DNA of 64,000 nucleotides from Paracoccus haematequi (lineage in GTDB: Bacteria > Pseudomonadota > Alphaproteobacteria > Rhodobacterales > Rhodobacteraceae). A program made the translations under genes and the position numbers. How positions within the stretch are numbered: the first letter of the stretch is position 1; each line of letters opens with the position of its first letter. This document shows, piece by piece, positions 1 to 64,000 of the stretch. The notes beneath the pieces were generated by a model that did no database searches, had not been told where the DNA came from, and was given only the letters and a program-made list of their open reading frames with translations. Location: assembly GCA_945881965.1 (NCBI GenBank), contig CAMCVS010000001.1, forward strand, positions 105,402 through 169,401, given 5' to 3'.

Positions 1-966
1 CCCGTCGCCGGGTCCGCGCATCTGGCCGCGCGGCGGGTGGCGGTGGATGCGCCGGTGACGGGCGATGTGTTCGCGGCGGGGTTCGGCGTGACCATCGCAG
101 GGTCGGTCGGCGGCGATGCGTCTGTTACGGGTTATGAGGTGACGGTAGGGCCCGTCACGGGCAATCTGCGCGTCGCCGCGGCCGAGGTCACGACCGGGTC
201 CGTCGGCGGGTATGCCGTGATCACCGGGGCCGAGGTCGCGCTGACGGGTGCGATTGCGGGCGATGCCGTGCTGGTGGCGGACACCGTCAGTTTCGGACCC
301 GAAGCGCGCGTTGCGGGCGCGTTGACGATCTATGCCGCAGACCCGGCGCTGATTGTGGTGCCAGAAACGGTGGCCCCCGCCGACCGTGTGCGGATCGAAC
401 AGCGCGCGCAGTATTACGGCATGGAGCAATCTGAACAGAAGCCGCGCCCGCAGACGTTTCCGGTCTGGCAGATGGTGATCGGGTTCCTGTTCAGCGTGCT
501 GATGACCGGCGTTCTGGCCAGCGTGGTCATCGCGGTGGCCCCTGTCGCCGTGCAATCCTGGCGGCAACTGGCGCTGGCCCAGCCGGGCCGGGCAACGTGG
601 TCGGGGTTTCTGGTGCTGTCGGCGCTGGCGGGGTCGGGCTTTGTGCTGACCATGACCTTGGTGGGCGTGATCCTGCTGCCGGTGATGCTGACGGTAACAT
701 GGCTGGCCGCACTGGCGGGCTATGTTCTGGGGTCATACCTGCTGGGTGTCGGTATCTGGCTCGCGGTCGGGCGACCGATGCCGGATGTGCTGTGGGGCAA
801 GTTCCTGCTGGCCTGTCTGGGCGCGCTGCTGACCGGGCTGGCCTGGCTCGTGCCGGTGGTGGGCTGGATCTTTGTGCTGGGCCTGATCCTGCTGGGGGTC
901 GGCACATTGGCGGCATTCGTGTTGCCCGACCGCCTGCTGTTGCGCCCCGCCACACCGCAAGCCTGA
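1..966 (+). CDS. Bactofilin-like polymer-forming membrane protein (5' truncated)
   Basis: The reading frame is open from the first base, so the gene begins before the window; a GTG at 37 is an internal candidate start only. The visible 321 residues split in two. The first 110 or so are short repeats rich in G, V, T and A (units such as VTGDVFAAG and GSVGGDASV), as in the beta-helix of bactofilin or polymer-forming cytoskeletal proteins. The rest carries about four hydrophobic helices from roughly residue 150 to the C-terminus, ending LLLRPATPQA. The family forms membrane-associated filaments; a specific job here cannot be read. A small hairpin follows at 989-1003. Confidence is high that it is coding and moderate for the family. 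Confidence 0.75.
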   Translation, partial: PVAGSAHLAARRVAVDAPVTGDVFAAGFGVTIAGSVGGDASVTGYEVTVGPVTGNLRVAAAEVTTGSVGGYAVITGAEVALTGAIAGDAVLVADTVSFGPEARVAGALTIYAADPALIVVPETVAPADRVRIEQRAQYYGMEQSEQKPRPQTFPVWQMVIGFLFSVLMTGVLASVVIAVAPVAVQSWRQLALAQPGRATWSGFLVLSALAGSGFVLTMTLVGVILLPVMLTVTWLAALAGYVLGSYLLGVGIWLAVGRPMPDVLWGKFLLACLGALLTGLAWLVPVVGWIFVLGLILLGVGTLAAFVLPDRLLLRPATPQA

Positions 967-988
967 GGGGCTTTCCGCCGACACCACG

Positions 989-1003
989 CCTGCCTGAGGC
1001 AGG
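989..1003 (+). terminator. Weak hairpin after the bactofilin-like gene
   Basis: CCTGCC and GGCAGG pair around a TGA loop, followed by TTAG. The stem is only six base pairs and the T-tract is poor, so this is at best a weak terminator or processing hairpin. Confidence 0.3.
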
Positions 1004-1083
1004 TTAGTGCCGGATGATCCGCTCTGGTATCTGATGAAACCACACCGGGCAGTCCCGCCCGCACACGGAATAAGGAATTGATC

Positions 1084-1392
1084 ATGCTGCAAGAAAACAA
1101 ATCGCTGAAATCCTCGGCCCCCGCAGATTTCGACGCGCTGGCCACGCAGTTCACCGCGCTGCGCGAAGAGCTGTCCACGCTGACCCGGTCAGTCGCCAGC
1201 ATCGCGGAACGCCGCGGCCGCCGCATGGCATCCGACGTCAGCGAAGGCATGTCCGAGGCGATGCACTATGCCGAACGCAAGACCCTCAGCGCCGAAGCCG
1301 ATCTGGAACGTTCGGTCGCCAGCCATCCCTATCTGGCTCTGGGTCTTGCAGCGGTCGCGGGCCTGTTGGTCGGGGCGATGACACGCCGGTGA
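1084..1392 (+). CDS. DUF883/ElaB/YqjD-like membrane-anchored protein
   Basis: This encodes 102 residues. ATG at 1084 is chosen because AAGGAA lies seven bases upstream; an in-frame TTG at 1078 sits too close to that site. The N-terminal two thirds is polar and helical with heptad-like spacing (ALREELSTLTRSVASI). The last 20 residues are a small-residue hydrophobic helix with glycine-zipper character (LALGLAAVAGLLVGAM) ending in RR. This is the organisation of the DUF883 family, tail-anchored inner-membrane proteins linked in E. coli to ribosome association and stress. The next gene overlaps it by four bases, matching the yqjD-yqjE arrangement. Confidence 0.8.
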   Translation: MLQENKSLKSSAPADFDALATQFTALREELSTLTRSVASIAERRGRRMASDVSEGMSEAMHYAERKTLSAEADLERSVASHPYLALGLAAVAGLLVGAMTRR

Positions 1393-1754
1393 TCACAGGC
1401 CTGTTGCAACTTGCACAAACCATCGCGCGCGACGCACGACATGCGGCGCGCGCAACCCTGTGGCAGACGGCGGCCCTGCTGGTCGCGCTGATCGGGGCGG
1501 GGTTCATCCTTGCGGGCCTCTACAGCGCGCTGCATGGGATGGCGGGGCCGGTGGGTGCGGGGCTGATCCTTGGGGCGGTGCTGATCGCGCTGGCCACGGC
1601 GCTGTGGCTGCGCCCGCGCGCTGATCACCTGCAACGGCCCGCGCCGGTCCAGCCGCCGCCTGCGGCCGCGAAACCGGTCGATCCCGTCAGCACAGCCGTT
1701 TTCGCGGCAGGGTTTGTGTTGGGCCGCATCTTGGCCGACCGCACCCGCGACTGA
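1389..1754 (+). CDS. YqjE-like / phage-holin-superfamily small membrane protein
   Basis: This encodes 121 residues from a GTG that overlaps the preceding stop (GTGA), implying translational coupling. Two transmembrane helices lie at about residues 25-45 and 53-72, with a basic RLRPRAD-type boundary, then a proline-rich cytosolic stretch and a third weakly hydrophobic segment near the end (TAVFAAGFVLGRILA). Together with the DUF883 gene before it this resembles the yqjD-yqjE pair. The holin label is a family name only; nothing suggests lysis. Confidence 0.7.
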   Translation: MITGLLQLAQTIARDARHAARATLWQTAALLVALIGAGFILAGLYSALHGMAGPVGAGLILGAVLIALATALWLRPRADHLQRPAPVQPPPAAAKPVDPVSTAVFAAGFVLGRILADRTRD

Positions 1755-1758
1755 CGCG

Positions 1759-3348
1759 TCAGGCGGCGTCACGCCCGCCTTGCGCCACCCGCTGCCCCGT
1801 TGCGCGCGCCAGCACTGCCGTTGGATCGCCCGCGTCACCGGCCCAGGCGACATAGGTGTCGGGCCGCACCAGCACATGCGCCGCGCCATAGACCGCCTCT
1901 GCGCCGTCCGGCATTGCGGCCACGGTCAGCGGCACCCCCGCCGCCTGCGCCGCCGCGCGGAACGCCATGGCCACAGCCCCGCCTACGTCCTGCGAAAGCA
2001 ACGTAAACCCGGACCCCAGCGCCGTCCACACCGCCGCCCCCGCCCCCGGCGGCGGGGCCAGATGATGACCCGCGCGTGCGATGTGCTGATGATCGCCCCG
2101 CGCATTCGGCCCCGCGCCGGGACCGATCAGGGGCGAGCCTTCGTAATGCGGTTCAAACGCGTTCACCTCTGCCGCGTCCAGATTGCGGTTGTACCATGCC
2201 GCCTCGAACGCGGCGCGATCACGATCCGGATGATAGGTGTTCAGGAACGCGCGGTCGTCATTGATGAACCGCGCAATGAATTCGCGCGCCGTGGCGGCAA
2301 ACACCGGACGGCGTTCCGCATCATAACTGTCCAGCAACCCCGGCCCGCCCCAGCCCTGCAACGTCGCGGCCAGTTTCCAGCCCAGATTGCGCGCATCCTC
2401 CAGCCCGGTGTTGACGCCATAGCCGCCATAGGGCGGGTGGCTGTGCGCCGCGTCCCCCGCGATGAACACACGCCCCTCGCGATAGGTATCGGCAAGCGAT
2501 ATCCGCAGATCCCAAAACCCGATATGATCAAAGGACAGCGCAAATTCCTGCCCTACGGCGCGATGCAGGAAGCCCGCGAAATCGAAATTCTCGCGCGTGG
2601 TATCCAAGGGCACGGGGGCGTGAAAGAACCAGCTTTTGCCGTGATCCACCCGGCCAAAGAACAGCCAATAGCCGTCGTAATCCGGGTGCAGCACGTTATA
2701 GAACGCCTTGCCGGGATAGCGTTCCAGCAGATCATGCAGTTCGGTCGACTGAAACACCAACAGCGCCATCAGCCGGTCATGATCCGACCGGGTTTCCGTG
2801 ATGCCTGCCGCATTCCGCACAAATGACCGCGCGCCATCGCAGCCCACCGCATAGGCCGCGCGCAAGCCGCGTGTTTCGCCCGCAGCACTTTGCACCGTCA
2901 CGCTGACACCCTGCGCGTCCTGCATCAGCGCGGTGGAGGTCCAGCCATACAACACCGTGATGGCAGGGATCGCGGCGGCCCGCGCCCGCAGCACGCCTTC
3001 GGTGGCATATTGCGGCAGGCGCGCGTTGGCGGTGAAATAGAAATCCTTGACCGAGGCGCGGTTCAGCCAATCGTAATGCCAGCCCGAGAGCAGCGTGCCA
3101 TAGCTGGTCAGCCCGCCAATACCCGCACCGGGCGGGATCGGATGCGCGGCGCGCAGTTCAGCCTCGCAATGCCACGCGGCGAAATGTTCTGCGGTGCGCT
3201 GCGTCAGGTTCTGGCCCTTGGGGATCGGTTGCGGCGTCAGGTGGCGTTCGATCACGCAAACACGGACCCCGCGCTGTCCCAATTCGATGGCCAACCCCAT
3301 GCCCACCGGCCCGCCGCCGTTGATCACGATGTCAAAGCTGTCGGTCAT
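1759..3348 (-). CDS. FAD-dependent aromatic-ring-type monooxygenase
   Basis: This encodes 529 residues. ATG at 3348 follows a GGAG site; an ATG 30 bases upstream lacks one. The class A flavoprotein hydroxylase motifs are all present: the dinucleotide fingerprint GGGPVGMG near the N-terminus, the DG motif in VGCDGARSFVRNAAGI, and the ribityl-binding GD motif in VFIAGDAAHSHPPYGGYGVN. The C-terminal thioredoxin-like extension fits the MhpA/PheA-type group that hydroxylates phenolic or heteroaromatic substrates with NAD(P)H and O2. It is the last gene of a minus-strand operon with a TAXI-TRAP transporter and an IclR regulator, which suggests catabolism of an imported aromatic acid. The substrate is not readable. 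Confidence 0.85.
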   Translation of the reverse strand: MTDSFDIVINGGGPVGMGLAIELGQRGVRVCVIERHLTPQPIPKGQNLTQRTAEHFAAWHCEAELRAAHPIPPGAGIGGLTSYGTLLSGWHYDWLNRASVKDFYFTANARLPQYATEGVLRARAAAIPAITVLYGWTSTALMQDAQGVSVTVQSAAGETRGLRAAYAVGCDGARSFVRNAAGITETRSDHDRLMALLVFQSTELHDLLERYPGKAFYNVLHPDYDGYWLFFGRVDHGKSWFFHAPVPLDTTRENFDFAGFLHRAVGQEFALSFDHIGFWDLRISLADTYREGRVFIAGDAAHSHPPYGGYGVNTGLEDARNLGWKLAATLQGWGGPGLLDSYDAERRPVFAATAREFIARFINDDRAFLNTYHPDRDRAAFEAAWYNRNLDAAEVNAFEPHYEGSPLIGPGAGPNARGDHQHIARAGHHLAPPPGAGAAVWTALGSGFTLLSQDVGGAVAMAFRAAAQAAGVPLTVAAMPDGAEAVYGAAHVLVRPDTYVAWAGDAGDPTAVLARATGQRVAQGGRDAA

Positions 3349-3399
3349 GCCCGTCTCCGTTTCTTGATTGCCATTCATGTGGCCATGTGGATTGCTGCG

Positions 3400-4164
3400 T
3401 CAGCCGTTGACGGCCTGATCGGTGTTGTCGACGCGCAAATCGGTGCTGATCGCGCTCGCCATGCCCCGGATGGTGTCGCGGATCGCGGCCAGCCGGGCGG
3501 GGGTCATGGTGGCGGCATCGCTGGTCAGGCACAGCGCAGCAATTGGGGCGCGGTCAGCGGCCAGCACCGGGGCAGCGACGCCCACCACGCCCGGCGTCAC
3601 CTCGCCCCAGGCGACCGCCACGCCATCGCGGCGGGTGTCGCGCAGCATCGCCAGCACCGTCTCGCGGGGGGCGGCAAATTCGGCCTCGTGTTCGGCCACC
3701 AGCGCCTCTTGGTCACGCTTTGGCAACCAGGCCAGGATCGCGCGGCTGATCGCGCCACGCGCCAAGGGCATCGGGCGGCCACGCGGATAGCTGGACAGGG
3801 TGACGGGGCTCGAATCCTCGGAAGCGACGCACAGCAGTTTTCGCCCATACCACCGCACCAGCGACGCCACCCCCGGATGCGCCGCCGTCAGCGCCACCAG
3901 ATGCGCGCGCCCTGCCGCGATCAAGGGATCGGACCGGCGGCTGAGGAAATCCAGTTCCGTCACCCGCGGCCCCAGCATATAGCCCGATTGCGGCAACGCC
4001 ATCAGGAACCCCGCCTCTTTCAGCGTCTTGAGATAGCGATACAGCGTGGGGCGCGAATACCCCAGCGCCACGCGCATTTCCTCGGACGTCCATTCCGGCG
4101 TTGCCTCGGTGAACAGGTCCAGAATGGCAAGGATACGTTCGCCGCTGCCCGATATGCTGCTCAT
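3400..4164 (-). CDS. IclR-family transcriptional regulator
   Basis: This encodes 254 residues, starting at an ATG that overlaps the permease stop (ATGA) and has a GGAGG site. The N-terminal winged helix-turn-helix is clear (ERILAILDLF, then SRPTLYRYLKTLKEAGFL at about residues 33-50). The C-terminal two thirds is the IclR effector domain (LARGAISRAILAWLP, GVVGVAAPVLAADR). IclR proteins usually repress or activate adjacent catabolic genes in response to a pathway metabolite. Lying inside the operon it may regulate, between the TRAP permease and the monooxygenase, it probably controls this cluster and perhaps the divergent ThDP gene at 7210. Confidence 0.9.
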   Translation of the reverse strand: MSSISGSGERILAILDLFTEATPEWTSEEMRVALGYSRPTLYRYLKTLKEAGFLMALPQSGYMLGPRVTELDFLSRRSDPLIAAGRAHLVALTAAHPGVASLVRWYGRKLLCVASEDSSPVTLSSYPRGRPMPLARGAISRAILAWLPKRDQEALVAEHEAEFAAPRETVLAMLRDTRRDGVAVAWGEVTPGVVGVAAPVLAADRAPIAALCLTSDAATMTPARLAAIRDTIRGMASAISTDLRVDNTDQAVNG

Positions 4165-6116
4165 GCGCCCTCCGTGACCTGCAAGGCGGCGGCGCGGCGG
4201 CTGCGCAGGATGTCCAGCACCATCACCGCGCCCCCGCCGATCACGCCGATGATATCGGTATAGCCCGCGCCCGGAAATGCCCCGGCCGGGATCAGCGCCA
4301 AAAGGCCGAAAATCCCGAATAGCCACCGCAGGCCCATGCCAAGTTTCCCGCCAAAGAACCCGGCCAGCGCGGCTGAAATCAGCCAGACCCCCAGGATTGC
4401 GGTGATGACGGCAATTCCGATGTCCAGCGGCGCGCCGATCATGATGAGCGTCGGTGAAAACACGAACAGCACCGGGATGATAAAGGCCGACCAGCCGAAT
4501 TTGCACGACGCCCAACCGGTCGCCATGGGCGAGGCTTTCGCAATAGAGGCGGCGGCAAAGGCGGCCAACGCGACGGGCGGCGTGATCATCGACATCATGC
4601 CGAAATACATCACATAGAGATGCGCGGCGATAGGTTCGATCCCCAGTTCCACCAAGGCCGGTGCCACCAGCGCCGCCAGCAACACATAGACCCCCAGCGT
4701 CGGCAGGCCCATGCCCAGGATGAGGCAGACGACGGCCGCAAGCGCCAGCAGCATGATCAGGCTGCCGCCTCCGATCTGCACCAGCAGGTAGGTCAAGTTG
4801 AAACTGAGGCCGGTGATGTTCAGCACCCCGATCACGATGCCCGACGCCGCCGAGATCAGGATGATCTCCACGATGCCATGCCCGGTCTGCGCCAGACTGC
4901 CGACAATCGCGCGCAGCTTTGGCCTTTCGCCGCGATACCCCAGCGCCATCGCCGTGATGATCAGCGCCAGCGACGCCCAGAGCGCGGCCCGTTCCGGCAG
5001 ATAGTTCTTCCAGAACAGCAGATAGATCAGCACCCCGAAACAGACCATGAAATGCAGCCCTGTCAGCACGGTGCGGCCCTTCGGGATCAGGTCGGCGGCG
5101 ACGCGGCGGATGCCCAGCCGCGCGGCATCCAGATCGGCCTGGATCAGCAGCGCGATGTAGAACAGCAAAGACGGGATCAGCGCGGCCTTGACGACATCGG
5201 CATAGCTGATCGACAGCAATTCGGCCATCAGGAACGCGGACGCCCCCATGACGGGCGGCATCAACTGCCCGCCGGTGGACGCAACCGCCTCGATCGCGGC
5301 GGCCTTGTGGGCGGGATAGCCGTCCTTTTTGATCATCGGGATGGTGACGACGCCGGTCGCCACCACATTCGCCACCGCCGAGCCGGAAATCGCCCCGAAC
5401 AGCGCCGACGACATAACAGCGATCTTCATCGACCCGCCGCGAAACCGCCCCATCAGCAGCATGGACGCATCGGTAAAGAACTGGCTGCCGCCGGTGATGC
5501 CCAACAGCGCGCCGAACAGGATGAAGGTGACGACCACCGTTGCGGCAATCGACATCGGCAGGCCAAGGATGCCGTTGGCGTCCACCACCATATAGCCCGC
5601 CAGCATCTGCCAATTCTGTGGCCGCCCCTGCAGCCGCCCCGGCACCACGTCACCGAACAGCGCATAGAGCAGGAACACCGTGATGATGATGACCAGCGCC
5701 CAGCCGGTTGCCCGTCGCAGCGTTTCCAGCAGCAGCAGCGTGACGATCACAGCAGGCACCCACAACGCGGGTGGCCGGGTAAAGATCACCAGCACCAGAT
5801 CAGGAAAATTGACCGCGATGTGACCCACGGTCAAAACCGATAGCAGCGCCAGCGCAGCATCCGTCCAGGGCACATGTGTGCGCGTGGTGCCCTGTTTCGC
5901 AGGCAGCGACAGAAACGCCAGCGCCATGATCAGGCCCAGGATCGCCGCAAAGAACTGCTCTGGATACAGCCCTAGACCCAGCGTGCGCTGAAGCGACAGG
6001 GCCCAACCGACGCAAAGCAGGGTGGCGAGGATCGCCACCCCGTCTGCCATCGGCCGCCAGATCGCGGAAGGAAGGCCGGACCCGGCCCCCGCTGACGTCT
6101 GCTGCACGTCGGCCAT
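4161..6116 (-). CDS. TRAP transporter fused permease (DctQ-DctM type, TAXI system)
   Basis: This encodes 651 residues with about 16-18 hydrophobic helices. The first four form the small DctQ-like subunit; the remainder is the large DctM-like transport subunit, recognised by FGAISGSAVANVVATGVVTIPMIKK and the helical-hairpin motif GLPTLGVYVLLAALVAPALVELG. Such fusions pair with TAXI-type binding proteins for Na+- or H+-driven import of organic acids. The binding-protein gene is three bases upstream and the IclR gene overlaps the 3' end. The long ORF on the same strand reaching 5613 in another frame is a shadow. Confidence 0.92.
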   Translation of the reverse strand: MADVQQTSAGAGSGLPSAIWRPMADGVAILATLLCVGWALSLQRTLGLGLYPEQFFAAILGLIMALAFLSLPAKQGTTRTHVPWTDAALALLSVLTVGHIAVNFPDLVLVIFTRPPALWVPAVIVTLLLLETLRRATGWALVIIITVFLLYALFGDVVPGRLQGRPQNWQMLAGYMVVDANGILGLPMSIAATVVVTFILFGALLGITGGSQFFTDASMLLMGRFRGGSMKIAVMSSALFGAISGSAVANVVATGVVTIPMIKKDGYPAHKAAAIEAVASTGGQLMPPVMGASAFLMAELLSISYADVVKAALIPSLLFYIALLIQADLDAARLGIRRVAADLIPKGRTVLTGLHFMVCFGVLIYLLFWKNYLPERAALWASLALIITAMALGYRGERPKLRAIVGSLAQTGHGIVEIILISAASGIVIGVLNITGLSFNLTYLLVQIGGGSLIMLLALAAVVCLILGMGLPTLGVYVLLAALVAPALVELGIEPIAAHLYVMYFGMMSMITPPVALAAFAAASIAKASPMATGWASCKFGWSAFIIPVLFVFSPTLIMIGAPLDIGIAVITAILGVWLISAALAGFFGGKLGMGLRWLFGIFGLLALIPAGAFPGAGYTDIIGVIGGGAVMVLDILRSRRAAALQVTEGA

Positions 6117-6119
6117 TGC

Positions 6120-7073
6120 TTATTCCAGGCCTTTTTCGGCAAAGAATTTCAGCGCGCCGGGGTGATAAGGCGTGCTGCCGGGGTCGCCCTTCATGTTGGC
6201 GGGTTTGAAGGCAGCCATCGGCGGAAAGGTCTTTTTCATCGTTTCCGATCCCTCGAACATCGCCTTGACCATGGCATAAACGGCCTCGTCGGACGCATTG
6301 GCATGGGTAAAGATCACCTGAGGAAAGGCGATATAGATGTCATCCTTGATCACGCCGGGCTGCGATCCGGCCTTGAGCGGGGTGAAATAGGCGGTGGGCC
6401 AATGCGCCTTGGCGGCGGCCAGCGCGGCATCGCTGCTGTCCTCGACCCCCAGTGCGCGCAGGCCGCCGACGGCGGCATCCGCCTCGCGGACCTTGCCGGC
6501 ACCATGGGCAAAGATGAACCCCACGGTATCGCCCGCGATGAACGCATCCGCACCGGCAACGACCGACGCGACCGATACCTGTTCCACGTCGTCGCGGGTC
6601 ATGCCTGCGGTGGCGTAAAAGGCCGACAGTTGCGGCAGGATGGTGTTCTGCGCGGTATAGCCATCGGTCATCCGCTTGCCCTTCAGGTCCGACACTTTCA
6701 TGATGTCGCTGTCGGCCCGCACGAAAATCGCTTCGACCAGGGGCTGCAAATGCGCCACGATGCGCAGGTTCGGGAACTGCTGCCCGGTCCACCATGCCGC
6801 GCCGTCAAAGGCATAGTCCACCTCTTGCAGGTTGGCGATGCCAAAGTCGATCCCGCCCTGATTGACGAAGGGGATGAACTGGTTCGGGCTGGTCGCGGGC
6901 TGGATCGTGGTGTTCAGCCCGGATTCGTTGGCCGCATTGGCAATGGCGGTGCCGATATTGTGGAAAATCGAACCGGGGTTCGACGTGGCAATCCCGACAA
7001 CGCCCTGCGCATGCGCCACAGGTGCTGCAAGCAGGCTCAGCCCGGCCAAGGCCGAGGCGATCAGATGTTTCAT
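6120..7073 (-). CDS. TAXI-family TRAP solute-binding protein
   Basis: This encodes 317 residues. The ATG at 7073 follows GGGAGG and opens a classic signal peptide (MKHLIASALAGLSLLAAPVAHAQ). The mature protein starts with GIATSNPGSIFHNIGTAIA, the TAXI-family opening, and contains LKGKRMTDGYTAQN and PYHPGALKFFAEKGL, both typical. It binds an organic anion in the periplasm and hands it to the fused permease three bases downstream. It is the first gene of the four-gene minus-strand operon, so the promoter should lie in 7074-7209, shared with the divergent ThDP enzyme. Confidence 0.92.
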   Translation of the reverse strand: MKHLIASALAGLSLLAAPVAHAQGVVGIATSNPGSIFHNIGTAIANAANESGLNTTIQPATSPNQFIPFVNQGGIDFGIANLQEVDYAFDGAAWWTGQQFPNLRIVAHLQPLVEAIFVRADSDIMKVSDLKGKRMTDGYTAQNTILPQLSAFYATAGMTRDDVEQVSVASVVAGADAFIAGDTVGFIFAHGAGKVREADAAVGGLRALGVEDSSDAALAAAKAHWPTAYFTPLKAGSQPGVIKDDIYIAFPQVIFTHANASDEAVYAMVKAMFEGSETMKKTFPPMAAFKPANMKGDPGSTPYHPGALKFFAEKGLE

Positions 7074-7209
7074 TGGTTTCTCCCTCCCTGAAGATTCCCA
7101 ACAGTCGAGAAATCCCAACTGATGAGAATTGTCTTGAAGCTATCCAAGCGCGGGCGGTAATCAAGTGAAAAGCGCGGCGGATTGACGCGGGGATGCAGGG
7201 GGGCTGGGC

Positions 7210-8895
7210 ATGACGGATCAGACGGCAACAACCGGGGCCGAGGCGCTGCTGATGGCGTTGCGCGCTGTGGGGGTGGAGTATCTGTTCGCCAATGCGGGCA
7301 CCGATTTTCCCCCGGTGATCGAAGGCATGGCGCGGCTGGGGCCTCAGGCGATCCCGCAGGCGGTGACGGTGCCGCATGAAACCGCCGCTGTCGGCATGGC
7401 GCATGGGTTCTGGTTGGTCACGGGCCGCGCGCAGGCAGTGATGGTGCATGTCAATGTGGGTCTGGCCAATGCCGTGATGGGCGTGATCAACGCTGCCAGC
7501 GACGATGTGCCGGTGATAGTGCTGTCGGGCCGCACACCGATCACGGAAACGGGCCGTCTGGGCGCGCGCGCGACACCCATTCAGGTCGGGCAGGAAATGT
7601 ATGACCAGACGTCGCTGCTGCGCGATGTGGTCAAGTTCAATTACGAACTGCGCTATCCCGAACAGGGCGACAGCGTGGTGAAACGCGCGGCCTCCCTCGC
7701 TGCCAGCGCCCCTGCCGGGCCGGTCTACATCAGCCTGCCGCGTGAACCTTTGTCAGATGCGCTGCCGGATGGTTTCGCCCCCGCGCCTGTCGCCCCGCCC
7801 GCGACGCCAGCGCAACCCGACCCCGCCGCGATTGCCATGCTTGCAGGCTGGCTGGCGGCAGCGACCGCGCCGGTGATCCTGTGCCAGCGTGGCGACCCGG
7901 ACGGGCGGTTGGCCAATGTGCTGTCGCGGCTGGCGGGCGCGCAAGGGATTGGTGTGGTGGAACCCTTTACCATCCGCAATGTGCTGGCCTCGGATGATCC
8001 CAGCCTTTTGGGGTATGATCCGGCGGCGATGGCGGGGGCGGACCTGATCATCGTTCTGGACAGCGCAATCCCCTGGATCGAATTGCTGCATGCCCCCGGC
8101 CCTGCCCCACGCATCGCCCATATCGCCGCCGATCCCTTGTTCCGCCGCATGCCCGTGCGCGGCTATCGCAGCGATCTGTCGATTGCCGCCGATCCGGTGG
8201 CCGCGCTGGAGGCGCTGGAAAAGGCGGTGTCCACCCCGCATCCCGCCCGCGCCGCAACTGTGACGCAAAAGGCCCAAGCGCGGCGCACCCGCACGGCGGC
8301 ACTTGCAGCGGGGGGCAATGGCACACCCATGTCGCCCGCATGGTTTTCCGCATGTGTCAGCGACATCATGGATGACAGCGCAGTCGCCTTCAGCGAACTG
8401 GGCCTGATGGCGGGTTTCATGACCCTGCGCGGGCCGAACCGGCTGTTCAACAATGTCCACGCGGGTGGCCTTGGCTGGGCCTTTCCCGCCGCCCTCGGCG
8501 CGCAACTGGCCGACCGTGACCGGCTGGTGATCGGCTGCATGGGCGACGGGTCGTACATGTTCGCCAACCCCGTCGCCTGCCACCAGATCGCCGAAGCGCT
8601 GGAACTGCCCGTCCTGATCATCGTAAAAAACAACGCGATGTGGAACGCGGTGCGGCGGTCAGTGCTGCGCGATTACCCGGATGGGGCGGCGGCGCGCATG
8701 AACGAGGTGCCGCTGACCTCGCTGGCCCCGCTACCCGATTTCGCCATGGTGGCCCGCGCCAGCCGGGCGCATGCCGAACGGGTGGAAACCGGGGCCGACC
8801 TGCCCGCCGCATTGGCGCGCGCCGTGCAGGTGATCCGGCAGGAGCGCCGCCATGTCCTGCTGGATGTGGTGGTGGCGGCGACCGACACCCACTAG
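7210..8895 (+). CDS. ThDP-dependent acetolactate-synthase-like enzyme
   Basis: This encodes 561 residues. The activating glutamate is in VPHETAAVGMAHG, and the ThDP/Mg2+ motif GDGSYMFANPVACH ends in VKNN about 30 residues on. The three-domain order (Pyr, central, PP) and length match the acetolactate synthase/benzoylformate decarboxylase superfamily. It stands apart from any ilvH-type small subunit and is divergent from the TRAP/monooxygenase operon, so a catabolic 2-oxoacid decarboxylase or lyase is likelier than branched-chain biosynthesis. That is inference. Its stop codon shares a CTAG palindrome with the stop of the opposing sulfatase gene. Confidence 0.85.
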   Translation: MTDQTATTGAEALLMALRAVGVEYLFANAGTDFPPVIEGMARLGPQAIPQAVTVPHETAAVGMAHGFWLVTGRAQAVMVHVNVGLANAVMGVINAASDDVPVIVLSGRTPITETGRLGARATPIQVGQEMYDQTSLLRDVVKFNYELRYPEQGDSVVKRAASLAASAPAGPVYISLPREPLSDALPDGFAPAPVAPPATPAQPDPAAIAMLAGWLAAATAPVILCQRGDPDGRLANVLSRLAGAQGIGVVEPFTIRNVLASDDPSLLGYDPAAMAGADLIIVLDSAIPWIELLHAPGPAPRIAHIAADPLFRRMPVRGYRSDLSIAADPVAALEALEKAVSTPHPARAATVTQKAQARRTRTAALAAGGNGTPMSPAWFSACVSDIMDDSAVAFSELGLMAGFMTLRGPNRLFNNVHAGGLGWAFPAALGAQLADRDRLVIGCMGDGSYMFANPVACHQIAEALELPVLIIVKNNAMWNAVRRSVLRDYPDGAAARMNEVPLTSLAPLPDFAMVARASRAHAERVETGADLPAALARAVQVIRQERRHVLLDVVVAATDTH

Positions 8896-10559
8896 GGTTT
8901 GTCGCGCATATCCGGCGCGCGGCGGCCGACATAATGCGCGACCAGTTCGGGGTCCAGATCAGATTCGCCCACCACGCCGATCAGCACGCCCTTGCGGTAT
9001 CCCTTGCCGCGCGCCGCGATGAAGGCGTCGTTCGGGAACGTCGTCCGCGCTGCCGGACGCCGCGCCCAGCGGTGCAGCCGGTCATACAGCCGCGCGCGGA
9101 CACCCTCATGCGCGTCAGACGCGCCCAGATCGACCAACTCGCCCGGATCATTGCGCAGATCGAACAGCATGGGCCGGATTCCGCCGTCGAAATGCACCAT
9201 CTTCCAGCGCCCGTCATGCACCATGAACATGCGCGCCTCGCGCGGGTGCAGGCCCAGCTTGCCCGCCAGCGGTGTGGCGGAATAATCGTATTCGCAGAAC
9301 ACCGCATCGCGCGCAGGCGCCGCCCCGCCACGCAGCATGGGCAACAGCGACTGCCCTTCAAGGATGTGATCAAGCCGGGCCGGATCGCCCCCCGCCACCT
9401 GCACAAAGGTCGGCACCAGGTCGATGCACTCCACCAGCGAGTCACAGACCGTGCCGCGCGTTGCCTCCGCCTGTTCCGACGGGTCATAGATGATCAGCGG
9501 CACCTTCACGCTGGCGTTCTGAAAGAACGTCTTTTCGCCCAGCCAATGGTCGCCCAAGAAATCGCCGTGATCGGATGTGATCACGATCAGCGTGTCATCC
9601 ATCCGCCCGGTGGTTTCCAGCCAGTCGAACAACACCCCCATCTGGTCATCGCATTGCTTGATCAGCCCCATATAGGCGCGCAGCACCTTGTCCCGCACAT
9701 CATCACGCGACAGCGCCTGACCCACCGGGGCGCGCTGAAACCCGGCATAGACCGGATGATCGGTGGCACGTTCGGCATCAGACGCCACGCGGGGCAGGAA
9801 ATCCTGCGGGCCATACATGGATGCATAGGGTTCGGGCACGATATAGGGCCAGTGCGGCTTGATATAGCTCAGGTGGCAGCACCACGGCGCGGTGGCCCCG
9901 GCGATGAATTCCATCGCGCGGCGGGTCAAGTAGGGGGTTTCGCTGTCGGTTTCGCGGACATTCGCGGGCTGGTCCGAGTTTTCCAGAAACCAGCCCGACA
10001 GCACATTGCCCGCATCATCAACGCCGGAATTGGCATGATCATGCCACGGATTGTCACCCGCATAGCCCTGGGCGCGCAGATAATCGTTGTATTTCAACGC
10101 GCCGCCGGGATCATACATCCCGTCCGGGCCTTCGGGGCGCATGCCGTCATCGCGTTCGAACACGTCGAACCCACATTCCGACACCCGCGCGCCGATCACG
10201 CTGTCGGGTTCCAGCCCCAGCCGCGCCATGCCCGCCGCGTCAGCCTTCATATGCGTCTTGCCGACCAGCCAGCATCCCATGCCCGCATCGCGCAGATGAT
10301 CGCCCAGCGTCAACTCGCCCACCTTCAGCGGCACGTTGTTCCAGCTTGCACCGTGGCTATGCACATACCGCCCCGTATAGGTGGACATGCGCGACGGGCC
10401 ACAAAGCGGCGACTGGATATAGGCGTTGTCGAACCGCACCCCCCGCGCTGCCAGCCGGTCGATATGCGGCGTGTGCAGATGCGGATGGCCATAGCAGGAC
10501 AGGTAATCCCAGCGCAGTTGGTCAAACATGATGAAAAGGATGTTTTTCGGTTCCGCCAT
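8892..10559 (-). CDS. Type I sulfatase / phosphonate monoester hydrolase-like
   Basis: This encodes 555 residues. The formylglycine signature CGPSRMSTYTGR is complete, with Cys53 as the residue converted to formylglycine. The N-terminal metal site reads IMFDQLRWD, the DQ variant seen in phosphonate monoester hydrolases rather than the DD of many arylsulfatases. A second metal cluster is in TSDHGDFLGDHWLGEK. No signal peptide is visible, so it is probably cytoplasmic. The enzyme would hydrolyse a sulfate, phosphate or phosphonate ester. It is divergent from a family-5 ABC operon with a possible Pho-type box between them, which fits phosphorus or sulfur ester scavenging. Confidence 0.85.
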   Translation of the reverse strand: MAEPKNILFIMFDQLRWDYLSCYGHPHLHTPHIDRLAARGVRFDNAYIQSPLCGPSRMSTYTGRYVHSHGASWNNVPLKVGELTLGDHLRDAGMGCWLVGKTHMKADAAGMARLGLEPDSVIGARVSECGFDVFERDDGMRPEGPDGMYDPGGALKYNDYLRAQGYAGDNPWHDHANSGVDDAGNVLSGWFLENSDQPANVRETDSETPYLTRRAMEFIAGATAPWCCHLSYIKPHWPYIVPEPYASMYGPQDFLPRVASDAERATDHPVYAGFQRAPVGQALSRDDVRDKVLRAYMGLIKQCDDQMGVLFDWLETTGRMDDTLIVITSDHGDFLGDHWLGEKTFFQNASVKVPLIIYDPSEQAEATRGTVCDSLVECIDLVPTFVQVAGGDPARLDHILEGQSLLPMLRGGAAPARDAVFCEYDYSATPLAGKLGLHPREARMFMVHDGRWKMVHFDGGIRPMLFDLRNDPGELVDLGASDAHEGVRARLYDRLHRWARRPAARTTFPNDAFIAARGKGYRKGVLIGVVGESDLDPELVAHYVGRRAPDMRDKP

Positions 10560-10633
10560 GCCGCCCTCCTGCGCGTTTCAACGGTCAGGCTAACGAAAGG
10601 TGCTGCGCCCGGAAAGCTGCGAATATCCTCCAG

Positions 10634-10651
10634 CCGTCACGCCGGTGTCAC
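10634..10651 (+). promoter_or_regulatory. Possible Pho-type box upstream of the 10699 ABC operon
   Basis: The sequence CCGTCAC-GCCG-GTGTCAC is a direct repeat with exactly 11-bp period, matching the spacing of PhoB boxes (CTGTCAT-N4-CTGTCAT) and most of each half-site. It lies 47 bases before the ATG at 10699. It is a single copy in GC-rich DNA, so chance is possible. Confidence 0.35.
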
Positions 10652-10698
10652 CCGCGCGCATTAACCTTTGCGCTATTCACACCCCATCGGAGATTGCC

Positions 10699-12195
10699 AT
10701 GACCGCCTTTCGCGCCGCTGCCACTGCTGCATTGCCGGCTGCCTTGCTGGCCGCATTGATTGCCGCCACCCCCGCCCTTGCCGAAACCACCCTGTCCATC
10801 GGCACGCAGCAGGAACCCACCAGCCTTGACCCCACGGCGGATGCCACCGCGTCCATCGACGGGATGCTGGTGCAGAACGTGTATGAAACCCTGACCCAGG
10901 TGAACGAACCGGGCGAAGTGCTGCCGCAGCTGGCGAAATCCTGGACGGTGTCGCCCGATGGGTTGGTCTATGATTTCGCGCTGCAATCCGGTGTGACGTT
11001 CCATGACGGCACCACCTTTGACGCCAATGACGTCAAGTTCAGCTTTGACCGCGCGATGGCCGAAGGCAGCGTGAACCCGTCCAAGTCGATCTTTGCCCCT
11101 ATTGCGTCCGTCGAGGTCACCGCGCCGGACGCCATCCGCATTACGCTGAAACAGAAAGACGGGTTCTTCCTGTTCAACATCGCGCAGGGCGATGCGTCCA
11201 TCGTGGCCCCCGAAAGCGTGGATGGCAACGCGACCAAGCCGATGGGCACCGGGCCATTCATGTTCACCGACTGGACCCGGGGCGACCGTCTGGTGCTGAC
11301 GAAAAACGCCGCATGGCGTGATGCCGGATCGGTGGCGATTGACCGTGTCGAATTCCGCTTTATCGCCGAACCCGCCGCCGCGACAGCCGCCATGCTGGCC
11401 GGCGAAATCGACGCCTTCCCCGGCTTTCCGGCCCCTGAATTGATGGAACAATTCGAAGCCGATCCCCGCTTCACCGTCGTCGTCGGGTCCACCGAGGGCG
11501 AGGTGATCCTCGCCATGAACAACTCGGACGAGGTGCTGAAAGACATCGGCGTCCGCCGCGCGATCAGCCATGCCCTGAACCGCGACGCGATCATCGACGG
11601 CGCGATGTATGGCCGCGCCCAGCCCATCGGCAGCTTCTTTGCGCCGCACCATGTGTCCTATGTCGATCTGACCGGCACCTATCCGCATGATGTCGCCAAG
11701 GCCAAGGCGCTGTTGGCCGAGGCTGGCGTGACCGCGCCCGAATTCCTGCTGCGCGTGCCGCCCTTCCCCTATGCCACCCGGTCGGCGGAAATCATTCAGG
11801 GCCAACTGGCCGACGCCGGCATGACCGTGAAAATCGAGAACGTCGAATGGGGTTTCTGGCTGGACGAGGTGTTCAAGAAGAAAAACTATGACCTCTCGAT
11901 CATCGCGCATACCTCGCCCAACGATCTGGGCAATTTCGCGCGCGGGCCGGATTACTTCTACGGCTATGACAACCCCGAGTTTGTGAAACTCTGGGACGCG
12001 ATCAAGTTCGAGGCCGATCCCGTCAAGCGCGACGCCCTGCTGAAGGACGCGCAGCGCATGGTGGCCGATCAGGCGGTGCATGGTTTCCTGTTCCAACTGC
12101 CAAAGCTGGGCGTCTATGCCAAGGGCGTCACCGGGTTCTGGAACAGCTCGCCCGTGCTGTATCAGCCGCTGGCGACCGTCGCCAAGGCCAACTGA
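10699..12195 (+). CDS. Family-5 ABC substrate-binding protein
   Basis: This encodes 498 residues. ATG at 10699 follows GGAG and starts a Sec signal peptide ending in ATPALAE. The mature region has the family hallmarks: LDPTADATASIDGMLVQNVYETL, the YDFALQSGVTFHDGTTFDANDVKFSF block, and RRAISHALNRDAI. It would capture a peptide, nickel complex or other oligomeric solute in the periplasm. It heads an operon with two permeases, two ATPases and a metallophosphoesterase; a 9-bp GC hairpin at 12205-12227 separates it from the permease. The substrate cannot be read from sequence. Confidence 0.9.
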   Translation: MTAFRAAATAALPAALLAALIAATPALAETTLSIGTQQEPTSLDPTADATASIDGMLVQNVYETLTQVNEPGEVLPQLAKSWTVSPDGLVYDFALQSGVTFHDGTTFDANDVKFSFDRAMAEGSVNPSKSIFAPIASVEVTAPDAIRITLKQKDGFFLFNIAQGDASIVAPESVDGNATKPMGTGPFMFTDWTRGDRLVLTKNAAWRDAGSVAIDRVEFRFIAEPAAATAAMLAGEIDAFPGFPAPELMEQFEADPRFTVVVGSTEGEVILAMNNSDEVLKDIGVRRAISHALNRDAIIDGAMYGRAQPIGSFFAPHHVSYVDLTGTYPHDVAKAKALLAEAGVTAPEFLLRVPPFPYATRSAEIIQGQLADAGMTVKIENVEWGFWLDEVFKKKNYDLSIIAHTSPNDLGNFARGPDYFYGYDNPEFVKLWDAIKFEADPVKRDALLKDAQRMVADQAVHGFLFQLPKLGVYAKGVTGFWNSSPVLYQPLATVAKAN

Positions 12196-12204
12196 TGCAC
12201 GGAC

Positions 12205-12227
12205 CGGGCGGGGGCAATCCCCGCCCG
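12205..12227 (+). other. GC-rich hairpin between binding-protein and permease genes
   Basis: CGGGCGGGG and CCCCGCCCG form a perfect 9-bp stem with a GCAAT loop directly after the binding-protein stop. No T-tract follows on the coding strand, so it looks like a transcript-protecting hairpin that raises binding-protein mRNA over the downstream genes, not a full terminator. Confidence 0.6.
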
Positions 12228-12238
12228 ACCCACCCGGA

Positions 12239-13183
12239 ATGACCCTGCTGATCCTGCGCCGGTTGCTCGGCTTTGCCCTGACACTGCTGGCCATCTCGGC
12301 AGCGGTGTTTTTCCTCATGAACGTGCTGCCGGGTGATCCGGCGATGGTGATCCTGGGGATCGAATCGACCGAAGACGCCCGCGCCGCGCTGCGCGACCAG
12401 TTGGGCCTGAACGACCCGGTGATCTGGCGCTATCTGGCGTGGCTGGGCGGCGCGGTGCAGGGCGATTTCGGCGTGTCCTACAGTTTCAAGGTGCCGGTGG
12501 CGGAACTGATCGCCGAACGCCTGCCGATGACGCTGGCGCTGGCGGGGCTGGCCACCGTGGTGACGGTGGCGCTGGCGCTGGTGCTGGGCGTCTATGCCGC
12601 CACGCATCACGGCCGCGCGGGGGATTGGGCGGTGATGGCGTTTTCGCAACTGGGCATTGCGATCCCGGCCTTCTGGCTGTCGATGCTGCTGGTGATCCTG
12701 TTCGCGGTGACGCTGCGCTGGCTGCCCCCCGGCGGCTTTCCGGGCTGGGATGACCCCATCGCCGCGCTGCGCGCGCTGATCCTGCCCGCGACCGCGCTGG
12801 CGCTGGTGCAATCGGCGGTGCTGGCGCGGGTGACCCGGTCGGCCATGCTGGAGGTGATGCGCCAGACCTATATCCGCACAGCGACCGCGACGGGCCTCAG
12901 CCCCGCCCGCGTGATGTGGCGCCATGCGCTGCCCAATGCGCTCGTTCCCATCGTGACGATCATCGGGATGCAGGTCGCCAATCTGGTCACCGGGACCATC
13001 GTTATCGAGAATGTGTTCTACCTGCCGGGGTTGGGGCGGCTGGTGTTTCAGGCGATATCGAACCGCGATCTGATCACCGTGCAGGCGATGGTCACGCTGT
13101 TCGCCGCCATCGTCGTCACCGCGAATTTCCTCGTTGATCTGGCCTATCTGTGGATCGACCCCCGCCTGCGGGCGCGGACATGA
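12239..13183 (+). CDS. ABC transporter permease, DppB/OppB type
   Basis: This encodes 314 residues with six predicted helices. The start MTLLILRRLLGFALTLLAIS and the motif VFFLMNVLPGDPA are diagnostic of the first permease of family-5 importers. The EAA-type cytoplasmic loop is TATGLSPARVMWRHALPNALVP, which contacts the ATPases. The ATG at 12239 overlaps nothing upstream; earlier in-frame codons run through the hairpin and are rejected. The next permease overlaps by four bases (ATGA). Confidence 0.92.
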   Translation: MTLLILRRLLGFALTLLAISAAVFFLMNVLPGDPAMVILGIESTEDARAALRDQLGLNDPVIWRYLAWLGGAVQGDFGVSYSFKVPVAELIAERLPMTLALAGLATVVTVALALVLGVYAATHHGRAGDWAVMAFSQLGIAIPAFWLSMLLVILFAVTLRWLPPGGFPGWDDPIAALRALILPATALALVQSAVLARVTRSAMLEVMRQTYIRTATATGLSPARVMWRHALPNALVPIVTIIGMQVANLVTGTIVIENVFYLPGLGRLVFQAISNRDLITVQAMVTLFAAIVVTANFLVDLAYLWIDPRLRART

Positions 13184-13995
13184 GGCTGCCCGCGAACCTG
13201 CTGATCGGCGGCACCTTGGTGGCGCTGGTGCTGGGCACGGCGGCGCTGTCGCTGGTCTGGACCCCGCATGACGCCACCCGCATCGTCGTGGCGATGAAAT
13301 TCCAGCCGCCGTCGTGGTCACACCCGCTGGGCACCGACCAGTTGGGCCGCGATGTGGTGTCGCAACTGATGGTCGGTGCGCGTAATTCGGTGGCGATTGC
13401 GCTGGTGGCGGTGCTGCTGGGCGGGGGCATCGGCACGGCGCTGGGGCTGTTGGCGGCAGCAGTCGGCGGTTGGGTCGAAGAGGTCGTGATGCGGCTTGCG
13501 GATTTCAGCTTTGCCTTTCCGGCGCTGCTGTTCGCCATCATGCTGGCGGCCGTGTTCGGCCCGTCGCTGACCAATGCGGTCATCGCCATCGCCTTTATCA
13601 ACATCCCGGTCTTTGCCCGCGTCGCCCGGGCATCCGCCGCGCAGGTCTGGACGCGGGGCTATGTGCTGGCCGCTGCCTCGGCGGGGCGCGGGCGGGCGGC
13701 GATCACATGGGACCATGTCATCCCCAATGTGCTGGCCCCGGTCACCGTGCAACTGACCATTGAATTTGCCGTGGGTATCTTGGCCGAAGCCGCGCTGAGT
13801 TACCTCGGCCTCGGCGTCCAGCCCCCCACCCCAAGCTGGGGCCGGATGCTGTCCGAGGCGCAGACTCTGTTATACCTCGCCCCGCAACTGGCGATCTGGC
13901 CGGGGGTCTGCATCATGGTGGCGGTCTTGGGGTTCAACCTGCTGGGCGACGGGCTGCGCGACCTGTCCGACCCGATGCTGCGGCGGGCGCGGTGA
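13180..13995 (+). CDS. ABC transporter permease, DppC/OppC type
   Basis: This encodes 271 residues. It shows LGTDQLGRDVVSQLMVGARNS, the usual periplasmic-to-membrane junction of DppC-type subunits, and the EAA loop AASAGRGRAAITWDHVIPNV. The C-terminus GDGLRDLSDPMLRRAR is also typical. It pairs with the DppB-like permease whose stop it overlaps, and the following ATPase starts on its last stop base (TGATG). Confidence 0.92.
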   Translation: MRLPANLLIGGTLVALVLGTAALSLVWTPHDATRIVVAMKFQPPSWSHPLGTDQLGRDVVSQLMVGARNSVAIALVAVLLGGGIGTALGLLAAAVGGWVEEVVMRLADFSFAFPALLFAIMLAAVFGPSLTNAVIAIAFINIPVFARVARASAAQVWTRGYVLAAASAGRGRAAITWDHVIPNVLAPVTVQLTIEFAVGILAEAALSYLGLGVQPPTPSWGRMLSEAQTLLYLAPQLAIWPGVCIMVAVLGFNLLGDGLRDLSDPMLRRAR

Positions 13996-14923
13996 TGCTA
14001 GAGGTGTCCGGCCTATCGGTGGCGTTCAAGGCCGGGTTGGCGCTGCGCGGGGCCGCGCTGACGCTGGCAAAGGGCGAACGGTTGGGCATCGCGGGCGAAA
14101 GCGGATCGGGCAAGACGCTCTTGGGCCTGTCCTTGCTGGGCATGGCCCCCGAAGCGGCGCACGTCACCGGATCGGTGCAATTCGACGGGCAGGAGTTGGT
14201 TGGCGCGCCGGAAACCGCGCTGCGCAGCTTACGTGGTCAGCGCATCGCGATGGTGTTTCAGGAACCACTATCCGCGCTGAACCCCTTGCGCCGCGTGGGC
14301 GACCTGATCGCGGAACCCCTGCGCCTGCATCGCGGGCTGTCGCGCGCCGCCGCACTGGACCGCGCGGCGGCGTTACTGGCCGAGGTCGGCCTGCCCGACC
14401 CCACCGCCCGCCTGCGGCAATACCCGCACGAGATGTCAGGCGGTCAGCGCCAGCGGGTGACCATCGCGCTTGCCTTGGCCTGCGACCCCGATCTGTTGAT
14501 CGCCGATGAACCCACTACCGCGCTGGATGTGCAGGTCGCGGCCCATATCCTTGACCTGCTGCGCGACCTGTCCACACGCCGCCGTATGGCGTTGATCCTG
14601 ATCAGCCATGACCTGCGCGCCATTGCCCGTGTCACTGACCGGCTGGCAATCCTCTATGGCGGCGATATCGTCGAACAGGGACCGACGGCGGATGTGCTGG
14701 CCGCGCCGCGCCACCCCTATACCCAAGGCCTGATCGCTGCGCGCCCCGTCTTGTCGGCCAGCCGCGACCGCCGCCAGCCCCTGCCCACCATCCCCGGCAA
14801 CGTGCCCGCCTTGGCCGACCTGCCACCCGGATGCCGTTTCTCGGGGCGCTGTCCGGTGGAACTGCCGCACTGCCACAGCACCCGTCCCACCGGAAACCCC
14901 GCCTGCCACCGCGAGGCCACGTG

Positions 14924-14924
<1 letters not shown>
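13995..14924 (+). CDS. ABC transporter ATPase, DppD/OppD type
   Basis: This encodes 309 residues. Walker A is GESGSGKT, the signature is MSGGQRQR, Walker B is DLLIADEP and the switch is ISHD, so it should be catalytically competent. The C-terminal oligopeptide-transporter extension with paired cysteines (GCRFSGRCPVELPHC) is present, as in DppD proteins. A GTG three bases upstream is an alternative start. It forms a heterodimer with the next ATPase, whose ATG overlaps its stop by one base. Confidence 0.92.
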
Positions 14925-15679
<755 letters not shown>

Positions 15680-15688
15680 GAGGCCCCT

Positions 15689-16441
15689 ATGACCGACCTG
15701 TCCTTTCTGCATCTGACCGACCCGCACCTGCACCCTGATCACCCCGTGCGGGCAGAACGTCTGGCCGCCGCACTGGCCGACGCCGTGGCGCTGGATGTCG
15801 ATTTCGTCGCCATCACCGGCGATCTGACCGATGACGGCGATATCCCCAGCTACAGCGTTCTGCGCGACCTGCTGGAGGAATGCCCGGTGCCGGTGCTGAC
15901 GTGTCTGGGCAACCACGACAATGCCGAGAACTTCGCCACTGTGATGCCCGACCGGGCGCGGGCCTGGCGGGTGGCCGAGGTGGCGGGCGTGCGGCTGGTG
16001 TTCCTTGACACGCTTGTCGCGGGCCGCACCGGCGGCGCGCTGGACGCGGGCCTGCTGAGCGAAGTCGCCGCGCACCTGGCCGAACCGTCGCTGCTGTTCC
16101 TGCACCACCCGCCCGACATGGACGGCACCGGCCCCGCCTGGGACCGCCTCGACCCCGCCTCGACCGCCGCGCTGGCGGAATTGCTGCCACAGATCGCGGG
16201 GGTGTTCTGTGGCCATGCCCATCTCGACCGGGTCACGATCTGGCAGGGCGTGCCGGTCTTTGCCCATGCCGGCCTGTCCTCCGCCATCGACCCGCGCGAA
16301 ACCACCCTGCTGCGGGTGACCGAAGGCGCCGGCTACACCATCGTCCGCTGGCAGGGCGGGGCGCTGTCCGTCACCAATGTGGCCCTGCACCCCGCGCGCC
16401 CGCATATCATCGATGTCGCGCTGGAGCGGTTGCGGCCCTGA
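15689..16441 (+). CDS. CpdA/GpdQ-type calcineurin-like metallophosphoesterase
   Basis: This encodes 250 residues with a complete two-metal set: DPHLH near residue 11, GDLTDDG, GNHD, LHHPP and GHAH. It lacks a signal peptide and should be cytoplasmic. Relatives hydrolyse cyclic AMP (CpdA) or glycerophosphodiesters (GpdQ). As the last gene of the ABC operon, nine bases after the ATPase, it may process the imported phosphodiester; alternatively it is a cAMP phosphodiesterase, relevant to the two cyclases at 28621 and 30010. Confidence 0.82.
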   Translation: MTDLSFLHLTDPHLHPDHPVRAERLAAALADAVALDVDFVAITGDLTDDGDIPSYSVLRDLLEECPVPVLTCLGNHDNAENFATVMPDRARAWRVAEVAGVRLVFLDTLVAGRTGGALDAGLLSEVAAHLAEPSLLFLHHPPDMDGTGPAWDRLDPASTAALAELLPQIAGVFCGHAHLDRVTIWQGVPVFAHAGLSSAIDPRETTLLRVTEGAGYTIVRWQGGALSVTNVALHPARPHIIDVALERLRP

Positions 16442-16495
16442 CAGTTGCCGGTTGCAATGCTGGGGGTATGGTGCAGGTGAAGGGTGGGGGTTGGG

Positions 16496-18658
16496 ATGGT
16501 TGAGTGGCTTTGTACTTTGACGACCGACCATTGGGCGCTTGCCATCGCTATTATGGCACTTCTCGGTCTTGATGGACGGAGCGGCTTCAAAGCTGTGCGT
16601 TGGGTTTTACGCCTTGGCAAACCTGACCCCGTTATCCCCATGCCGGTCGTGGTTCACCATCCCGCACCACCACCGCTACCCCCGGCACCGCGCTACCGAT
16701 CCGCGATGCCCGCAGGTCGCCCGGTTATCGGGCGCGACGCTGAGTTGGCAGAAATTCGTGCGGTCATGAACGCGCGTAAACTGGCCGGGGTGGTGCTGGC
16801 GGGCCAAGGCGGTGTCGGTAAGTCCACGATCGCGCGGCATTATGTCGAAACGTTTGATGGGGACTATCACGGCATCATCTGGACGCGCGCCGCCACACGG
16901 CAGGAAGTGATCGACGCGCTGGGTGATGTTTCACTCCACTTTGGCCTGCCCCTGCCAAAGCCGGTGTTGGAAACGGATGCAAAAGCAATCGTGGCGAAGA
17001 TATTTGAATCCGCGCGCCCGTGGCTGATCGTGTTCGACAACGTCGAGGATCGCGCGGATATCGACGGGCTGGTGCCTGCCGGGGCGCATGTGATCGTCAC
17101 CACGCGGCAGGGCGCGGGATGGGATGGCTGGCAGGCGCTGCGGGCCGAGGTGCTGGCGTTCGATACCCCCGACGCGCCTGCGGTGCGGCTGTTGATGGAG
17201 GCGGCGGGGCGGACGGATGGCGCAGATGACGCCCGCGCGCTGGCCGAGGTGCTGGGCGGGCTGCCTTTGGCGCTGGTGGTGATGGGGGCCTATCTGCGCG
17301 AAGAGGCGCTGGGGTTTGCCGATGGCGGGCGACAGTTGCGCGCGGTGCTGCGGAAGGTGCCGCAGAACGCGGGCTATCCGTCATCGGTGCTGGGGGCGGT
17401 TGAACTCAGTTACCGCCACCTGTCCGATGACGCCCGGATCGTCGCGCAACTCTGCAGCTTCTGGGCCGCCGACGGGTTGGGCCCGCGCTTGATCTGCGAT
17501 GCGCCGGGCGGGTGGCTTTGGGATCGCTGGCGCACTGACCCAATCCCCGACGCGGTGCAGGCGCTGGCGCAGGATAAGGACCGGGTGCGGGCAGCGTTTT
17601 CCGACCTTTGCGCGCGGTCGATCCTGACCGGCACCGGGGATGCCCGCGCGATGCACCGCATGACCGCCGCCGCGCTGCGGGAATTAGAGGGTAACGCCTT
17701 GGCCACCGCTGCCGTGGCGCTGCTGGCGGCGGTGTATCCCTACGACTCGGACCATTCTGGAAATTTCGACACCTGCGCTCGCGTGACCCCGCATGTCCGC
17801 GCGATGCTGGACAGTGGTGCGGCGCCAGAGGTGGCGGCGTGGCAATACCTGCTGAATCAGGCGGGCGTCTATCTGACCCAAATTGCGGATTATTCAGGCG
17901 ATCTCGTCGTTTCGCAGGAAAGCCTGCGGGTGAAACAGGCGCGCGGGTTGCCGGAGTCGGATCGCGTCATCGCCGTCGGTCATGCCAATCTGGGGATGGC
18001 GTATAAGCGGCTGGGGCAATTGGACCGGGCCGAGGCGGAACTGACCCGGGCGCTGGACCTGTATCGGCTACATCGGCCCGGATCGGCGGATCATGCAGAT
18101 ACCCTCGACCTACTCGGCGGCCTGATGCTGGACCTTGCGCGCGCGGGGCAACCGGATCGGTTGGACCGGGCGGTCAAGCTGCGTCAACAGTCGCTGGCGA
18201 TCCGGCTGCGGGTGACCGGGCGCGGGACGGACCCGGTGGCGCAGGCGCTGAACAACCTTGGCGCGGCGCGCAGTCACCAAGGGCGCACCGCAGCGGCGGC
18301 GCGGCTGTATGGCGCTTCGCTAAACATCAGGCGCAAGGTGCTGCCGCCGGGGGATGCGCGGCTGGCCTACAGCGCGGTGAACACCGGCGCCACATGGCTG
18401 AAATCCCGCCGCCCCGACCTTGCCGAACCGCTGCTGCGCGAGGCGCTGGAGATTCGCGAAGACGTCTTTGCCGCGCAACCGCAGCACCCCGACCGGCGCA
18501 TCGCGGCGGGGTGGCTGATATCCTGCCTGCTGGTCCGCGCCCGTGCAGGTGTGAACCGGGGCGCGCGCGAGGCCGAGGCGAAGATGCTCTGCACCCGCTA
18601 TGGTTTCGACTTTACAGAGCGTCAGGCCATCGCCCGCCAATTCCCCGACCCGGAGTGA
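16496..18658 (+). CDS. Membrane-anchored STAND ATPase (NB-ARC-TPR)
   Basis: This encodes 720 residues from ATG 16496; a GTG at 16484 is an alternative. Residues 10-28 form a single hydrophobic helix, followed by a proline-rich linker (PAPPPLPPAP, about 57-66). The NB-ARC domain starts near residue 78 (IGRDAELAEI): Walker A GQGGVGKST at 103-111, Walker B LIVFDN at about 177-182, then VTTR and the GLPLAL motif. After a winged-helix-like region come tetratricopeptide repeats from about residue 460 (ANLGMAYKRLGQLDRAEAELTRAL and later copies). This is a signal-transduction ATPase with a sensor array at the C-terminus. No enzymatic effector domain is visible at the N-terminus, so a membrane effector or anchor is the only candidate output. 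Confidence 0.82.
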   Translation: MVEWLCTLTTDHWALAIAIMALLGLDGRSGFKAVRWVLRLGKPDPVIPMPVVVHHPAPPPLPPAPRYRSAMPAGRPVIGRDAELAEIRAVMNARKLAGVVLAGQGGVGKSTIARHYVETFDGDYHGIIWTRAATRQEVIDALGDVSLHFGLPLPKPVLETDAKAIVAKIFESARPWLIVFDNVEDRADIDGLVPAGAHVIVTTRQGAGWDGWQALRAEVLAFDTPDAPAVRLLMEAAGRTDGADDARALAEVLGGLPLALVVMGAYLREEALGFADGGRQLRAVLRKVPQNAGYPSSVLGAVELSYRHLSDDARIVAQLCSFWAADGLGPRLICDAPGGWLWDRWRTDPIPDAVQALAQDKDRVRAAFSDLCARSILTGTGDARAMHRMTAAALRELEGNALATAAVALLAAVYPYDSDHSGNFDTCARVTPHVRAMLDSGAAPEVAAWQYLLNQAGVYLTQIADYSGDLVVSQESLRVKQARGLPESDRVIAVGHANLGMAYKRLGQLDRAEAELTRALDLYRLHRPGSADHADTLDLLGGLMLDLARAGQPDRLDRAVKLRQQSLAIRLRVTGRGTDPVAQALNNLGAARSHQGRTAAAARLYGASLNIRRKVLPPGDARLAYSAVNTGATWLKSRRPDLAEPLLREALEIREDVFAAQPQHPDRRIAAGWLISCLLVRARAGVNRGAREAEAKMLCTRYGFDFTERQAIARQFPDPE

Positions 18659-18728
18659 CCCGCGCGCCACTGGACCTTGCGGGCCTGACCGCTATTTGAC
18701 GCCTGTCAACCACCGCAAAGGACAGACC

Positions 18729-20042
18729 GTGACCGATGACCCCGCCCGCGCCTATGCCGTGCCGACCGGGCGGCTGGACCGGATGTTGCGGATCGGCGGC
18801 ACCACCTCGGGCATCCTTGGCAGCGCCGTGGCGGGCGGGCTGCGCCAACTGGCGCGCGGCGAACGGCCCAGCGTGGCGGGGGCGCTGCTGACGCCCGCGA
18901 TTGCGGCGCGGATCACCCGCGATCTGGGGCAGATGCGCGGCGCGGTGATGAAGCTGGGGCAGATGATGTCGATGGACACCGGGCTGGTGCTGCCGCCCGA
19001 GATGACCGCGATCCTTGCCGCCCTGCGGGCTGACGCGCCGCATATGCCGCCGAAACAGTTGCAGACGGTGCTGAACGCGGAATGGGGGCCGGGCTGGTAT
19101 GGCCGGTTCGACCGGTTCGACGTGCGCCCCTTTGCGGCGGCCAGCATCGGGCAGGTGCATCGCGCGACGCAGGCGGGCCGCGATCTGGCGATCAAGGTGC
19201 AATACCCCGGCGTGCGCGCCAGTATTGACAGCGATCTGGATAACCTCGCGCTGGTGATGCGGTTGCCGGGGCTGCTGCCGCGCGGGATGGACCTGTCCCC
19301 GCTCTTGGCCGAGGCCAAGCGGCAATTGCACGTCGAGGCCGATTACCGCGCCGAGGCGCAGCATCTGACCGCGTTCCGCGATCTGCTGGCGGGGTCGGAT
19401 CGTTTCGTGCTGCCCGAATTGATCCCTGATTTGTCCACGCCGCAGGTGCTGGCCATGACCTATGTGGACAGCGCGCCGATTGACGCGCTGCTGGACGCGC
19501 CGCAAGCCACGCGCGACCGGGTGGCGCGGGACCTGATTGATCTGTGCCTGCGGGAATTGTTCGCGTTTGGGCTGATGCAGACCGACCCCAATCTGGCGAA
19601 TTACCGTTGGGATGCGGGGTCTGGCCGGGTTGTGCTGCTGGATTTCGGCGCAGCGATGCCGATTGATCCAGGCGTGGTCGCGGATTTTCGCGGGCTGTTG
19701 CAGGTGGCGCTTGGCGATGATCCCGATGCCACGCGGGCGGCGCTGCAGCGGATCGGGTATTTCGACACGGCGACCGCGCCACAGCATCAGGACCTGATCC
19801 AGTCCATGTTCACCGTGGCGATGGAACCATTGCGGCAGGACGCGCCGTTTGATTTCGGCACGTCACCGCTGTTGGAAACCCTGCGCGACATGGGTTTGGC
19901 CTTGGGCGCAGACCGCGATCTGGCGCATGTGCCGCCGCCTGCGACGCTGTTCCTGCATCGCAAGATCGGCGGGATTTACATGCTGGCGGCGCGGCTCGGC
20001 GCGCGGGTGGCGCTGCGGCCGCTGGTCGAACGGTTCCGTTAA
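18729..20042 (+). CDS. ABC1/UbiB-family atypical kinase, Coq8/ADCK-like
   Basis: This encodes 437 residues from a GTG preceded by AAAGGA; the open frame upstream to 18600 overlaps the STAND gene and is rejected. Family-specific motifs are all seen: the KxGQ helix (MKLGQMMS), the alanine-rich nucleotide loop AAASIGQVHRA, the VAIK-type lysine in AIKVQYPG, the catalytic loop QTDPNLANY and DFG in LLDFGAAM. The QTDPN form is closer to mitochondrial Coq8 than to E. coli UbiB. These ATPases support ubiquinone biosynthesis or lipid handling at membranes. It is 70 bases after the STAND gene on the same strand and may be co-transcribed. Confidence 0.88.
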   Translation: MTDDPARAYAVPTGRLDRMLRIGGTTSGILGSAVAGGLRQLARGERPSVAGALLTPAIAARITRDLGQMRGAVMKLGQMMSMDTGLVLPPEMTAILAALRADAPHMPPKQLQTVLNAEWGPGWYGRFDRFDVRPFAAASIGQVHRATQAGRDLAIKVQYPGVRASIDSDLDNLALVMRLPGLLPRGMDLSPLLAEAKRQLHVEADYRAEAQHLTAFRDLLAGSDRFVLPELIPDLSTPQVLAMTYVDSAPIDALLDAPQATRDRVARDLIDLCLRELFAFGLMQTDPNLANYRWDAGSGRVVLLDFGAAMPIDPGVVADFRGLLQVALGDDPDATRAALQRIGYFDTATAPQHQDLIQSMFTVAMEPLRQDAPFDFGTSPLLETLRDMGLALGADRDLAHVPPPATLFLHRKIGGIYMLAARLGARVALRPLVERFR

Positions 20043-20053
20043 ATCCGCCGCCC

Positions 20054-21100
20054 TTAGATCCTACTGCCCGTCGTGGCGTCGAACAGATGCGCGGCGCTGG
20101 CGTCAAAGGCAAAGGTCAGCCGGTCGGCCAGCGGCGCATCGGATGGCAGCGTGGCGACCAGGGCCTGCCCGCCCACATGCCCATGCACCAGACGCTGCGC
20201 GCCCAGTTCCTCGACATGGGCGACGGTCATGTCCAGCCCGCCCTCGGCACCTTCGGGGGCGCGGTGCAGATCCTCGGGGCGCAGGCCGAGCGTCACAGGG
20301 CCCTGCCCCGGCACCGCCACGGGCAACGCGACATCGCCCAGCATGACACGGCCATTGTCGCGGGTGGCCGCCAGCAGGTTCATCGACGGCGCACCGATAA
20401 AGCCCGCCACAAAGACCGAGGCCGGGTTGCGATACACCTCCAAAGGCGCGCCGATCTGTTCCACACGGCCCTTGTTCAGCACCACCAGCCGGTCGGCCAG
20501 CGTCATCGCCTCGACCTGATCATGGGTGACATAGACCGATGTGGTGCCAAGGCGGCGCTGCAACTGGCGGATTTCGCTGCGCATGGTGACGCGCAGTTTC
20601 GCATCCAGATTGGACAGCGGTTCATCGAACAGGAAGGCGGCGGGTTCGCGCACGATGGCGCGGCCCATGGCGACGCGCTGGCGCTGGCCACCGGACAATT
20701 GGCGCGGCTTGCGGTCCAGATAATCGCCGATTTCAAGGATCCCCGCCGCCTGATCGACCCGTCGCGCGATTTCGGCGCGGTCCATGCGGCGGTTTTTCAG
20801 CCCATAGGCCAGGTTCTGGCGCACCGTCATATGCGGATACAGCGCATAGTTCTGAAATACCATTGCGATATCACGTTCGCCCGGTTCCAGATCGTTCACG
20901 ACGCGGTTGCCGATCCGCACCTGCCCTGCCGTGATGGTTTCCAGCCCCGCGATCATCCGCAAGAGCGTGGACTTGCCACAGCCCGAGGGGCCGACCAGCA
21001 CGACAAATTCGCCATCCGCGATATCCAGCGTGACATTCGACACTGCCATGGCATCGCCCGCATAGGATTTGCCCACATTGTCCAGCGTGATGGTTGCCAT
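20054..21100 (-). CDS. ugpC: CUT1 ABC ATPase, UgpC type
   Basis: This encodes 348 residues with a GGAG site before ATG 21100. Walker A is GPSGCGKST, the Q-loop is [10 protein letters not shown], the signature is LSGGQRQR, Walker B is [11 protein letters not shown] and the switch is VTHDQ. The C-terminal TOBE/regulatory domain ([18 protein letters not shown]) is complete. It is the last gene of ugpBAEC and powers uptake of sn-glycerol 3-phosphate or glycerophosphodiesters. It sits one base after ugpE. Confidence 0.9.
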
Positions 21101-21101
21101 G

Positions 21102-21950
21102 TTATTTCTCCGTCTCGATCAGGCCTTTGACAAAGACCCGCTGCATCAGCACCACCACCAGCACGGGTGGCACCATCGCCATGACCGCCGCGGCCATGAC
21201 GTAATTCCAGATCGGCAAGCTGTCCACGGCTTCGGCCATCCGCTTGATGCCTGCGACGATGGTGTAAAAGCCCTCGTCAGTGGTGATCAGCAGCGGCCAC
21301 AGATACTGGTTCCAGCCATAGATGAACAGGATCACGAACAGCGCGGCGATATTGGTGCGCGACAAGGGGATCAGGATTTCCCAGAAAAACCGCAACGGGC
21401 CCGCGCCGTCGATCCGCGCCGCCTCCATCAATTCATCCGGGATGGTCAGGAACACCTGCCGGAACAGGAAGGTGGCCGTGGCCGAGGCTATCAGCGGGAT
21501 GGTGAGGCCCGCATAAGAGTTCAGCATCCCAAGATCGGCCACCACCTTGTAGGTCGGCAGGATGCGCACCTCGACCGGCAGCATCAGCGTGATGAAGATG
21601 CACCAGAATGCGAACATGCGGAACGGAAAGCGGAAATAGACGATGGCAAAGGCGGATGTGATGGATATCGCGATCTTGCCACAGGCAATCACCAACGCCA
21701 TGACCAGCGAATTGAACAGCATCCCTGACAAGGGCGGCGCGCCAAGGTTCGACAAGCCTTCGCCGAACATCGCGCCGTAATTGACCAGCGCCTGATCCCC
21801 CGGCCAGACAGGGATCAGCCCGGTTTCAAACGCCGATTGCGGATGGGTGGAGGCGACGATGGCCAGCCAGACCGGAAAGGCAACGGTCAACACGCCGATG
21901 ATCAGCACCAGATGGGCGGCGGCCTGCAACAGGGGGCGGCGTTCGATCAT
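21102..21950 (-). CDS. ugpE: CUT1 ABC permease, UgpE type
   Basis: This encodes 282 residues with six helices. The EAA loop is [28 protein letters not shown], and [25 protein letters not shown] closely follows UgpE. It assembles with UgpA as the membrane channel. It is one base from ugpA and one base from ugpC, so translation is probably coupled across the three genes. Confidence 0.9.
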
Positions 21951-21951
21951 G

Positions 21952-22830
21952 TCAATACTCCACCCGGCGTTCGATATAGCGGAACTGGATCACGGTCAGC
22001 ACGATCACCACGCCCATCAGGATCACCGATTGCGCCGCCGACGAGCCAAGGTTCAGGCCAAGGAATCCGTCCACATAGACCTTGTAAACCAATATGTTAG
22101 TGGCCTGCGCCGGGCCGCCTTCGGTGGTGGCGTCAATCACCGGAAACGTGTCGAACAGCGCATAGACCGTGTTCACCACCAGCAGGAAGAATGTCGTGGG
22201 CGCCAAGAGCGGCAGCGTGAGGGTCCAGAACCGCCGCACCGGGCCTGCGCCGTCAATCGCGGCCGCCTCGCGCAAGGACGCCGGGATCGCCTGCAATCCG
22301 GCGACAAAGAACAGGAAGTTATAGCTGATCTGTTTCCACGTCGCGGCAATGATCACAAGGATCATGGATTGCGTGCCGTCCAGGCTGTGATCCCAGTCGA
22401 TGCCCAGCACCTCGAGCGCGTAAGGCGCCAGCCCGATGGTGGGATTGAAGATGAACCACCACAACAGCCCCGCAATCGCGGGCGCGACCGCATAGGGCCA
22501 GACCAAGAGCGTGGTGTATGTGCGCGCCGATGTCAGCATCCGGTCCACGGCCAGCGCCAGCAGCAGCGAAATCGACAGCGCCAGCACCGCGACAGAGATC
22601 GAAAACACCAGCGTGACACCGATGGAATCGACGTATTGGCTGTCATCCAGCAGGGCGGTGTAATTTTGAAACCCGACAAAGGTGGTTTTCAGGCCAAAGG
22701 CATCTTCGCGCAGGAAACTTTGCCACCCGGCCTGCGCGGCGGGCCACAGGAAGAAAATGAAGGTGACGACCAGTTGCGGGGCCAGCAACAGCCACGGCAG
22801 CAACTGATTGCGGAATATCGCGCGTTTCAT
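21952..22830 (-). CDS. ugpA: CUT1 ABC permease, UgpA type
   Basis: This encodes 292 residues. ATG at 22830 is preferred to one six codons upstream because it begins the standard [20 protein letters not shown]. It has the large periplasmic loop after helix 1 ([21 protein letters not shown]) and the EAA loop [25 protein letters not shown]. It starts shortly after a strong hairpin with a T-rich tail that separates it from ugpB, so its expression should be lower than that of the binding protein. Confidence 0.9.
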
Positions 22831-22846
22831 GAGTGGGCCTTGCAGC

Positions 22847-22885
22847 AAAACGAAAAGACAGCCCGCGCGGGTGGCGCGGGCTGTC
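22847..22885 (-). terminator. Attenuator-like intrinsic terminator between ugpB and ugpA
   Basis: GACAGCCCGCGC and GCGCGGGCTGTC form a perfect 12-bp stem with a five-base loop (22857-22885). On the minus strand it is followed by TTTTCGTTTT. It lies between the ugpB stop and the ugpA start, so partial termination would keep binding protein in excess over permease. Confidence 0.75.
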
Positions 22886-22902
22886 GGTGACGCGGGCGCG
22901 TC

Positions 22903-24216
22903 TTACTTGTTGGCCGTTTCGAATTCACGGATCAGCACGTTGCCGCGCTTGACCAGATCATCCAGAGCAACCTGTGCGGTCTTGGTCCCGGCCAGCAGGG
23001 CCTGGAATTCTTCGTCGATGATGCCGCGGATCTGGACATAAGACCCGAACCGCAGACCCTTGGAGTTTTCGGTGGGCGCGTTCAGCGTCATCTGCTTGAT
23101 CGACACATCAGCGCCGGGGTTCTTTTCATAGTAACCCTGCGACTTGGACAGGTCCCATGCGGCCTGGGTGATCGGCAGATAGCCGGTGTCCTGGTGCCAC
23201 TTGGCCTGCACTTCCGGCGAGGACAGGAAGGTGAAGAAGTTTGCAGCGGCCTTGTATTCGGCCTCCGGACGACCGGTCATCACCCACAGCGTCGCGCCGC
23301 CGATGATCGAGTTCTGCGGTGCGATGTCGGCATAATGCGGCAACATGCCGTAGCCGACTTCGAATTCCTTGGCGTTGGCGACAACACCGGCGCGGGACGC
23401 CGACGAGTTCATGTAGATCGCACATTCCTGCGTATAGAACTTCGGCGGGGCATCAGAGCCGCCGCCCGGTCCGCCATACTGGAAGATGCCTTCTTTCTGC
23501 CAGCGCGCCAGGTTTTCCCAATGACGGGCCTGCACCGGGCCGTTCACGTTCAGCTCGGTCGCCAGACCGCCGAACCCGTTTTCCAGCGTGCCGATGGGCT
23601 GATTGTGCCAGGCCGAGAAGTTTTCCAGCTGTGCCCAGGAAATCCAGCCGGTGGTGAAGCCGCACTTGGCCGCGCCGGATTCCATGATCTTCTTCGAGAA
23701 GGCTTCGACCTCTTCCCAGGTTTTGGGCGGCGTGTTGCGGTCCAGACCGGCCTTTTCGAACACGTTCTTGTTGTAATACATGATCGGCGTCGACGAGTTG
23801 AACGGCATCGACAGCATGTTGCCTTCGGGGTCGGTGTAATAACCGACGACGGCGGGCAGGAAGCCCTTGGGGTCAAACGGCTCGCCCGCGTCCTTCATCA
23901 GCTGGTGCACCGGATAAATCGCGCCCTTGGCGGCCATCATGGTGCCGGTGCCGACTTCGAACACCTGCACGATAGCGGGCTGTTCCTTGGCGCGGAAGGC
24001 GGCGATGGCGGCGGTCATCGTCTCGGCATAGGTGCCCTTGAACGACGGGGTGACCTTGTATTCGGTCTGCGACGCGTTGTAGGCGGCGGCGACGGCCTCA
24101 AGCTTTTGGCCCAGTTCGCCACCCATGGCGTGCCACCACTGGATTTCGGTCTGTGCCACTGCGGCGGTCATCGAGGTGCTGAGCGCCAGCACCGACAGGC
24201 TGAGGGTACGGATCAT
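22903..24216 (-). CDS. ugpB: Glycerol-3-phosphate ABC substrate-binding protein
   Basis: This encodes 437 residues with GGGAG before ATG 24216 and a Sec signal peptide ending in AAVAQ. Similarity to UgpB is strong throughout: IQWWHAMGGELGQKLEAVA, KGTYAETMTAAIAAFR, QVFEVGTGTMMA, and near the end GLRFGSYVQIRGIIDEEFQ and KRGNVLIREFE. The protein captures sn-glycerol 3-phosphate or glycerophosphocholine in the periplasm. It is the first gene of ugpBAEC and is preceded by a four-unit Pho-box array, so phosphate starvation control is expected. Confidence 0.93.
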   Translation of the reverse strand: MIRTLSLSVLALSTSMTAAVAQTEIQWWHAMGGELGQKLEAVAAAYNASQTEYKVTPSFKGTYAETMTAAIAAFRAKEQPAIVQVFEVGTGTMMAAKGAIYPVHQLMKDAGEPFDPKGFLPAVVGYYTDPEGNMLSMPFNSSTPIMYYNKNVFEKAGLDRNTPPKTWEEVEAFSKKIMESGAAKCGFTTGWISWAQLENFSAWHNQPIGTLENGFGGLATELNVNGPVQARHWENLARWQKEGIFQYGGPGGGSDAPPKFYTQECAIYMNSSASRAGVVANAKEFEVGYGMLPHYADIAPQNSIIGGATLWVMTGRPEAEYKAAANFFTFLSSPEVQAKWHQDTGYLPITQAAWDLSKSQGYYEKNPGADVSIKQMTLNAPTENSKGLRFGSYVQIRGIIDEEFQALLAGTKTAQVALDDLVKRGNVLIREFETANK

Positions 24217-24261
24217 GGATGTCTCCCAGGTTAACGTGTGAGTTCGTCTTGGCGGTGTTCG

Positions 24262-24301
24262 GTGACAGTCGCATTGCAAGGACATGCAGGTTTTGTGACA
24301 G
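24262..24301 (-). promoter_or_regulatory. Tandem Pho-box array upstream of ugpB
   Basis: Read on the minus strand, four heptamers occur at exactly 11-bp period: CTGTCAC, CCTGCAT, TTGCAAT and CTGTCAC, separated by AAAA, GTCC and GCGA. The outer two match the PhoB half-site CTGTCAT in six of seven bases, and the first spacer is the canonical AAAA. The array ends 45 bases before the ugpB ATG. ugpBAEC is a known Pho-regulon operon in E. coli and rhizobia. Confidence 0.75.
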
Positions 24302-24314
24302 TCTGCGGTGCTGA

Positions 24315-25124
24315 TCACTTGATCCCGGCGCGCATGAAGCTTTGCACGAACTGGCGCTGGAACAGCAGGAACCCCAACAGCAGCGGCGCCGATGTCATCA
24401 GCGTGGCGGCCATGATCAGCGCCCAGTCGGTGCCGCTGTCGGTGGTGGAAAACAGCGACAGGCCCACGGTCAGGGGCCGGGTTTCCACCGAATTGGTGAT
24501 GATCAGCGGCCAGAGGAAATTGTTCCAGTGGTGGCTGACGGACACAAGGCCGAACGCCAGCATCGCGGGTTTGCCCAAGGGCACATAGACCCGCCACAAC
24601 AGGCCCAAAAGGGTGCAGCCCTCGACGCGGGCCGCCTCGTCCAATTCACGCGGGATGGTCATGAAGGTCTGGCGCAGCAGGAAAATCGCGAACCCCGACG
24701 CGAAATACGGCAGGCCGATCGCCACAATCGTATCCACCAGCCCCAGCGCCCGGATCGTCTTGTAATTCTCGACCAGCAGGATGTCGGGCGTCACCATCAA
24801 CTGCACCAGCACCAGCGCAAAGGCCGCGTTCTTGCCGGGAAACTCCAGCCGCGCAAAGGCAAAGGCCGCCAATGTGCACAGCACCAATTGCACCGACAGG
24901 ATCATCGTCACCAGCAGGATGGTATTCAGGAAATACCGCGCGAACGGAGCCTGTTCCCAGGCGCGGCTAAAATTATGCAACGTCAGCGGCGCGGTCAGAT
25001 CGAACTTTGCCTCAAATTCCGGCGCATGGAACGCCGCCCAGATCGCATAGAGCAGCGGCAGCACCCACAACAGCGCCAGCATCCACCCCGCCACACGCGC
25101 AAGAAAAGTATCCGTGCGGGTCAT
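24315..25124 (-). CDS. CUT1 ABC permease (MalG/UgpE type)
   Basis: This encodes 269 residues with six helices. The EAA loop is ELDEAARVEGCTLLGLLWRVYVPLG, and VSHHWNNFLWPLIITNSVETRPL is typical of the second permease in carbohydrate importers. It overlaps the preceding permease by four bases and ends the first of two consecutive CUT1 operons; ugpB follows after 98 bases carrying its own Pho-box promoter. Confidence 0.9.
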   Translation of the reverse strand: MTRTDTFLARVAGWMLALLWVLPLLYAIWAAFHAPEFEAKFDLTAPLTLHNFSRAWEQAPFARYFLNTILLVTMILSVQLVLCTLAAFAFARLEFPGKNAAFALVLVQLMVTPDILLVENYKTIRALGLVDTIVAIGLPYFASGFAIFLLRQTFMTIPRELDEAARVEGCTLLGLLWRVYVPLGKPAMLAFGLVSVSHHWNNFLWPLIITNSVETRPLTVGLSLFSTTDSGTDWALIMAATLMTSAPLLLGFLLFQRQFVQSFMRAGIK

Positions 25125-25990
25125 TTGTAATGCACCTTGCGGTCGGCGGCAAAGAACTGCCCGATGCCGACAACCGTCAGGATCGCGACCAGCACCATGG
25201 TCAGCGCGGATGCATAGGCGGTGTCCCAGAACCGGAATCCCACCTCGTAGATGTAATAGAGCAGCAGTTGCGACGCGTTATCCGGCCCGCCGCGCGTCAT
25301 GACATAGACATGATCCACCAGCCGGAACGCGCCGATCACCGCATTGACCGACACGAACAGCGTCGTGGGCATGATCAGGGGCCAGGTGACGCGGCGAAAG
25401 AATGTCCAGGGGCGGCAGCCCTCGATTGCTGCGGCCTCGCGCAGGGGTTCGGGGATGGTTTGCAGCGCGGCAAGGTAGAAGATCATGAAGAACCCCGCCT
25501 CTTTCCACACGGTCACGGCGGCGACGGCATAAAGCGCCGTGGCGGGTTGACCCACCAGGTTGACAGGTGCCAGCCCGACCAGATCACGCAATTGCGCGAT
25601 CAATCCGAACCCCGGCGCATAGAAGAACAGCCAGATATTGGCGACCGCGATCAAGGGCAGCACCGTGGGCGTGAAGAACGCCACCCGCATCAGCCCCACA
25701 CCGCGAAACCGCCGGTGCACGAACAGCGCCATCACCAGCGACAAGCCGACCGAGGCCGGGATGGTGATCGCGCCATAGATCGCGGAATTGATCATCGCCT
25801 TGGCAAAGATCGGATCGGCCATCATGTGGGCATAGTTTTCGAGGCCCACAAAACGCGCGGGGCGGCGGCCCTTGGCGGTGGACCAGAAACTGTCAATCAG
25901 CGTCTGCACCACGGGAATATGCGTAAAGGCCAGCAGAAACACGAATGCCGGCAGGATGAACAGCCAAGCTTGACCCCATGCGCGGCGCAT
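25121..25990 (-). CDS. CUT1 ABC permease (MalF/UgpA type)
   Basis: This encodes 289 residues with AAAGGA before the ATG. It starts WGQAWLFILPAFVFLLAFTH and carries the EAA loop PLREAAAIEGCRPWTFFRRVTWPLI and the motif YVMTRGGPDNASQLLLYYIY of first-permease CUT1 subunits. It follows the binding-protein gene after a 7-bp GC hairpin (26010-26033) and overlaps the next permease by four bases. Confidence 0.9.
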   Translation of the reverse strand: MRRAWGQAWLFILPAFVFLLAFTHIPVVQTLIDSFWSTAKGRRPARFVGLENYAHMMADPIFAKAMINSAIYGAITIPASVGLSLVMALFVHRRFRGVGLMRVAFFTPTVLPLIAVANIWLFFYAPGFGLIAQLRDLVGLAPVNLVGQPATALYAVAAVTVWKEAGFFMIFYLAALQTIPEPLREAAAIEGCRPWTFFRRVTWPLIMPTTLFVSVNAVIGAFRLVDHVYVMTRGGPDNASQLLLYYIYEVGFRFWDTAYASALTMVLVAILTVVGIGQFFAADRKVHYK

Positions 25991-26009
25991 CGTGTTTTCC
26001 TTTGGTGGA

Positions 26010-26033
26010 TGGGCCGGAGGCGAACCCCCGGCC
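26010..26033 (-). other. GC-rich hairpin between binding-protein and permease genes
   Basis: GGGCCGG and CCGGCCC form a 7-bp stem with a ten-base loop just after the stop of the binding-protein gene. No T-tract follows on the minus strand; instead the AAAGGA ribosome site of the next gene comes soon after. This is consistent with a 3'-end-protecting hairpin rather than a terminator. Confidence 0.5.
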
Positions 26034-26041
26034 CGGTGGGT

Positions 26042-27316
26042 TTAGCGGTAGGCCTTCAGGATCGCGTCGGCATCGGCTTGCGCGGCATCCAGCGCCTCTT
26101 TCGGGGACTTCTGGCCGGTGATCGCGGCTTCAAGCGCCGAGTTGATAATCTGCGTCACTTTCGGGCCTTCAAACACCGTCAGTTCGGCAATCGCGTATTG
26201 CAGTTGGTCACGCGCCACGGCGGCCTGCGGGAAACCGGCCACATAGTCTTTCATCACCGGGGTTTCCCAGACGTCGGCGCGGGGCGCGACATAGCCCGTT
26301 GCGATGGTCCAGTTTGCGGCCTGTTCGGGCGAGGTCGCCCATTTCACGAAATCAACGGCGGCCTTCAGTTCGGCCTCGTTGTTGCCCTTCATCAGATAGA
26401 AGTTGCCGCCGCCGGTGGGGGCGCCGTTCTGCTTGAGACCCGGCAGGAAACCGACGCCGAACGGGAACGGCGCGTTGGTGCGCACGTTGGTCAGGTTGCC
26501 GGTGGTGGTCCAGATCATCGCGGCCTGACCTTCAAAGAAGGCCTTGGGGGTCGAGCCCCATTCCAGGATGCCGGGGGCCATCACGCCATCGGTTTTCGAC
26601 AGCGCGACAATGGCTTCCAGCGCGGCGATGGCTTCGGGCGAGTTGAAATAGGTCTCGTTGCCAGCCGCATTGGCCATCTTGCCACCTGCGCCCGCAACGA
26701 TCCCCGACCAGAGCCAGGACGGGAAACCCGACGACGGGATCTGCACGCCATATTGCTTGACCGCGCCGCCGGCGTCCTTGACCGTCAGCTTCTTGCCCAT
26801 CTCGACCATTTCGGCCCAGTTTGCCGGACCTTTTTCGGGGTCCAGACCGGCGGCCTTGAACGCGTCCTTGTTCCAGTACAGCACCGGGGTGGACCGCTGG
26901 AACGGGATGCCCCAGGTCTTGCCGTCAGCCTGGCTGTTGGCCATGAACGCGGGGAAGAAACCGCCCAGCCATGCGGCTTTATCGGCCTCGGACACCAGAT
27001 CGTCAAACGCCACGACCAGCTCTTCGTCGATGAAGGCGAACATGTCGGCGGCCCCGGCGATGATCAATTCGGGCGGGTTGCCGCCGCGCGCTGCCGTGAT
27101 TGCCTTGGCGGTGGTGTCCACATAAGACCCGGTGTAGATCGCGCTGATCTTCACGTCGGGGTGGGCCTTCATGTAGTTGTCGGTCAGGGCCTGAACGGTT
27201 TCCGCCGCCTTGCCGCCAACGGCGACGGGGAAGTAAAACTCGAGGTCGATCGCAAAGGCCGGGGTGGCCAACGCAAACAGCGCGGCCGTGGCCAGGAAGT
27301 GCTGACGCAAAGTCAT
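26042..27316 (-). CDS. CUT1 ABC substrate-binding protein (UgpB-like, family 1)
   Basis: This encodes 424 residues from ATG 27316 with AAAGGA upstream and a signal peptide ending in ATPAFAI. The mature protein opens with DLEFYFPVAVGGKAAETVQ and contains GIPFQRSTPVLYWNKDAFKAAGLDPEKGP in pieces typical of family-1 sugar-binding proteins, plus KWATSPEQAANWTIATGY. It is related to but distinct from the neighbouring UgpB. The ligand could be a sugar, polyol or glycerol phosphate derivative. Gene order is ATPase, binding protein, permease, permease, which is unusual in placing the ATPase first. Confidence 0.88.
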   Translation of the reverse strand: MTLRQHFLATAALFALATPAFAIDLEFYFPVAVGGKAAETVQALTDNYMKAHPDVKISAIYTGSYVDTTAKAITAARGGNPPELIIAGAADMFAFIDEELVVAFDDLVSEADKAAWLGGFFPAFMANSQADGKTWGIPFQRSTPVLYWNKDAFKAAGLDPEKGPANWAEMVEMGKKLTVKDAGGAVKQYGVQIPSSGFPSWLWSGIVAGAGGKMANAAGNETYFNSPEAIAALEAIVALSKTDGVMAPGILEWGSTPKAFFEGQAAMIWTTTGNLTNVRTNAPFPFGVGFLPGLKQNGAPTGGGNFYLMKGNNEAELKAAVDFVKWATSPEQAANWTIATGYVAPRADVWETPVMKDYVAGFPQAAVARDQLQYAIAELTVFEGPKVTQIINSALEAAITGQKSPKEALDAAQADADAILKAYR

Positions 27317-27329
27317 CGGGGCAGTCCTT

Positions 27330-28424
27330 TCAGCTTGGTTGCAAGAGGGGCACCGCAGGCAGCGGCGCGGGGGTAAAGGCGATGCGGCGGAAGGTGGCGG
27401 CATCGAACAGATGCAGCGCGTCCGCGGGCCATGTCAGATGCAGCCGCCCTGATGGGCGCGGCAGATGCGCGGGCCGCCGGATCACCACGGGGGCACCGCC
27501 CACGCGCGCAGTGATCAACAGGTCCGCGCCCAGAAATTCCACGCTGTCCAGATCGGCAGGCGTGCCGTGATCGCCCAGCATGATTTCCTCGGGGCGCAGG
27601 CCAACCAAGGTGCCGCTGACGGCCTCGGGGGGCAGGGCGGCACCGGCGCGGTGCAGGCTGTCCGCCGGGATCAGGTTCATCGGCGGCGTACCGATGAAAC
27701 GCGCGACAAAGGTGGTGGCGGGGTGGCGATAGATATCCTCGGGCGTGCCTTCCTGTTCGACGCGCCCCGCGTTCAACAGCACGATGCGGTCGGCCATCGT
27801 CATCGCCTCGACCTGATCATGGGTGACATAGATCACCGTCAACCCCAGCCGCTGTTGCAGCGCGCGCAGTTCCAGCCGCATCTCGGCGCGCAGTTTCGCG
27901 TCAAGGTTCGACAGCGGTTCGTCCATCAGGCAGATCGGGCGTTCGGAAATCACCGCGCGCGCCAGCGCCACGCGCTGTTGCTGGCCACCCGACAATTGCG
28001 CGGGCTTGCGCGCCAACAGCGTGTCTAGCCCCATCATGCCGGCCACGCGGGCCAGCCGCGCGTCCTGATCCGCGCGCGGCACCCGGCGCACCGACAGGCC
28101 AAACAGGATATTGTCGCGCACCGTCAGGTGCGGAAACAGCGCATAGGATTGGAACACCATCGACAGGTCGCGCGCGACGGGGGGCGCATCGGTCACATCG
28201 CGCGCGCCGATCAACACGCGCCCCTTGGTAGGACGATCCAGCCCCGCCACCAGCCGCAGCAGCGTGGACTTACCACAGCCCGAAGGGCCCAAAAGCGCGG
28301 TGAACCGCTGCGGCGCGAAGGTCAGGTTGATGTCGGACAGCGCGACGGCGGCGTCAAAGCTGCGGCCAACGCCATCCAGCGTGACAGCCGCATCGGCGGG
28401 GTTGTTATCAGGCGCAATCATCAT
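27330..28424 (-). CDS. CUT1 ABC ATPase (MalK/UgpC type)
   Basis: This encodes 364 residues from ATG 28424 (an adjacent ATG at 28421 is equally possible); the frame further upstream lacks a ribosome site. Walker A is GPSGCGKST, the Q-loop is FQSYALFPHL, the signature is LSGGQQQR, Walker B is [11 protein letters not shown] and the switch is VTHDQ. The C-terminal domain has FIGTPPMNLI and VGLRPEEIMLGD. It is the first gene of the upstream CUT1 operon, 13 bases before the binding-protein ATG. Its promoter should lie in 28425-28620, divergent from the cyclase. Confidence 0.9.
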   Translation of the reverse strand: MMIAPDNNPADAAVTLDGVGRSFDAAVALSDINLTFAPQRFTALLGPSGCGKSTLLRLVAGLDRPTKGRVLIGARDVTDAPPVARDLSMVFQSYALFPHLTVRDNILFGLSVRRVPRADQDARLARVAGMMGLDTLLARKPAQLSGGQQQRVALARAVISERPICLMDEPLSNLDAKLRAEMRLELRALQQRLGLTVIYVTHDQVEAMTMADRIVLLNAGRVEQEGTPEDIYRHPATTFVARFIGTPPMNLIPADSLHRAGAALPPEAVSGTLVGLRPEEIMLGDHGTPADLDSVEFLGADLLITARVGGAPVVIRRPAHLPRPSGRLHLTWPADALHLFDAATFRRIAFTPAPLPAVPLLQPS

Positions 28425-28520
28425 GGGCTGTCCGGTAACCGATCCGCATGACGCATTCGTGACGCCTGCCACCTTGCGAACGGAGAAAACGACCACGACT
28501 TACCCGATTTGCGCGCTGTT

Positions 28521-28534
28521 GCACCGGCCGGTGC
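28521..28534. promoter_or_regulatory. Perfect 14-bp palindrome in a divergent promoter region
   Basis: GCACCGGCCGGTGC is fully self-complementary and lies midway between the CUT1 operon start (28424, minus) and the cyclase start (28621, plus). A dimeric repressor operator is plausible; no family can be named. Confidence 0.4.
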
Positions 28535-28620
28535 CGCAGACGCACCAAATCCTGAATGGTGTTACAACGCCGTCTGGCTTAACCTTTTACCCAATATGAC
28601 AGCGTAGGCGGGGGCCGACA

Positions 28621-29970
28621 TTGACAGACGTCATGACCGAAACGACCGCGCCGCGCGCTTTTCCGACATTCACCGCCATTCCGGACCGGGTGCAGGCCCA
28701 GATCGACAAGCGCGAAGAGGCCGCCGAGCGGCTGATCGGCTGGGTGCAACTGGCCTTGTTCGGGGCCTTTGCCACGCTCTATTTCATTAGCCCGCGCGCC
28801 GAGGGCGGGGGCGGTCCGGTGTCCACGCCCTATGTGCTGACGGTCTATCTGTTGTTCACGCTGTTCCGGGTCTGGCTGTCCTACCGGATCGTGCTGCCCG
28901 CGTGGTTTCTGGTGCTGTCGATCGTGGCGGACGTGGCGCTGCTGTGCGGGCTGATTTTTTCCTTTCACATCCAGTATGCCCAGCCCGCCGCGTTTTACCT
29001 GAAGGCGCCGACCTTTATCTATCTCTTCATCTTCATCGCGATCCGGGCGCTGCGCTCTGATCCGCGCTATGTGCTGCTGGCGGGTCTGATATCAGCGTTC
29101 GGATGGTTCGTGCTGGTGGGCTATGCGCTGGCGACCGACATGGGCCAGATGCACATCACGCGCAATTTCGTCCAATACCTGACCTCGAACACAATCCTGC
29201 TGGGGGCGGAAATCGACAAGGGCATCGCGCTGTTGGGCGTCACCGCCATCCTGACGCTGGCCCAATACCGCGCGCGCGCCGTGCTGGTGGCATCGATCCG
29301 CAGCCATTCGGCGGCAGAGGACCTGAAGCAGTTCTTCGCCCCCGCCGTCGCCGATGCGATCACGGGGTCGGCGAACCTGCCCAAGGCTGGCACATCGGAA
29401 CAGCGTGACGCCAGCGTGGTGATCGTCGATCTGCGGTCTTTCACCAAGACGGCCGCCGATCTGCCGGGGGCCACCGTGATGGCCGTCCTCGCCTTGTATC
29501 AAGAGGCCGCCGTGACCGAGATCGAACGTCAGGGCGGGCAGATCGACAAGTTTATGGGGGATGGCATCCTTGCCACATTTGGCGCGGTGCAGCCGAATGA
29601 AATCCACGCCGCATCCGCGTTGCGCGCCGCCGTCGCCGTGATCGAGGCGATGACGCGGATCGAACCCGCCATTCGCGCTGCCGGGTGGAACGGCCCGTTC
29701 CGGGCCGGTGTCGGCGTCGCGGCGGGTCCGCTGACCGTGGGTGTGGTGGGCTCGCAAAACCGGCTGGAGTTCACAGTGATCGGCAATGTCGTCAACCTTG
29801 CCGCCAAGCTGGAAAGCGCCAACAAGACCGAAAACGCGCAGATCCTGACCGATGCCGCCACCTATGAATTGGCGACGCGGCAGGGCTATGGCACGGCACC
29901 GGTCAGTCTGCGTCCGGGCCGGACCGTGTTCGGCATTTCCGACCCTGTCGATCTGGTGATGCTGGCCTGA
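28621..29970 (+). CDS. Class III adenylate/guanylate cyclase with six-helix membrane domain
   Basis: This encodes 449 residues from TTG 28621, which has a G-rich site; ATG 28633 is an alternative without one. About six hydrophobic helices span residues 40-235. The cyclase domain (about 260-449) has the first metal Asp in VIVDLRSFTK, the second in DKFMGDGILATFG, and GVGVAAGPLTVGVVGS. The usual NxxxR transition-state pair reads NLAAK here, so the arginine is replaced by lysine, which may lower or change activity. It is followed after 39 bases by a second cyclase gene, making a tandem pair. Confidence 0.85.
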   Translation: MTDVMTETTAPRAFPTFTAIPDRVQAQIDKREEAAERLIGWVQLALFGAFATLYFISPRAEGGGGPVSTPYVLTVYLLFTLFRVWLSYRIVLPAWFLVLSIVADVALLCGLIFSFHIQYAQPAAFYLKAPTFIYLFIFIAIRALRSDPRYVLLAGLISAFGWFVLVGYALATDMGQMHITRNFVQYLTSNTILLGAEIDKGIALLGVTAILTLAQYRARAVLVASIRSHSAAEDLKQFFAPAVADAITGSANLPKAGTSEQRDASVVIVDLRSFTKTAADLPGATVMAVLALYQEAAVTEIERQGGQIDKFMGDGILATFGAVQPNEIHAASALRAAVAVIEAMTRIEPAIRAAGWNGPFRAGVGVAAGPLTVGVVGSQNRLEFTVIGNVVNLAAKLESANKTENAQILTDAATYELATRQGYGTAPVSLRPGRTVFGISDPVDLVMLA

Positions 29971-30009
29971 TCCGGCGCGGCGATTCAACCTAATGAAGGA
30001 TTTAACAAC

Positions 30010-31776
30010 ATGGCCCAAACCGTGACCCGTGGCGTTGGCCTGCGCCGCGCGCTGCGCGATCCGGCGCGCTGGCGGCTGGCATCGGGGCTGGTGCTGTTCG
30101 CCTTTGTGCTGACCCATCTGGTGAACCACGCGCTGGGGCTGGTGTCGCAGGACGCGATGCAGGCGATGCAGGATGCGCGGCTGGCGGTGACGCGCAGTGC
30201 GGTGGGGATGTCCGTGCTGATCGCGGCGGCGCTGGTGCATCTGGTGCTGGGGCTTTTGCGGATCGTGCAGGCGGGACAGCGGCGCATGGACCTGCGCCAA
30301 GCGGTGCAGCTGATGTTCGGGCTGATGATCCCGGTGTTGCTGATCCGGCATGTTCTGGGCACCCACGGCGTGGCCATCCTGTTCGGCATCACCGATGATT
30401 ACGCCTATGCGCTGTGGGCGATGTGGCCCGGCGAGGCGGTCAGTCAGGCGCTGTTGATGACGCTCGTCTGGGTGCACGGCGGGCTGGGGATGCATTACTG
30501 GCTGGCGCATCGTGGCTGGTATCAGCGCACATTCGCGCTGTGGCAGGGGGTGGCGGTGCTGATCCCCGCGCTGGCCTATGCGGGGTTTGTCAGCGCAGGG
30601 CGACTGGCCGCAGTGCAGGGCGGCTATGCCGCGCCGTTCCAGCCGGGGCAATACGCCCAGATCGCGAACGTCATGCAGGTGTCAAAACGCACCTATCTGG
30701 CGATCCTCGCGCTGGCGTTGTTGGGCTGGGCGCTGTTGTGGCTGACCAGCCGGATGGGGCAGCGGATCGCGGTCACCTATGTCAATGGGCCGACCGTGAG
30801 TGCGCCGCGCGGCCTGTCCCTGCTGGCCATAAGCCAGATGCACCGCATCCCCCATGCGGCGGTCTGCGGCGGGCGGGCGCGCTGTTCGACCTGCCGGGTG
30901 CGGGTTCTGGCAGGGCAGGATCACTTGCCGCCGCCCTCGGATCAGGAATATCAGGTGCTTCGCCGCGTCCGCGCGCCCGACAATGTGCGCCTTGCCTGTC
31001 AGGTTCACCCCACCGCCGCGCTGAAAATCTCGACGCTGTTTCCCGCCGATTTTGCCGCCACGGGCGACGCGCCCGATGACAAATACCTGTGGGGGGTGGA
31101 ACAGGAAGTCACGGTGATGTTCTGCGACCTGCGCGGGTTCACCAAGATGTCCGAAGGGCGGCTGCCCTATGATGTGGTGTTCTTGTTGAACCAGTTTCTG
31201 GGCCGGATGGCCGAAACCATCGAGGACGCCGGCGGGCATGTGGACAAGTTCATGGGCGACGGGATCATGGCGATCTTCGGCATGGACCGCCCCGCCGATC
31301 TGGGCGCGCAAGCGGCGCTGCGCGCGGCGGCGGCGATGGGCGGGGTGCTGGACGCGCTGAACCAGTCGCTGCGCGAAACCCTGCCCGCACCGTTGTCGAT
31401 GGGGATCGGGCTGCATACCGGCATGGCCATTCTTGGGCGCATCGGTGCCGCGCAAGGCACCCGTTCGCAGGGCAACAGGTCGGGGGCGGCGCAACTGACC
31501 GCTCTGGGCGAAACGGTCAATCTGGCCAGCCGCCTGGAACGCACCTGCAAGGAGTTGGGGGTGCAACTGGTGATCTCGGCGGCGTGTGCGGCGCGCGCGG
31601 GGCTGTCCGCCTGCGACAAAACGACAGTGCAATCGGTAAACGTGCGCGGGCTCAGCGTGCCAGTCGAGGTCCTGACCCTGCGCCGCGCCGCCGAGCTGAC
31701 CCTTCCAGATAACGCGGGCGATCAAGGGATCGGCGCCGCGCCCGCCTCTGGGTCCAACTCTGCGTCCAACGCCTGA
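30010..31776 (+). CDS. Redox-type class III cyclase: His-rich membrane domain, [2Fe-2S] domain, cyclase domain
   Basis: This encodes 588 residues with AAGGA before ATG 30010. Residues 20-250 hold about six helices with histidines inside or at the edge of several (36, 40, 77, 114, 119, 156, 162, 167), resembling the haem-b-carrying SdhC/FrdC type. Residues 251-345 form a plant-type ferredoxin with Cys286, Cys292, Cys295 and Cys330 (CGGRARCSTC, then C 34 residues on). The cyclase domain (about 366-560) has both metal sites (FCDLRGF; DKFMGDGIMAIFG) and an intact NLASR. The order suggests that electron flow or redox state from haem and Fe-S controls cAMP or cGMP production. Its 3' end overlaps the opposing gene by 55 bases. 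Confidence 0.88.
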   Translation: MAQTVTRGVGLRRALRDPARWRLASGLVLFAFVLTHLVNHALGLVSQDAMQAMQDARLAVTRSAVGMSVLIAAALVHLVLGLLRIVQAGQRRMDLRQAVQLMFGLMIPVLLIRHVLGTHGVAILFGITDDYAYALWAMWPGEAVSQALLMTLVWVHGGLGMHYWLAHRGWYQRTFALWQGVAVLIPALAYAGFVSAGRLAAVQGGYAAPFQPGQYAQIANVMQVSKRTYLAILALALLGWALLWLTSRMGQRIAVTYVNGPTVSAPRGLSLLAISQMHRIPHAAVCGGRARCSTCRVRVLAGQDHLPPPSDQEYQVLRRVRAPDNVRLACQVHPTAALKISTLFPADFAATGDAPDDKYLWGVEQEVTVMFCDLRGFTKMSEGRLPYDVVFLLNQFLGRMAETIEDAGGHVDKFMGDGIMAIFGMDRPADLGAQAALRAAAAMGGVLDALNQSLRETLPAPLSMGIGLHTGMAILGRIGAAQGTRSQGNRSGAAQLTALGETVNLASRLERTCKELGVQLVISAACAARAGLSACDKTTVQSVNVRGLSVPVEVLTLRRAAELTLPDNAGDQGIGAAPASGSNSASNA

Positions 31777-33281
31777 TCCAGCAGATGCAACAGCCCTGCC
31801 AGCCACAGCGCCAGCGGATCATCCCGCGTGGCGCGCAAGGATGACAGCGCGCGCAGACCGGCGACCTGCGCAGGGGTCAGGTCCGCGCGCGCCAGCGCCC
31901 CGCCCTCGGCCAAGAGCACCGTTGTGATCACCAGATCGGTCAGCGGCTGATCCGGCAGCGCGCAGGCATCTGCGCCCATGAGCGCGGGCAGATCAGCCAG
32001 CCGGTGCGCCTGCACCGCCGCCCAGATATCGGCGGGCAGTTCGCGGGCCAGACGCCGTGTCAACAGACGTTCGCGCGCGCGGGTGTGCAGCGATTGACCC
32101 AAGCTGGCCGAGTCCGGCGCGCCTTCGGCCCGCAGAAACGCCGCCAATGGCGGATCATGCGGCAGGTCGCCCAGCACGATGTGCCGCATTGACAACGCCT
32201 CAATATCCCCTTCGATCACCGTCACCGCCGCCGGAAAGGCACAGGACGACGGCAGCATGATATCGGTCACGCCAGCCTCGGCCCTGCGCCCCTGCATGTG
32301 CAGATGGCCGCCGAAATGCAGCCGCATGCCCGCTGCGGCCAGGCGCGCGGCCACCTCTGGCCCCGGACTGCGCCGCACCAGGGCCGACCCCGGCAACAGC
32401 CGTTGCAGATCGGGCAAATGCGCCAGCGCCGGGTAATGCGAGACGGGCACCACCAGCTTGCCCGCCGCCCGCCCGCGCGCCATCACATCCGCAATCCAGT
32501 CGATCAGGAACGGTTTCACCCGCAGCACCGCCGCCCAACCCGCCAACGCCGGATCGTGAAACGCGCGTTTGCGGCGCGGATCGGTGATGCCGTCGCGCGG
32601 CTCAAACACGGTCGCGTCCAGCAGCAACAACCACAGCCCCGGTTCGGGTTCCACCAGACAGGACGCATCCACCAGCCAATGCGCCACCGATCCATCCGCT
32701 GACCGCGCCAGATAGCGGCGGTCACCCCAGTGATCCGATGCGCCAAACGGGCTTTCCCAATGCAGGTCGCCCGCGCGGCGGCGCTGTCCGAACGCGGCCA
32801 ACGGGTCCAGCGCCGCGGGCCAGCCGGGGCAGTGCATCGCGCCCGTCAGCCGCGCGCCGACCAAGTCAGGGTCGCTTGTCACCATCTGCGACAGGCCCGG
32901 TGCCGTGGCGATCCGTTGCGCCACATGCTTGCCTGCCACGCCATAGCCGTCGTGATTGCCGGGAATGGCGTGGATACGCAGGCCCAGCCGCGCCTCGGCC
33001 TCATGCAACAAGGCCGCCAGCCGGGTCAGGTTTTCCGCCTGTCCGTCATCGCTGTAATCGCCCGCCAGAACTACCTGCCGGATGCCCTGCGCGGCAATCC
33101 GGTCAAGTGCGGCGCGCAAGGCATGGGCGCTGTCATTCACCGACCGCCCCGCCGCGCGCGCCTCGGACCACGGGCGATAGGCCAACACCCGCGCGCCATC
33201 CGCCACGCCAGCGCCGAAATCCCCGGTAGGGTCGTGAAAATGCGCATCCGCGATCAGCGCGACGCGGCAACGCGGCGGCAT
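31722..33281 (-). CDS. Metallophosphoesterase with C-terminal extension
   Basis: This encodes 519 residues. The calcineurin-like core is complete: DAHFHD near the N-terminus, GDYSDDG, GNHDGYG, VSHYP and GGHLHMQG. It is about twice the size of the core fold because of an insertion (about 140-230) and a C-terminal helical region of about 170 residues. No signal peptide is seen. The substrate is unknown. It is the third gene of a minus-strand set with a nucleotide-sugar dehydrogenase and a methyltransferase, starting two bases after the latter's stop. Its last 55 bases are antisense to the cyclase 3' end. Confidence 0.8.
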   Translation of the reverse strand: MPPRCRVALIADAHFHDPTGDFGAGVADGARVLAYRPWSEARAAGRSVNDSAHALRAALDRIAAQGIRQVVLAGDYSDDGQAENLTRLAALLHEAEARLGLRIHAIPGNHDGYGVAGKHVAQRIATAPGLSQMVTSDPDLVGARLTGAMHCPGWPAALDPLAAFGQRRRAGDLHWESPFGASDHWGDRRYLARSADGSVAHWLVDASCLVEPEPGLWLLLLDATVFEPRDGITDPRRKRAFHDPALAGWAAVLRVKPFLIDWIADVMARGRAAGKLVVPVSHYPALAHLPDLQRLLPGSALVRRSPGPEVAARLAAAGMRLHFGGHLHMQGRRAEAGVTDIMLPSSCAFPAAVTVIEGDIEALSMRHIVLGDLPHDPPLAAFLRAEGAPDSASLGQSLHTRARERLLTRRLARELPADIWAAVQAHRLADLPALMGADACALPDQPLTDLVITTVLLAEGGALARADLTPAQVAGLRALSSLRATRDDPLALWLAGLLHLLDQALDAELDPEAGAAPIP

Positions 33282-33283
33282 GA

Positions 33284-33769
33284 TCAGTCAGCGCGGCGCT
33301 GATACAGGAAACTGCGCGCCAGCGGCACGTCTTCTGGCAATGGCAACGGTGCCAGCGCCGCATGGTCCAAAGGCAACCCGCTGACCACATAGGCCCCCGG
33401 TGCCAGCAGGCCCGCGATCAGATCGGGCAGCCATGTGAGCGTCACGGCGTCCTTGTCGGCGTAACCCGTGCCGATATCGACATTCACCAGCGCGGCCCCC
33501 TGCCCCACAAACGCCTGCGCGGTTTCGCGAATTTCGCCCAGCACCATATCATCGGGATCGGGGTGCGAGCCTTTGTGCGCGTTCAGCGCGCGGTCAAAGG
33601 CCACGATGCGGCGGTCGGGGAACAATTCGCGCAGGTGGCTGTAGGTGCGGCCATTGCCCAACCCCACCTCAAGGATTGCGCCCGGCCCCAGCGGGCGGTC
33701 GGCGGCGATATGGTTCAGGATGGAACGCTGCGCCATCATGCGGGCGATGAAATGGTCAAGACGGCTCAT
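33284..33769 (-). CDS. Small class I SAM-dependent methyltransferase
   Basis: This encodes 161 residues with AAAGGA before ATG 33769. The SAM-binding motif I is ILEVGLGNGRTYSHLRE, followed by the acidic strand VAFDRA and VNVDIGTGY. It is shorter than most Rossmann methyltransferases and has no recognisable substrate domain. It lies 18 bases after a nucleotide-sugar dehydrogenase gene and two bases before the metallophosphoesterase, so a role in envelope glycan modification is possible but unproven. Confidence 0.78.
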   Translation of the reverse strand: MSRLDHFIARMMAQRSILNHIAADRPLGPGAILEVGLGNGRTYSHLRELFPDRRIVAFDRALNAHKGSHPDPDDMVLGEIRETAQAFVGQGAALVNVDIGTGYADKDAVTLTWLPDLIAGLLAPGAYVVSGLPLDHAALAPLPLPEDVPLARSFLYQRRAD

Positions 33770-33787
33770 GGGGTTCCTTTCGGGGTA

Positions 33788-35110
33788 TCAGGCTTTGACG
33801 ACTTTTGCGGCGGGCAGGCCAAGGCGCGCCATCACGTTGCGGGTATCGACGATCAAGGGTGCATGGGCGGCAAGTGCGGCGTAATCGACCGCGTCGTGAT
33901 CCGTGGCGATCAGCACCGCGTCGAATCCCGCCAGCGTGGCCGCATCCAGCGTGACCGAGCGCCGCCCCATCAGCGCGCCATAGGCCCGGGTGCGCGGAAT
34001 TTCTGCCACGAACGGGTCGTGATAGGCCGTCTGCGCGCCGCGCTCTTCGATCAGTTCGATCAGCTTCAGCGACGGGCTTTCGCGGATATCCGGCACGTTT
34101 TTCTTATAGGCCAGCCCGATGATCAGCACCTTTGCCCGCGACAGCGCGATGCCGTGACGGCGGTCCAGCGCCTCGGCCAATCGCGCCACAACATGGGCGG
34201 GCATGGCGGAATTGATTTCGCCCGCAAGTTCGATGAACCGCGTCGTCAGGTCATATTCGCGCGATTTCCACGTCAGGTAAAACGGGTCGATGGGGATGCA
34301 ATGCCCGCCCAGACCGGGGCCGGGATAGAACGGCATATAGCCGAAGGGCTTGGTTTTCGCGGCCTCGATCACCTCCCAGATGTCGATGCCCATTGCGTCA
34401 TAGATCACCTTCAACTCGTTCACGAGCGCGATGTTGACGGCGCGAAACACGTTTTCGGTGATCTTGACCGCTTCGGCGGTGGCGGTGGTCGATACCGGGA
34501 CCACACGCGCGACAACCGCGCCATAGAACGCCGCGACCAGTTCACCCGCCAGCGCGCCATCGCCCGCAACAATCTTGGGGATCGACGCGGTGTCAAAGGC
34601 GCGATTGCCCGGGTCTTCGCGTTCGGGCGAAAAGCCCAGAAAGAAATCCACCCCCGACCGCAGCCCGCCCTGTTCCAGAATGGCGCGCACCGGGCCATCG
34701 GTGGTGCCGGGATAGGTGGTGCTTTCCAGCACGATCACCTGACCGGGCCGCAGCGTTGCTGCGATATCGCGGCAGGTGCGGGTGACATAGGACAAATCGG
34801 GTTCGCGGTGCCGCGTCAGCGGCGTGGGCACGCAGATCACGATGACATCACAGGCGCCAAGGCTGGCGAAATCCCCCGTTGCGGTCAGGCGATGAGCCGC
34901 GACCTCGGCGGCAAGGGCTTCGGGCGGCACCGCCTCGATATAGCTTTGCGCGGCGGCGATGGCGGTGATCTTGGCCGGATCGGTGTCATAGCCCGTCACG
35001 CGGAAGCCCGCGCGCGCCACGGCCACGGCCAAGGGCAGGCCGACATAGCCAAGCCCGATGACGCCGACACGCGCTGCCCGCGTGGTGATCAGGTCCAGAA
35101 TTGCCATCAT
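33788..35110 (-). CDS. UDP-sugar 6-dehydrogenase (WecC/UDP-ManNAc- or GlcNAc-type)
   Basis: This encodes 440 residues from ATG 35110 (or the adjacent 35107); the frame upstream overlaps the divergent glycosyltransferase and is rejected. The NAD motif is GVIGLGYVGLPLA, the middle domain has KITENVFRAVNIALVNELK, and the catalytic cysteine is in GPGLGGHCIPIDPFYL. The C-terminal domain carries GLAYKKNVPDIRESPSLKL. The enzyme oxidises a UDP-sugar at C6 to the uronic acid, feeding capsule or exopolysaccharide assembly, in keeping with the glycosyltransferases next door. Confidence 0.9.
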   Translation of the reverse strand: MMAILDLITTRAARVGVIGLGYVGLPLAVAVARAGFRVTGYDTDPAKITAIAAAQSYIEAVPPEALAAEVAAHRLTATGDFASLGACDVIVICVPTPLTRHREPDLSYVTRTCRDIAATLRPGQVIVLESTTYPGTTDGPVRAILEQGGLRSGVDFFLGFSPEREDPGNRAFDTASIPKIVAGDGALAGELVAAFYGAVVARVVPVSTTATAEAVKITENVFRAVNIALVNELKVIYDAMGIDIWEVIEAAKTKPFGYMPFYPGPGLGGHCIPIDPFYLTWKSREYDLTTRFIELAGEINSAMPAHVVARLAEALDRRHGIALSRAKVLIIGLAYKKNVPDIRESPSLKLIELIEERGAQTAYHDPFVAEIPRTRAYGALMGRRSVTLDAATLAGFDAVLIATDHDAVDYAALAAHAPLIVDTRNVMARLGLPAAKVVKA

Positions 35111-35261
35111 GCGCCCGCCTGTGTTCGGCACGGTGATGGGCCGCACCGCCTGCCCTGTCAAGCCACAGGCCATCAGGCCCAAGTGACCTAAGGGTGCCGG
35201 GTCTGTTGTGGGGCGGATTTCCGGGCTAGGGTAACGACGGATCATCGGGGCCAGACCGGGC

Positions 35262-36377
35262 ATGACACGCCGACCGCTGCACATTGCGTTCTATGCGCCG
35301 CTGAAATCGCCGGACCACCCGGTGCCGTCGGGCGACCGGCTGATGGCGCGGCAATTGCTGGCCTGTCTGCGGGCCGCAGGGCACCGGGTGGACGTGGTGT
35401 CGCATCTGCGGGCCTATCTGGGCCGGTCAGACGATACGGCGGGCTGGCGCGCGTTGCAGGCCGAGGCGGGGCAGGAACGCGCGCGGATCGCGGCGGACTG
35501 GCGCACAGGCGCGCCGGATCTGTGGGTCTGCTATCACCCCTATGTCAAATCACCCGACCTGTTGGGGCCGGACCTGTGCCGCGCCTTTGGCCTGCCATTC
35601 ATCACCATCGAAGCGTCATGGTCCGCGCGGCGCAACCTTGGCATCTGGGTGGACACGCAGGCGGCGGCGCTGGCGGCGGTGACGGGGGCCGCACTGAACC
35701 TGTGCCTGACGGCGCGCGATAGGACGGGACTGGCGCAGGCGGCCCCCGCTGCGCGGCTGTCACGCCTGCCGCCCTTCATCGACACCACGCCGTTTGACGC
35801 CACCCCCGCGCCGGAACCCGGCCATATCGTCACAGTGGCGATGATGCGCGCGGGCGACAAGACGCACAGCTTTGCCCTGATGGCCAAGGCGCTGGCGCGC
35901 TTGCCCGCCGATCTGGACTGGCGGCTGAGCGTGGCGGGGGACGGCCCCGAACGCGACACGGTGCAGGCGTTGTTCGCGCACCTGCCACCGGCGCGGATCG
36001 CGTGGCTGGGGGCGTTGCCGCGCGCGGGCGTGGCGGATTTGCTCGCGCGCGGGCAGGTCTATCTCTGGCCCGGTTGCGGCGAGGCGTATGGGCTGGCCTA
36101 TCTCGAGGCGCAGGCGGCGGGTCTGCCCGTGGTCGCCTGCGATACCGCCGGGGTGCCCGAGGTGGTCAGCGCAGAGGCGGGCAACCGTCTGGTGCCGCTG
36201 GACGCGCAGGCGCTGGCCGATGCAGTGACGGGGATGTTGCGCGACAGATCTGCGCGCGGAGCCACGGCCCGCGCCCATGTCCGCCGCCACCATTCGATCG
36301 GGGCCGCGACGACGCGTCTGGCCGCGGCGATTGATAGCGTGATGGCAGAACGCAGCACAGCGAGGGGCCGCGCATGA
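35262..36377 (+). CDS. Glycosyltransferase family 4
   Basis: This encodes 371 residues. The N-terminus HIAFYAPLKSPDHPVPSGDRLMARQL is a GT4 acceptor domain opening. The C-terminal nucleotide-sugar domain shows VAGDGPERD, LGALPRAGVADLL and the E-x7-E region GCGEAYGLAYLEAQAAGLPVVA. It is a retaining transferase of GT-B fold, cytoplasmic or membrane-associated. It overlaps a polysaccharide deacetylase-like gene by four bases and is divergent from the UDP-sugar dehydrogenase gene. Confidence 0.88.
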   Translation: MTRRPLHIAFYAPLKSPDHPVPSGDRLMARQLLACLRAAGHRVDVVSHLRAYLGRSDDTAGWRALQAEAGQERARIAADWRTGAPDLWVCYHPYVKSPDLLGPDLCRAFGLPFITIEASWSARRNLGIWVDTQAAALAAVTGAALNLCLTARDRTGLAQAAPAARLSRLPPFIDTTPFDATPAPEPGHIVTVAMMRAGDKTHSFALMAKALARLPADLDWRLSVAGDGPERDTVQALFAHLPPARIAWLGALPRAGVADLLARGQVYLWPGCGEAYGLAYLEAQAAGLPVVACDTAGVPEVVSAEAGNRLVPLDAQALADAVTGMLRDRSARGATARAHVRRHHSIGAATTRLAAAIDSVMAERSTARGRA

Positions 36378-37111
36378 CCACAGCCGCAGATGCCGTTCTG
36401 CACGCCCTTGATGCCTGCGCTGCGCAGGGCAAGCCCGCGCAATTGTGGTGGCGCGATGATGATGCAGTGGAGCCAAGCGCACCGCTGGACCGCCTGCTGG
36501 CGCTGTCAGAGGCGTGGCGCATCCCCCTGACGCTGGCCGTGATCCCGCAACCCACCGGCGCGGCGCTGGTAGCGCGGCTGGATCAGGCGGCGCGGATCAC
36601 CGTGGCGCTGCACGGCTGGGCGCATACCGATCATGCGGCGGGTCAGGGCAAGAAGCAGGAACTGGGCCTGCACCGGCCTATTGCCGTCGTGCTGGACGAG
36701 CTGAAAGCAGGGCTGGACAAGCTGCGCGCCCTGCACGGACCCCGCTTTGCGCCCCTGCTGGTGCCGCCGTGGAACCGGATCGCGCCGGAATTGCTGGACC
36801 ATCTGCCGGGGATCAGCATCGCGGCGCTTTCGGTTTTCGGCCCCGCACAGCCTGCCCCCCTGCCCATCATCAACACCCATGTCGATGTCATGGACTGGCG
36901 CGGCACGCGCGGCGGGCGGTCAACCGACGTGCTGTTCACCGATCTGGCCACCGCGCTGACCATCCACCCGTACCAGCCCATCGGCATCCTGACCCATCAT
37001 CTTGTGCATGATATCCATGTCTGGGCTTTTCTTGACGCGCTTTTTGCCCTGACACAGGATCATCCGGGATGTAATTGGGCATCGGTGCAGGACATTTTGT
37101 CACATATCTGA
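36374..37111 (+). CDS. Polysaccharide deacetylase-like protein
   Basis: This encodes 245 residues, with its ATG overlapping the glycosyltransferase stop. The metal-site pattern of NodB-type deacetylases is recognisable: WWRDDDA near residue 27 and HGWAHTDH near residue 77, with LVPPWNR further on and a late HHLVHD. There is no signal peptide, so it would act on a cytoplasmic or lipid-linked glycan rather than on exported polymer. Coupling to the GT4 gene suggests the same pathway. Confidence 0.78.
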   Translation: MTTAADAVLHALDACAAQGKPAQLWWRDDDAVEPSAPLDRLLALSEAWRIPLTLAVIPQPTGAALVARLDQAARITVALHGWAHTDHAAGQGKKQELGLHRPIAVVLDELKAGLDKLRALHGPRFAPLLVPPWNRIAPELLDHLPGISIAALSVFGPAQPAPLPIINTHVDVMDWRGTRGGRSTDVLFTDLATALTIHPYQPIGILTHHLVHDIHVWAFLDALFALTQDHPGCNWASVQDILSHI

Positions 37112-37225
37112 CGTAGCTTCGTGGTTCCCCTGCCGCCGATAGACAGGCCAAACCCGCTCGGCTAGGCTTTGACGCAGATGACGGGAATGGCGATCAACGC
37201 CATCTCGCAACGGGGGACGGACCAG

Positions 37226-39148
37226 ATGACACTGCAAAACCTTGGTCTGACCTCGGCGGCCACGACAGATCTGCTGCGGATCGAGGATCTGCATGTGACA
37301 TTCCCGGTGCCGGGCGGCGAGATCAAGGCGCTGCAAGGCGTCGGCCTGCGGGTGATGCCGGGCAAGATCACGGCGCTGGTGGGCGAATCCGGGTCGGGCA
37401 AATCGGTGCTGGGCCAGGTCGTGCTTGGGTTGCAACCGCAATCGGCGCGGCTGTCGGGGCGGGTGCTGTTTACTGAGCCAGGGGCGACGGCACCCGTCAA
37501 CCTGCTGGACCTGCCGCGCGACGGGCGCAAGATCAGGGCCATTCGTGGCCGCCATATCGGCATGATCTTTCAGGAACCGATGACGTCGTTTTCCGCGCTG
37601 CACACCATCGGCAACCAGATCACCGAGGCGCTGCGCATCCATTCCCCGATGTCACCCAAGGAACAGCGCGAAAAGGCCGAGGCGATGCTGGCGCTGGTGG
37701 GGTTCACCAATCCCGCCCGCGTGTTCGACCTGTATCCGTTCGAATTGTCGGGCGGTATGCGCCAGCGCGCGATGATCGCGATGGCGCTGATCTGTGGCCC
37801 GTCGCTGTTGATCGCGGATGAACCGACCACGGCGCTGGACGTGACGATTCAGGCGCAGATCCTGACCCTGCTGCGCGATCTGCAACAGCGGCTGAACATG
37901 GCCATCCTGCTGATCACGCATGATCTGGGTGTGGTGGCGAATGTCGCCGATGAGGTGGTGGTGATTTACCGTGGCCACATCATGGAGGCGGGGCCGGTCG
38001 ATGCGATCTTTCGCCGTCCCGGTCATGCCTATCTCAAGGGGCTGATGACGGCGATCCCGCATTTCGGCATGGAACGCGGCGCGCGGCTGAAACCGCTGCG
38101 CGAGATCACCATCGACCGCGCGCCGTTGCAGCGCGCCATCGGGGCGGTGGCGGCACCGGCAGCGGCAAACGCGCCCGAGGTGGTGTTGTCGGTGCGCGAC
38201 CTGCGCAAGACGTTCCAGACCCGCAACCAGCAATGGCAGTTCTTTGGCACCGCGCCCACAGTCACCCCGGCGGTGGACGGTGTGGGCTTCGACATCCGGC
38301 GCGGCGAATGTCTGGGGCTGGTGGGCGAAAGCGGCTGCGGCAAGACCACGGTCAGCAAAATCCTGATGCGCGCGGTCACGCCGGATAGCGGCAGCATCAC
38401 CTTTGATGACGGGTCCGGCCCGGTTGATGTGCTGGGGGCCGAAGGGGCCGCCCTGCACCGGTTGCGCACCCGCATCCAGATGGTGTTTCAGGACCCGGTG
38501 TCGTCCCTGTCGCCGCGCATGACGGTGGGCAATATCCTGACCGAACCCTTGGAAATCCACGGCATCGGCACCGCCGAGACGCGCCGCGCCACGGCGGCCG
38601 CGCTGCTGGAGGCGATCGGGCTGAACAAATCCGACCGCAACCGCTATCCGCACAGCTTTTCCGGCGGACAGCGCCAGCGGATCGGCATCGCCCGCGCGCT
38701 GGCGCTTGCCCCCGGTCTGGTGATCTGCGACGAGCCGGTGTCGGCGCTGGACGTGTCGGTGCAGGCGCAAATCCTGAACATGCTCAAGGATTTGCAGCGC
38801 GACATGGGGCTGACATACCTGTTCATCTCGCATAATCTGGCGGTGGTGGATTACATGGCCGACCGGGTGGCGGTGATGTGGGCGGGCAAGATCGTCGAGA
38901 TCGCCCCGCGCGAAGTGATGATGCAGGCCCCGGTGCATCCCTATACCCGTGCGCTTTTGGCCGCCGTGCCGTTTCCCGACCTGAACCGCCCGCTGGATTT
39001 CGCCACGGTGGGGCGGTCCAGTGTGGACGCGGCGTCCGACTGGAAACCTGCGTTCCGCCCCGGCCAGCCGTTGCAACCGCTTGACCTTGGCCAGGGGCAT
39101 TTCGTGCTGGCCAGCCCGATGGCCGATATCGCGGAGATACGCGCATGA
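37226..39148 (+). CDS. Fused family-5 ABC ATPase (DppD-DppF fusion)
   Basis: This encodes 640 residues from ATG 37226, which follows GGGGGA; a TTG at 37169 and ATGs at 37178 and 37187 are alternatives. Two complete ATPase halves are present. The first (about 15-290) has GESGSGKS, LSGGMRQR, LLIADEPTTALD and ITHD. The second (about 325-600) has GESGCGKTT, FSGGQRQR, LVICDEPVSALD and ISHN. All catalytic residues look intact except that the second switch reads SHN, retaining the histidine. It powers the permeases encoded downstream and overlaps the binding-protein gene by four bases. Confidence 0.92.
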   Translation: MTLQNLGLTSAATTDLLRIEDLHVTFPVPGGEIKALQGVGLRVMPGKITALVGESGSGKSVLGQVVLGLQPQSARLSGRVLFTEPGATAPVNLLDLPRDGRKIRAIRGRHIGMIFQEPMTSFSALHTIGNQITEALRIHSPMSPKEQREKAEAMLALVGFTNPARVFDLYPFELSGGMRQRAMIAMALICGPSLLIADEPTTALDVTIQAQILTLLRDLQQRLNMAILLITHDLGVVANVADEVVVIYRGHIMEAGPVDAIFRRPGHAYLKGLMTAIPHFGMERGARLKPLREITIDRAPLQRAIGAVAAPAAANAPEVVLSVRDLRKTFQTRNQQWQFFGTAPTVTPAVDGVGFDIRRGECLGLVGESGCGKTTVSKILMRAVTPDSGSITFDDGSGPVDVLGAEGAALHRLRTRIQMVFQDPVSSLSPRMTVGNILTEPLEIHGIGTAETRRATAAALLEAIGLNKSDRNRYPHSFSGGQRQRIGIARALALAPGLVICDEPVSALDVSVQAQILNMLKDLQRDMGLTYLFISHNLAVVDYMADRVAVMWAGKIVEIAPREVMMQAPVHPYTRALLAAVPFPDLNRPLDFATVGRSSVDAASDWKPAFRPGQPLQPLDLGQGHFVLASPMADIAEIRA

Positions 39149-41016
39149 CCGGACGTTTCACGATCACCCGGCGCGCGGCGCTGGCGGGGATGCTGGGCGG
39201 GCTGGCCCTGCCTGCGCTGGCGCGCGCGCAGACGGCGACGGGCCTGCCCAGCAATCCGCGCGTCATCGACCTGCCCGCTTTGGGGCGCGAAACCGGGCGG
39301 CAGGGCGGCACGGTGCGGATGCTGATCGGCGGGCAGCGCGATGTGCGGTTTATCCCGATCAACAGCTATGCCCGGCTGGTGGGCTATGGCCCCGACCTGC
39401 AACTGCGGCCCGATATCCTTGCAGGCTATGAGGTGACGGGCGACCGCAGCTATACCTTCCACCTGCGCGCAGGCCATCGCTGGTCGGACGGCACGCCGTT
39501 CACCACCGAAGACTTCCGCTATTGCTGGGAGGACGTGATCAACAACAAAAAGCTCTACAAATCCGGCCCGCCGCCGGAATTGCTGGCAGGTGGCGCACCG
39601 CCCGTGTTCACGGTGATTGACGATGTGACAGTGCGCTTTGATTTCCCCGCACCGATGCCGGGGTTTCTGGCCGGTCTGGCCGCGCCGCTGCCCACGGTGC
39701 TGTTCATGCCGTCGGCCTATCTGCGCCAGTTCCACATCAAATATAACGACGAGGCGTCGCTGGCAAAACTGTCGGAACAGGAACGCGTCGATGACTGGCG
39801 CCGCCTGCATCTGAAGATGTCGCGGTCGATCCGGCCCGAAAACCCCGACCTGCCCACGCTGGAAGCGTGGTATCCGCGCACCAAACCACCCGCCGAGCAA
39901 TTCATCTTTGAGCGCAACCCGTATTTCCATCGCGTCGATCAGGCGGGCACGCAATTGCCTTATGTGGACCGGATCGTGTTGAACGTGTCGTCATCGGAAA
40001 TCATCACCGCCAAGACGGCAACGGGCGAAAGCGACCTGCAATCCAACGGCATCGCGTTTCCCGACTATACCCTGCTGAAAAAGGCGGAAAAGCTGCACCC
40101 GCTGCGCGTCGCGCTCTGGCGGAAATCGCAGGGGTCGGCGGTGGCGCTGCTTCCGAACCTGAATTGCGCCGACACCGTCTGGCGCGACCTGTTCCGCGAT
40201 GTGCGGATGCGGCGCGCGCTGTCGGTGGCGATCAACCGCGAGGAAATCAACAAGGCGCTGTTCTTTGGTCTGGGCACCGAGGCCGCAGATACCGTGTTGC
40301 CGGAAAGCCCGCTGTATCGCCCCGAATATGCCCGCGCTTGGGTGCAATATGACCCCGACATGGCCAATGGGCTCTTGGACGATCTGGGGCTGGGCGAACG
40401 CGGACCGGGCAAGATCCGGGTGCTGCCCGACGGGCGGCAGGCGGGGATCGTGGTGGAAACGGCCGGTGAAAGTGCCTTGGAAACAGATGTGCTGTCCTTG
40501 ATCCGCGATCATTACCGCGAGGTCGGGCTGGCCTTGTATATCCGCAGCTCGCAGCGCGACATTTTCCGCAGTCGCGCCCTGTCGGGGCAGGTGCAGATGT
40601 CGGTCTGGCAGGGGCTGGACAACGGGGTGCCGGACCAGCAAGTGTCGCCCGCGCCGCTGGCCCCGACCTCGGGCGATCAGTTGCAATGGCCGCTCTGGGG
40701 CAGTTGGTATGCCGCAGGCGGCGCGGCAGGCGAAGGCCCCGACCTGCCCGAGGCCAAGATGCTGCTGGATCTGGTCGCGCAATGGGACCGGTCGGATACG
40801 CCCGCCGCGCGCACCGCGATCTGGCATCAGATATTGCAGTTGCGCGCGGATCAGGTGTTTTCCATCGGCACGGTCAGCGGCGCGCTGCAACCCATCGTGC
40901 GGTCGGCGCGGCTGCGCAATGTGCCCGAACAGGGGCTGTATGGGTTCGAACCCACCAGCCAATTGGGGGCCTACCTTCCCGACACGTTCTTTTATGCCGA
41001 AGGTCCAAGCACATGA
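39145..41016 (+). CDS. Family-5 ABC substrate-binding protein, long oligosaccharide-type
   Basis: This encodes 623 residues, about 100 longer than typical dipeptide-binding proteins. The N-terminus has a Tat-like twin arginine (TITRRAALAGMLGGLALPALARA). Family blocks are YTFHLRAGHRWSDGTPFTTEDF, RRALSVAINREEINKALF and the long-form insertion between about 200 and 270 (LPTLEAWYPRTKPPAEQF). Long members with these permeases often import plant or microbial oligosaccharides. Its location inside an exopolysaccharide locus supports a glycan fragment as ligand. It is coupled by 4-base overlaps on both sides. Confidence 0.88.
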   Translation: MTGRFTITRRAALAGMLGGLALPALARAQTATGLPSNPRVIDLPALGRETGRQGGTVRMLIGGQRDVRFIPINSYARLVGYGPDLQLRPDILAGYEVTGDRSYTFHLRAGHRWSDGTPFTTEDFRYCWEDVINNKKLYKSGPPPELLAGGAPPVFTVIDDVTVRFDFPAPMPGFLAGLAAPLPTVLFMPSAYLRQFHIKYNDEASLAKLSEQERVDDWRRLHLKMSRSIRPENPDLPTLEAWYPRTKPPAEQFIFERNPYFHRVDQAGTQLPYVDRIVLNVSSSEIITAKTATGESDLQSNGIAFPDYTLLKKAEKLHPLRVALWRKSQGSAVALLPNLNCADTVWRDLFRDVRMRRALSVAINREEINKALFFGLGTEAADTVLPESPLYRPEYARAWVQYDPDMANGLLDDLGLGERGPGKIRVLPDGRQAGIVVETAGESALETDVLSLIRDHYREVGLALYIRSSQRDIFRSRALSGQVQMSVWQGLDNGVPDQQVSPAPLAPTSGDQLQWPLWGSWYAAGGAAGEGPDLPEAKMLLDLVAQWDRSDTPAARTAIWHQILQLRADQVFSIGTVSGALQPIVRSARLRNVPEQGLYGFEPTSQLGAYLPDTFFYAEGPST

Positions 41017-42011
41017 CCGGCTATATCCTGCGCCGTATCCTGACCATGATCCCGACGCTGTTTCTGGTGTCGCTGTTGGTGTTCCTGATCATCGAACTGC
41101 CCCCTGGCGACTATTTCGAAAGCTATGTCGCGGAATTGAAAGCCTTGGGCGAAGAGGCCGATCTGGCCGAGATCGAGATTCTGCGTGACCGCTATGGCTT
41201 TGATCAGCCGCAGTATATCCGTTACCTGCGCTGGGTCGGCGGCATGTTCGTAGGCGATTTCGGATATAGTTTCGAATATCGCCTGCCGGTGAACGAGGTC
41301 GTGGGCGACCGGCTGTGGCTGACCATCGTGCTGTCTTTCATCACCATCATTTTCACCTGGGCGCTGGCCTTTCCCATCGGCATGTATTCTGCCACCCACC
41401 AGTATAGCTGGGGCGATTACGGCGTCACGTTTCTGGGGCTGATCGGGGTGGCGATCCCGAATTTCATGCTGGCGCTGATCATGATGTATTTCGCCAATAT
41501 CTGGTTCGGCCTGTCCATCGGTAACCTGATGGACCGCGAATACCTGAACCAGCCGATGAGCTGGGACAAGGCGATGTCGATCCTGTCGCATATCTGGATC
41601 CCCGTGGTGATCATCGGCACCGCAGGCACCGCAGGGATGGTGCGGCGGCTGCGCGCCAACCTGCTGGACGAGTTGCAGAAACAATACGTCACCACCGCGC
41701 GCGCCAAGGGGCTGGAACCGGGCCGCGTGCTGCGGAAATACCCGCTGCGCAATGCGCTGAACTTTTTCATCTCAGACATTGGCTCGATCCTGCCTGCAAT
41801 GATCTCGGGCGCCGAGGTGACGGCCATCGTTCTGTCCCTTGAAACCACCGGGCCGATGCTGATCCGGGCGCTGCAAAGTCAGGACATGTATCTTGCGGGG
41901 TCGTTCCTGATGTTTCTGGCATTCCTGACGGTGATAGGTGTGCTGATTTCCGATATCGCGCTGGCGCTTCTGGACCCGCGCATCCGGCTGGGCAAGGGAA
42001 GCGCGAAATGA
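41013..42011 (+). CDS. ABC permease, DppB type (oligosaccharide subgroup)
   Basis: This encodes 332 residues with six helices. It starts MTGYILRRILTMIPTLFLVS and carries VFLIIELPPGDYFESYVAELK, a variant of the usual NLxPGDP segment, where PPGDY is characteristic of the oligosaccharide-importing subgroup as I know it. The EAA loop is TARAKGLEPGRVLRKYPLRNAL. Start and stop overlap the neighbouring genes by four bases. Confidence 0.9.
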   Translation: MTGYILRRILTMIPTLFLVSLLVFLIIELPPGDYFESYVAELKALGEEADLAEIEILRDRYGFDQPQYIRYLRWVGGMFVGDFGYSFEYRLPVNEVVGDRLWLTIVLSFITIIFTWALAFPIGMYSATHQYSWGDYGVTFLGLIGVAIPNFMLALIMMYFANIWFGLSIGNLMDREYLNQPMSWDKAMSILSHIWIPVVIIGTAGTAGMVRRLRANLLDELQKQYVTTARAKGLEPGRVLRKYPLRNALNFFISDIGSILPAMISGAEVTAIVLSLETTGPMLIRALQSQDMYLAGSFLMFLAFLTVIGVLISDIALALLDPRIRLGKGSAK

Positions 42012-43189
42012 CCGTCACCGCACAGACCCCGAACGGATTGCCCGAACCCGGCGCGCCCTTGGGGCATTTCATCTCGGATCGTGCCTTTGATCCCAACGCG
42101 GGCGACGGTCGTTCCGGTGCGATGGCCGAGGCCTCGCAGCGCCAGTTGATGTGGTGGCAATTCCGCCGTCACAAGGTGGCGGTGGCGTCGCTGGTGTTTC
42201 TGCTGGTGCTGTATGCCAGCATCCTGATCACCGAATTTCTGGCACCTTATCATCAGGATAGCCGCAACCTTGATTTCATCTATGCCCCGCCGCAGGCCAT
42301 TCACCTGTTCCATGACGGGCGCTTTGTCGGGCCATTCGTCTATGGCCGCAGCCAGTCGCTGGACATGGACACGCTGCGCCGAGTTTATACGCCGACGGAC
42401 GAGGTGCAAAAGCTGCGGTTTTTCTGCCGGGGCGACGATTACATGTTCTGGGGGCTGATACCCGCCGACCGCCATCTGGTCTGCCCTGCGGAAAACGGCC
42501 AGTTCTTTCTCTTGGGCACCGACCGGCTGGGCCGCGATGTGCTGTCGCGCACGATCTATGGCGCGCGCATCTCGCTGACCATCGGCATCCTTGGCGTGAC
42601 CATGAGCTTCGTGCTGGGCATCGTCATCGGCGGGCTGGCGGGCTATCACGGCGGCTGGTTCGACGCGGTGACGCAGCGCGTGACCGAGGTGCTGCAATCC
42701 ATCCCGTCGATCCCGCTGTGGATGGCGCTGGCCGCGATCATTCCCATCACCTGGAGCCCGCTGTTGGTTTACGTCGGCATCACTGTCATTCTGGGCCTCT
42801 TGGACTGGACTGGGCTGGCGCGCGCGGTGCGGTCGAAACTCTTGTCGCTCCGCGAAGAGGATTACGTGCTTGCGGCCCGGCTGATGGGGGCGGGGTCGGC
42901 GCGCATCATCGGGCGGCACATGGTGCCGGGGTTCATGTCGCACCTGATCGCCACCGCAACGCTGACCATTCCGGGCATGATCCTTGGCGAAACTGCGCTG
43001 TCCTTCCTGGGCATCGGCCTGCGCCCGCCGATCACCAGCTGGGGCATCTTGCTGACCGAGGCGCGCAGCGTGAACATCATCGCGCTTTATCCGTGGCTGA
43101 TGTTCCCGGTCATTCCGGTGATCCTTGTGGTGCTGGCCTTTAATTTTCTGGGTGACGGGTTACGCGATGCCGCTGATCCGTATAAGTGA
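42008..43189 (+). CDS. ABC permease, DppC type with large periplasmic insertion
   Basis: This encodes 393 residues, roughly 100 more than common DppC proteins. The extra sequence is a periplasmic segment between helix 1 and the usual LGTDRLGRDVLSRTIYGARIS (about residues 75-175), containing YAPPQAIHLFHDGRFVGPFV, FFCRGDDYMFWG and HLVCPAENGQFF with two cysteines. The EAA loop is AARLMGAGSARIIGRHMVPGFM. This long form accompanies the long binding proteins of the oligosaccharide group. It is the last gene of the operon. Confidence 0.9.
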   Translation: MTVTAQTPNGLPEPGAPLGHFISDRAFDPNAGDGRSGAMAEASQRQLMWWQFRRHKVAVASLVFLLVLYASILITEFLAPYHQDSRNLDFIYAPPQAIHLFHDGRFVGPFVYGRSQSLDMDTLRRVYTPTDEVQKLRFFCRGDDYMFWGLIPADRHLVCPAENGQFFLLGTDRLGRDVLSRTIYGARISLTIGILGVTMSFVLGIVIGGLAGYHGGWFDAVTQRVTEVLQSIPSIPLWMALAAIIPITWSPLLVYVGITVILGLLDWTGLARAVRSKLLSLREEDYVLAARLMGAGSARIIGRHMVPGFMSHLIATATLTIPGMILGETALSFLGIGLRPPITSWGILLTEARSVNIIALYPWLMFPVIPVILVVLAFNFLGDGLRDAADPYK

Positions 43190-43282
43190 CCACAAATTAA
43201 CTTACCTCAGGCGACAGGGCCGGTTAATGGCGCAGTCATATTTCGTTCAGGGGCCGTTGCCCCGTTTGCCGGAACCGCCCCG

Positions 43283-44512
43283 ATGAAAGACCGCCTCAAA
43301 AACGCCCGTGTGCTGATGTATAGCCACGACACCTTTGGCCTTGGCCACCTGCGCCGCTGCCGCACCATCGCCCACGCGCTGGTGCAGGATTATCGCGGCA
43401 TGATGGTGCTGATCATCTCGGGGTCACAGATCGCGGGCGCGTTCGATTACCGGTCACGCGTCGATTTCGTGAAAATTCCCAGCGTGATCAAGCTGCGCAA
43501 TGGCGAATACACGTCCTTGTCGGAACATATCGACGTGCAGGACACCATCGACATGCGCCGTTCGATCATCCGCCACACCGCCGAAAGTTTCAAACCCGAC
43601 ATCTTCATCGTGGACAAGGAACCGATGGGCCTGCGCGGCGAGGTCGAGGACACGCTCGCCTATCTCAAGGATCAGGGCACCACGCTGATCCTCGGGCTGC
43701 GCGATGTGATGGACGCGCCGCGCCTGTTGGACGCCGAATGGCGGCGCAACAACGTGCTGGCCAAGATCGACCGCTATTACGATCAGATCTGGGTCTATGG
43801 CCCGCCCGATTTCCACGATCCGCTGGCCGGGCTGGACGTGCCGCCGGGTGTGACCGAACGGATGAATTTCGTGGGGTTTCTGGAACGCAGCGCGCATGAA
43901 ACCAAGGTGTCGCTCAATCAGCCGGACGGGTCTTATATTCTGGTCACAACGGGGGGCGGCGGCGATGGGGCCGACCTGATCGAGGATGTGCTGAACGCCT
44001 ATCTGCATGATCCGGCGCTGACGGAACGCGCGCTGATCGTGCTGGGCCCTTACATGGCCGCCGACCGCCGCGCCGAATTCATGGCGATGGGCCAGCGCAT
44101 CCCCCATGTCGAGGTGATCGAGTTTGATACCCGCATGGAGGAACTCATCGCCGGGTCCAAGGCCGTGGTTGCGATGGGCGGCTACAACACGTTCTGCGAA
44201 ATCCTGTCCTTTGACAAACCGGCGCTGATCGTGCCGCGCACCACCCCGCGCGAGGAACAATTGCTGCGCGCGACACGGGCCACCGAATTGGGTATGATCG
44301 ACATGCTGCTGCCCGAACATGCCAGCGACCCCGCCCGCATGGCGGCGGCCTTGCGCGCGCTGGCGCATCGCAACCGGCCCTCGCAGGGGTGGCCGGGGCT
44401 GCGGCTGGACGGGTTGGCGCGGATTTCGGGGCTGATCGGCGAGGATTTGCGTCAGCGCAGCGCGATGCTGGACATGCCCCCCGTGCGCCATGTCATCGGG
44501 ACCGCGAAGTGA
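43283..44512 (+). CDS. GT-B-fold glycosyltransferase (GT28/MurG-like)
   Basis: This encodes 409 residues. The N-terminus VLMYSHDTFGLGHLRRCRTIAHAL has the glycine-histidine acceptor loop of MurG-like enzymes, and the C-terminal domain shows VTTGGGGDGADLIEDVL and VVAMGGYNTFCEILSFDKPALIVPR, the nucleotide-sugar-binding region. There is no signal peptide. It is the first gene of three overlapping glycosyltransferase genes, with a 93-base non-coding stretch before it that should hold the promoter. Confidence 0.85.
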   Translation: MKDRLKNARVLMYSHDTFGLGHLRRCRTIAHALVQDYRGMMVLIISGSQIAGAFDYRSRVDFVKIPSVIKLRNGEYTSLSEHIDVQDTIDMRRSIIRHTAESFKPDIFIVDKEPMGLRGEVEDTLAYLKDQGTTLILGLRDVMDAPRLLDAEWRRNNVLAKIDRYYDQIWVYGPPDFHDPLAGLDVPPGVTERMNFVGFLERSAHETKVSLNQPDGSYILVTTGGGGDGADLIEDVLNAYLHDPALTERALIVLGPYMAADRRAEFMAMGQRIPHVEVIEFDTRMEELIAGSKAVVAMGGYNTFCEILSFDKPALIVPRTTPREEQLLRATRATELGMIDMLLPEHASDPARMAAALRALAHRNRPSQGWPGLRLDGLARISGLIGEDLRQRSAMLDMPPVRHVIGTAK

Positions 44513-45750
44513 CACGACCGCGACTTGTGGTAGTGGTCAAGGGCTATCCCCGGCTGTCCGAGACATTCATCGCGCAGGAATTGCGCGGGCTGGAACTGGC
44601 GGGGTTCGATCTGGTGATCGTGTCGCTGCGCAGGCCCACGGACACCAAACGCCACGCGGTGCATGACGAGATCACGGCCCCGGTGATGTATCTGCCGGAA
44701 TACCTGCGCGATGACCCTTTGCGCGTGGCGCGGGGGTTGTGGGTGGCGCTGCGGCATCGCGGGTTCTGGCGCCTGTTGCCGGGATTTCTGCGCGATCTGT
44801 GGCGCGACCCCAGCCGCAACCGGGTGCGCCGTCTGGGTCAGGCGGCGGTGCTGGTGGCGGAATGGCCCAAAGGTGGCCATTGGCTGCATGCGCATTTCAT
44901 CCATACGCCTGCGTCTGTCGCGGATTATGCGGCGCGGATCAGGGGCATGGGATGGTCGGTGTCGGCCCATGCCAAGGATATCTGGACCTCGCCGGATTGG
45001 GACTTGCAGGGCAAACTGGCGCGCGCGTCATGGGCGGTGACCTGCACCGCCACGGGGCATAGCCACCTGCAAGCCTTGGCCGCTGATGCCGCCCGCGTCC
45101 ATCTCAGTTATCATGGCCTGAACCTTGACCGCTTTCCGCCCTTTGACGCCCCGCGCGCCCTGCGCGATGGCCGCGACCCCGCCGACCCGGTGCAGATCGT
45201 CAGCGTCGGCCGCGCTGTGCCGAAAAAGGGCTATGACGTGCTGTTGCGCGCGCTGGCGGCCCTGCCCAATGATCTGCATTGGCGGTTCACCCATCTGGGC
45301 GGCGGCGGTGAATTGCAGATGCTGCGGATGCTGGCCGAGACGCTGGGTATCGCCGGGCGCTGTGACTGGGTCGGCGCGGTGGACCAGATACAGGTGATTG
45401 CGGCCTACCGCCGCGCGGATATCTTTGCGCTGGCGTGTCGCATTACGCCCGACGGTGATCGCGATGGCCTGCCCAATGTCATCGTCGAGGCATCCAGCCA
45501 GCAGTTGGCCTGCGTCGCCACCGATATCTCGGGCATCCCGGAGCTGATCACCGATGGCGTCACCGGCTGGCTGGCCCCGCCTGAGGATGCGGCGGGCTTT
45601 GCCGCCGCGCTGGCGGCAGCGATCCGCGACCCGGACGCGCGCGCGGCGCGCGGCGCGGCGGCGGATCATCAGGTGCGCGCCCATCTGGATTACCACGCCA
45701 GCATCGCCGCTCTGACCCGTCTGTTCGACCCTGACGGCATCCGGTCATGA
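44509..45750 (+). CDS. Glycosyltransferase family 4
   Basis: This encodes 413 residues from a GTG overlapping the previous stop (GTGA). The opening VVVVKGYPRLSETFIAQELRGLELAG is the exopolysaccharide GT4 type (colanic acid WcaL-like). The donor-binding half has VSVGRAVPKKGYDVLLRAL, LGGGGELQMLRML and the E-x7-E-like region DGDRDGLPNVIVEASS. The enzyme adds a sugar to a lipid-linked repeat unit in the cytoplasm. It overlaps the next gene by four bases. Confidence 0.88.
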   Translation: MTRPRLVVVVKGYPRLSETFIAQELRGLELAGFDLVIVSLRRPTDTKRHAVHDEITAPVMYLPEYLRDDPLRVARGLWVALRHRGFWRLLPGFLRDLWRDPSRNRVRRLGQAAVLVAEWPKGGHWLHAHFIHTPASVADYAARIRGMGWSVSAHAKDIWTSPDWDLQGKLARASWAVTCTATGHSHLQALAADAARVHLSYHGLNLDRFPPFDAPRALRDGRDPADPVQIVSVGRAVPKKGYDVLLRALAALPNDLHWRFTHLGGGGELQMLRMLAETLGIAGRCDWVGAVDQIQVIAAYRRADIFALACRITPDGDRDGLPNVIVEASSQQLACVATDISGIPELITDGVTGWLAPPEDAAGFAAALAAAIRDPDARAARGAAADHQVRAHLDYHASIAALTRLFDPDGIRS

Positions 45751-46907
45751 CGACATGCGTTTTCTTTTATGTCCAGCACCTGCTGGGCATCGGCCATCTG
45801 GCCCGCGCCAGCCGGATCGCATCCGCCGTGCAGGCGCGCGGCATGGCGGTGACGCTGGTAACTGGCGGCTTGCCCGTCGCGGGGTTTCCGCCCACTGGGC
45901 TGGATCATGTCGCGCTGCCCCCCTTGGCGGTCAGCGATGGCGATTTCGCGGGGCTGGTGGATGGCACCGGCAATCCGGCAGACGCCGCCTATCTGGACGC
46001 GCGCCGCGCGGCGCTGCTGGCCGCGTTTGACCGGCTGCGCCCCGATGTGGTGATCACCGAGGCGTTCCCCTTTGGCCGCCGTCAGGTGCGGTTCGAACTC
46101 TTGCCGCTGCTGGCGGCGATTGCGGTGGCGCGCCCGCGCCCGATCCTGTTGGCCTCTGTGCGCGACATCCTGCAACAACGCGCCAAGCCGGGGCGCGACG
46201 CGGACACCGTCGATCTGGTGCGCGCGCATTACGATCGTGTGCTGGTGCATGGCGACCCGGCCTTTGCCGCGCTTGGCGACACATTCCCGCTGGCGGATCA
46301 GATCGCGGACAAGGTGATCCATACCGGGCTGGTGTGCCCGCCGGTGCCGGTTCCCGCGCCGGAACGGTTCGACATCGTTGTGTCCGCAGGCGGCGGCGCG
46401 GTCGGGGCGGGGCTGGTGCGCGCGGCGCTGGCGGCGGTGGCCTTGCGCCCCGCGTTGGACCGTGTGCTGGTGATCACCGGGCCGAACCTGCCGCAGGCGG
46501 ACTATGACGCGCTGGCCGCGCTGGCCCCGCCTGCCGTCACGCTCTGCCGGTTCCGCAGCGATTTCGCAGCACTGCTGGCCTCTGCGCGGCTGTCGGTATC
46601 GCAGGCGGGCTATAACACCGTGGCCGACATAGTGCAGGCCGGGTGCCGCGCGGTGCTGGTGCCGTTTGCCGCAGGCGGCGAGACGGAACAGACCGACCGC
46701 GCGACGCGCCTGCATCAGGCGGGCCGCGCGGTGATGCTGGCGGAGGCTGACCTGAGCGGCCCCGCGATGGCCACGGCCATTGACCGCGCATTGGCGCAGG
46801 ACATCACGGCGGCGGGTCGCCTTGCACAGACCGATGGCGCAGCGCGCGTGGCAGACATCATCGCAGACCTGATGGCCGCGCGCGCGGATCAGACCGAAAT
46901 CACCTGA
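45747..46907 (+). CDS. GT-B-fold glycosyltransferase (GT28/MurG-like)
   Basis: This encodes 386 residues. Its N-terminus VFFYVQHLLGIGHLARASRIASAV matches the same acceptor-loop pattern as the 43283 product, and the donor site is VSAGGGAVGAGLVRAAL plus VSQAGYNTVADIVQAGCRAVLVPF. It is therefore a paralogue or partner of the first gene in the trio, and the two may work sequentially on one glycan. Its last 19 bases overlap the 3' end of the opposing MBL gene. Confidence 0.85.
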   Translation: MTTCVFFYVQHLLGIGHLARASRIASAVQARGMAVTLVTGGLPVAGFPPTGLDHVALPPLAVSDGDFAGLVDGTGNPADAAYLDARRAALLAAFDRLRPDVVITEAFPFGRRQVRFELLPLLAAIAVARPRPILLASVRDILQQRAKPGRDADTVDLVRAHYDRVLVHGDPAFAALGDTFPLADQIADKVIHTGLVCPPVPVPAPERFDIVVSAGGGAVGAGLVRAALAAVALRPALDRVLVITGPNLPQADYDALAALAPPAVTLCRFRSDFAALLASARLSVSQAGYNTVADIVQAGCRAVLVPFAAGGETEQTDRATRLHQAGRAVMLAEADLSGPAMATAIDRALAQDITAAGRLAQTDGAARVADIIADLMAARADQTEIT

Positions 46908-47719
46908 AAATCCCGGCCACAGAATGCGCCGGGGAACAGCGCCTGTGCGTCCTGTTCGATCCGGGTCAGTTCGTCATCGGTGCGGAACGTCGCGTGGTGG
47001 ATCATGCCCACACGCGCCGCCCCCGCCGCCTGCGCCAGCCGCACCCCATGCTGCCAGGTCGAATGGCCGAAATGGGCGAACGTCTTGAATTCCTCATCCG
47101 AGAACGTGGCATCATACAGGAACAAATCCGCGCCCCGGATCAGGTCCAACACGCCTGGGTCCAGCACATCGGGGGTGTGGCAGGTGTCGAACACCATCGC
47201 CACCACCCGACCGCCAAATTCGATCCGGTATCCCACCGCACCACCGGGATGATCCAGCCGCGCGGTGTGCATCACCACGCCGTCACCGGGCATCAGCACC
47301 GCGCCGGGCACGAAATCCCGCATCGTCACCTTGGCGCGGAACACCTCGGGACCCACCGGAAAGAACGGCCGCGCCATGAAATCGCTGATCATCGTCGCTG
47401 TAGTGGCGTCGGACTGATGGCCCGACCAGATGTCGATCACCATGTCCGGCATGAAGAACGGGATAAAGAACGGCAGGCCAAGGATGTGATCATAATGGCA
47501 ATGCGAAAAGAACAGGTTCAGGTGCCGCGCGCCTTGTTCCAGCAGCGCCTTGCCCGCCATGCCGATGCCAGAGCCCGCATCGAACAGCAGCACCTGATCG
47601 CCGCAGCGCACCTCGATGCAGACCGTGTTGCTGCCAAATTCGGCAAAACACGGGCTGGCTACCGGCAGGCTACCGCGCGCGCCCCAGATTTTCACGTCGA
47701 AACGTGGTGTCACGCTCAT
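46889..47719 (-). CDS. MBL-fold metallo-hydrolase
   Basis: This encodes 276 residues. The first metal motif is SHCHYDH near residue 73, a distal His is in LDHPGGAVGYRI, the bridging Asp is in VFDTCHTPD, and a late HHATFR completes the set. The start VKIWGARGSLPVASP resembles the phosphodiesterase/ribonuclease Z-like branch, and such proteins often hydrolyse phosphodiesters, including cyclic nucleotides. It is the third gene of the operon with the degenerate ABC protein and the cNMP-binding protein, 22 bases after the latter. Confidence 0.82.
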   Translation of the reverse strand: MSVTPRFDVKIWGARGSLPVASPCFAEFGSNTVCIEVRCGDQVLLFDAGSGIGMAGKALLEQGARHLNLFFSHCHYDHILGLPFFIPFFMPDMVIDIWSGHQSDATTATMISDFMARPFFPVGPEVFRAKVTMRDFVPGAVLMPGDGVVMHTARLDHPGGAVGYRIEFGGRVVAMVFDTCHTPDVLDPGVLDLIRGADLFLYDATFSDEEFKTFAHFGHSTWQHGVRLAQAAGAARVGMIHHATFRTDDELTRIEQDAQALFPGAFCGRDFQVISV

Positions 47720-47741
47720 TGCCCTGCCTTGGCCTTCCCGT

Positions 47742-48254
47742 TCAATGCAGCGCTTGCTCTTTGCTGCGGGCGGCGGTCAGTTCCGCCGTGGTCCGGATCA
47801 GACGATCCGCAAGCACCCGCATCACCTCAAGCGTCATTTCCGGAAAATCCAGCAACAGTTTCTTGAAGTTTTCTTTACTGATCTGCAGCGCTTCGACCGT
47901 GGTCACCGCGCGAACCGTCGCGGTGCGGGCCACATCGCAGAGAATGGCGATTTCACCGACGATGGCGTTCTCGGATATTTCGGCCACCTCGATTTCGCCG
48001 TTGGGCGTGTTCAGCAGCACCTTGGCGCGGCCTTCGAGGATGACATAGGCGGCGTTGCCGTCGTCGCCCTGCCGGAACAGCACGTCCCCCGCGCGGAACG
48101 CCACCCGTTCGGACGTGAAGGCCAGCAGTTTCAGTTTCGCAGGCGCGATGCCCGCAAACATCGGCACCTGCCGCAACATCCTGACTTCGTCGTTCAACAG
48201 CACGTTCTGACCTTTCCGTTGTCCGTGGTCATTGTTCGCCAGTCTATTCTGCAT
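47742..48254 (-). CDS. Cyclic-nucleotide-binding domain protein (no DNA-binding domain)
   Basis: This encodes 170 residues from ATG 48254 with AGGA upstream; a GTG at 48275 is too close to its AAGG. It is a single cNMP-binding domain (about residues 24-150): RAGDVLFRQGDDGNAAYVILEG and the phosphate-binding cassette VGEIAILCDVARTATV with its arginine. No helix-turn-helix follows, so it is a regulatory subunit rather than a Crp-type activator. It lies between the degenerate ABC gene (43 bases upstream) and the MBL gene, which suggests that cAMP or cGMP modulates that membrane protein. Confidence 0.87.
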   Translation of the reverse strand: MQNRLANNDHGQRKGQNVLLNDEVRMLRQVPMFAGIAPAKLKLLAFTSERVAFRAGDVLFRQGDDGNAAYVILEGRAKVLLNTPNGEIEVAEISENAIVGEIAILCDVARTATVRAVTTVEALQISKENFKKLLLDFPEMTLEVMRVLADRLIRTTAELTAARSKEQALH

Positions 48255-48297
48255 CGCCGGTGTCCTGCGCGCCACGGCCTTGTGACCCGCTGTGAGA

Positions 48298-51009
48298 TTA
48301 TGCCGCGACCATGTCCCTGAAGATACCGTTCTTTTCCATCAGCGCCGCCGGCGTGTCGTTTTCGACGATGTTGCCGTCGCTGAGCACCGCAATCCGGTCA
48401 AAATGCGCGGCCAACGCGGGTGTGGCCACGACCCAGACGATGCCGGGCGGCGCGGCCCGCGCGCGCAGCCCCGCCAGCACAGCCGTCAGGATTCGCTCCT
48501 GGGATTTGGTGTCCAGCGCCGACAGCGGACGGTTGAACACGAAATACGCCGACTGCCGCAGCAGCGCGCGCGCCAGCGTCAGCTTTTGCCGCTGCGCCAC
48601 GCTGATCCTCCGCCCGCCGCTGCCGACATCGAACATCAACCCGATGGCAAGGATATCGTCATAAAGCCCTTCCTCGTGCAGCAACCCGGTCAGCACATCG
48701 CGGACCTGATCGGCTCCATCGCGGAATTTCTGGCTGATCCGCCCGAACAGCACATTGTCCAGCAACGTGCCGGTATCCATGAATTGCGCCGGGTCATAGA
48801 TTTCGATGCCGCCGCGCATATCCTCGGGCATGGTATCGTGGAACGCCTGCCGAAAGGTCACAATCCGCGCCTTCAGATCGGCATCCAGCAGACCGAAACG
48901 ATAGCGCGGCTCGATATATTCGAATGCCAGCCGGATCAGCGGCACCCGGTCATCATCGGTCATCGCTGTCCCCGGTTTTTCCAGCCGTTGCAGCAACAGC
49001 TTGTAGGCCGGGATGTCATCGGCGGACATGAAACTGAGTTGCCGGAAGAACGGATGATCGGGGGGCAGGTCCGCGAACAGGCCAATGACGTTGGCGGCGA
49101 TTTCGCGACCCATCTCGGCAAAGGTGTCGCATAGGCCCTGGTCCTTCAGCAGACCAAAGAAGAACGGGTTGGCATTGATCTCTTCGGCTACCAGATCATG
49201 GCGCCGCGAATGGCCGAACAGCAGGTTTTCGATCACCGTGGCCTCGGCATTATAGGCACCGGGTTCGAACGGCACGATCAGGCCGGTCAGGTCGCGTTCC
49301 TGCAATTCCTGCCGCAGCCGTTCGCGCAGCGCCACCAGTTGCACCGCCAACGCCGGGTGATTGGCCTGTTCCACGCAGGATCGCAGCGCCAGTTCCTGCA
49401 TGTCCTGCCGCAACTGCACGGATTCCAGCACGTCCAGCACATGGGTCAGCAAGGCCGCCTCGCCGTCCAGCCCAAGGGCAGCATAGTCGATCCAGCCCTG
49501 TTCGGGGTCAACATCGGGGTTGCCGGACAGCCGCGATTCGATCTGCTGGAACCGGCGCGCAGGTGTCAGGGCGGCGGCATCGGCGCGCGGCTGCGGCGCG
49601 TTTTTCAGGCCATACAGCAGGTTGTCCAGCACTGACCCGGAAAAGAAAAAGCCGTCGCTGCCCGCATAGGTGATGGACCGCCCCGTGACCGCCTCGGGCA
49701 AAGTCAGCAGATTGTCGGGACCGACCGTCACCTTGCCACCCGAAGGCCAGACCTGCCGCGCCAGCACTTCGGCAAGGGTATCGCTGCCCGATCCGGCGAT
49801 GCCGACCACGGCCACCGCCTCGCCGGGGTTGACCGCGAAATTCACCCGTTCCAGCGCCACACCGCCGCCATCATCCACCACGCGCAGGTTGATCGCCGCC
49901 AGCGGCGGCTCCAGCGCGGCAGGCACCGCAGGCGTCACGGTCTGGATCGCCGGGTCCAGCATGTCATCGACGGCGAATTGCACGATCACCTGCTGGTATT
50001 TCACCTGCACATCCTGCCGGTTCTGGTCCCAGTCGATCAGTTCTTTCAGAGGCCCCGGCAAATCCTTGTAGGCCCCGATCACGGCCACCAACTGCCCGAT
50101 ATCCAGCCGCCCGTTCAGCGCCAGAAACCCGCCCACGCTGTAGAACAGGAACGGCGTCAGCGAGGCGAGGATGTTGTTGATGAATTTGACCAGAAATTTC
50201 CACTGATAGATGTCGAACCGGATCTTGAAGATGCGCCCCAGCCGCGCCGCGATATCGGCGCGTTCGTAATTCGAGGTGTCATAGGCGTGGATGGTGCCGA
50301 TACCGTCGATGATCTCGCTGACGCGGCCCGCAAGCTGCCGCGCGGTCAATTGCCGTTCGCGGCCCAGCACCAAGAGCCGCCGCCGCATCCGCGGGATCAC
50401 TAGCACCTGCACCGACACCAGCGCGGCGGTAATGAACCCCAACGGCACGCTTTGCAGGAAAATGAACCCCAGCGCCGTCAGCGCCTGCCCCCCCAACAGC
50501 GCGGGCGTGACAAAGGCGTCACCGGCGAACCCGCCCAGCGGTTCCACCTCGTCCTTGACCATGCTGGCCACCTCGGCACCCTTCAGCCGCTTGAAGGTCT
50601 GCGGCGGAAACCGCAGCACATTGTCCACCAGCGTGAACCGCACCCGGCGCAACAGCCGCTCGCCCAACTTGCCCTTGTAGGTGTTGATGTAGAACTTGAA
50701 GAGGCCGTTGATGATCACCAGCGCCAGAAACACCGCGCTGAGCGCGAACAGCATGTCGATCCGGTCAAGCGCCACGCCCGGAAACAGCACCACCTCGCCA
50801 CCGGGCCACGGCAGCACCAGCCGCCCGAACACCTGCGTGGCGTCCGGCGTTTCGAACCCGCCGCCCTGAATGGGTCCGTTGACGATGTTCTTGGGCAGGC
50901 TGAACGCCATGAAATACGGGACCATCGACAGCGCGACGATGGCCAGAATCCACAACTGCTGCATGCGGGTATAGCGCCAGATGTAGCGTGAGATATTGCT
51001 GTCAAGCAT
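48298..51009 (-). CDS. Degenerate ABC-exporter-like protein with enlarged nucleotide-binding domain
   Basis: This encodes 903 residues. Residues 1-330 form an exporter-type membrane domain (helices near 18-38, 88-108, 165-205, 275-300; SEIIDGIGTIHAYDTSNYERAD split across the cytoplasmic loop). The ATPase region starts near 365. Its Walker A reads GIAGSGSDT (403-411) with no lysine, the signature is ISVAQ (802-806) in place of LSGGQ, Walker B ends VFNRP (824-828) in place of DEP, and the switch His is lost (VVATPA). Between Walker A and signature lies about 390 residues, far more than the usual 100, with three copies of a DNxLxG element (VLDNLLYG 460-467, VIENLLFG 592-599, LLDNVLFG 749-756). 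ATP hydrolysis looks unlikely. It leads the operon with the cNMP and MBL genes. Confidence 0.85.
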   Translation of the reverse strand: MLDSNISRYIWRYTRMQQLWILAIVALSMVPYFMAFSLPKNIVNGPIQGGGFETPDATQVFGRLVLPWPGGEVVLFPGVALDRIDMLFALSAVFLALVIINGLFKFYINTYKGKLGERLLRRVRFTLVDNVLRFPPQTFKRLKGAEVASMVKDEVEPLGGFAGDAFVTPALLGGQALTALGFIFLQSVPLGFITAALVSVQVLVIPRMRRRLLVLGRERQLTARQLAGRVSEIIDGIGTIHAYDTSNYERADIAARLGRIFKIRFDIYQWKFLVKFINNILASLTPFLFYSVGGFLALNGRLDIGQLVAVIGAYKDLPGPLKELIDWDQNRQDVQVKYQQVIVQFAVDDMLDPAIQTVTPAVPAALEPPLAAINLRVVDDGGGVALERVNFAVNPGEAVAVVGIAGSGSDTLAEVLARQVWPSGGKVTVGPDNLLTLPEAVTGRSITYAGSDGFFFSGSVLDNLLYGLKNAPQPRADAAALTPARRFQQIESRLSGNPDVDPEQGWIDYAALGLDGEAALLTHVLDVLESVQLRQDMQELALRSCVEQANHPALAVQLVALRERLRQELQERDLTGLIVPFEPGAYNAEATVIENLLFGHSRRHDLVAEEINANPFFFGLLKDQGLCDTFAEMGREIAANVIGLFADLPPDHPFFRQLSFMSADDIPAYKLLLQRLEKPGTAMTDDDRVPLIRLAFEYIEPRYRFGLLDADLKARIVTFRQAFHDTMPEDMRGGIEIYDPAQFMDTGTLLDNVLFGRISQKFRDGADQVRDVLTGLLHEEGLYDDILAIGLMFDVGSGGRRISVAQRQKLTLARALLRQSAYFVFNRPLSALDTKSQERILTAVLAGLRARAAPPGIVWVVATPALAAHFDRIAVLSDGNIVENDTPAALMEKNGIFRDMVAA

Positions 51010-51193
51010 GGCGGCGGGGCCTCTTTTGCGTCGGGAATACCGGACCTTCGGTCATCTTGAAACGCCCCTGCTGTAAAAATCTGTCGCGCGCAATTCGCCG
51101 GGGATTTGTCGCCGTCGAGTTGACGCCGGGGTTTGGCCGGAAATCAAACGAAATCTGTGCGGCAGGGCAAGATGCGCCGCACGACGCCTGCTG

Positions 51194-51895
51194 TCAGACT
51201 AGCGCCGTGGCAGGGATCGCGGCCCCCGTCACCACCGCGCCCGCAGGCGAGACGAGGAACGCAATCACCTCGGCAATCGCGGCAGGCGGAATCCAGACAT
51301 CGGCCCCGGCATTGGGCATTGCCGCGCGGTTGGCGGGGGTGTCGATAGTGCCGGGCAGGATGCAGTTGGCGGTGATGCGATCCGCGCGGTGTTCGGCAGC
51401 GATGGCTTCGACCAGCCGGATCACGGCGGCCTTGGATGCGGCATAGGCCGCCTGCCCCGCGCCCGCCTTCAGGCCCGGTTGCGCCGCGATATGCACGATC
51501 CGCCCGCGCCCCGCCGCCTGCATCGCGGGCAGCACGCAGGCGCTGGTCACCAGCGCCACCTTGGCGTTCAGCGTCATCATCAGGTCCCATTGGTCCAGCG
51601 CGTCACCCGTCACGCGCCCGGTAGCAAAGCCGCCGACGGTATTGACCAGCCCGGTCACGCGGCCAAACCGCGCCTGCGCGCCTGCGACCACCTGATCCAT
51701 CGCAGATTTCTCGGACAAGTCCGCGCCGCTGATCCACATCACGCGGGCGGGGTCGATGCCCGCCATGTCAAAGGCGCGTTCGCTGCGGTCCACACAGACT
51801 ACCTGTGCGCCGCGCATGGCCAGCATCCGCGCCACCACCGACCCCAGATTGCCCGCAGCCCCGGTCACGATCACACAGTCATCAGTCATCGCCAT
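51194..51895 (-). CDS. Short-chain dehydrogenase/reductase lacking the catalytic serine
   Basis: This encodes 233 residues from ATG 51895 after AAAGGGA; the ORF extending to 52153 is a shadow of the neighbouring gene. The NAD(P) motif is VTGAAGNLG, and YAASK supplies the catalytic Tyr and Lys. The position 13 before the Tyr, normally Ser, is Ala (HIAAQPGLKAG). The ending ILPGTIDTPANRAAMP and VTGAAIPATALV fit a subgroup of SDRs known to lack this Ser. The substrate is unknown. A terminator at 51943-51967 separates it from the membrane-protein gene upstream. Confidence 0.82.
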   Translation of the reverse strand: MAMTDDCVIVTGAAGNLGSVVARMLAMRGAQVVCVDRSERAFDMAGIDPARVMWISGADLSEKSAMDQVVAGAQARFGRVTGLVNTVGGFATGRVTGDALDQWDLMMTLNAKVALVTSACVLPAMQAAGRGRIVHIAAQPGLKAGAGQAAYAASKAAVIRLVEAIAAEHRADRITANCILPGTIDTPANRAAMPNAGADVWIPPAAIAEVIAFLVSPAGAVVTGAAIPATALV

Positions 51896-51942
51896 CGCCT
51901 GTCCCTTTCCGTCCAAGTTCACCGCGACACAAAAGGTCAAAG

Positions 51943-51967
51943 CGCCGGTGCCGGGGTGGCACCGGCG
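51943..51967 (-). terminator. Intrinsic terminator after the 51973 membrane-protein gene
   Basis: CGCCGGTGCC and GGCACCGGCG make a perfect 10-bp stem with a five-base loop, immediately after the stop at 51973 on the minus strand. Downstream on that strand the sequence is T-rich (CTTTGACCTTTTG). Confidence 0.65.
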
Positions 51968-51972
51968 ACGCC

Positions 51973-52470
51973 TTAGCGGTCGATGCGGTCCATGACCGCG
52001 ACCATGACGATGCCATACAGCACATGGCCGATCAGCGCGACCCAGGTGATCCCGGTGAACCCCAGGAACAACGGCAATCCGGCAATCGCGGTGATCCCGC
52101 CAATCGCAAAGACCCACAGGCCGAAACCATAGACCGCCGAGGGCAGGAACCAATGCGACTGTCCCAGCACCGCGCGCCAGACGGGGGCAAAGATGAACAG
52201 CCAGCCGACCGGATACCCGATCAGCCCCACCAGATAGAAATGCACGAAATATCCCGCGAAATCATTGGCGGGCAGGCCAAGGCTGCCCAGCAGGCTGATG
52301 GCCAGACCATGCGGCGACAGGTTGGCAAAGCCCAGACCGGGGCTGATGACCTGCCCCCACAGATCAAAGGCCAGCGTGGCGAAGAACCCCGCCACAAACA
52401 TCACGCCAAGGGTGCGGGCATCAATCGCGGGGATAGCCCCGAACGGGCGGGCGGTCGTTTCAGTTCGCAT
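51973..52470 (-). CDS. Uncharacterised multi-pass membrane protein
   Basis: This encodes 165 residues with AGGA before the ATG. Four to five hydrophobic helices are visible (near 20-38, 52-65, 74-95, 110-130, 138-158) separated by short loops, including DLWGQVISPGLGF and GHVLYGIVMVAVMDR. I do not recognise the family. It stands alone between a terminator and a promoter region with an inverted repeat (52502-52516). Confidence 0.75.
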   Translation of the reverse strand: MRTETTARPFGAIPAIDARTLGVMFVAGFFATLAFDLWGQVISPGLGFANLSPHGLAISLLGSLGLPANDFAGYFVHFYLVGLIGYPVGWLFIFAPVWRAVLGQSHWFLPSAVYGFGLWVFAIGGITAIAGLPLFLGFTGITWVALIGHVLYGIVMVAVMDRIDR

Positions 52471-52501
52471 GACAAGTCCTGTTCATTGCAAAGGGTTGGA
52501 T

Positions 52502-52516
52502 GTGACAAATGGTCAC
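52502..52516. promoter_or_regulatory. Inverted repeat upstream of the 51973 membrane-protein gene
   Basis: GTGAC-AAATG-GTCAC is a 15-bp interrupted palindrome 32 bases before the ATG at 52470. A further ATTTGTCAC at 52561-52569 is the inverse of GTGACAAAT at 52502-52510. It resembles but does not match a Crp site, because the arm spacing is off by one. Confidence 0.35.
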
Positions 52517-52618
52517 CATGCCGGACCCCTCTGGGTCAACGCAAAGCGTGAAAACCCCGGATTTGTCACCATCAGTTTATGGATTGTTTCAACTCCGGCA
52601 CTTGGCGCGGGCGGCGCA

Positions 52619-53491
52619 TCAAAGCGCCTCGAACCAATCCAGCGCCATGTCGGTCCAGCCATCCGGCACCATATGCCCGCTTGCAAACAGCGCAAATTCA
52701 AGCGCGTGGCCGGAGGTGCAGCCCTCCCATTTGCGGCGCCAGAAGATGCCCGTCTCGGCGAATGTCGCGGGGTTGGGGCGGCAACCGTTGGCCGCGCGCC
52801 AGACCTGCATCGCCTGCCACACATCGCCCTGCGCAATCGCCCCCGGTTCGGTCAGCGACGTGCCGCCGCGCAGGATGCGGCCTTCCAGCGGCACGACGTT
52901 GTCGGACCAGCCGTGGGTGTGGAACAGATGCACCGGCCCCACACAGGCCTCGGGCAGCGGATACCAGAACGCGCCTGCCACCGGCACATAGGCGGCAAAG
53001 GCATCGGGGACCGCGCAGGCCAGATAGCTTGTCATCGCCCCGCCCAGCGAAAATCCCCCCAGCACAACGCGGCCGGGGTCCACACCATGGTGTGCAACCG
53101 CGTCATCGCGGACGGCTTGCAGGAACGCGATCTCGTCGCGCGGTCCGGGGCGCATCGGATAAAAGCCCCAGGTGCGCCCGGTCTGGTCCCCCGGTGCCGC
53201 GCGCGGCACGCCATCCGGCGCGATCACCGCATAACCCCGCGCCAGCGCCGCATCGACCATGCTGCGCATCCCCATCGTGCCCGCGCCGCTGCTGCCGAAG
53301 CCATGCAGGAACACCAAGGCCGGCACGGGGGTGTCGGCTTTCGCGGGCCGTTCGATATGATAGCTGCCCGCCGCGATGGTGCAGACCTCGGGCGAGGCAC
53401 CGCAGCCGGCCACGCCCGCCTGTGCCCAAAGCATCATCGCCAGCGCTGCCGTGCTTTTCACGGCCCAACCGATCAGGCGTGTGGGAAACAT
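52619..53491 (-). CDS. Secreted esterase of the LpqC/PHB-depolymerase type
   Basis: This encodes 290 residues from ATG 53491 with AGGGA upstream and a signal peptide (LAMMLWAQAGVAGC) whose trailing cysteine could be a lipobox variant. The alpha/beta-hydrolase features are LVFLHGFGSSGAG (oxyanion region), the nucleophile elbow GGFSLGGAM and a late histidine in ASGHMVPDG. The family hydrolyses polyhydroxyalkanoates or feruloyl-type esters in the periplasm. It follows opgG after about 126 bases on the same strand. Confidence 0.8.
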   Translation of the reverse strand: MFPTRLIGWAVKSTAALAMMLWAQAGVAGCGASPEVCTIAAGSYHIERPAKADTPVPALVFLHGFGSSGAGTMGMRSMVDAALARGYAVIAPDGVPRAAPGDQTGRTWGFYPMRPGPRDEIAFLQAVRDDAVAHHGVDPGRVVLGGFSLGGAMTSYLACAVPDAFAAYVPVAGAFWYPLPEACVGPVHLFHTHGWSDNVVPLEGRILRGGTSLTEPGAIAQGDVWQAMQVWRAANGCRPNPATFAETGIFWRRKWEGCTSGHALEFALFASGHMVPDGWTDMALDWFEAL

Positions 53492-53617
53492 GATTAGTCC
53501 CTCGGATTGTTTTGATTGGCCCCAGATTCGCATGGGTTTGGCGTATGACTACCACAGCCCCGCAAAGCTGCGCGACAGATGCCGGTTTGTCGGGCATAGA
53601 TTTCGCGTGATCTGCGG

Positions 53618-55144
53618 CTATTCCGGGGTCCATCGATACAGCCACACCTCGCCCAGCATCGACCCGTCGGCAAATTGCAATTCGGCGCGCAATTCGGCAA
53701 TCGCCGCCGCACCGGGGCGGAAGGTGAAATTCAACCGTGGCCCGCCCGTGACCGGGTTTTGCTGCACGGTGGCGGCGCTGACGGTGCCTGCGGTGGTGAA
53801 TACCGCGCCCACGACCTGGCTCAGATCGGCGGGCAGGGTCGCCCCCGGCGCATAGTCGATGGCAAACACCAGACCATCGCTTTGCCCCCGCCCCGCGCGG
53901 GTGTTGATCACGCGCAGGCCCGACCCCTGCCCGTCGCGGCCCCAGGTCATGTCATAGCTGAACGCAAGGCTCGATCCCTTGGCGACCGGGTTGGCGGGAC
54001 GCCAGTATGCCACGATATTGTCGTTCACCTCGTTATCGGTGGGAATTTCCACCAGTGTCACCGTGCCCTTGCCCCAACTGCCGCGCGGGGTGATCCACAG
54101 CGACGGGCGGCGGTGATAAAGCGCCTCGAGGTCGGCGAAATCGTCAAAACTCTGCGCGCGCTGCATCAGGCCGAACCCGCGGGGGTCGCGATCCTCAAAG
54201 GCGCTGATCTGCAAGTGCCGGGGATTGGCCAAGGGCCGCCACAGCGTCTCATTCGCGCCGTTCACCATCAACAGCCCGTCATTGTCATGCACGGCGCTGC
54301 GGAAATCGGAAAACCGGTGGCGGTTCGTCTCGTCGAACTGGAACATCGAGGTCAGCGCCCCCAGCCCGATATGGCGCAGGGTGCGGCGCGCAAAGACCTC
54401 GGCATCCACCGCGATATCCAGCCGCGCACCGGGGCGAATGCGGAACCGGTAGACGCCGGTGCAGGACGGGCTGTCCAGCAGGGCATGGATCACCAGATCG
54501 GGCGCGCCGGGTGACGGGCGCTCGATCCAGAACCGGCGAAATTCGGGAAATTCCTCGCCGCTTGGCTCGGCGGTATCAAGGATCAGGCCGCGCGCGGACA
54601 ATCCGTAAATCTGCCCGGTGCCGATGCCGCGAAAGTAACTTGCCCCCTGAAACACCGCAAATTCGGTGAAAATGCCGGGTGTTTCCAGTTCGGCGCGCAG
54701 GCGGAACCCGGAATAGCCCAAGCTGTCATCCTGCGGCAGATCGGGGAATTGATCGCTTTTGTCGAACACGCCGATGTCGAACAGGATGGGGCGCGCAGCC
54801 CCGCCTTCGACGACGTCGATGCGCACCGGGGCGGGATAGAACAGGCCGGGCGGGAACACGTCGACGCGGAACGGCTCGGTGCCCGACGCCTCCCACAGCG
54901 CCTTGCGGCTGTCGAACCAGATCGACCGATAGGTGTCATAGTCGATGTCGGTCCATTGTTTCGGCACGGTGGCGGGGGCGACATAGGGCTGCGTGGCCAT
55001 CCCGCGCGCCATCTCGCGCAGGTCGGTAAGTTGGAACGGCGCGGGGGTGCCCAGTTGCAGACCCTGAACCGGCCCTCCCTGCTGCGCCACCACGGGCAGG
55101 CCCAGCACCGCCATCAGCCCCGTCAGAACATCGCGCCGGATCAT
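53618..55144 (-). CDS. opgG: Osmoregulated periplasmic glucan biosynthesis protein OpgG/MdoG
   Basis: This encodes 508 residues from an ATG overlapping the opgC stop (ATGA). A short signal peptide (MIRRDVLTGLMAVLGLPVVA) is followed by the MdoG domain: YDTYRSIWFDSRKALW, FDIGVFDKSDQF, GASYFRGIGTGQIYGLSARGL, SLWITPRGSWGKGTVTLVEIP and NIVAYWRPANP. OpgG is a periplasmic beta-sandwich protein required for glucan backbone formation. No opgH-type glucosyltransferase gene lies in the window, so the synthase must be encoded elsewhere. Confidence 0.92.
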   Translation of the reverse strand: MIRRDVLTGLMAVLGLPVVAQQGGPVQGLQLGTPAPFQLTDLREMARGMATQPYVAPATVPKQWTDIDYDTYRSIWFDSRKALWEASGTEPFRVDVFPPGLFYPAPVRIDVVEGGAARPILFDIGVFDKSDQFPDLPQDDSLGYSGFRLRAELETPGIFTEFAVFQGASYFRGIGTGQIYGLSARGLILDTAEPSGEEFPEFRRFWIERPSPGAPDLVIHALLDSPSCTGVYRFRIRPGARLDIAVDAEVFARRTLRHIGLGALTSMFQFDETNRHRFSDFRSAVHDNDGLLMVNGANETLWRPLANPRHLQISAFEDRDPRGFGLMQRAQSFDDFADLEALYHRRPSLWITPRGSWGKGTVTLVEIPTDNEVNDNIVAYWRPANPVAKGSSLAFSYDMTWGRDGQGSGLRVINTRAGRGQSDGLVFAIDYAPGATLPADLSQVVGAVFTTAGTVSAATVQQNPVTGGPRLNFTFRPGAAAIAELRAELQFADGSMLGEVWLYRWTPE

Positions 55145-56364
55145 GCCGCCCCTTTCGACGCCTTCGCGGTATTCCACGGCGGCGATTTGAACCACGCCAC
55201 ACCGTAAGCCACGCCGATGATCATCGCCATGCCCAAGAGGTTGACCAGCCACATGGTGCCATAGCTGGCCCCCGCCTCGATCAGCACCACGCCCAACAGC
55301 CGCGCCAGAAACATCGACGCGATGAACACGGCCAGCGATTGTTGCCCCACCTTCAGGATCACCGCCATCGTTCCGCGCCACAGCCGCGCCACCGTGCCAT
55401 CGCCCGCAGGCGGTGCCAGACGCGCGCCCCCCGGCCCGACCGCGACCCAAGCCAGATAGGCAATCGCCAGAAAATGCACATAGCGCAGGATGCCGAAATC
55501 CGGCTTGTCGATCAGCCGCAGGATGGCGCGGTTCCAGTCGGCGAGCAGCTCATAGCGAAACAGCGTCGGCACATGCGCCAGCGGCACCGTCAGCACCAAG
55601 ATCAGCGCGGCCAGCACGATCAGGCGGCGGTCCACCGGTGGCGCTGGCAACCACCCCGACATGAAGGCAAACCCGGTAAAGAATATCAGTTGCCAGCCGA
55701 ACGGGTTGAAGAACCACGGCCGGTCCGTCCACGGCTCGGCCGGCAGTTTCAGCATCCCGGCCTGCACCATCGCCCACAGCGTGATGATGGCGACAAACGC
55801 CAGTCCCGGATGCACCCGCGACAACGCCACCACGACCGGCAGCATCAGCAGGATCACGATATACATCGGCAGCACATCGAAATAATTCGGCACATAGGTC
55901 AGCGTCAGCAGACCCACCAGATTGGCCTGCGTGTCGTCAAAAAACGGATACAGGTTCAGGTCGGCGACATAGTCAAAGGTGGCGAACGGGCTGGAATTGA
56001 CCAGCGCCATGGAGGCCGCGACCGCCAGAAACAGCCCGATATGGGCCCAATACACTTGCCAGACCCGGAACGCGATCCGCGCCGCGCCATAGCTCCAGCC
56101 GTGATCGCGGAACACTTTGCCAAAGGCCGCCGCGCTTGCCATCCCCGAACAGAACACGAAAATCTCGGTCGCATCCGAAAAGCCGAACCGCGCCGGGATG
56201 AACAGCGTGGCCCAGTTGCCCGGTATATGCGCGATCAGGATGATGAACATCGCCAGCCCGCGAAAGAAATCCAGCCGGGGGTCGCGCAACGTACTGCGTA
56301 TAGGCGCGCGTGTCTGCACGGGCGGGGGTGTCAGCGGCGGCATCGGCAGGGAAATGTTCATCAT
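55141..56364 (-). CDS. opgC: OpgC-type membrane acyltransferase
   Basis: This encodes 407 residues from ATG 56364 (56361 also possible). About ten helices are predicted, starting RDPRLDFFRGLAMFIILIAHIPG, which holds the arginine and histidine characteristic of OpgC and acyltransferase-3-like proteins. Further motifs are FSDATEIFVFCSGMASAAAFG and YVPNYFDVLPMYIVILLML. OpgC proteins succinylate periplasmic glucans. Coupling to opgG by a 4-base overlap supports the assignment. The order TPR gene, opgC, opgG on one strand suggests one transcript. Confidence 0.9.
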   Translation of the reverse strand: MMNISLPMPPLTPPPVQTRAPIRSTLRDPRLDFFRGLAMFIILIAHIPGNWATLFIPARFGFSDATEIFVFCSGMASAAAFGKVFRDHGWSYGAARIAFRVWQVYWAHIGLFLAVAASMALVNSSPFATFDYVADLNLYPFFDDTQANLVGLLTLTYVPNYFDVLPMYIVILLMLPVVVALSRVHPGLAFVAIITLWAMVQAGMLKLPAEPWTDRPWFFNPFGWQLIFFTGFAFMSGWLPAPPVDRRLIVLAALILVLTVPLAHVPTLFRYELLADWNRAILRLIDKPDFGILRYVHFLAIAYLAWVAVGPGGARLAPPAGDGTVARLWRGTMAVILKVGQQSLAVFIASMFLARLLGVVLIEAGASYGTMWLVNLLGMAMIIGVAYGVAWFKSPPWNTAKASKGAA

Positions 56365-56405
56365 ATGTCTCTGAAAAGGGTCACCGGACCGGATGCTTCG
56401 CGCGA

Positions 56406-57767
56406 TTACTCGGCCGCGCAAACCGATGCTGCCCGCCGCAAGGCCTCAAGCTGGGCGGTGCGGGTCTGGGCGAACCTGTCCGCGCGGCCACTGCGCAGGG
56501 CGGTGCGTTCGGCCAAAATGGCAGCGGTGGCGTCAAACCGGCCCGCGCGCAGCCCGGCGTCCACCGTGATGCGTTCGAACACGTCACGCTGCGCATGGCT
56601 GCCGCCGATGGTGATCAGCGTCGACCGCGCCGCCTGCAACCGGGTGAAGGCGCGGCCATAACGCCCTGCCCCGAACGCCGCCAGACCTTCGGCGGCGGCC
56701 AGACCCGGATGGGCGGCGACGCGCCCCGGTTCTGACGTCTCTGCCCCGGTCGCCGCCATGCGCCCCACCAGCCGCTGTGCGGCGTCCGCGCGCGCGTCCC
56801 CCGTCAGCGCCAGCATGTAATGCAAATCGGCAAACACCAGACAGCCATCCGTCACCCGGTTTTCCGCCAGATCGGCCAGTTCGGACCAGCGGTCGCCCAC
56901 TGCCACGCCTTCAAGCTCCAGCCGCATCAGCAGCGAGGTGGCATTGGACAAATCGCGGTAATCATCGGTCTTTTCCGCCCGGATCTGCGCGTCATACAGG
57001 TTCAGCACCCGCGCATGATCGCCCTGATCCAGATGCAGCAGCGCCTTGTGCCACCAGACGTGGAAACGGAAATTGTTGCAATGGCCCCAGGCCGCCTCGT
57101 GCGCGTCCAGAAACGCGATGCCCTCGGCAGGGCGGTGCGTCATGTCATGCACATGCGCCACCGCATGCAGCCCCCAGGCGTCATCGCCCGTCAGCGCCAG
57201 ACCCTGCCTCCCCGCCGCCTCGGCCGCTGCATAATCGCCGGTTTCCTCCAGCGTGAAGGCGTGGCAGCCCAGCACATAGCCGCGCAGCGGATGATCCGCG
57301 CCGTGCCCGGTCAGCGCGCGTTCCACCGACCGGCGCATCCCCGCGCTGTCGCCGATCATGAACCGGATGCCGTGGATCACCTTCATCGTCAGGGTGTCGG
57401 CGGGGTTCTGCGCCAATACGCCCTCAAGGTGGAAAATCGCACAGCCCGGCGATCCCGCCAGCCAATCCTGCAACGCCGCGACATAGGCCCGTGCGCGCAG
57501 CGGCGCTCCACCTGCGTCCAGCGCGCGGCGCGCCGCATCCGCCGCCGCTTGCGCCGCCGTCACCATCTCGCGCCGTCCCAGCATCAGGCAGAACAGCCCC
57601 CGCGCCGCATGGGGCAGCGCCGCGTCCGGTTCCCGTTCCAGCACACGGGCCAGATGGGTGGGTGTCGCCGCGCCATGCGCCAGAAAGGCGCGCACCATCC
57701 GGTCCCAGGCCATCACCGCCTCGGGGTCAGTCAATCCGGTGTCGGCGCGGCAGATATCGGGGGTCAT
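56406..57767 (-). CDS. TTC38-like tetratricopeptide repeat protein
   Basis: This encodes 453 residues, almost all helical repeats. The central block is diagnostic of the TTC38 group: GYVLGCHAFTLEETGDYAAAE, WGLHAVAHVHDMTHRPAEGI and FHVWWHKALLHLDQGDH. No signal peptide, membrane helix or catalytic motif is seen. The function of bacterial TTC38 proteins is not established to my knowledge. It lies 41 bases upstream of opgC on the same strand, so a link to periplasmic glucan synthesis is possible through the operon only. Confidence 0.82.
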   Translation of the reverse strand: MTPDICRADTGLTDPEAVMAWDRMVRAFLAHGAATPTHLARVLEREPDAALPHAARGLFCLMLGRREMVTAAQAAADAARRALDAGGAPLRARAYVAALQDWLAGSPGCAIFHLEGVLAQNPADTLTMKVIHGIRFMIGDSAGMRRSVERALTGHGADHPLRGYVLGCHAFTLEETGDYAAAEAAGRQGLALTGDDAWGLHAVAHVHDMTHRPAEGIAFLDAHEAAWGHCNNFRFHVWWHKALLHLDQGDHARVLNLYDAQIRAEKTDDYRDLSNATSLLMRLELEGVAVGDRWSELADLAENRVTDGCLVFADLHYMLALTGDARADAAQRLVGRMAATGAETSEPGRVAAHPGLAAAEGLAAFGAGRYGRAFTRLQAARSTLITIGGSHAQRDVFERITVDAGLRAGRFDATAAILAERTALRSGRADRFAQTRTAQLEALRRAASVCAAE

Positions 57768-57863
57768 GGTGCAGCTTTCACAAGGGAACAGACAGGTCGT
57801 CTGGGATCACCCTAGCGATGATTGGCCCTCTTGACATCGGGACGACACGATACCCACGCAGTC

Positions 57864-57881
57864 GTGACAGTCTGTGACAGT
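57864..57881. repeat. Tandem GTGACAGT repeat, 10-bp period
   Basis: GTGACAGT occurs twice at exactly 10-bp spacing, about 100 bases upstream of the TTC38-like gene (ATG 57767). The same octamer forms part of the ugpB Pho array, but there the period is 11. It may be a binding site on one helix face. Confidence 0.4.
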
Positions 57882-57895
57882 GGCCGTGAAACGCC

Positions 57896-59122
57896 TTAAC
57901 GCGCGCTGCGCGCTGCGATCATGGCGCGCAGACGGTCCAGGATGCCCGCGCTGTGCTGCCCCATCCGGGGTGGGGCCAGCCGCATCGTGACCGGGGTCCG
58001 CGACAGTTTCAACGGATTGCCCAACAGCCGCACCGCGCCACCTTCGACATCGTCGTTCGCCACGTTGACCACCGCACCGCGCGCCACCGCCTGATCCGAT
58101 GTCAGCGCCTCGGCCACGGTCTGGATCGGCCCTGCGGGCACTGTCGCCTCCGCCAGCCGCGCCAGCACGTCCGACTTGGACAGCGGGGCCAACAGCGCCG
58201 CGATCCGCGCCGTCAGGGCCACGCGGTTGGCCAGCCGGTCGGGGTTGGTGGCATAGCGCGGGTCCAGCGTCAGGTCATCGGCGCCAAGCGCATCTGCAAA
58301 GCGGCGGAATTGCCCGTCATTGCCCACCGCCAGCAGGATATGACCATCCGCGCACGCGAACACGTCATAAGGGCAGATGTTCGGATGGGCATTGCCACGC
58401 CGCTGCGGCACCTCGCCCGACAACAGGTAATTCGTGCCCTCGTTGATCATCCACGCCATCTGCGCATCGACCAGCGCCAGGTCGATATGCTGGCCCTCGC
58501 CGGTGGCATCACGGTGACGCAGCGCGGCCAGAATGCCCACACAGGCATACATCCCGCACATCACATCCGCGATGCCCACGCCCACCTTGTGCGGCGCACC
58601 GTCCACCGGCCCGGTCAGCGACATGATCCCGCCAAAGCCCTGCGCCATCAGGTCATAGCCCGGCAGATCGCGGTTCGGCCCGGTCTGGCCATAGCCCGAG
58701 ATCGAACAATACACCAAATCGGGCCGCGCCGCACACAGCGTCGCATGATCCAGCCCGTATTTCACCAGCCCCCCCGGCTTGAAATTCTCGATCACCACAT
58801 CGGCGTGATCGGCGATCTGGCGCACCAGTGCGGCACCTTCGGGGGTGGCGATATCGGCGGCCACCGACAGCTTGTTGCGATTGGCGGCAAGGTAATAGGC
58901 CGACATGTCGCGGATGCCATCCTTGGTGGGCACAAAGGGCGGCCCCCAGGCGCGGGTGTCGTCGCCGCCGGTCAGCGGGTTCTCGATCTTGATCACGGTG
59001 GCACCCAGATCGGCCAGCAATTGCGTCGCCGTCGGCCCTGCAAGGATACGCGACAGGTCCAGCACGATCAGCCCGTCCAATGCACCCCTTTGGGCGCCTT
59101 TGCCGTCAGATCCGGTCATCAT
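57896..59122 (-). CDS. CaiB/BaiF-type (class III) CoA-transferase
   Basis: This encodes 408 residues from ATG 59122 (59119 also possible) with AAGG upstream. Class III features: VLDLSRILAGPTATQLLADLGATVIKIE in the N-terminal Rossmann part, the region containing the nucleophilic Asp (GYDLMAQGFGGIMSLTG, preceded by SGYGQTGP), and the C-terminal PAGPIQTVAEAL. It moves CoA between carboxylic acids such as oxalate, formate, succinate or mesaconate. Its start overlaps the stop of the upstream ThDP-enzyme gene by 17 bases, as in an oxalate-type frc/oxc pair, although the substrate is unproven. Confidence 0.9.
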   Translation of the reverse strand: MMTGSDGKGAQRGALDGLIVLDLSRILAGPTATQLLADLGATVIKIENPLTGGDDTRAWGPPFVPTKDGIRDMSAYYLAANRNKLSVAADIATPEGAALVRQIADHADVVIENFKPGGLVKYGLDHATLCAARPDLVYCSISGYGQTGPNRDLPGYDLMAQGFGGIMSLTGPVDGAPHKVGVGIADVMCGMYACVGILAALRHRDATGEGQHIDLALVDAQMAWMINEGTNYLLSGEVPQRRGNAHPNICPYDVFACADGHILLAVGNDGQFRRFADALGADDLTLDPRYATNPDRLANRVALTARIAALLAPLSKSDVLARLAEATVPAGPIQTVAEALTSDQAVARGAVVNVANDDVEGGAVRLLGNPLKLSRTPVTMRLAPPRMGQHSAGILDRLRAMIAARSAR

Positions 59123-60755
59123 AAGCCTGCCTTGGAATGGTTGCCGCAATCACGGTGAAGGTCGGACAGGTCAGCGCCGCCTGCAACGCCGACTCCAGTT
59201 CCGGGGCGGACCCGACGGTATGCCCCGCCCCGCCCATCGCGCGGGCCAGGCCTGCGAAATCCGTGCCGCCCAGATCGACGCCTGCATTGGGCAACTGGCG
59301 GCTGCGCTGTTTCATCTCGATCAGCGCCAGCGAGCGGTCATCGAAGATGACGAATATCGTCCGCAACCCCAGATCGGCGGCGGTGGCCAATTCGCCCGCC
59401 ACCATCAGGAACCCGGCATCGCCGCTGAATGAAACCACAGTGCGGTCGGGTTCCGCGACCTGCGCGCCGATGGCCAAGGGCACGGCGCAGCCCATGGTGC
59501 ACAGCCCCGACGATTGCATCAGCGCGCGGGGATAATCGCAGGACCACATCTGCGACAACAGGATGCGATGCGCGCCGCTGTCCACGCTGGCGCGGGTGTC
59601 CGGCGGCAGGATGCGGCGGCATGTGGCGATCACCACGCCCGGTCCCCAGACGGGTTCGGGCGCAAAGGCCTGCGCCAGCGCCGCGCGGGTGGCGGCGGGT
59701 TGGCCGTCCGCCCAGCGGGGTGCGGGGGGCAGGCCATCGGTCAGCACCGCAAGCGTGGCACCGATCGACCCCACAATATTCACGCTGCCCTGATGCATGT
59801 AATGCGTGTTGGGCACGGCGGAGATGTCGATGACGCATTGCCGATCCGGGTCTACTGCATCCTGCCAGCCCGCGCGCATCTCGATCGGATCATACCCTGC
59901 AAGGATCACCACATCCGCCGCTTGCACCAAGGGCAGCAGCAGGGCATCCGCGCGGGGCGAAAGCCCCGTGCCCCCCAGCGCCAGCGGGTGCGTTTCGGGC
60001 ACAAGGCCTTTGGCCTTGTAGGTGGTGATCACTGGCGCACCCAGCGCGGCGGCAGCGGCGCAAAGCGCCGCCGCCGCACCATCGTTCACTGCATCAACGC
60101 CCGCGATGATCAGCGGGCGCTTTGCGCCCGCCATCCGGCTCCGCAGGGCGCGCAAGGCTTCGCCTTGCGCCGGCACCATCGGCAGCGCCGCGCGGCGGCG
60201 CAGCGCGGGGCGCGCGACCGCAGGCGCATCGGCCACATGGATCGGCAGGTCGATATGCACCGGCCCCGGTTGGCCCGACGTGGCCAAGGCCACGGCGCGG
60301 TCAACCATCACCTCGGCGGCGTCTGCCACCATCGTCAGGCTGGCCTTGGCAACGGCGGCAAACACCGCGCGCTGATCGGCGACCTGATGGGTGTACCGCT
60401 GCGCCGTTGCCGCATCCAGGCTGCCGGTGATCACGATCATCGGCACCCGGTCCTGGCGTGCATTTTCCACCACATTGACCGCGTTCAGCGCCCCCGGCCC
60501 CACGGTCGTCACCAACAGCCCCGGTGCCCCCGTCGCGTGGTGCACGCCTTCGGCCATGAACCCGCCCGCATTCTCGTGCCGCACCAGCACAAAGGTGATC
60601 CCCGCCCGTTCCAGCGCGTCGATCAGCGTCAGCACCTCGCCCCCCGGCATCCCAAAGGCGTGACGTATCCCGGCGTCAAAGAGCCGCCGCGCAATCACAT
60701 CCGCGGTGCGCCCAAGATGATCGCTGCGCCCAGCCTGATCCGCATATCCCGACAT
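59106..60755 (-). CDS. ThDP-dependent acetolactate-synthase-like enzyme
   Basis: This encodes 549 residues from ATG 60755 with AGGGGG upstream. The activating Glu lies in VRHENAGGFMAEGV after GMPGGEVLTLID, and the ThDP/Mg2+ site is SFSGDAGFLMVAGELATA followed by FDDRSLAL in place of the usual NN. The fold order and length fit the acetolactate synthase/oxalyl-CoA decarboxylase superfamily. The partner CoA-transferase gene suggests decarboxylation of a CoA ester or a 2-oxo acid. A second, unrelated-looking ThDP enzyme is encoded at 7210. Confidence 0.87.
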   Translation of the reverse strand: MSGYADQAGRSDHLGRTADVIARRLFDAGIRHAFGMPGGEVLTLIDALERAGITFVLVRHENAGGFMAEGVHHATGAPGLLVTTVGPGALNAVNVVENARQDRVPMIVITGSLDAATAQRYTHQVADQRAVFAAVAKASLTMVADAAEVMVDRAVALATSGQPGPVHIDLPIHVADAPAVARPALRRRAALPMVPAQGEALRALRSRMAGAKRPLIIAGVDAVNDGAAAALCAAAAALGAPVITTYKAKGLVPETHPLALGGTGLSPRADALLLPLVQAADVVILAGYDPIEMRAGWQDAVDPDRQCVIDISAVPNTHYMHQGSVNIVGSIGATLAVLTDGLPPAPRWADGQPAATRAALAQAFAPEPVWGPGVVIATCRRILPPDTRASVDSGAHRILLSQMWSCDYPRALMQSSGLCTMGCAVPLAIGAQVAEPDRTVVSFSGDAGFLMVAGELATAADLGLRTIFVIFDDRSLALIEMKQRSRQLPNAGVDLGGTDFAGLARAMGGAGHTVGSAPELESALQAALTCPTFTVIAATIPRQAYDDRI

Positions 60756-61089
60756 CGCAGCCCCCTGTTGCACGCCTGCGCCGACACAAGGCTGCACCGT
60801 GGCCGGTGACAACTCAACTCCTCGTGAGGCAAATACCGCCCGCGCCGCCCCAAACCCGCATGACGCGCTTGGGCGGTCGACGATATCCGGCGGAATTTAC
60901 TGTGCCCACCCACCAATCTGAATCAGCCCAGCCCAGCGCGACTCGGTGCATCCTTTCCAAGACGGCAAAAGTTTCCGCCGTCGTCGTAAGGTTCGCGTAT
61001 CGGCGAAACCACTGCGCGGGTCATCGGCGTGAAATCCGATCCGGCCAATAGTTTCGCCCCCTCGCACCCATCAGAAAAGGACTATTGCC
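60756..61089. other. 334-base non-coding divergent region
   Basis: This stretch separates the minus-strand ThDP gene from the plus-strand small-protein gene. It should hold both promoters. I see the AAGGA ribosome site at 61078-61082 but no convincing -35/-10 pair, no GGAAC-type sigma-EcfG element, no tRNA and no plausible ORF with a ribosome site. Confidence 0.5.
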
Positions 61090-61287
61090 ATGGACGCGAA
61101 ATCGCCCTCGACCACAAACACCGCAGACAAGATGAAAACCGTCAAGTCGGCCTGGGACGCAGCCCCCGCCGGCCCCAAGAAAGACGCGGCGCTGAAGCAT
61201 TACGAGGCGGCGCAAAAAGCGCAGACTGCAAAGAATGACGCCGACTGCAACCGCGCGCTTGATGCCGCGACCCACGCTCTGACCTGA
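61090..61287 (+). CDS. Small basic, helical hypothetical protein
   Basis: This encodes 65 residues with AAAAGGA seven bases before the ATG. Composition is rich in A and K with no hydrophobic stretch: DKMKTVKSAWDAAPAGPKKDAAL, then KHYEAAQKAQTAKNDADCNRAL in two helical blocks, one cysteine. The AQKAQ-DADCNRAL portion recalls small alphaproteobacterial stress or starvation proteins, but I cannot name a family. It is convergent with the Crp/Fnr gene across a hairpin at 61302-61328. Confidence 0.75.
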   Translation: MDAKSPSTTNTADKMKTVKSAWDAAPAGPKKDAALKHYEAAQKAQTAKNDADCNRALDAATHALT

Positions 61288-61301
61288 TCTTTGCAACCAA
61301 G

Positions 61302-61328
61302 GCTCCTTTGGTCATCGGCCAAAGGGGC
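61302..61328. terminator. Shared hairpin between convergent genes
   Basis: GCTCCTTTGG and CCAAAGGGGC pair into a 10-bp stem (one T-G pair) around a seven-base loop. It sits 15 bases after the stop at 61287 and 13 bases after the opposing stop at 61341. T-tracts are poor on both strands. Confidence 0.5.
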
Positions 61329-61340
61329 GGCGGCCCCGGC

Positions 61341-62072
61341 TTACTTCAACAGCGGCCCGTCATGATCCAGATAGGCGGTGTCAAACTCTGCCAGCGCGAT
61401 CAGCCCGCGAATATTGTCGAAACTGACCCGGCCACGTTGAAACGTCACCAAACCGTCCTCGCGCAATTGCCGCAACACCCGGTTGACGTGCACGGCGCTG
61501 AGGCCCAGCGCATCGGCCAAATGATATTGCGTCAGCGGGCAGTTGAACCCGGTCTTGTCCCCCACCCCCACCAGTTTCAGCCGCGCCCCCAATTCCAGCA
61601 GGAAATGCGCCATCCGCACCTCGGCGGACCGGCGGCCCAGATTGACCAGATGTTCCACCGCCATCGCCTCGTCCCGCGACACGGCCCACAAGATCGCGGT
61701 CGCCAGACGCGGGGCCTGTCCGAAACTGTCGAACATATCCGCGGCCAGCACCTCGGACGCCTCGATCTTGGTCACGGCCTCGCTGCTGTGATCCGACGTG
61801 CGGAACAGGATGCTGCGCAGACCCAGAAAATCGCCCGGAATCTGGAAATCAATGATCTGGCGTTCCCCGTCGGGCAGCACCTTGAACGAACAGGCCCAGC
61901 CCTCGGCCAGGATGAAGGCGGATTGATGGGTTTCGCCTTCGGCTACCATCTGGTGCCCGGCCTTGAACGACCGGCGGCGGCGGTGGAACTTGGCCAGCGT
62001 TTCAAGGTCAACGCTGGACAAGGCGACAAAGGCCGACAGTTTCCGTGTCAAAGGGCTTTCCAGGATCGACAT
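61341..62072 (-). CDS. Crp/Fnr-family transcriptional regulator
   Basis: This encodes 243 residues with AAGGGA before the ATG. The sensor domain (about 10-130) has AGHQMVAEGETHQSAFILAEGW and IPGDFLGLRSILF but no cNMP phosphate cassette and no N-terminal cysteine cluster, so it is neither a classic Crp nor an oxygen-sensing Fnr. The C-terminal winged helix has LTQYHLADALGLSAVHVNRVLRQLREDG at about 183-210 (recognition helix SAVHVNR). The signal is unknown. An FNR-like palindrome lies at 62138-62151, 66 bases upstream, possibly for autoregulation. Confidence 0.88.
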   Translation of the reverse strand: MSILESPLTRKLSAFVALSSVDLETLAKFHRRRRSFKAGHQMVAEGETHQSAFILAEGWACSFKVLPDGERQIIDFQIPGDFLGLRSILFRTSDHSSEAVTKIEASEVLAADMFDSFGQAPRLATAILWAVSRDEAMAVEHLVNLGRRSAEVRMAHFLLELGARLKLVGVGDKTGFNCPLTQYHLADALGLSAVHVNRVLRQLREDGLVTFQRGRVSFDNIRGLIALAEFDTAYLDHDGPLLK

Positions 62073-62137
62073 GGCAAATCCCTTTTTTGATAGGTTGCGC
62101 GATTTACCTTCGGTACTGCGGTAACTTTGCCTTCATG

Positions 62138-62151
62138 CTGATTTATATCAG
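62138..62151. promoter_or_regulatory. FNR/FixK-like palindrome
   Basis: CTGAT-TTAT-ATCAG contains the perfect core TGAT-N4-ATCA of FNR, FnrL or FixK sites. It sits in an unusually AT-rich patch between the Crp/Fnr gene (minus) and the 62242 gene (plus), so either could be its target. Confidence 0.6.
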
Positions 62152-62241
62152 TCTGGAAACAAAATTACGCGATATCATAACGGCATACCGCGACACGGCC
62201 CTGTCGGCCCCCTGCGCAGTCAGCTTTGAAAGTCACTGCAC

Positions 62242-62481
62242 ATGCCCATTCCCGCGCCCAACGATGTTGCCGGCACTGCCGCCCTCGCAATCTGCGAATC
62301 GTTGCTGCTGGCATTGAACGACCGAAATGTGTTGCCGGAACGTGAAATCCTCGGGATCCTGAAGGATGCGGCAGCGGCCCACGAACAGGCCCCGCCCGGC
62401 GATCAGGACGCGCTGCATGTGGCGGTGGCGGCGCTGATCAACAACATCATCTTGGGTGGCAATTCGGTGCGGCGGCGCTGA
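62242..62481 (+). CDS. Small conserved-looking hypothetical protein
   Basis: This encodes 79 residues. It is helical and mildly acidic: AALAICESLLLALNDRNVLPEREILGILKDA, then AVAALINNIILGGNSVRRR at the end. No signal peptide, membrane helix or catalytic motif is seen; I do not recognise a family with certainty. It is divergent from the Crp/Fnr gene across the FNR-like site and is closed by the hairpin at 62510-62543. The ribosome site is weak. Confidence 0.7.
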   Translation: MPIPAPNDVAGTAALAICESLLLALNDRNVLPEREILGILKDAAAAHEQAPPGDQDALHVAVAALINNIILGGNSVRRR

Positions 62482-62509
62482 ACGCGCGGCCAAGACCGCA
62501 ATGACACCC

Positions 62510-62543
62510 AAAAGGCGCCGGCGATCACGCGACGGCGTCTTTT
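62510..62543. terminator. Bidirectional intrinsic terminator
   Basis: AAAAGGCGCCG and CGGCGTCTTTT pair over 11 positions with one G-T pair and a 12-base loop. The arms give a T-run at the 3' side on either strand, ending the 62242 gene and any minus-strand transcript. Confidence 0.65.
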
Positions 62544-62559
62544 GTCATGTCAGATGCGG

Positions 62560-62610
62560 TTACATCCGTCCGGTCAGCATCAGCACGACGATCAACACGG
62601 TTCCGAGCAT
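62560..62610 (-). CDS. Possible 16-residue hydrophobic micropeptide
   Basis: ATG at 62610 starts MLGTVLIVVLMLTGRM, then TAA. AAAGG lies 11 bases upstream. The opening resembles that of DUF3309 small membrane proteins and the GRM end resembles their C-terminus, so it may be a shortened relic. Expression is uncertain. Confidence 0.3.
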   Translation of the reverse strand: MLGTVLIVVLMLTGRM

Positions 62611-62644
62611 GGCATGACCTTTGGTCTGGCGGGAAACGGGAAAA

Positions 62645-62677
62645 GCCCCGCCGCCAACGAAATTCTGGCGGCGGGGC
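62645..62677 (-). terminator. Intrinsic terminator of the CsbD operon
   Basis: GCCCCGCCGCCA and TGGCGGCGGGGC form a perfect 12-bp stem with a nine-base loop, 16 bases after the stop at 62693. On the minus strand the stem is followed by TTTTCCCG. Confidence 0.7.
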
Positions 62678-62692
62678 CATTCGGCAGCGGGA

Positions 62693-62851
62693 TCAGCCCT
62701 TTTTGGGGAGGGCCTTTCCCTTGCCGAATGCTTTTTGGAATGCCGCGTCGTTCGGCGTGGTCTTGCCCTCGGGATCGCGGGATTTATAGTCGCTGCCCGG
62801 TTTGGCGGCCTTGGAGGCCGCGCTGGCCTTGGGTTTCTTGTTCTTGTCCAT
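62693..62851 (-). CDS. 52-residue lysine-rich small protein
   Basis: This encodes 52 residues from ATG 62851 with AAAGG upstream. It opens MDKNKKPKASAASKAAKPGS and ends AFQKAFGKGKALPKKG; about a quarter of residues are lysine and there is no hydrophobic core, so it is probably disordered and nucleic-acid-binding or stress-related. It lies 30 bases after the CsbD gene on the same strand and before a strong terminator, which supports a two-gene operon. The coding frame has the same third-base GC bias as its neighbours. It is below common gene-calling cut-offs. Confidence 0.75.
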   Translation of the reverse strand: MDKNKKPKASAASKAAKPGSDYKSRDPEGKTTPNDAAFQKAFGKGKALPKKG

Positions 62852-62881
62852 GACGGATGCCTTTCAGATGCGGGGATCGGG

Positions 62882-63055
62882 TCAGAGGCCGCGCAGCGCG
62901 TCCTTGACCTTGCCGAAGGCCTTTTGCACGCCACCCTCGGATTTCTCGATCTTGCCATCGGTTTCCAGCGCAGGATCGTTCGTGGCCTTTCCGACCTGTT
63001 CCTTGATGGTGCCGGTCGCCTGTTTGACGGTGCCCTTGATGCGGTCTTTGTCCAT
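62882..63055 (-). CDS. CsbD-family stress protein
   Basis: This encodes 57 residues from ATG 63055 with AGGAG upstream; an ATG eight codons earlier has no ribosome site. The sequence MDKDRIKGTVKQATGTIKEQ then VGKATNDPALETDGKIEK is the standard CsbD opening, and GGVQKAFGKVKDALRGL closes it. CsbD-like proteins are small, hydrophilic and induced by general stress. It is co-transcribed with the 52-residue protein downstream. Confidence 0.92.
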   Translation of the reverse strand: MDKDRIKGTVKQATGTIKEQVGKATNDPALETDGKIEKSEGGVQKAFGKVKDALRGL

Positions 63056-63129
63056 GGGACGTGCTCCTGTATGGGACATGCCGCCAAGCTGCGCCGGATA
63101 TCCGTGCGCGGTGGTGCAACTGCGGCGAT

Positions 63130-63146
63130 GATAGGACCACCCTATC
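63130..63146. promoter_or_regulatory. Inverted repeat between csbD-like and DUF3185 genes
   Basis: GATAGG-ACCAC-CCTATC is a 17-bp interrupted palindrome in the 251-base divergent region 63056-63306, which otherwise shows no gene. It is a possible operator. Confidence 0.35.
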
Positions 63147-63306
63147 GCGGGCCGTCAAACCTGCCCTAACCTGCATCAGCGCAACGCGGGGTGGGTTTAC
63201 TGATCCATATAAGTGCATATCCGCAGCCTTGGTTCACAATGGTCCTCTCATCCCCGCAGACCGCATCGCGCGGCACAGCCCTGGGAACGGCCCAAAGGAA
63301 CGCATC

Positions 63307-63519
63307 TTGACGCAATCGAATATCGCCGCCTTCATCGCCTTGGCCCTTGGCGGGGTGCTGCTGTATTTCGCCTGGCAGGGGGCGAACGCGCCCGTGGATA
63401 AGGTGACCGAAGCGCTGACCGGGCGTTATACCGGTGCCACCATGTGGTATCTGATCGGTGGACTTGCGGCCATCATCGGCGGCGGCGCGTTGCTGTATCG
63501 CGGCGATGCGCGCGGCTGA
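63307..63519 (+). CDS. DUF3185 family small membrane protein
   Basis: This encodes 70 residues from TTG 63307, chosen because AAAGGAA lies seven bases upstream; the longer open frame has no ribosome site. Two helices, IAAFIALALGGVLLYFAW and YLIGGLAAIIGGGALLY, flank the family motif EALTGRYTGATMWYLIGG. Members are inner-membrane proteins of unknown function, often in stress-related clusters. A hairpin at 63510-63539 follows, then another small membrane protein gene. Confidence 0.85.
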   Translation: MTQSNIAAFIALALGGVLLYFAWQGANAPVDKVTEALTGRYTGATMWYLIGGLAAIIGGGALLYRGDARG

Positions 63520-63539
63520 TCACGATCTGTGATCCGCGC
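63510..63539 (+). terminator. Interrupted hairpin at the end of the DUF3185 gene
   Basis: GCGCG and GATCAC pair with GTGATC and CGCGC around a GATCT loop, with a three-base bulge. TTTACC follows. It could reduce read-through into the next gene. Confidence 0.4.
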
Positions 63540-63566
63540 TTTACCCCCTGAAACAAAGGAAATCCC

Positions 63567-63758
63567 ATGACAGTCATTGATCTGATTGTTACGCTTGTTG
63601 TCGTTGGCGTCGCCCTGTGGGCGGTCAACAATTATCTGCCGATGGACGGCAAGATCAAATCCATCCTGAACGTGGTCGTGGTGATCCTTGTGGTGTTGTG
63701 GCTGCTGCGCGGGTTCGGCGTGATGGGCGATCTGGGTTCGGTTCGGCTGGGTGGCTGA
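63567..63758 (+). CDS. Thivi_2564-family small membrane protein
   Basis: This encodes 63 residues with AAAGGA before the ATG. Two helices, IDLIVTLVVVGVALWAV and ILNVVVVILVVLWLL, flank the conserved hairpin NNYLPMDGKIKSI, which is the mark of this family. Function is unknown. It follows the DUF3185 gene by 47 bases and is convergent with the gene entering at the right edge. Confidence 0.88.
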   Translation: MTVIDLIVTLVVVGVALWAVNNYLPMDGKIKSILNVVVVILVVLWLLRGFGVMGDLGSVRLGG

Positions 63759-63770
63759 CACGGCTGCCAG

Positions 63771-63801
63771 GGGTCCGGCGGGGTTTTGCCGGATCGGACC
63801 C
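63771..63801. terminator. Hairpin between convergent genes
   Basis: GGGTCCG and CGGACCC form a 7-bp outer stem with a smaller GGC/GCC stem nested inside. It lies 12 bases after the stop at 63758, before the opposing gene's stop at 63865. There is no clean T-tract. Confidence 0.4.
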
Positions 63802-63864
63802 GCCACCACGGCCGACAGGCACAGATCAGGGGCGCGCAAACACGCGCCGCGCGATCTGACCTGA

Positions 63865-64000
63865 TCAGTGCGGCTCTGCCAGTGCAGGCGTTTCCTGATG
63901 CGCCATCCGCAGCCACGCCGCGCCATCCTTCAGATAGGTTGAGCTGCACAGCGCCACATGCACCGGGTCGCTGCCGCGTTCTGCGGCCACGCGGTAAGCC
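63865..64000 (-). CDS. C-terminal fragment of an uncharacterised protein
   Basis: The frame is open from the window edge to a TGA at 63865-63867, giving the last 44 residues, starting AYRVAAERGSDPVHVALCSS and ending HQETPALAEPH. Codon bias is that of its neighbours. The fragment is too short to assign; the gene continues to the right. Confidence 0.6.
   Translation of the reverse strand, partial: AYRVAAERGSDPVHVALCSSTYLKDGAAWLRMAHQETPALAEPH

Follow-up and report, generated by a model that had tools for sequence, protein, structure and literature searches.

A widespread ABC exporter family with a tripled Q-loop/helical segment, a degenerate ATP site and a cyclic-nucleotide-binding partner

The window analysed here, a stretch of Paracoccus haematequi DNA of 64,000 nucleotides taken as a whole, contains a gene for a 903-residue ABC exporter-like protein that belongs to a widespread family with an enlarged nucleotide-binding domain (NBD), catalytically dead in nearly all members and tied to a cyclic-nucleotide (cNMP) sensor by gene order and by fusion. 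The fold itself, that of an ABC exporter, is known; new, as judged from the open-access literature searched, are the tripled segment, the fixed dead site and the cNMP partner. No description of an exporter family with these three features was found in that literature, outside which most subscription journals lie, and no name was found for the family, which is large. The database label 'ABC transporter ATP-binding protein', borne by many of its entries, seems misleading.

Results

An intact gene for an exporter-type protein

The gene is an open frame that starts with ATG and has no internal stop.

48298..51009, minus strand: pseudo-ABC exporter gene, 903 residues (ORF; Pfam PF00664, E 9e-20, and PF00005, E 7e-10)
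49975..50988, minus strand: transmembrane domain, residues 8–345, the best conserved part of the protein (conservation and model)

In its product a PF00664 membrane domain precedes an NBD of PF00005 type, the arrangement of the ABC exporter superfamily (type IV), with the PF00005 match covering positions 1–88 only of the 137 of the profile. A structure model (pLDDT 87) predicts with high confidence an exporter-type fold that includes a full NBD, and the modelled NBD superposes on that of ComA over 239 of 239 residues at 1.9 Å, with about 300 residues extra; the earlier model that it supersedes (A1, 25 rows; pLDDT 71) had given the same fold in a Foldseek comparison. Open frame, PF00664 match and model thus agree with the exporter-like protein described in an earlier note on this DNA. 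By score it is not an MsbA flippase, as it reaches 169.5 bits against the NCBIfam equivalog TIGR02203, whose cut-off is 602 bits.

A frameshift or sequencing error in this copy, which the same note had raised as a possible flaw, was checked for and is not seen in the lengths and layout of relatives. Among the best 120 listed proteins, window protein included, 114 have 900–928 residues (the other six are shorter, 673–886), and 25 aligned relatives share the layout of the window protein; together with conservation, these full-length relatives rule out a frameshift, an assembly error or a pseudogene.

A triplicated Q-loop/helical segment

In the window protein Walker A and the signature lie 399 residues apart, close to the approximately 390 first estimated, and the enlarged NBD contains three repeat units.

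49288..49692, minus strand: repeat unit 1, residues 440–574, Q-loop segment with DNLLYG (profile comparison, model)
48808..49287, minus strand: repeat unit 2, residues 575–734, with ENLLFG (profile comparison, model)
48607..48807, minus strand: repeat unit 3, residues 735–801, with DNVLFG (profile comparison, model)

The three DNxLxG-type elements already picked out from the sequence (VLDNLLYG, VIENLLFG and LLDNVLFG, starting at residues 460, 592 and 749, respectively) mark a true triplication of the Q-loop/helical segment. The units match one another in profile comparisons at E 3e-6 (1–2), 2e-7 (1–3) and 5e-14 (2–3), with a repeat that extends further back in copies 2 and 3 (E 8e-18); as controls, 17 of 18 other segment pairs were at E 0.037 or worse, the exception (T1–T2) matching through overlap by design. 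An ordinary exporter of the same genome has a Q-loop-to-signature stretch that all three units match as well (E 4e-8, 3e-4 and 1e-5), against E 0.15 or worse in nine control comparisons. In the model, every copy is predicted to form a short strand and then a helix, with 14 residues from the one to the other (446/460, 578/592 and 735/749). Profile comparisons, the match to the ordinary exporter and the modelled spacing hence bear out the proposal of an internal amplification of this ABC region, and the profile E values, set against their controls, rule out chance or low-complexity repeats.

Counting the window protein, 218, 221 and 221 of 221 proteins have the Asn of the first, second and third element; so do all 109 full-length members of a distant branch whose proteins are fused to a cNMP domain, and 318 of 321 sequences (the 221 proteins, 80 loci and 20 further loci) have it at all three (D/E)NxLxG elements. 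Arg562 and Arg720 are invariant both in these 221 proteins and in the fused branch, and they occupy equivalent places of the repeat, N-terminal to the Asn by 33 and 32 residues, respectively.

Family-wide loss of the ATP site

The motifs of a functional ABC ATPase are degenerate in the window protein.

49777..49803, minus strand: lost Walker A, GIAGSGSDT, residues 403–411 (sequence, alignment)
48592..48606, minus strand: degenerate signature ISVAQ, residues 802–806, Ser and Gln kept, both Gly lost (sequence, alignment)
48526..48546, minus strand: degenerate Walker B, residues 822–828 ending in FNRP, with Asn for Asp and Arg for the catalytic Glu (sequence, alignment)

Followed residue by residue, the protein is without the Walker A Lys, the signature Gly pair, the Walker B Asp and Glu (VFNRP beginning at residue 824) and the switch His (residues 860–863 read VVAT). 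The earlier note was therefore right about Walker A, LSGGQ, Walker B and the switch. Of the motif residues, Ser803 and Gln806 in the signature and Asp833 in the D-loop are still present.

The loss is not confined to the window copy. Of the 221 proteins, among which the window protein is counted, 33 have the Walker A Lys, 2 the Walker B Asp and 35 the catalytic Glu; in the set of 321, no sequence keeps all eight scored catalytic features, from which the switch His is excluded, four keep six and 186 keep one. A Lys together with a D-E Walker B occurs in three of the 321 (P0146, P0177 and L111), none with the full scored set. Motif loss, which the earlier note had wished to see checked across relatives, is thus a family trait, yet a graded rather than a total one. 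The relatives with intact Walker motifs that it had named as a counter-argument thus exist in part; they point to an active ancestor and not to an active protein here.

Where the catalytic residues once stood, other residues have become fixed: of the 221 proteins, 219 have Asn at position 826 and 217 have Asp or Glu at position 410. Positions 409 and 827 are moreover coupled in charge, a basic residue at the former going with an acid at the latter in 39 of 39 cases and a neutral with a basic one in 181 of 182. With fixation and coupling of this kind, the dead-site positions are not merely drifting. The residues newly fixed differ in the fused branch, where Lys409 occurs in none of 109 proteins and Phe replaces Gln806 in 108.

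A tree of 80 sequences was built from a membrane-domain alignment and rooted at the midpoint, sampling, among unfused proteins, 26 of the 105 that lack and 22 of the 28 that have a basic residue at 409, together with 12 of 109 fused proteins and the 20 further loci. On it the 409/827 charge swap is mostly a single branch event. The three copies occur in all branches, even those that keep the Lys, and the triplication therefore probably preceded the catalytic loss. Taken together with the amplified segment, the lost catalytic residues make a non-pumping or regulatory role the likely reading of the window protein, in keeping with the regulatory, sensory or scaffold role, rather than pumping, suggested at the outset.

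Distribution and reversed conservation

Relatives retrieved as proteins number 340, and the family comprises many Alphaproteobacteria and the cNMP-fused branch. Three of the searches, in which only candidates with the most words in common were scored, list the best 120 each, of 1052, 6575 and 686; ordinary ABC proteins could be among these totals, which are therefore no measure of family size. Within the bacterial family of the window, few genomes have the close form: 2 of 149 at E 1e-250, one of them being the window's own. A family member was found in 56 of 196 genomes by an order-level search at E 1e-60, where the open frame reaches at least 1000 residues in 88 of 92 long rows, fusion being verified only for the named fused proteins; a phylum-level search found the family in 32 of 398 genomes.

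ABC exporters are generally regarded as driven by ATP, with the NBD as the most conserved part. The one ordinary exporter used as control agrees on conservation (NBD 0.84, membrane domain 0.76; 31 sequences), whereas in the family the order is reversed (membrane domain 0.87, NBD 0.72; 32 sequences of similar divergence). Relatives that lack the NBD and consist of the membrane domain only also exist, and lie near copper genes; for the full-length protein, however, a copper role was set aside as having no more than hints in its favour.

A conserved cNMP-binding neighbour

The best clue to function is a gene absent from the earlier note's entry.

47742..48275, minus strand: stand-alone cNMP-binding protein with an intact phosphate-binding cassette, GEIAILCDVARTATV (PF00027, E 3e-22)

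PF00027 is its sole Pfam match, and no DNA-binding domain was found. In all 80 loci examined (the best 80 of 549), the ABC gene is succeeded on its own strand by a homologue of this gene, at a median gap between matches of about 70 bases and within 400 bases in 78; the remaining two (L028 and L078) are probably split matches, because the locus search gives longer ABC matches there. All 79 copies that can be read at this place retain the G-E...R-T cassette; the remaining one of the 80 is unreadable there. Around one ordinary exporter, by comparison, a cNMP gene was found in none of 30 loci (flanks of about 1.5 kb).

Of 20 further loci chosen for comparison, 19 of them distant and one close, 10 encode the cNMP domain in an adjacent gene, 6 have it as a C-terminal fusion and 4 lack it, the last being the four most divergent loci (L125, L126, L127 and L129), where no adjacent cNMP gene is present; six additional loci gave five adjacent and one fused. 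Each of the nine fused proteins tested scores above the Pfam cut-offs for the membrane domain and for the cNMP domain, and at least 120 relatives of the fused kind are listed, including one from the gammaproteobacterium Moritella. The cassette is altered in some relatives, with Asp for Glu in three of six fused proteins and no Glu in the adjacent cNMP protein of L117, so in these the domain may have another ligand or a purely structural role. The whole source genome encodes four cNMP domains and four class III cyclases, two of each within the window.

Adjacency throughout the 80 loci, fusion in a distant branch and conserved ligand residues make the window protein a candidate for the cyclic-nucleotide-regulated class, with cAMP as the likely ligand; the nucleotide could be cGMP instead.

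A gene cluster with glycosyltransferases and cyclases

Between 28.6 and 51 kb of the window, the cNMP gene and the pseudo-ABC gene share a cluster with the following genes.

46889..47719, minus strand: metallo-beta-lactamase (MBL)-fold hydrolase, possible cyclic-nucleotide phosphodiesterase (PF12706; NF041851, E 6e-10, below cut-off)
45747..46907, plus strand: GT28-like glycosyltransferase (PF04101)
44389..45750, plus strand: glycosyltransferase (PF00534; nearest NCBIfam EpsE, below cut-off)
43283..44512, plus strand: GT28-like glycosyltransferase (PF04101)
37169..43189, plus strand: oligopeptide-type (Opp) ABC importer genes (substrate-binding and permease domains)
36374..37111, plus strand: polysaccharide-deacetylase-like protein (name from annotated homologues; no Pfam match)
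35262..36377, plus strand: glycosyltransferase (PF13692)
33788..35284, minus strand: nucleotide-sugar dehydrogenase (TIGR03026, over cut-off)
31722..33281, minus strand: calcineurin-like metallophosphoesterase (domain search)
30010..31776, plus strand: class III cyclase of CyaC-like layout, with a 2Fe-2S domain and a hydrophobic N-terminal part, the latter read off the sequence (PF00211, PF00111)
28621..29970, plus strand: second class III cyclase (genome cyclase search)

The four solved relatives of the MBL-fold hydrolase by sequence are RNase Z / ELAC1, and no other exporter-type membrane protein was noticed in the ORF lists of the cluster. Much of this gene set recurs in R. etli, R. lentis and Shinella, in part in Phyllobacterium, and also around fused members in Sulfitobacter and Azospirillum. 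Within flanks of at most 6 kb, which undercount, the three glycosyltransferase queries match in 64–66 of the 80 loci (related glycosyltransferases can cross-match), the MBL gene in 59, OppC in 44 and the cyclase in 12.

The cyclase at 30010–31776 resembles S. meliloti CyaC in its layout of membrane anchor, 2Fe-2S domain and cyclase, going by the main text of the CyaC paper (PMC10463352), where the term 'ABC transporter' does not occur. There, cyaC adjoins the gene for CycR, and a joint action of CyaC with Clr and CycR is reported; CycR is given as TetR-type, which excludes it as a counterpart of the cNMP protein. The S. meliloti MsbA2 operon was likewise rejected as an ortholog. In two papers (PMC3687685, PMC5596199), msbA2 is SMb21191, beside SMb21188–21190, and the match of the window protein on pSymB of strain 2011 (841727–844435) lies nearly 100 kb from the SMb21188 fragment position 938297 of strain Rm1021, apparently a different locus.

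Discussion

The reading that we prefer, and to which we give an even chance, is that of a cAMP-controlled pseudo-transporter, or scaffold, of envelope glycan, whose NBD would sense that the adjacent cNMP protein has bound its ligand and relay this to the membrane domain without ATP hydrolysis. The redox-type cyclase of the cluster would make cAMP, as its CyaC-like layout suggests, and the cNMP protein, with its cassette intact by sequence, would bind it. Adjacency and fusion are consistent with a docking of this protein on the pseudo-NBD, probably at the tripled helical arm, although the site is a guess; docking might then open, close or assemble the membrane domain, which would pass on or organise a glycolipid made by the four glycosyltransferases, and the MBL-fold enzyme and the metallophosphoesterase could end the signal. 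Cyclic-nucleotide control is proposed because a dead NBD comes with a cNMP partner, and the handling of a glycolipid or envelope glycan because of the exporter fold, the constrained membrane domain, the four glycosyltransferases and the lack of another exporter-type membrane protein among those noticed in the cluster. Some observations speak against this reading: a cyclase homologue lies near few of the loci, at least within their short flanks; ATP may still be bound without hydrolysis, and some branches keep the Walker A Lys; and the cNMP gene is absent from the four most divergent loci, its cassette being altered in some other relatives.

A more specific form of this model, which we put forward tentatively, is an ABC exporter lineage that has changed its fuel, with the ATP site extinct, the cNMP domain as nucleotide input and the tripled arm as both docking site and lever, in a flippase that would be gated by cAMP, work without ATP and carry a lipid-linked envelope glycan. 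If cyclic-nucleotide control is true, the family would bring an ABC fold under cAMP, link a second messenger directly to surface glycan, and offer a natural test of the role of the helical subdomain without ATP.

ABC proteins that are dead or half-dead have precedents, as have ABC regulators such as SUR. Compared with the Type IV ABC exporters MsbA, Sav1866, PCAT1, ComA and TmrAB, the family differs by its approximately 300 extra residues, holding two more Q-loop/helical copies, by the missing Walker A, signature, Walker B and switch residues of the window protein, and by its reversed conservation. The highest-Z structural match of the model is SUR2A (29.6); the likeness to SUR1/SUR2 of the K-ATP channel lies in the ABC fold and in a regulatory rather than pumping role, the latter putative for the window protein, but SUR keeps nucleotide-binding sites and is without the tripled segment and the cNMP domain. 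Degenerate catalytic residues are shared with the heterodimeric exporters TmrAB, TM287/288 and BmrCD, which keep one complete site and an ordinary NBD length, whereas the window protein has no complete site. The cNMP neighbour or fused domain belongs to the domain family of the CRP family, PKA-R, HCN and SthK and has the same cassette, yet here it stands alone or is fused to a dead ABC protein, rather than having a channel, kinase or DNA-binding partner.

The main rival to a cAMP-controlled pseudo-transporter is a pure scaffold, that is, a non-transporting platform that would hold the glycosyltransferases at the membrane and assemble once the cNMP protein binds cAMP, much as SUR serves the K-ATP channel. 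We regard this as a real but distinctly lesser possibility: the membrane domain, and not the NBD, is best conserved and occurs without an NBD in some relatives, which suggests that the membrane part has a job of its own.

Continued use of ATP, through an altered pocket or by pairing with an intact ABC half-exporter as in TmrAB, TM287/288 and BmrCD, is unlikely. The charges at 409 and 827, basic at 409 in 39 of 221 proteins, are swapped in register, so the pocket is constrained, but the swap is largely one branch event, and the fused proteins have no Lys409 and almost always Phe806. Although P0146, P0177 and L111 keep Lys and D-E, Walker residues and signature are both degenerate in the window protein, which would leave neither composite site complete. 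Inside the cluster, no intact half-exporter recurs in seven annotated regions; nearby, there are single exceptions, namely an intact type I secretion exporter beside the fused member L118 and, at a distance of about 15 kb in R. etli, a gene annotated as multidrug ABC ATP-binding/permease, so that an active partner is conceivable, and its gene could sit anywhere in the genome.

A Pycsar-like anti-phage system, in which a cyclase signals to a cyclic-nucleotide-binding membrane effector, was rejected as very improbable. PADLOC matches the cNMP protein to PycTIR (E 5e-17) and the cyclases to PycC models (E 5e-22 and 3e-23), and one relative adjoins an Apyc1-like phosphodiesterase, but the matched domains are common to many proteins, an effector domain of known type was not found by PADLOC beyond these cyclase and cNMP matches, and the genes keep company with glycosyltransferases, a nucleotide-sugar dehydrogenase and Opp in distant Alphaproteobacteria. 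That the gene is decaying without function, as the lost catalytic motifs alone might suggest, is scarcely credible given the residues newly fixed at 826 and 410 and a membrane domain and repeat residues strongly conserved over hundreds of relatives.

Membrane-domain-only relatives and copper genes

The family of the 903-residue ABC-exporter-like protein that lacks ATPase residues (the pseudo-ABC; window 48298..51009, minus strand) also has relatives without a nucleotide-binding domain, reduced to the membrane domain in open frames of ~380-490 aa. The family profile matches these with E-values of 1e-85 to 1e-104 (19 rows), nine of which were inspected, at the following loci in other genomes:

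L135, 7540-8781, minus strand: membrane-domain-only relative, family profile match
L136, 6531-7730, plus strand: membrane-domain-only relative, family profile match
L137, 7001-8200, plus strand: membrane-domain-only relative, family profile match
L138, 1-1149: membrane-domain-only relative, family profile match
L179-L183: membrane-domain-only relatives, family profile match

Leaving aside L136, the source of the query, a multicopper-oxidase homologue lies near the relative in 7/8 loci (partial and weaker in four), with L138 being a 3.2-kb contig; CopB is found nearby in three of these eight loci, and a copper-type P-ATPase in four. A copper-type P-ATPase homologue also adjoins a full-length relative with an adjacent cyclic-nucleotide-binding (cNMP) gene (L185), a second pointer to a possible copper connection.

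Divergent and cNMP-fused relatives

A third, very divergent branch (L125, L126, L127 and L129) has lost the catalytic motifs and retains the three (D/E)NxLxG elements; no adjacent cNMP gene was found at these four loci. Among relatives with a fused cNMP domain, that of L111 still keeps Walker A (GSSDSGKS) and the Walker B DE; ahead of it, at 5817-7849, lie a gene for an ion channel and one for an Apyc1-like phosphodiesterase of cyclic nucleotides (PF23023, E 1e-28). In L118, the stretch directly upstream of the cNMP-fused pseudo-ABC (5276-8313) encodes a type I secretion ABC transporter that is intact, together with an HlyD-type fusion protein.

Neighbours in the window

Two class III cyclases stand in tandem at 28621-31776; the second has a hydrophobic N-terminal part as well as a 2Fe-2S domain. 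Adjoining the cluster (28.6 to 51 kb) are genes at 53618-56421 that, judged by their sequence, are probably MdoG-like and OpgC-like (osmoregulated periplasmic glucan).
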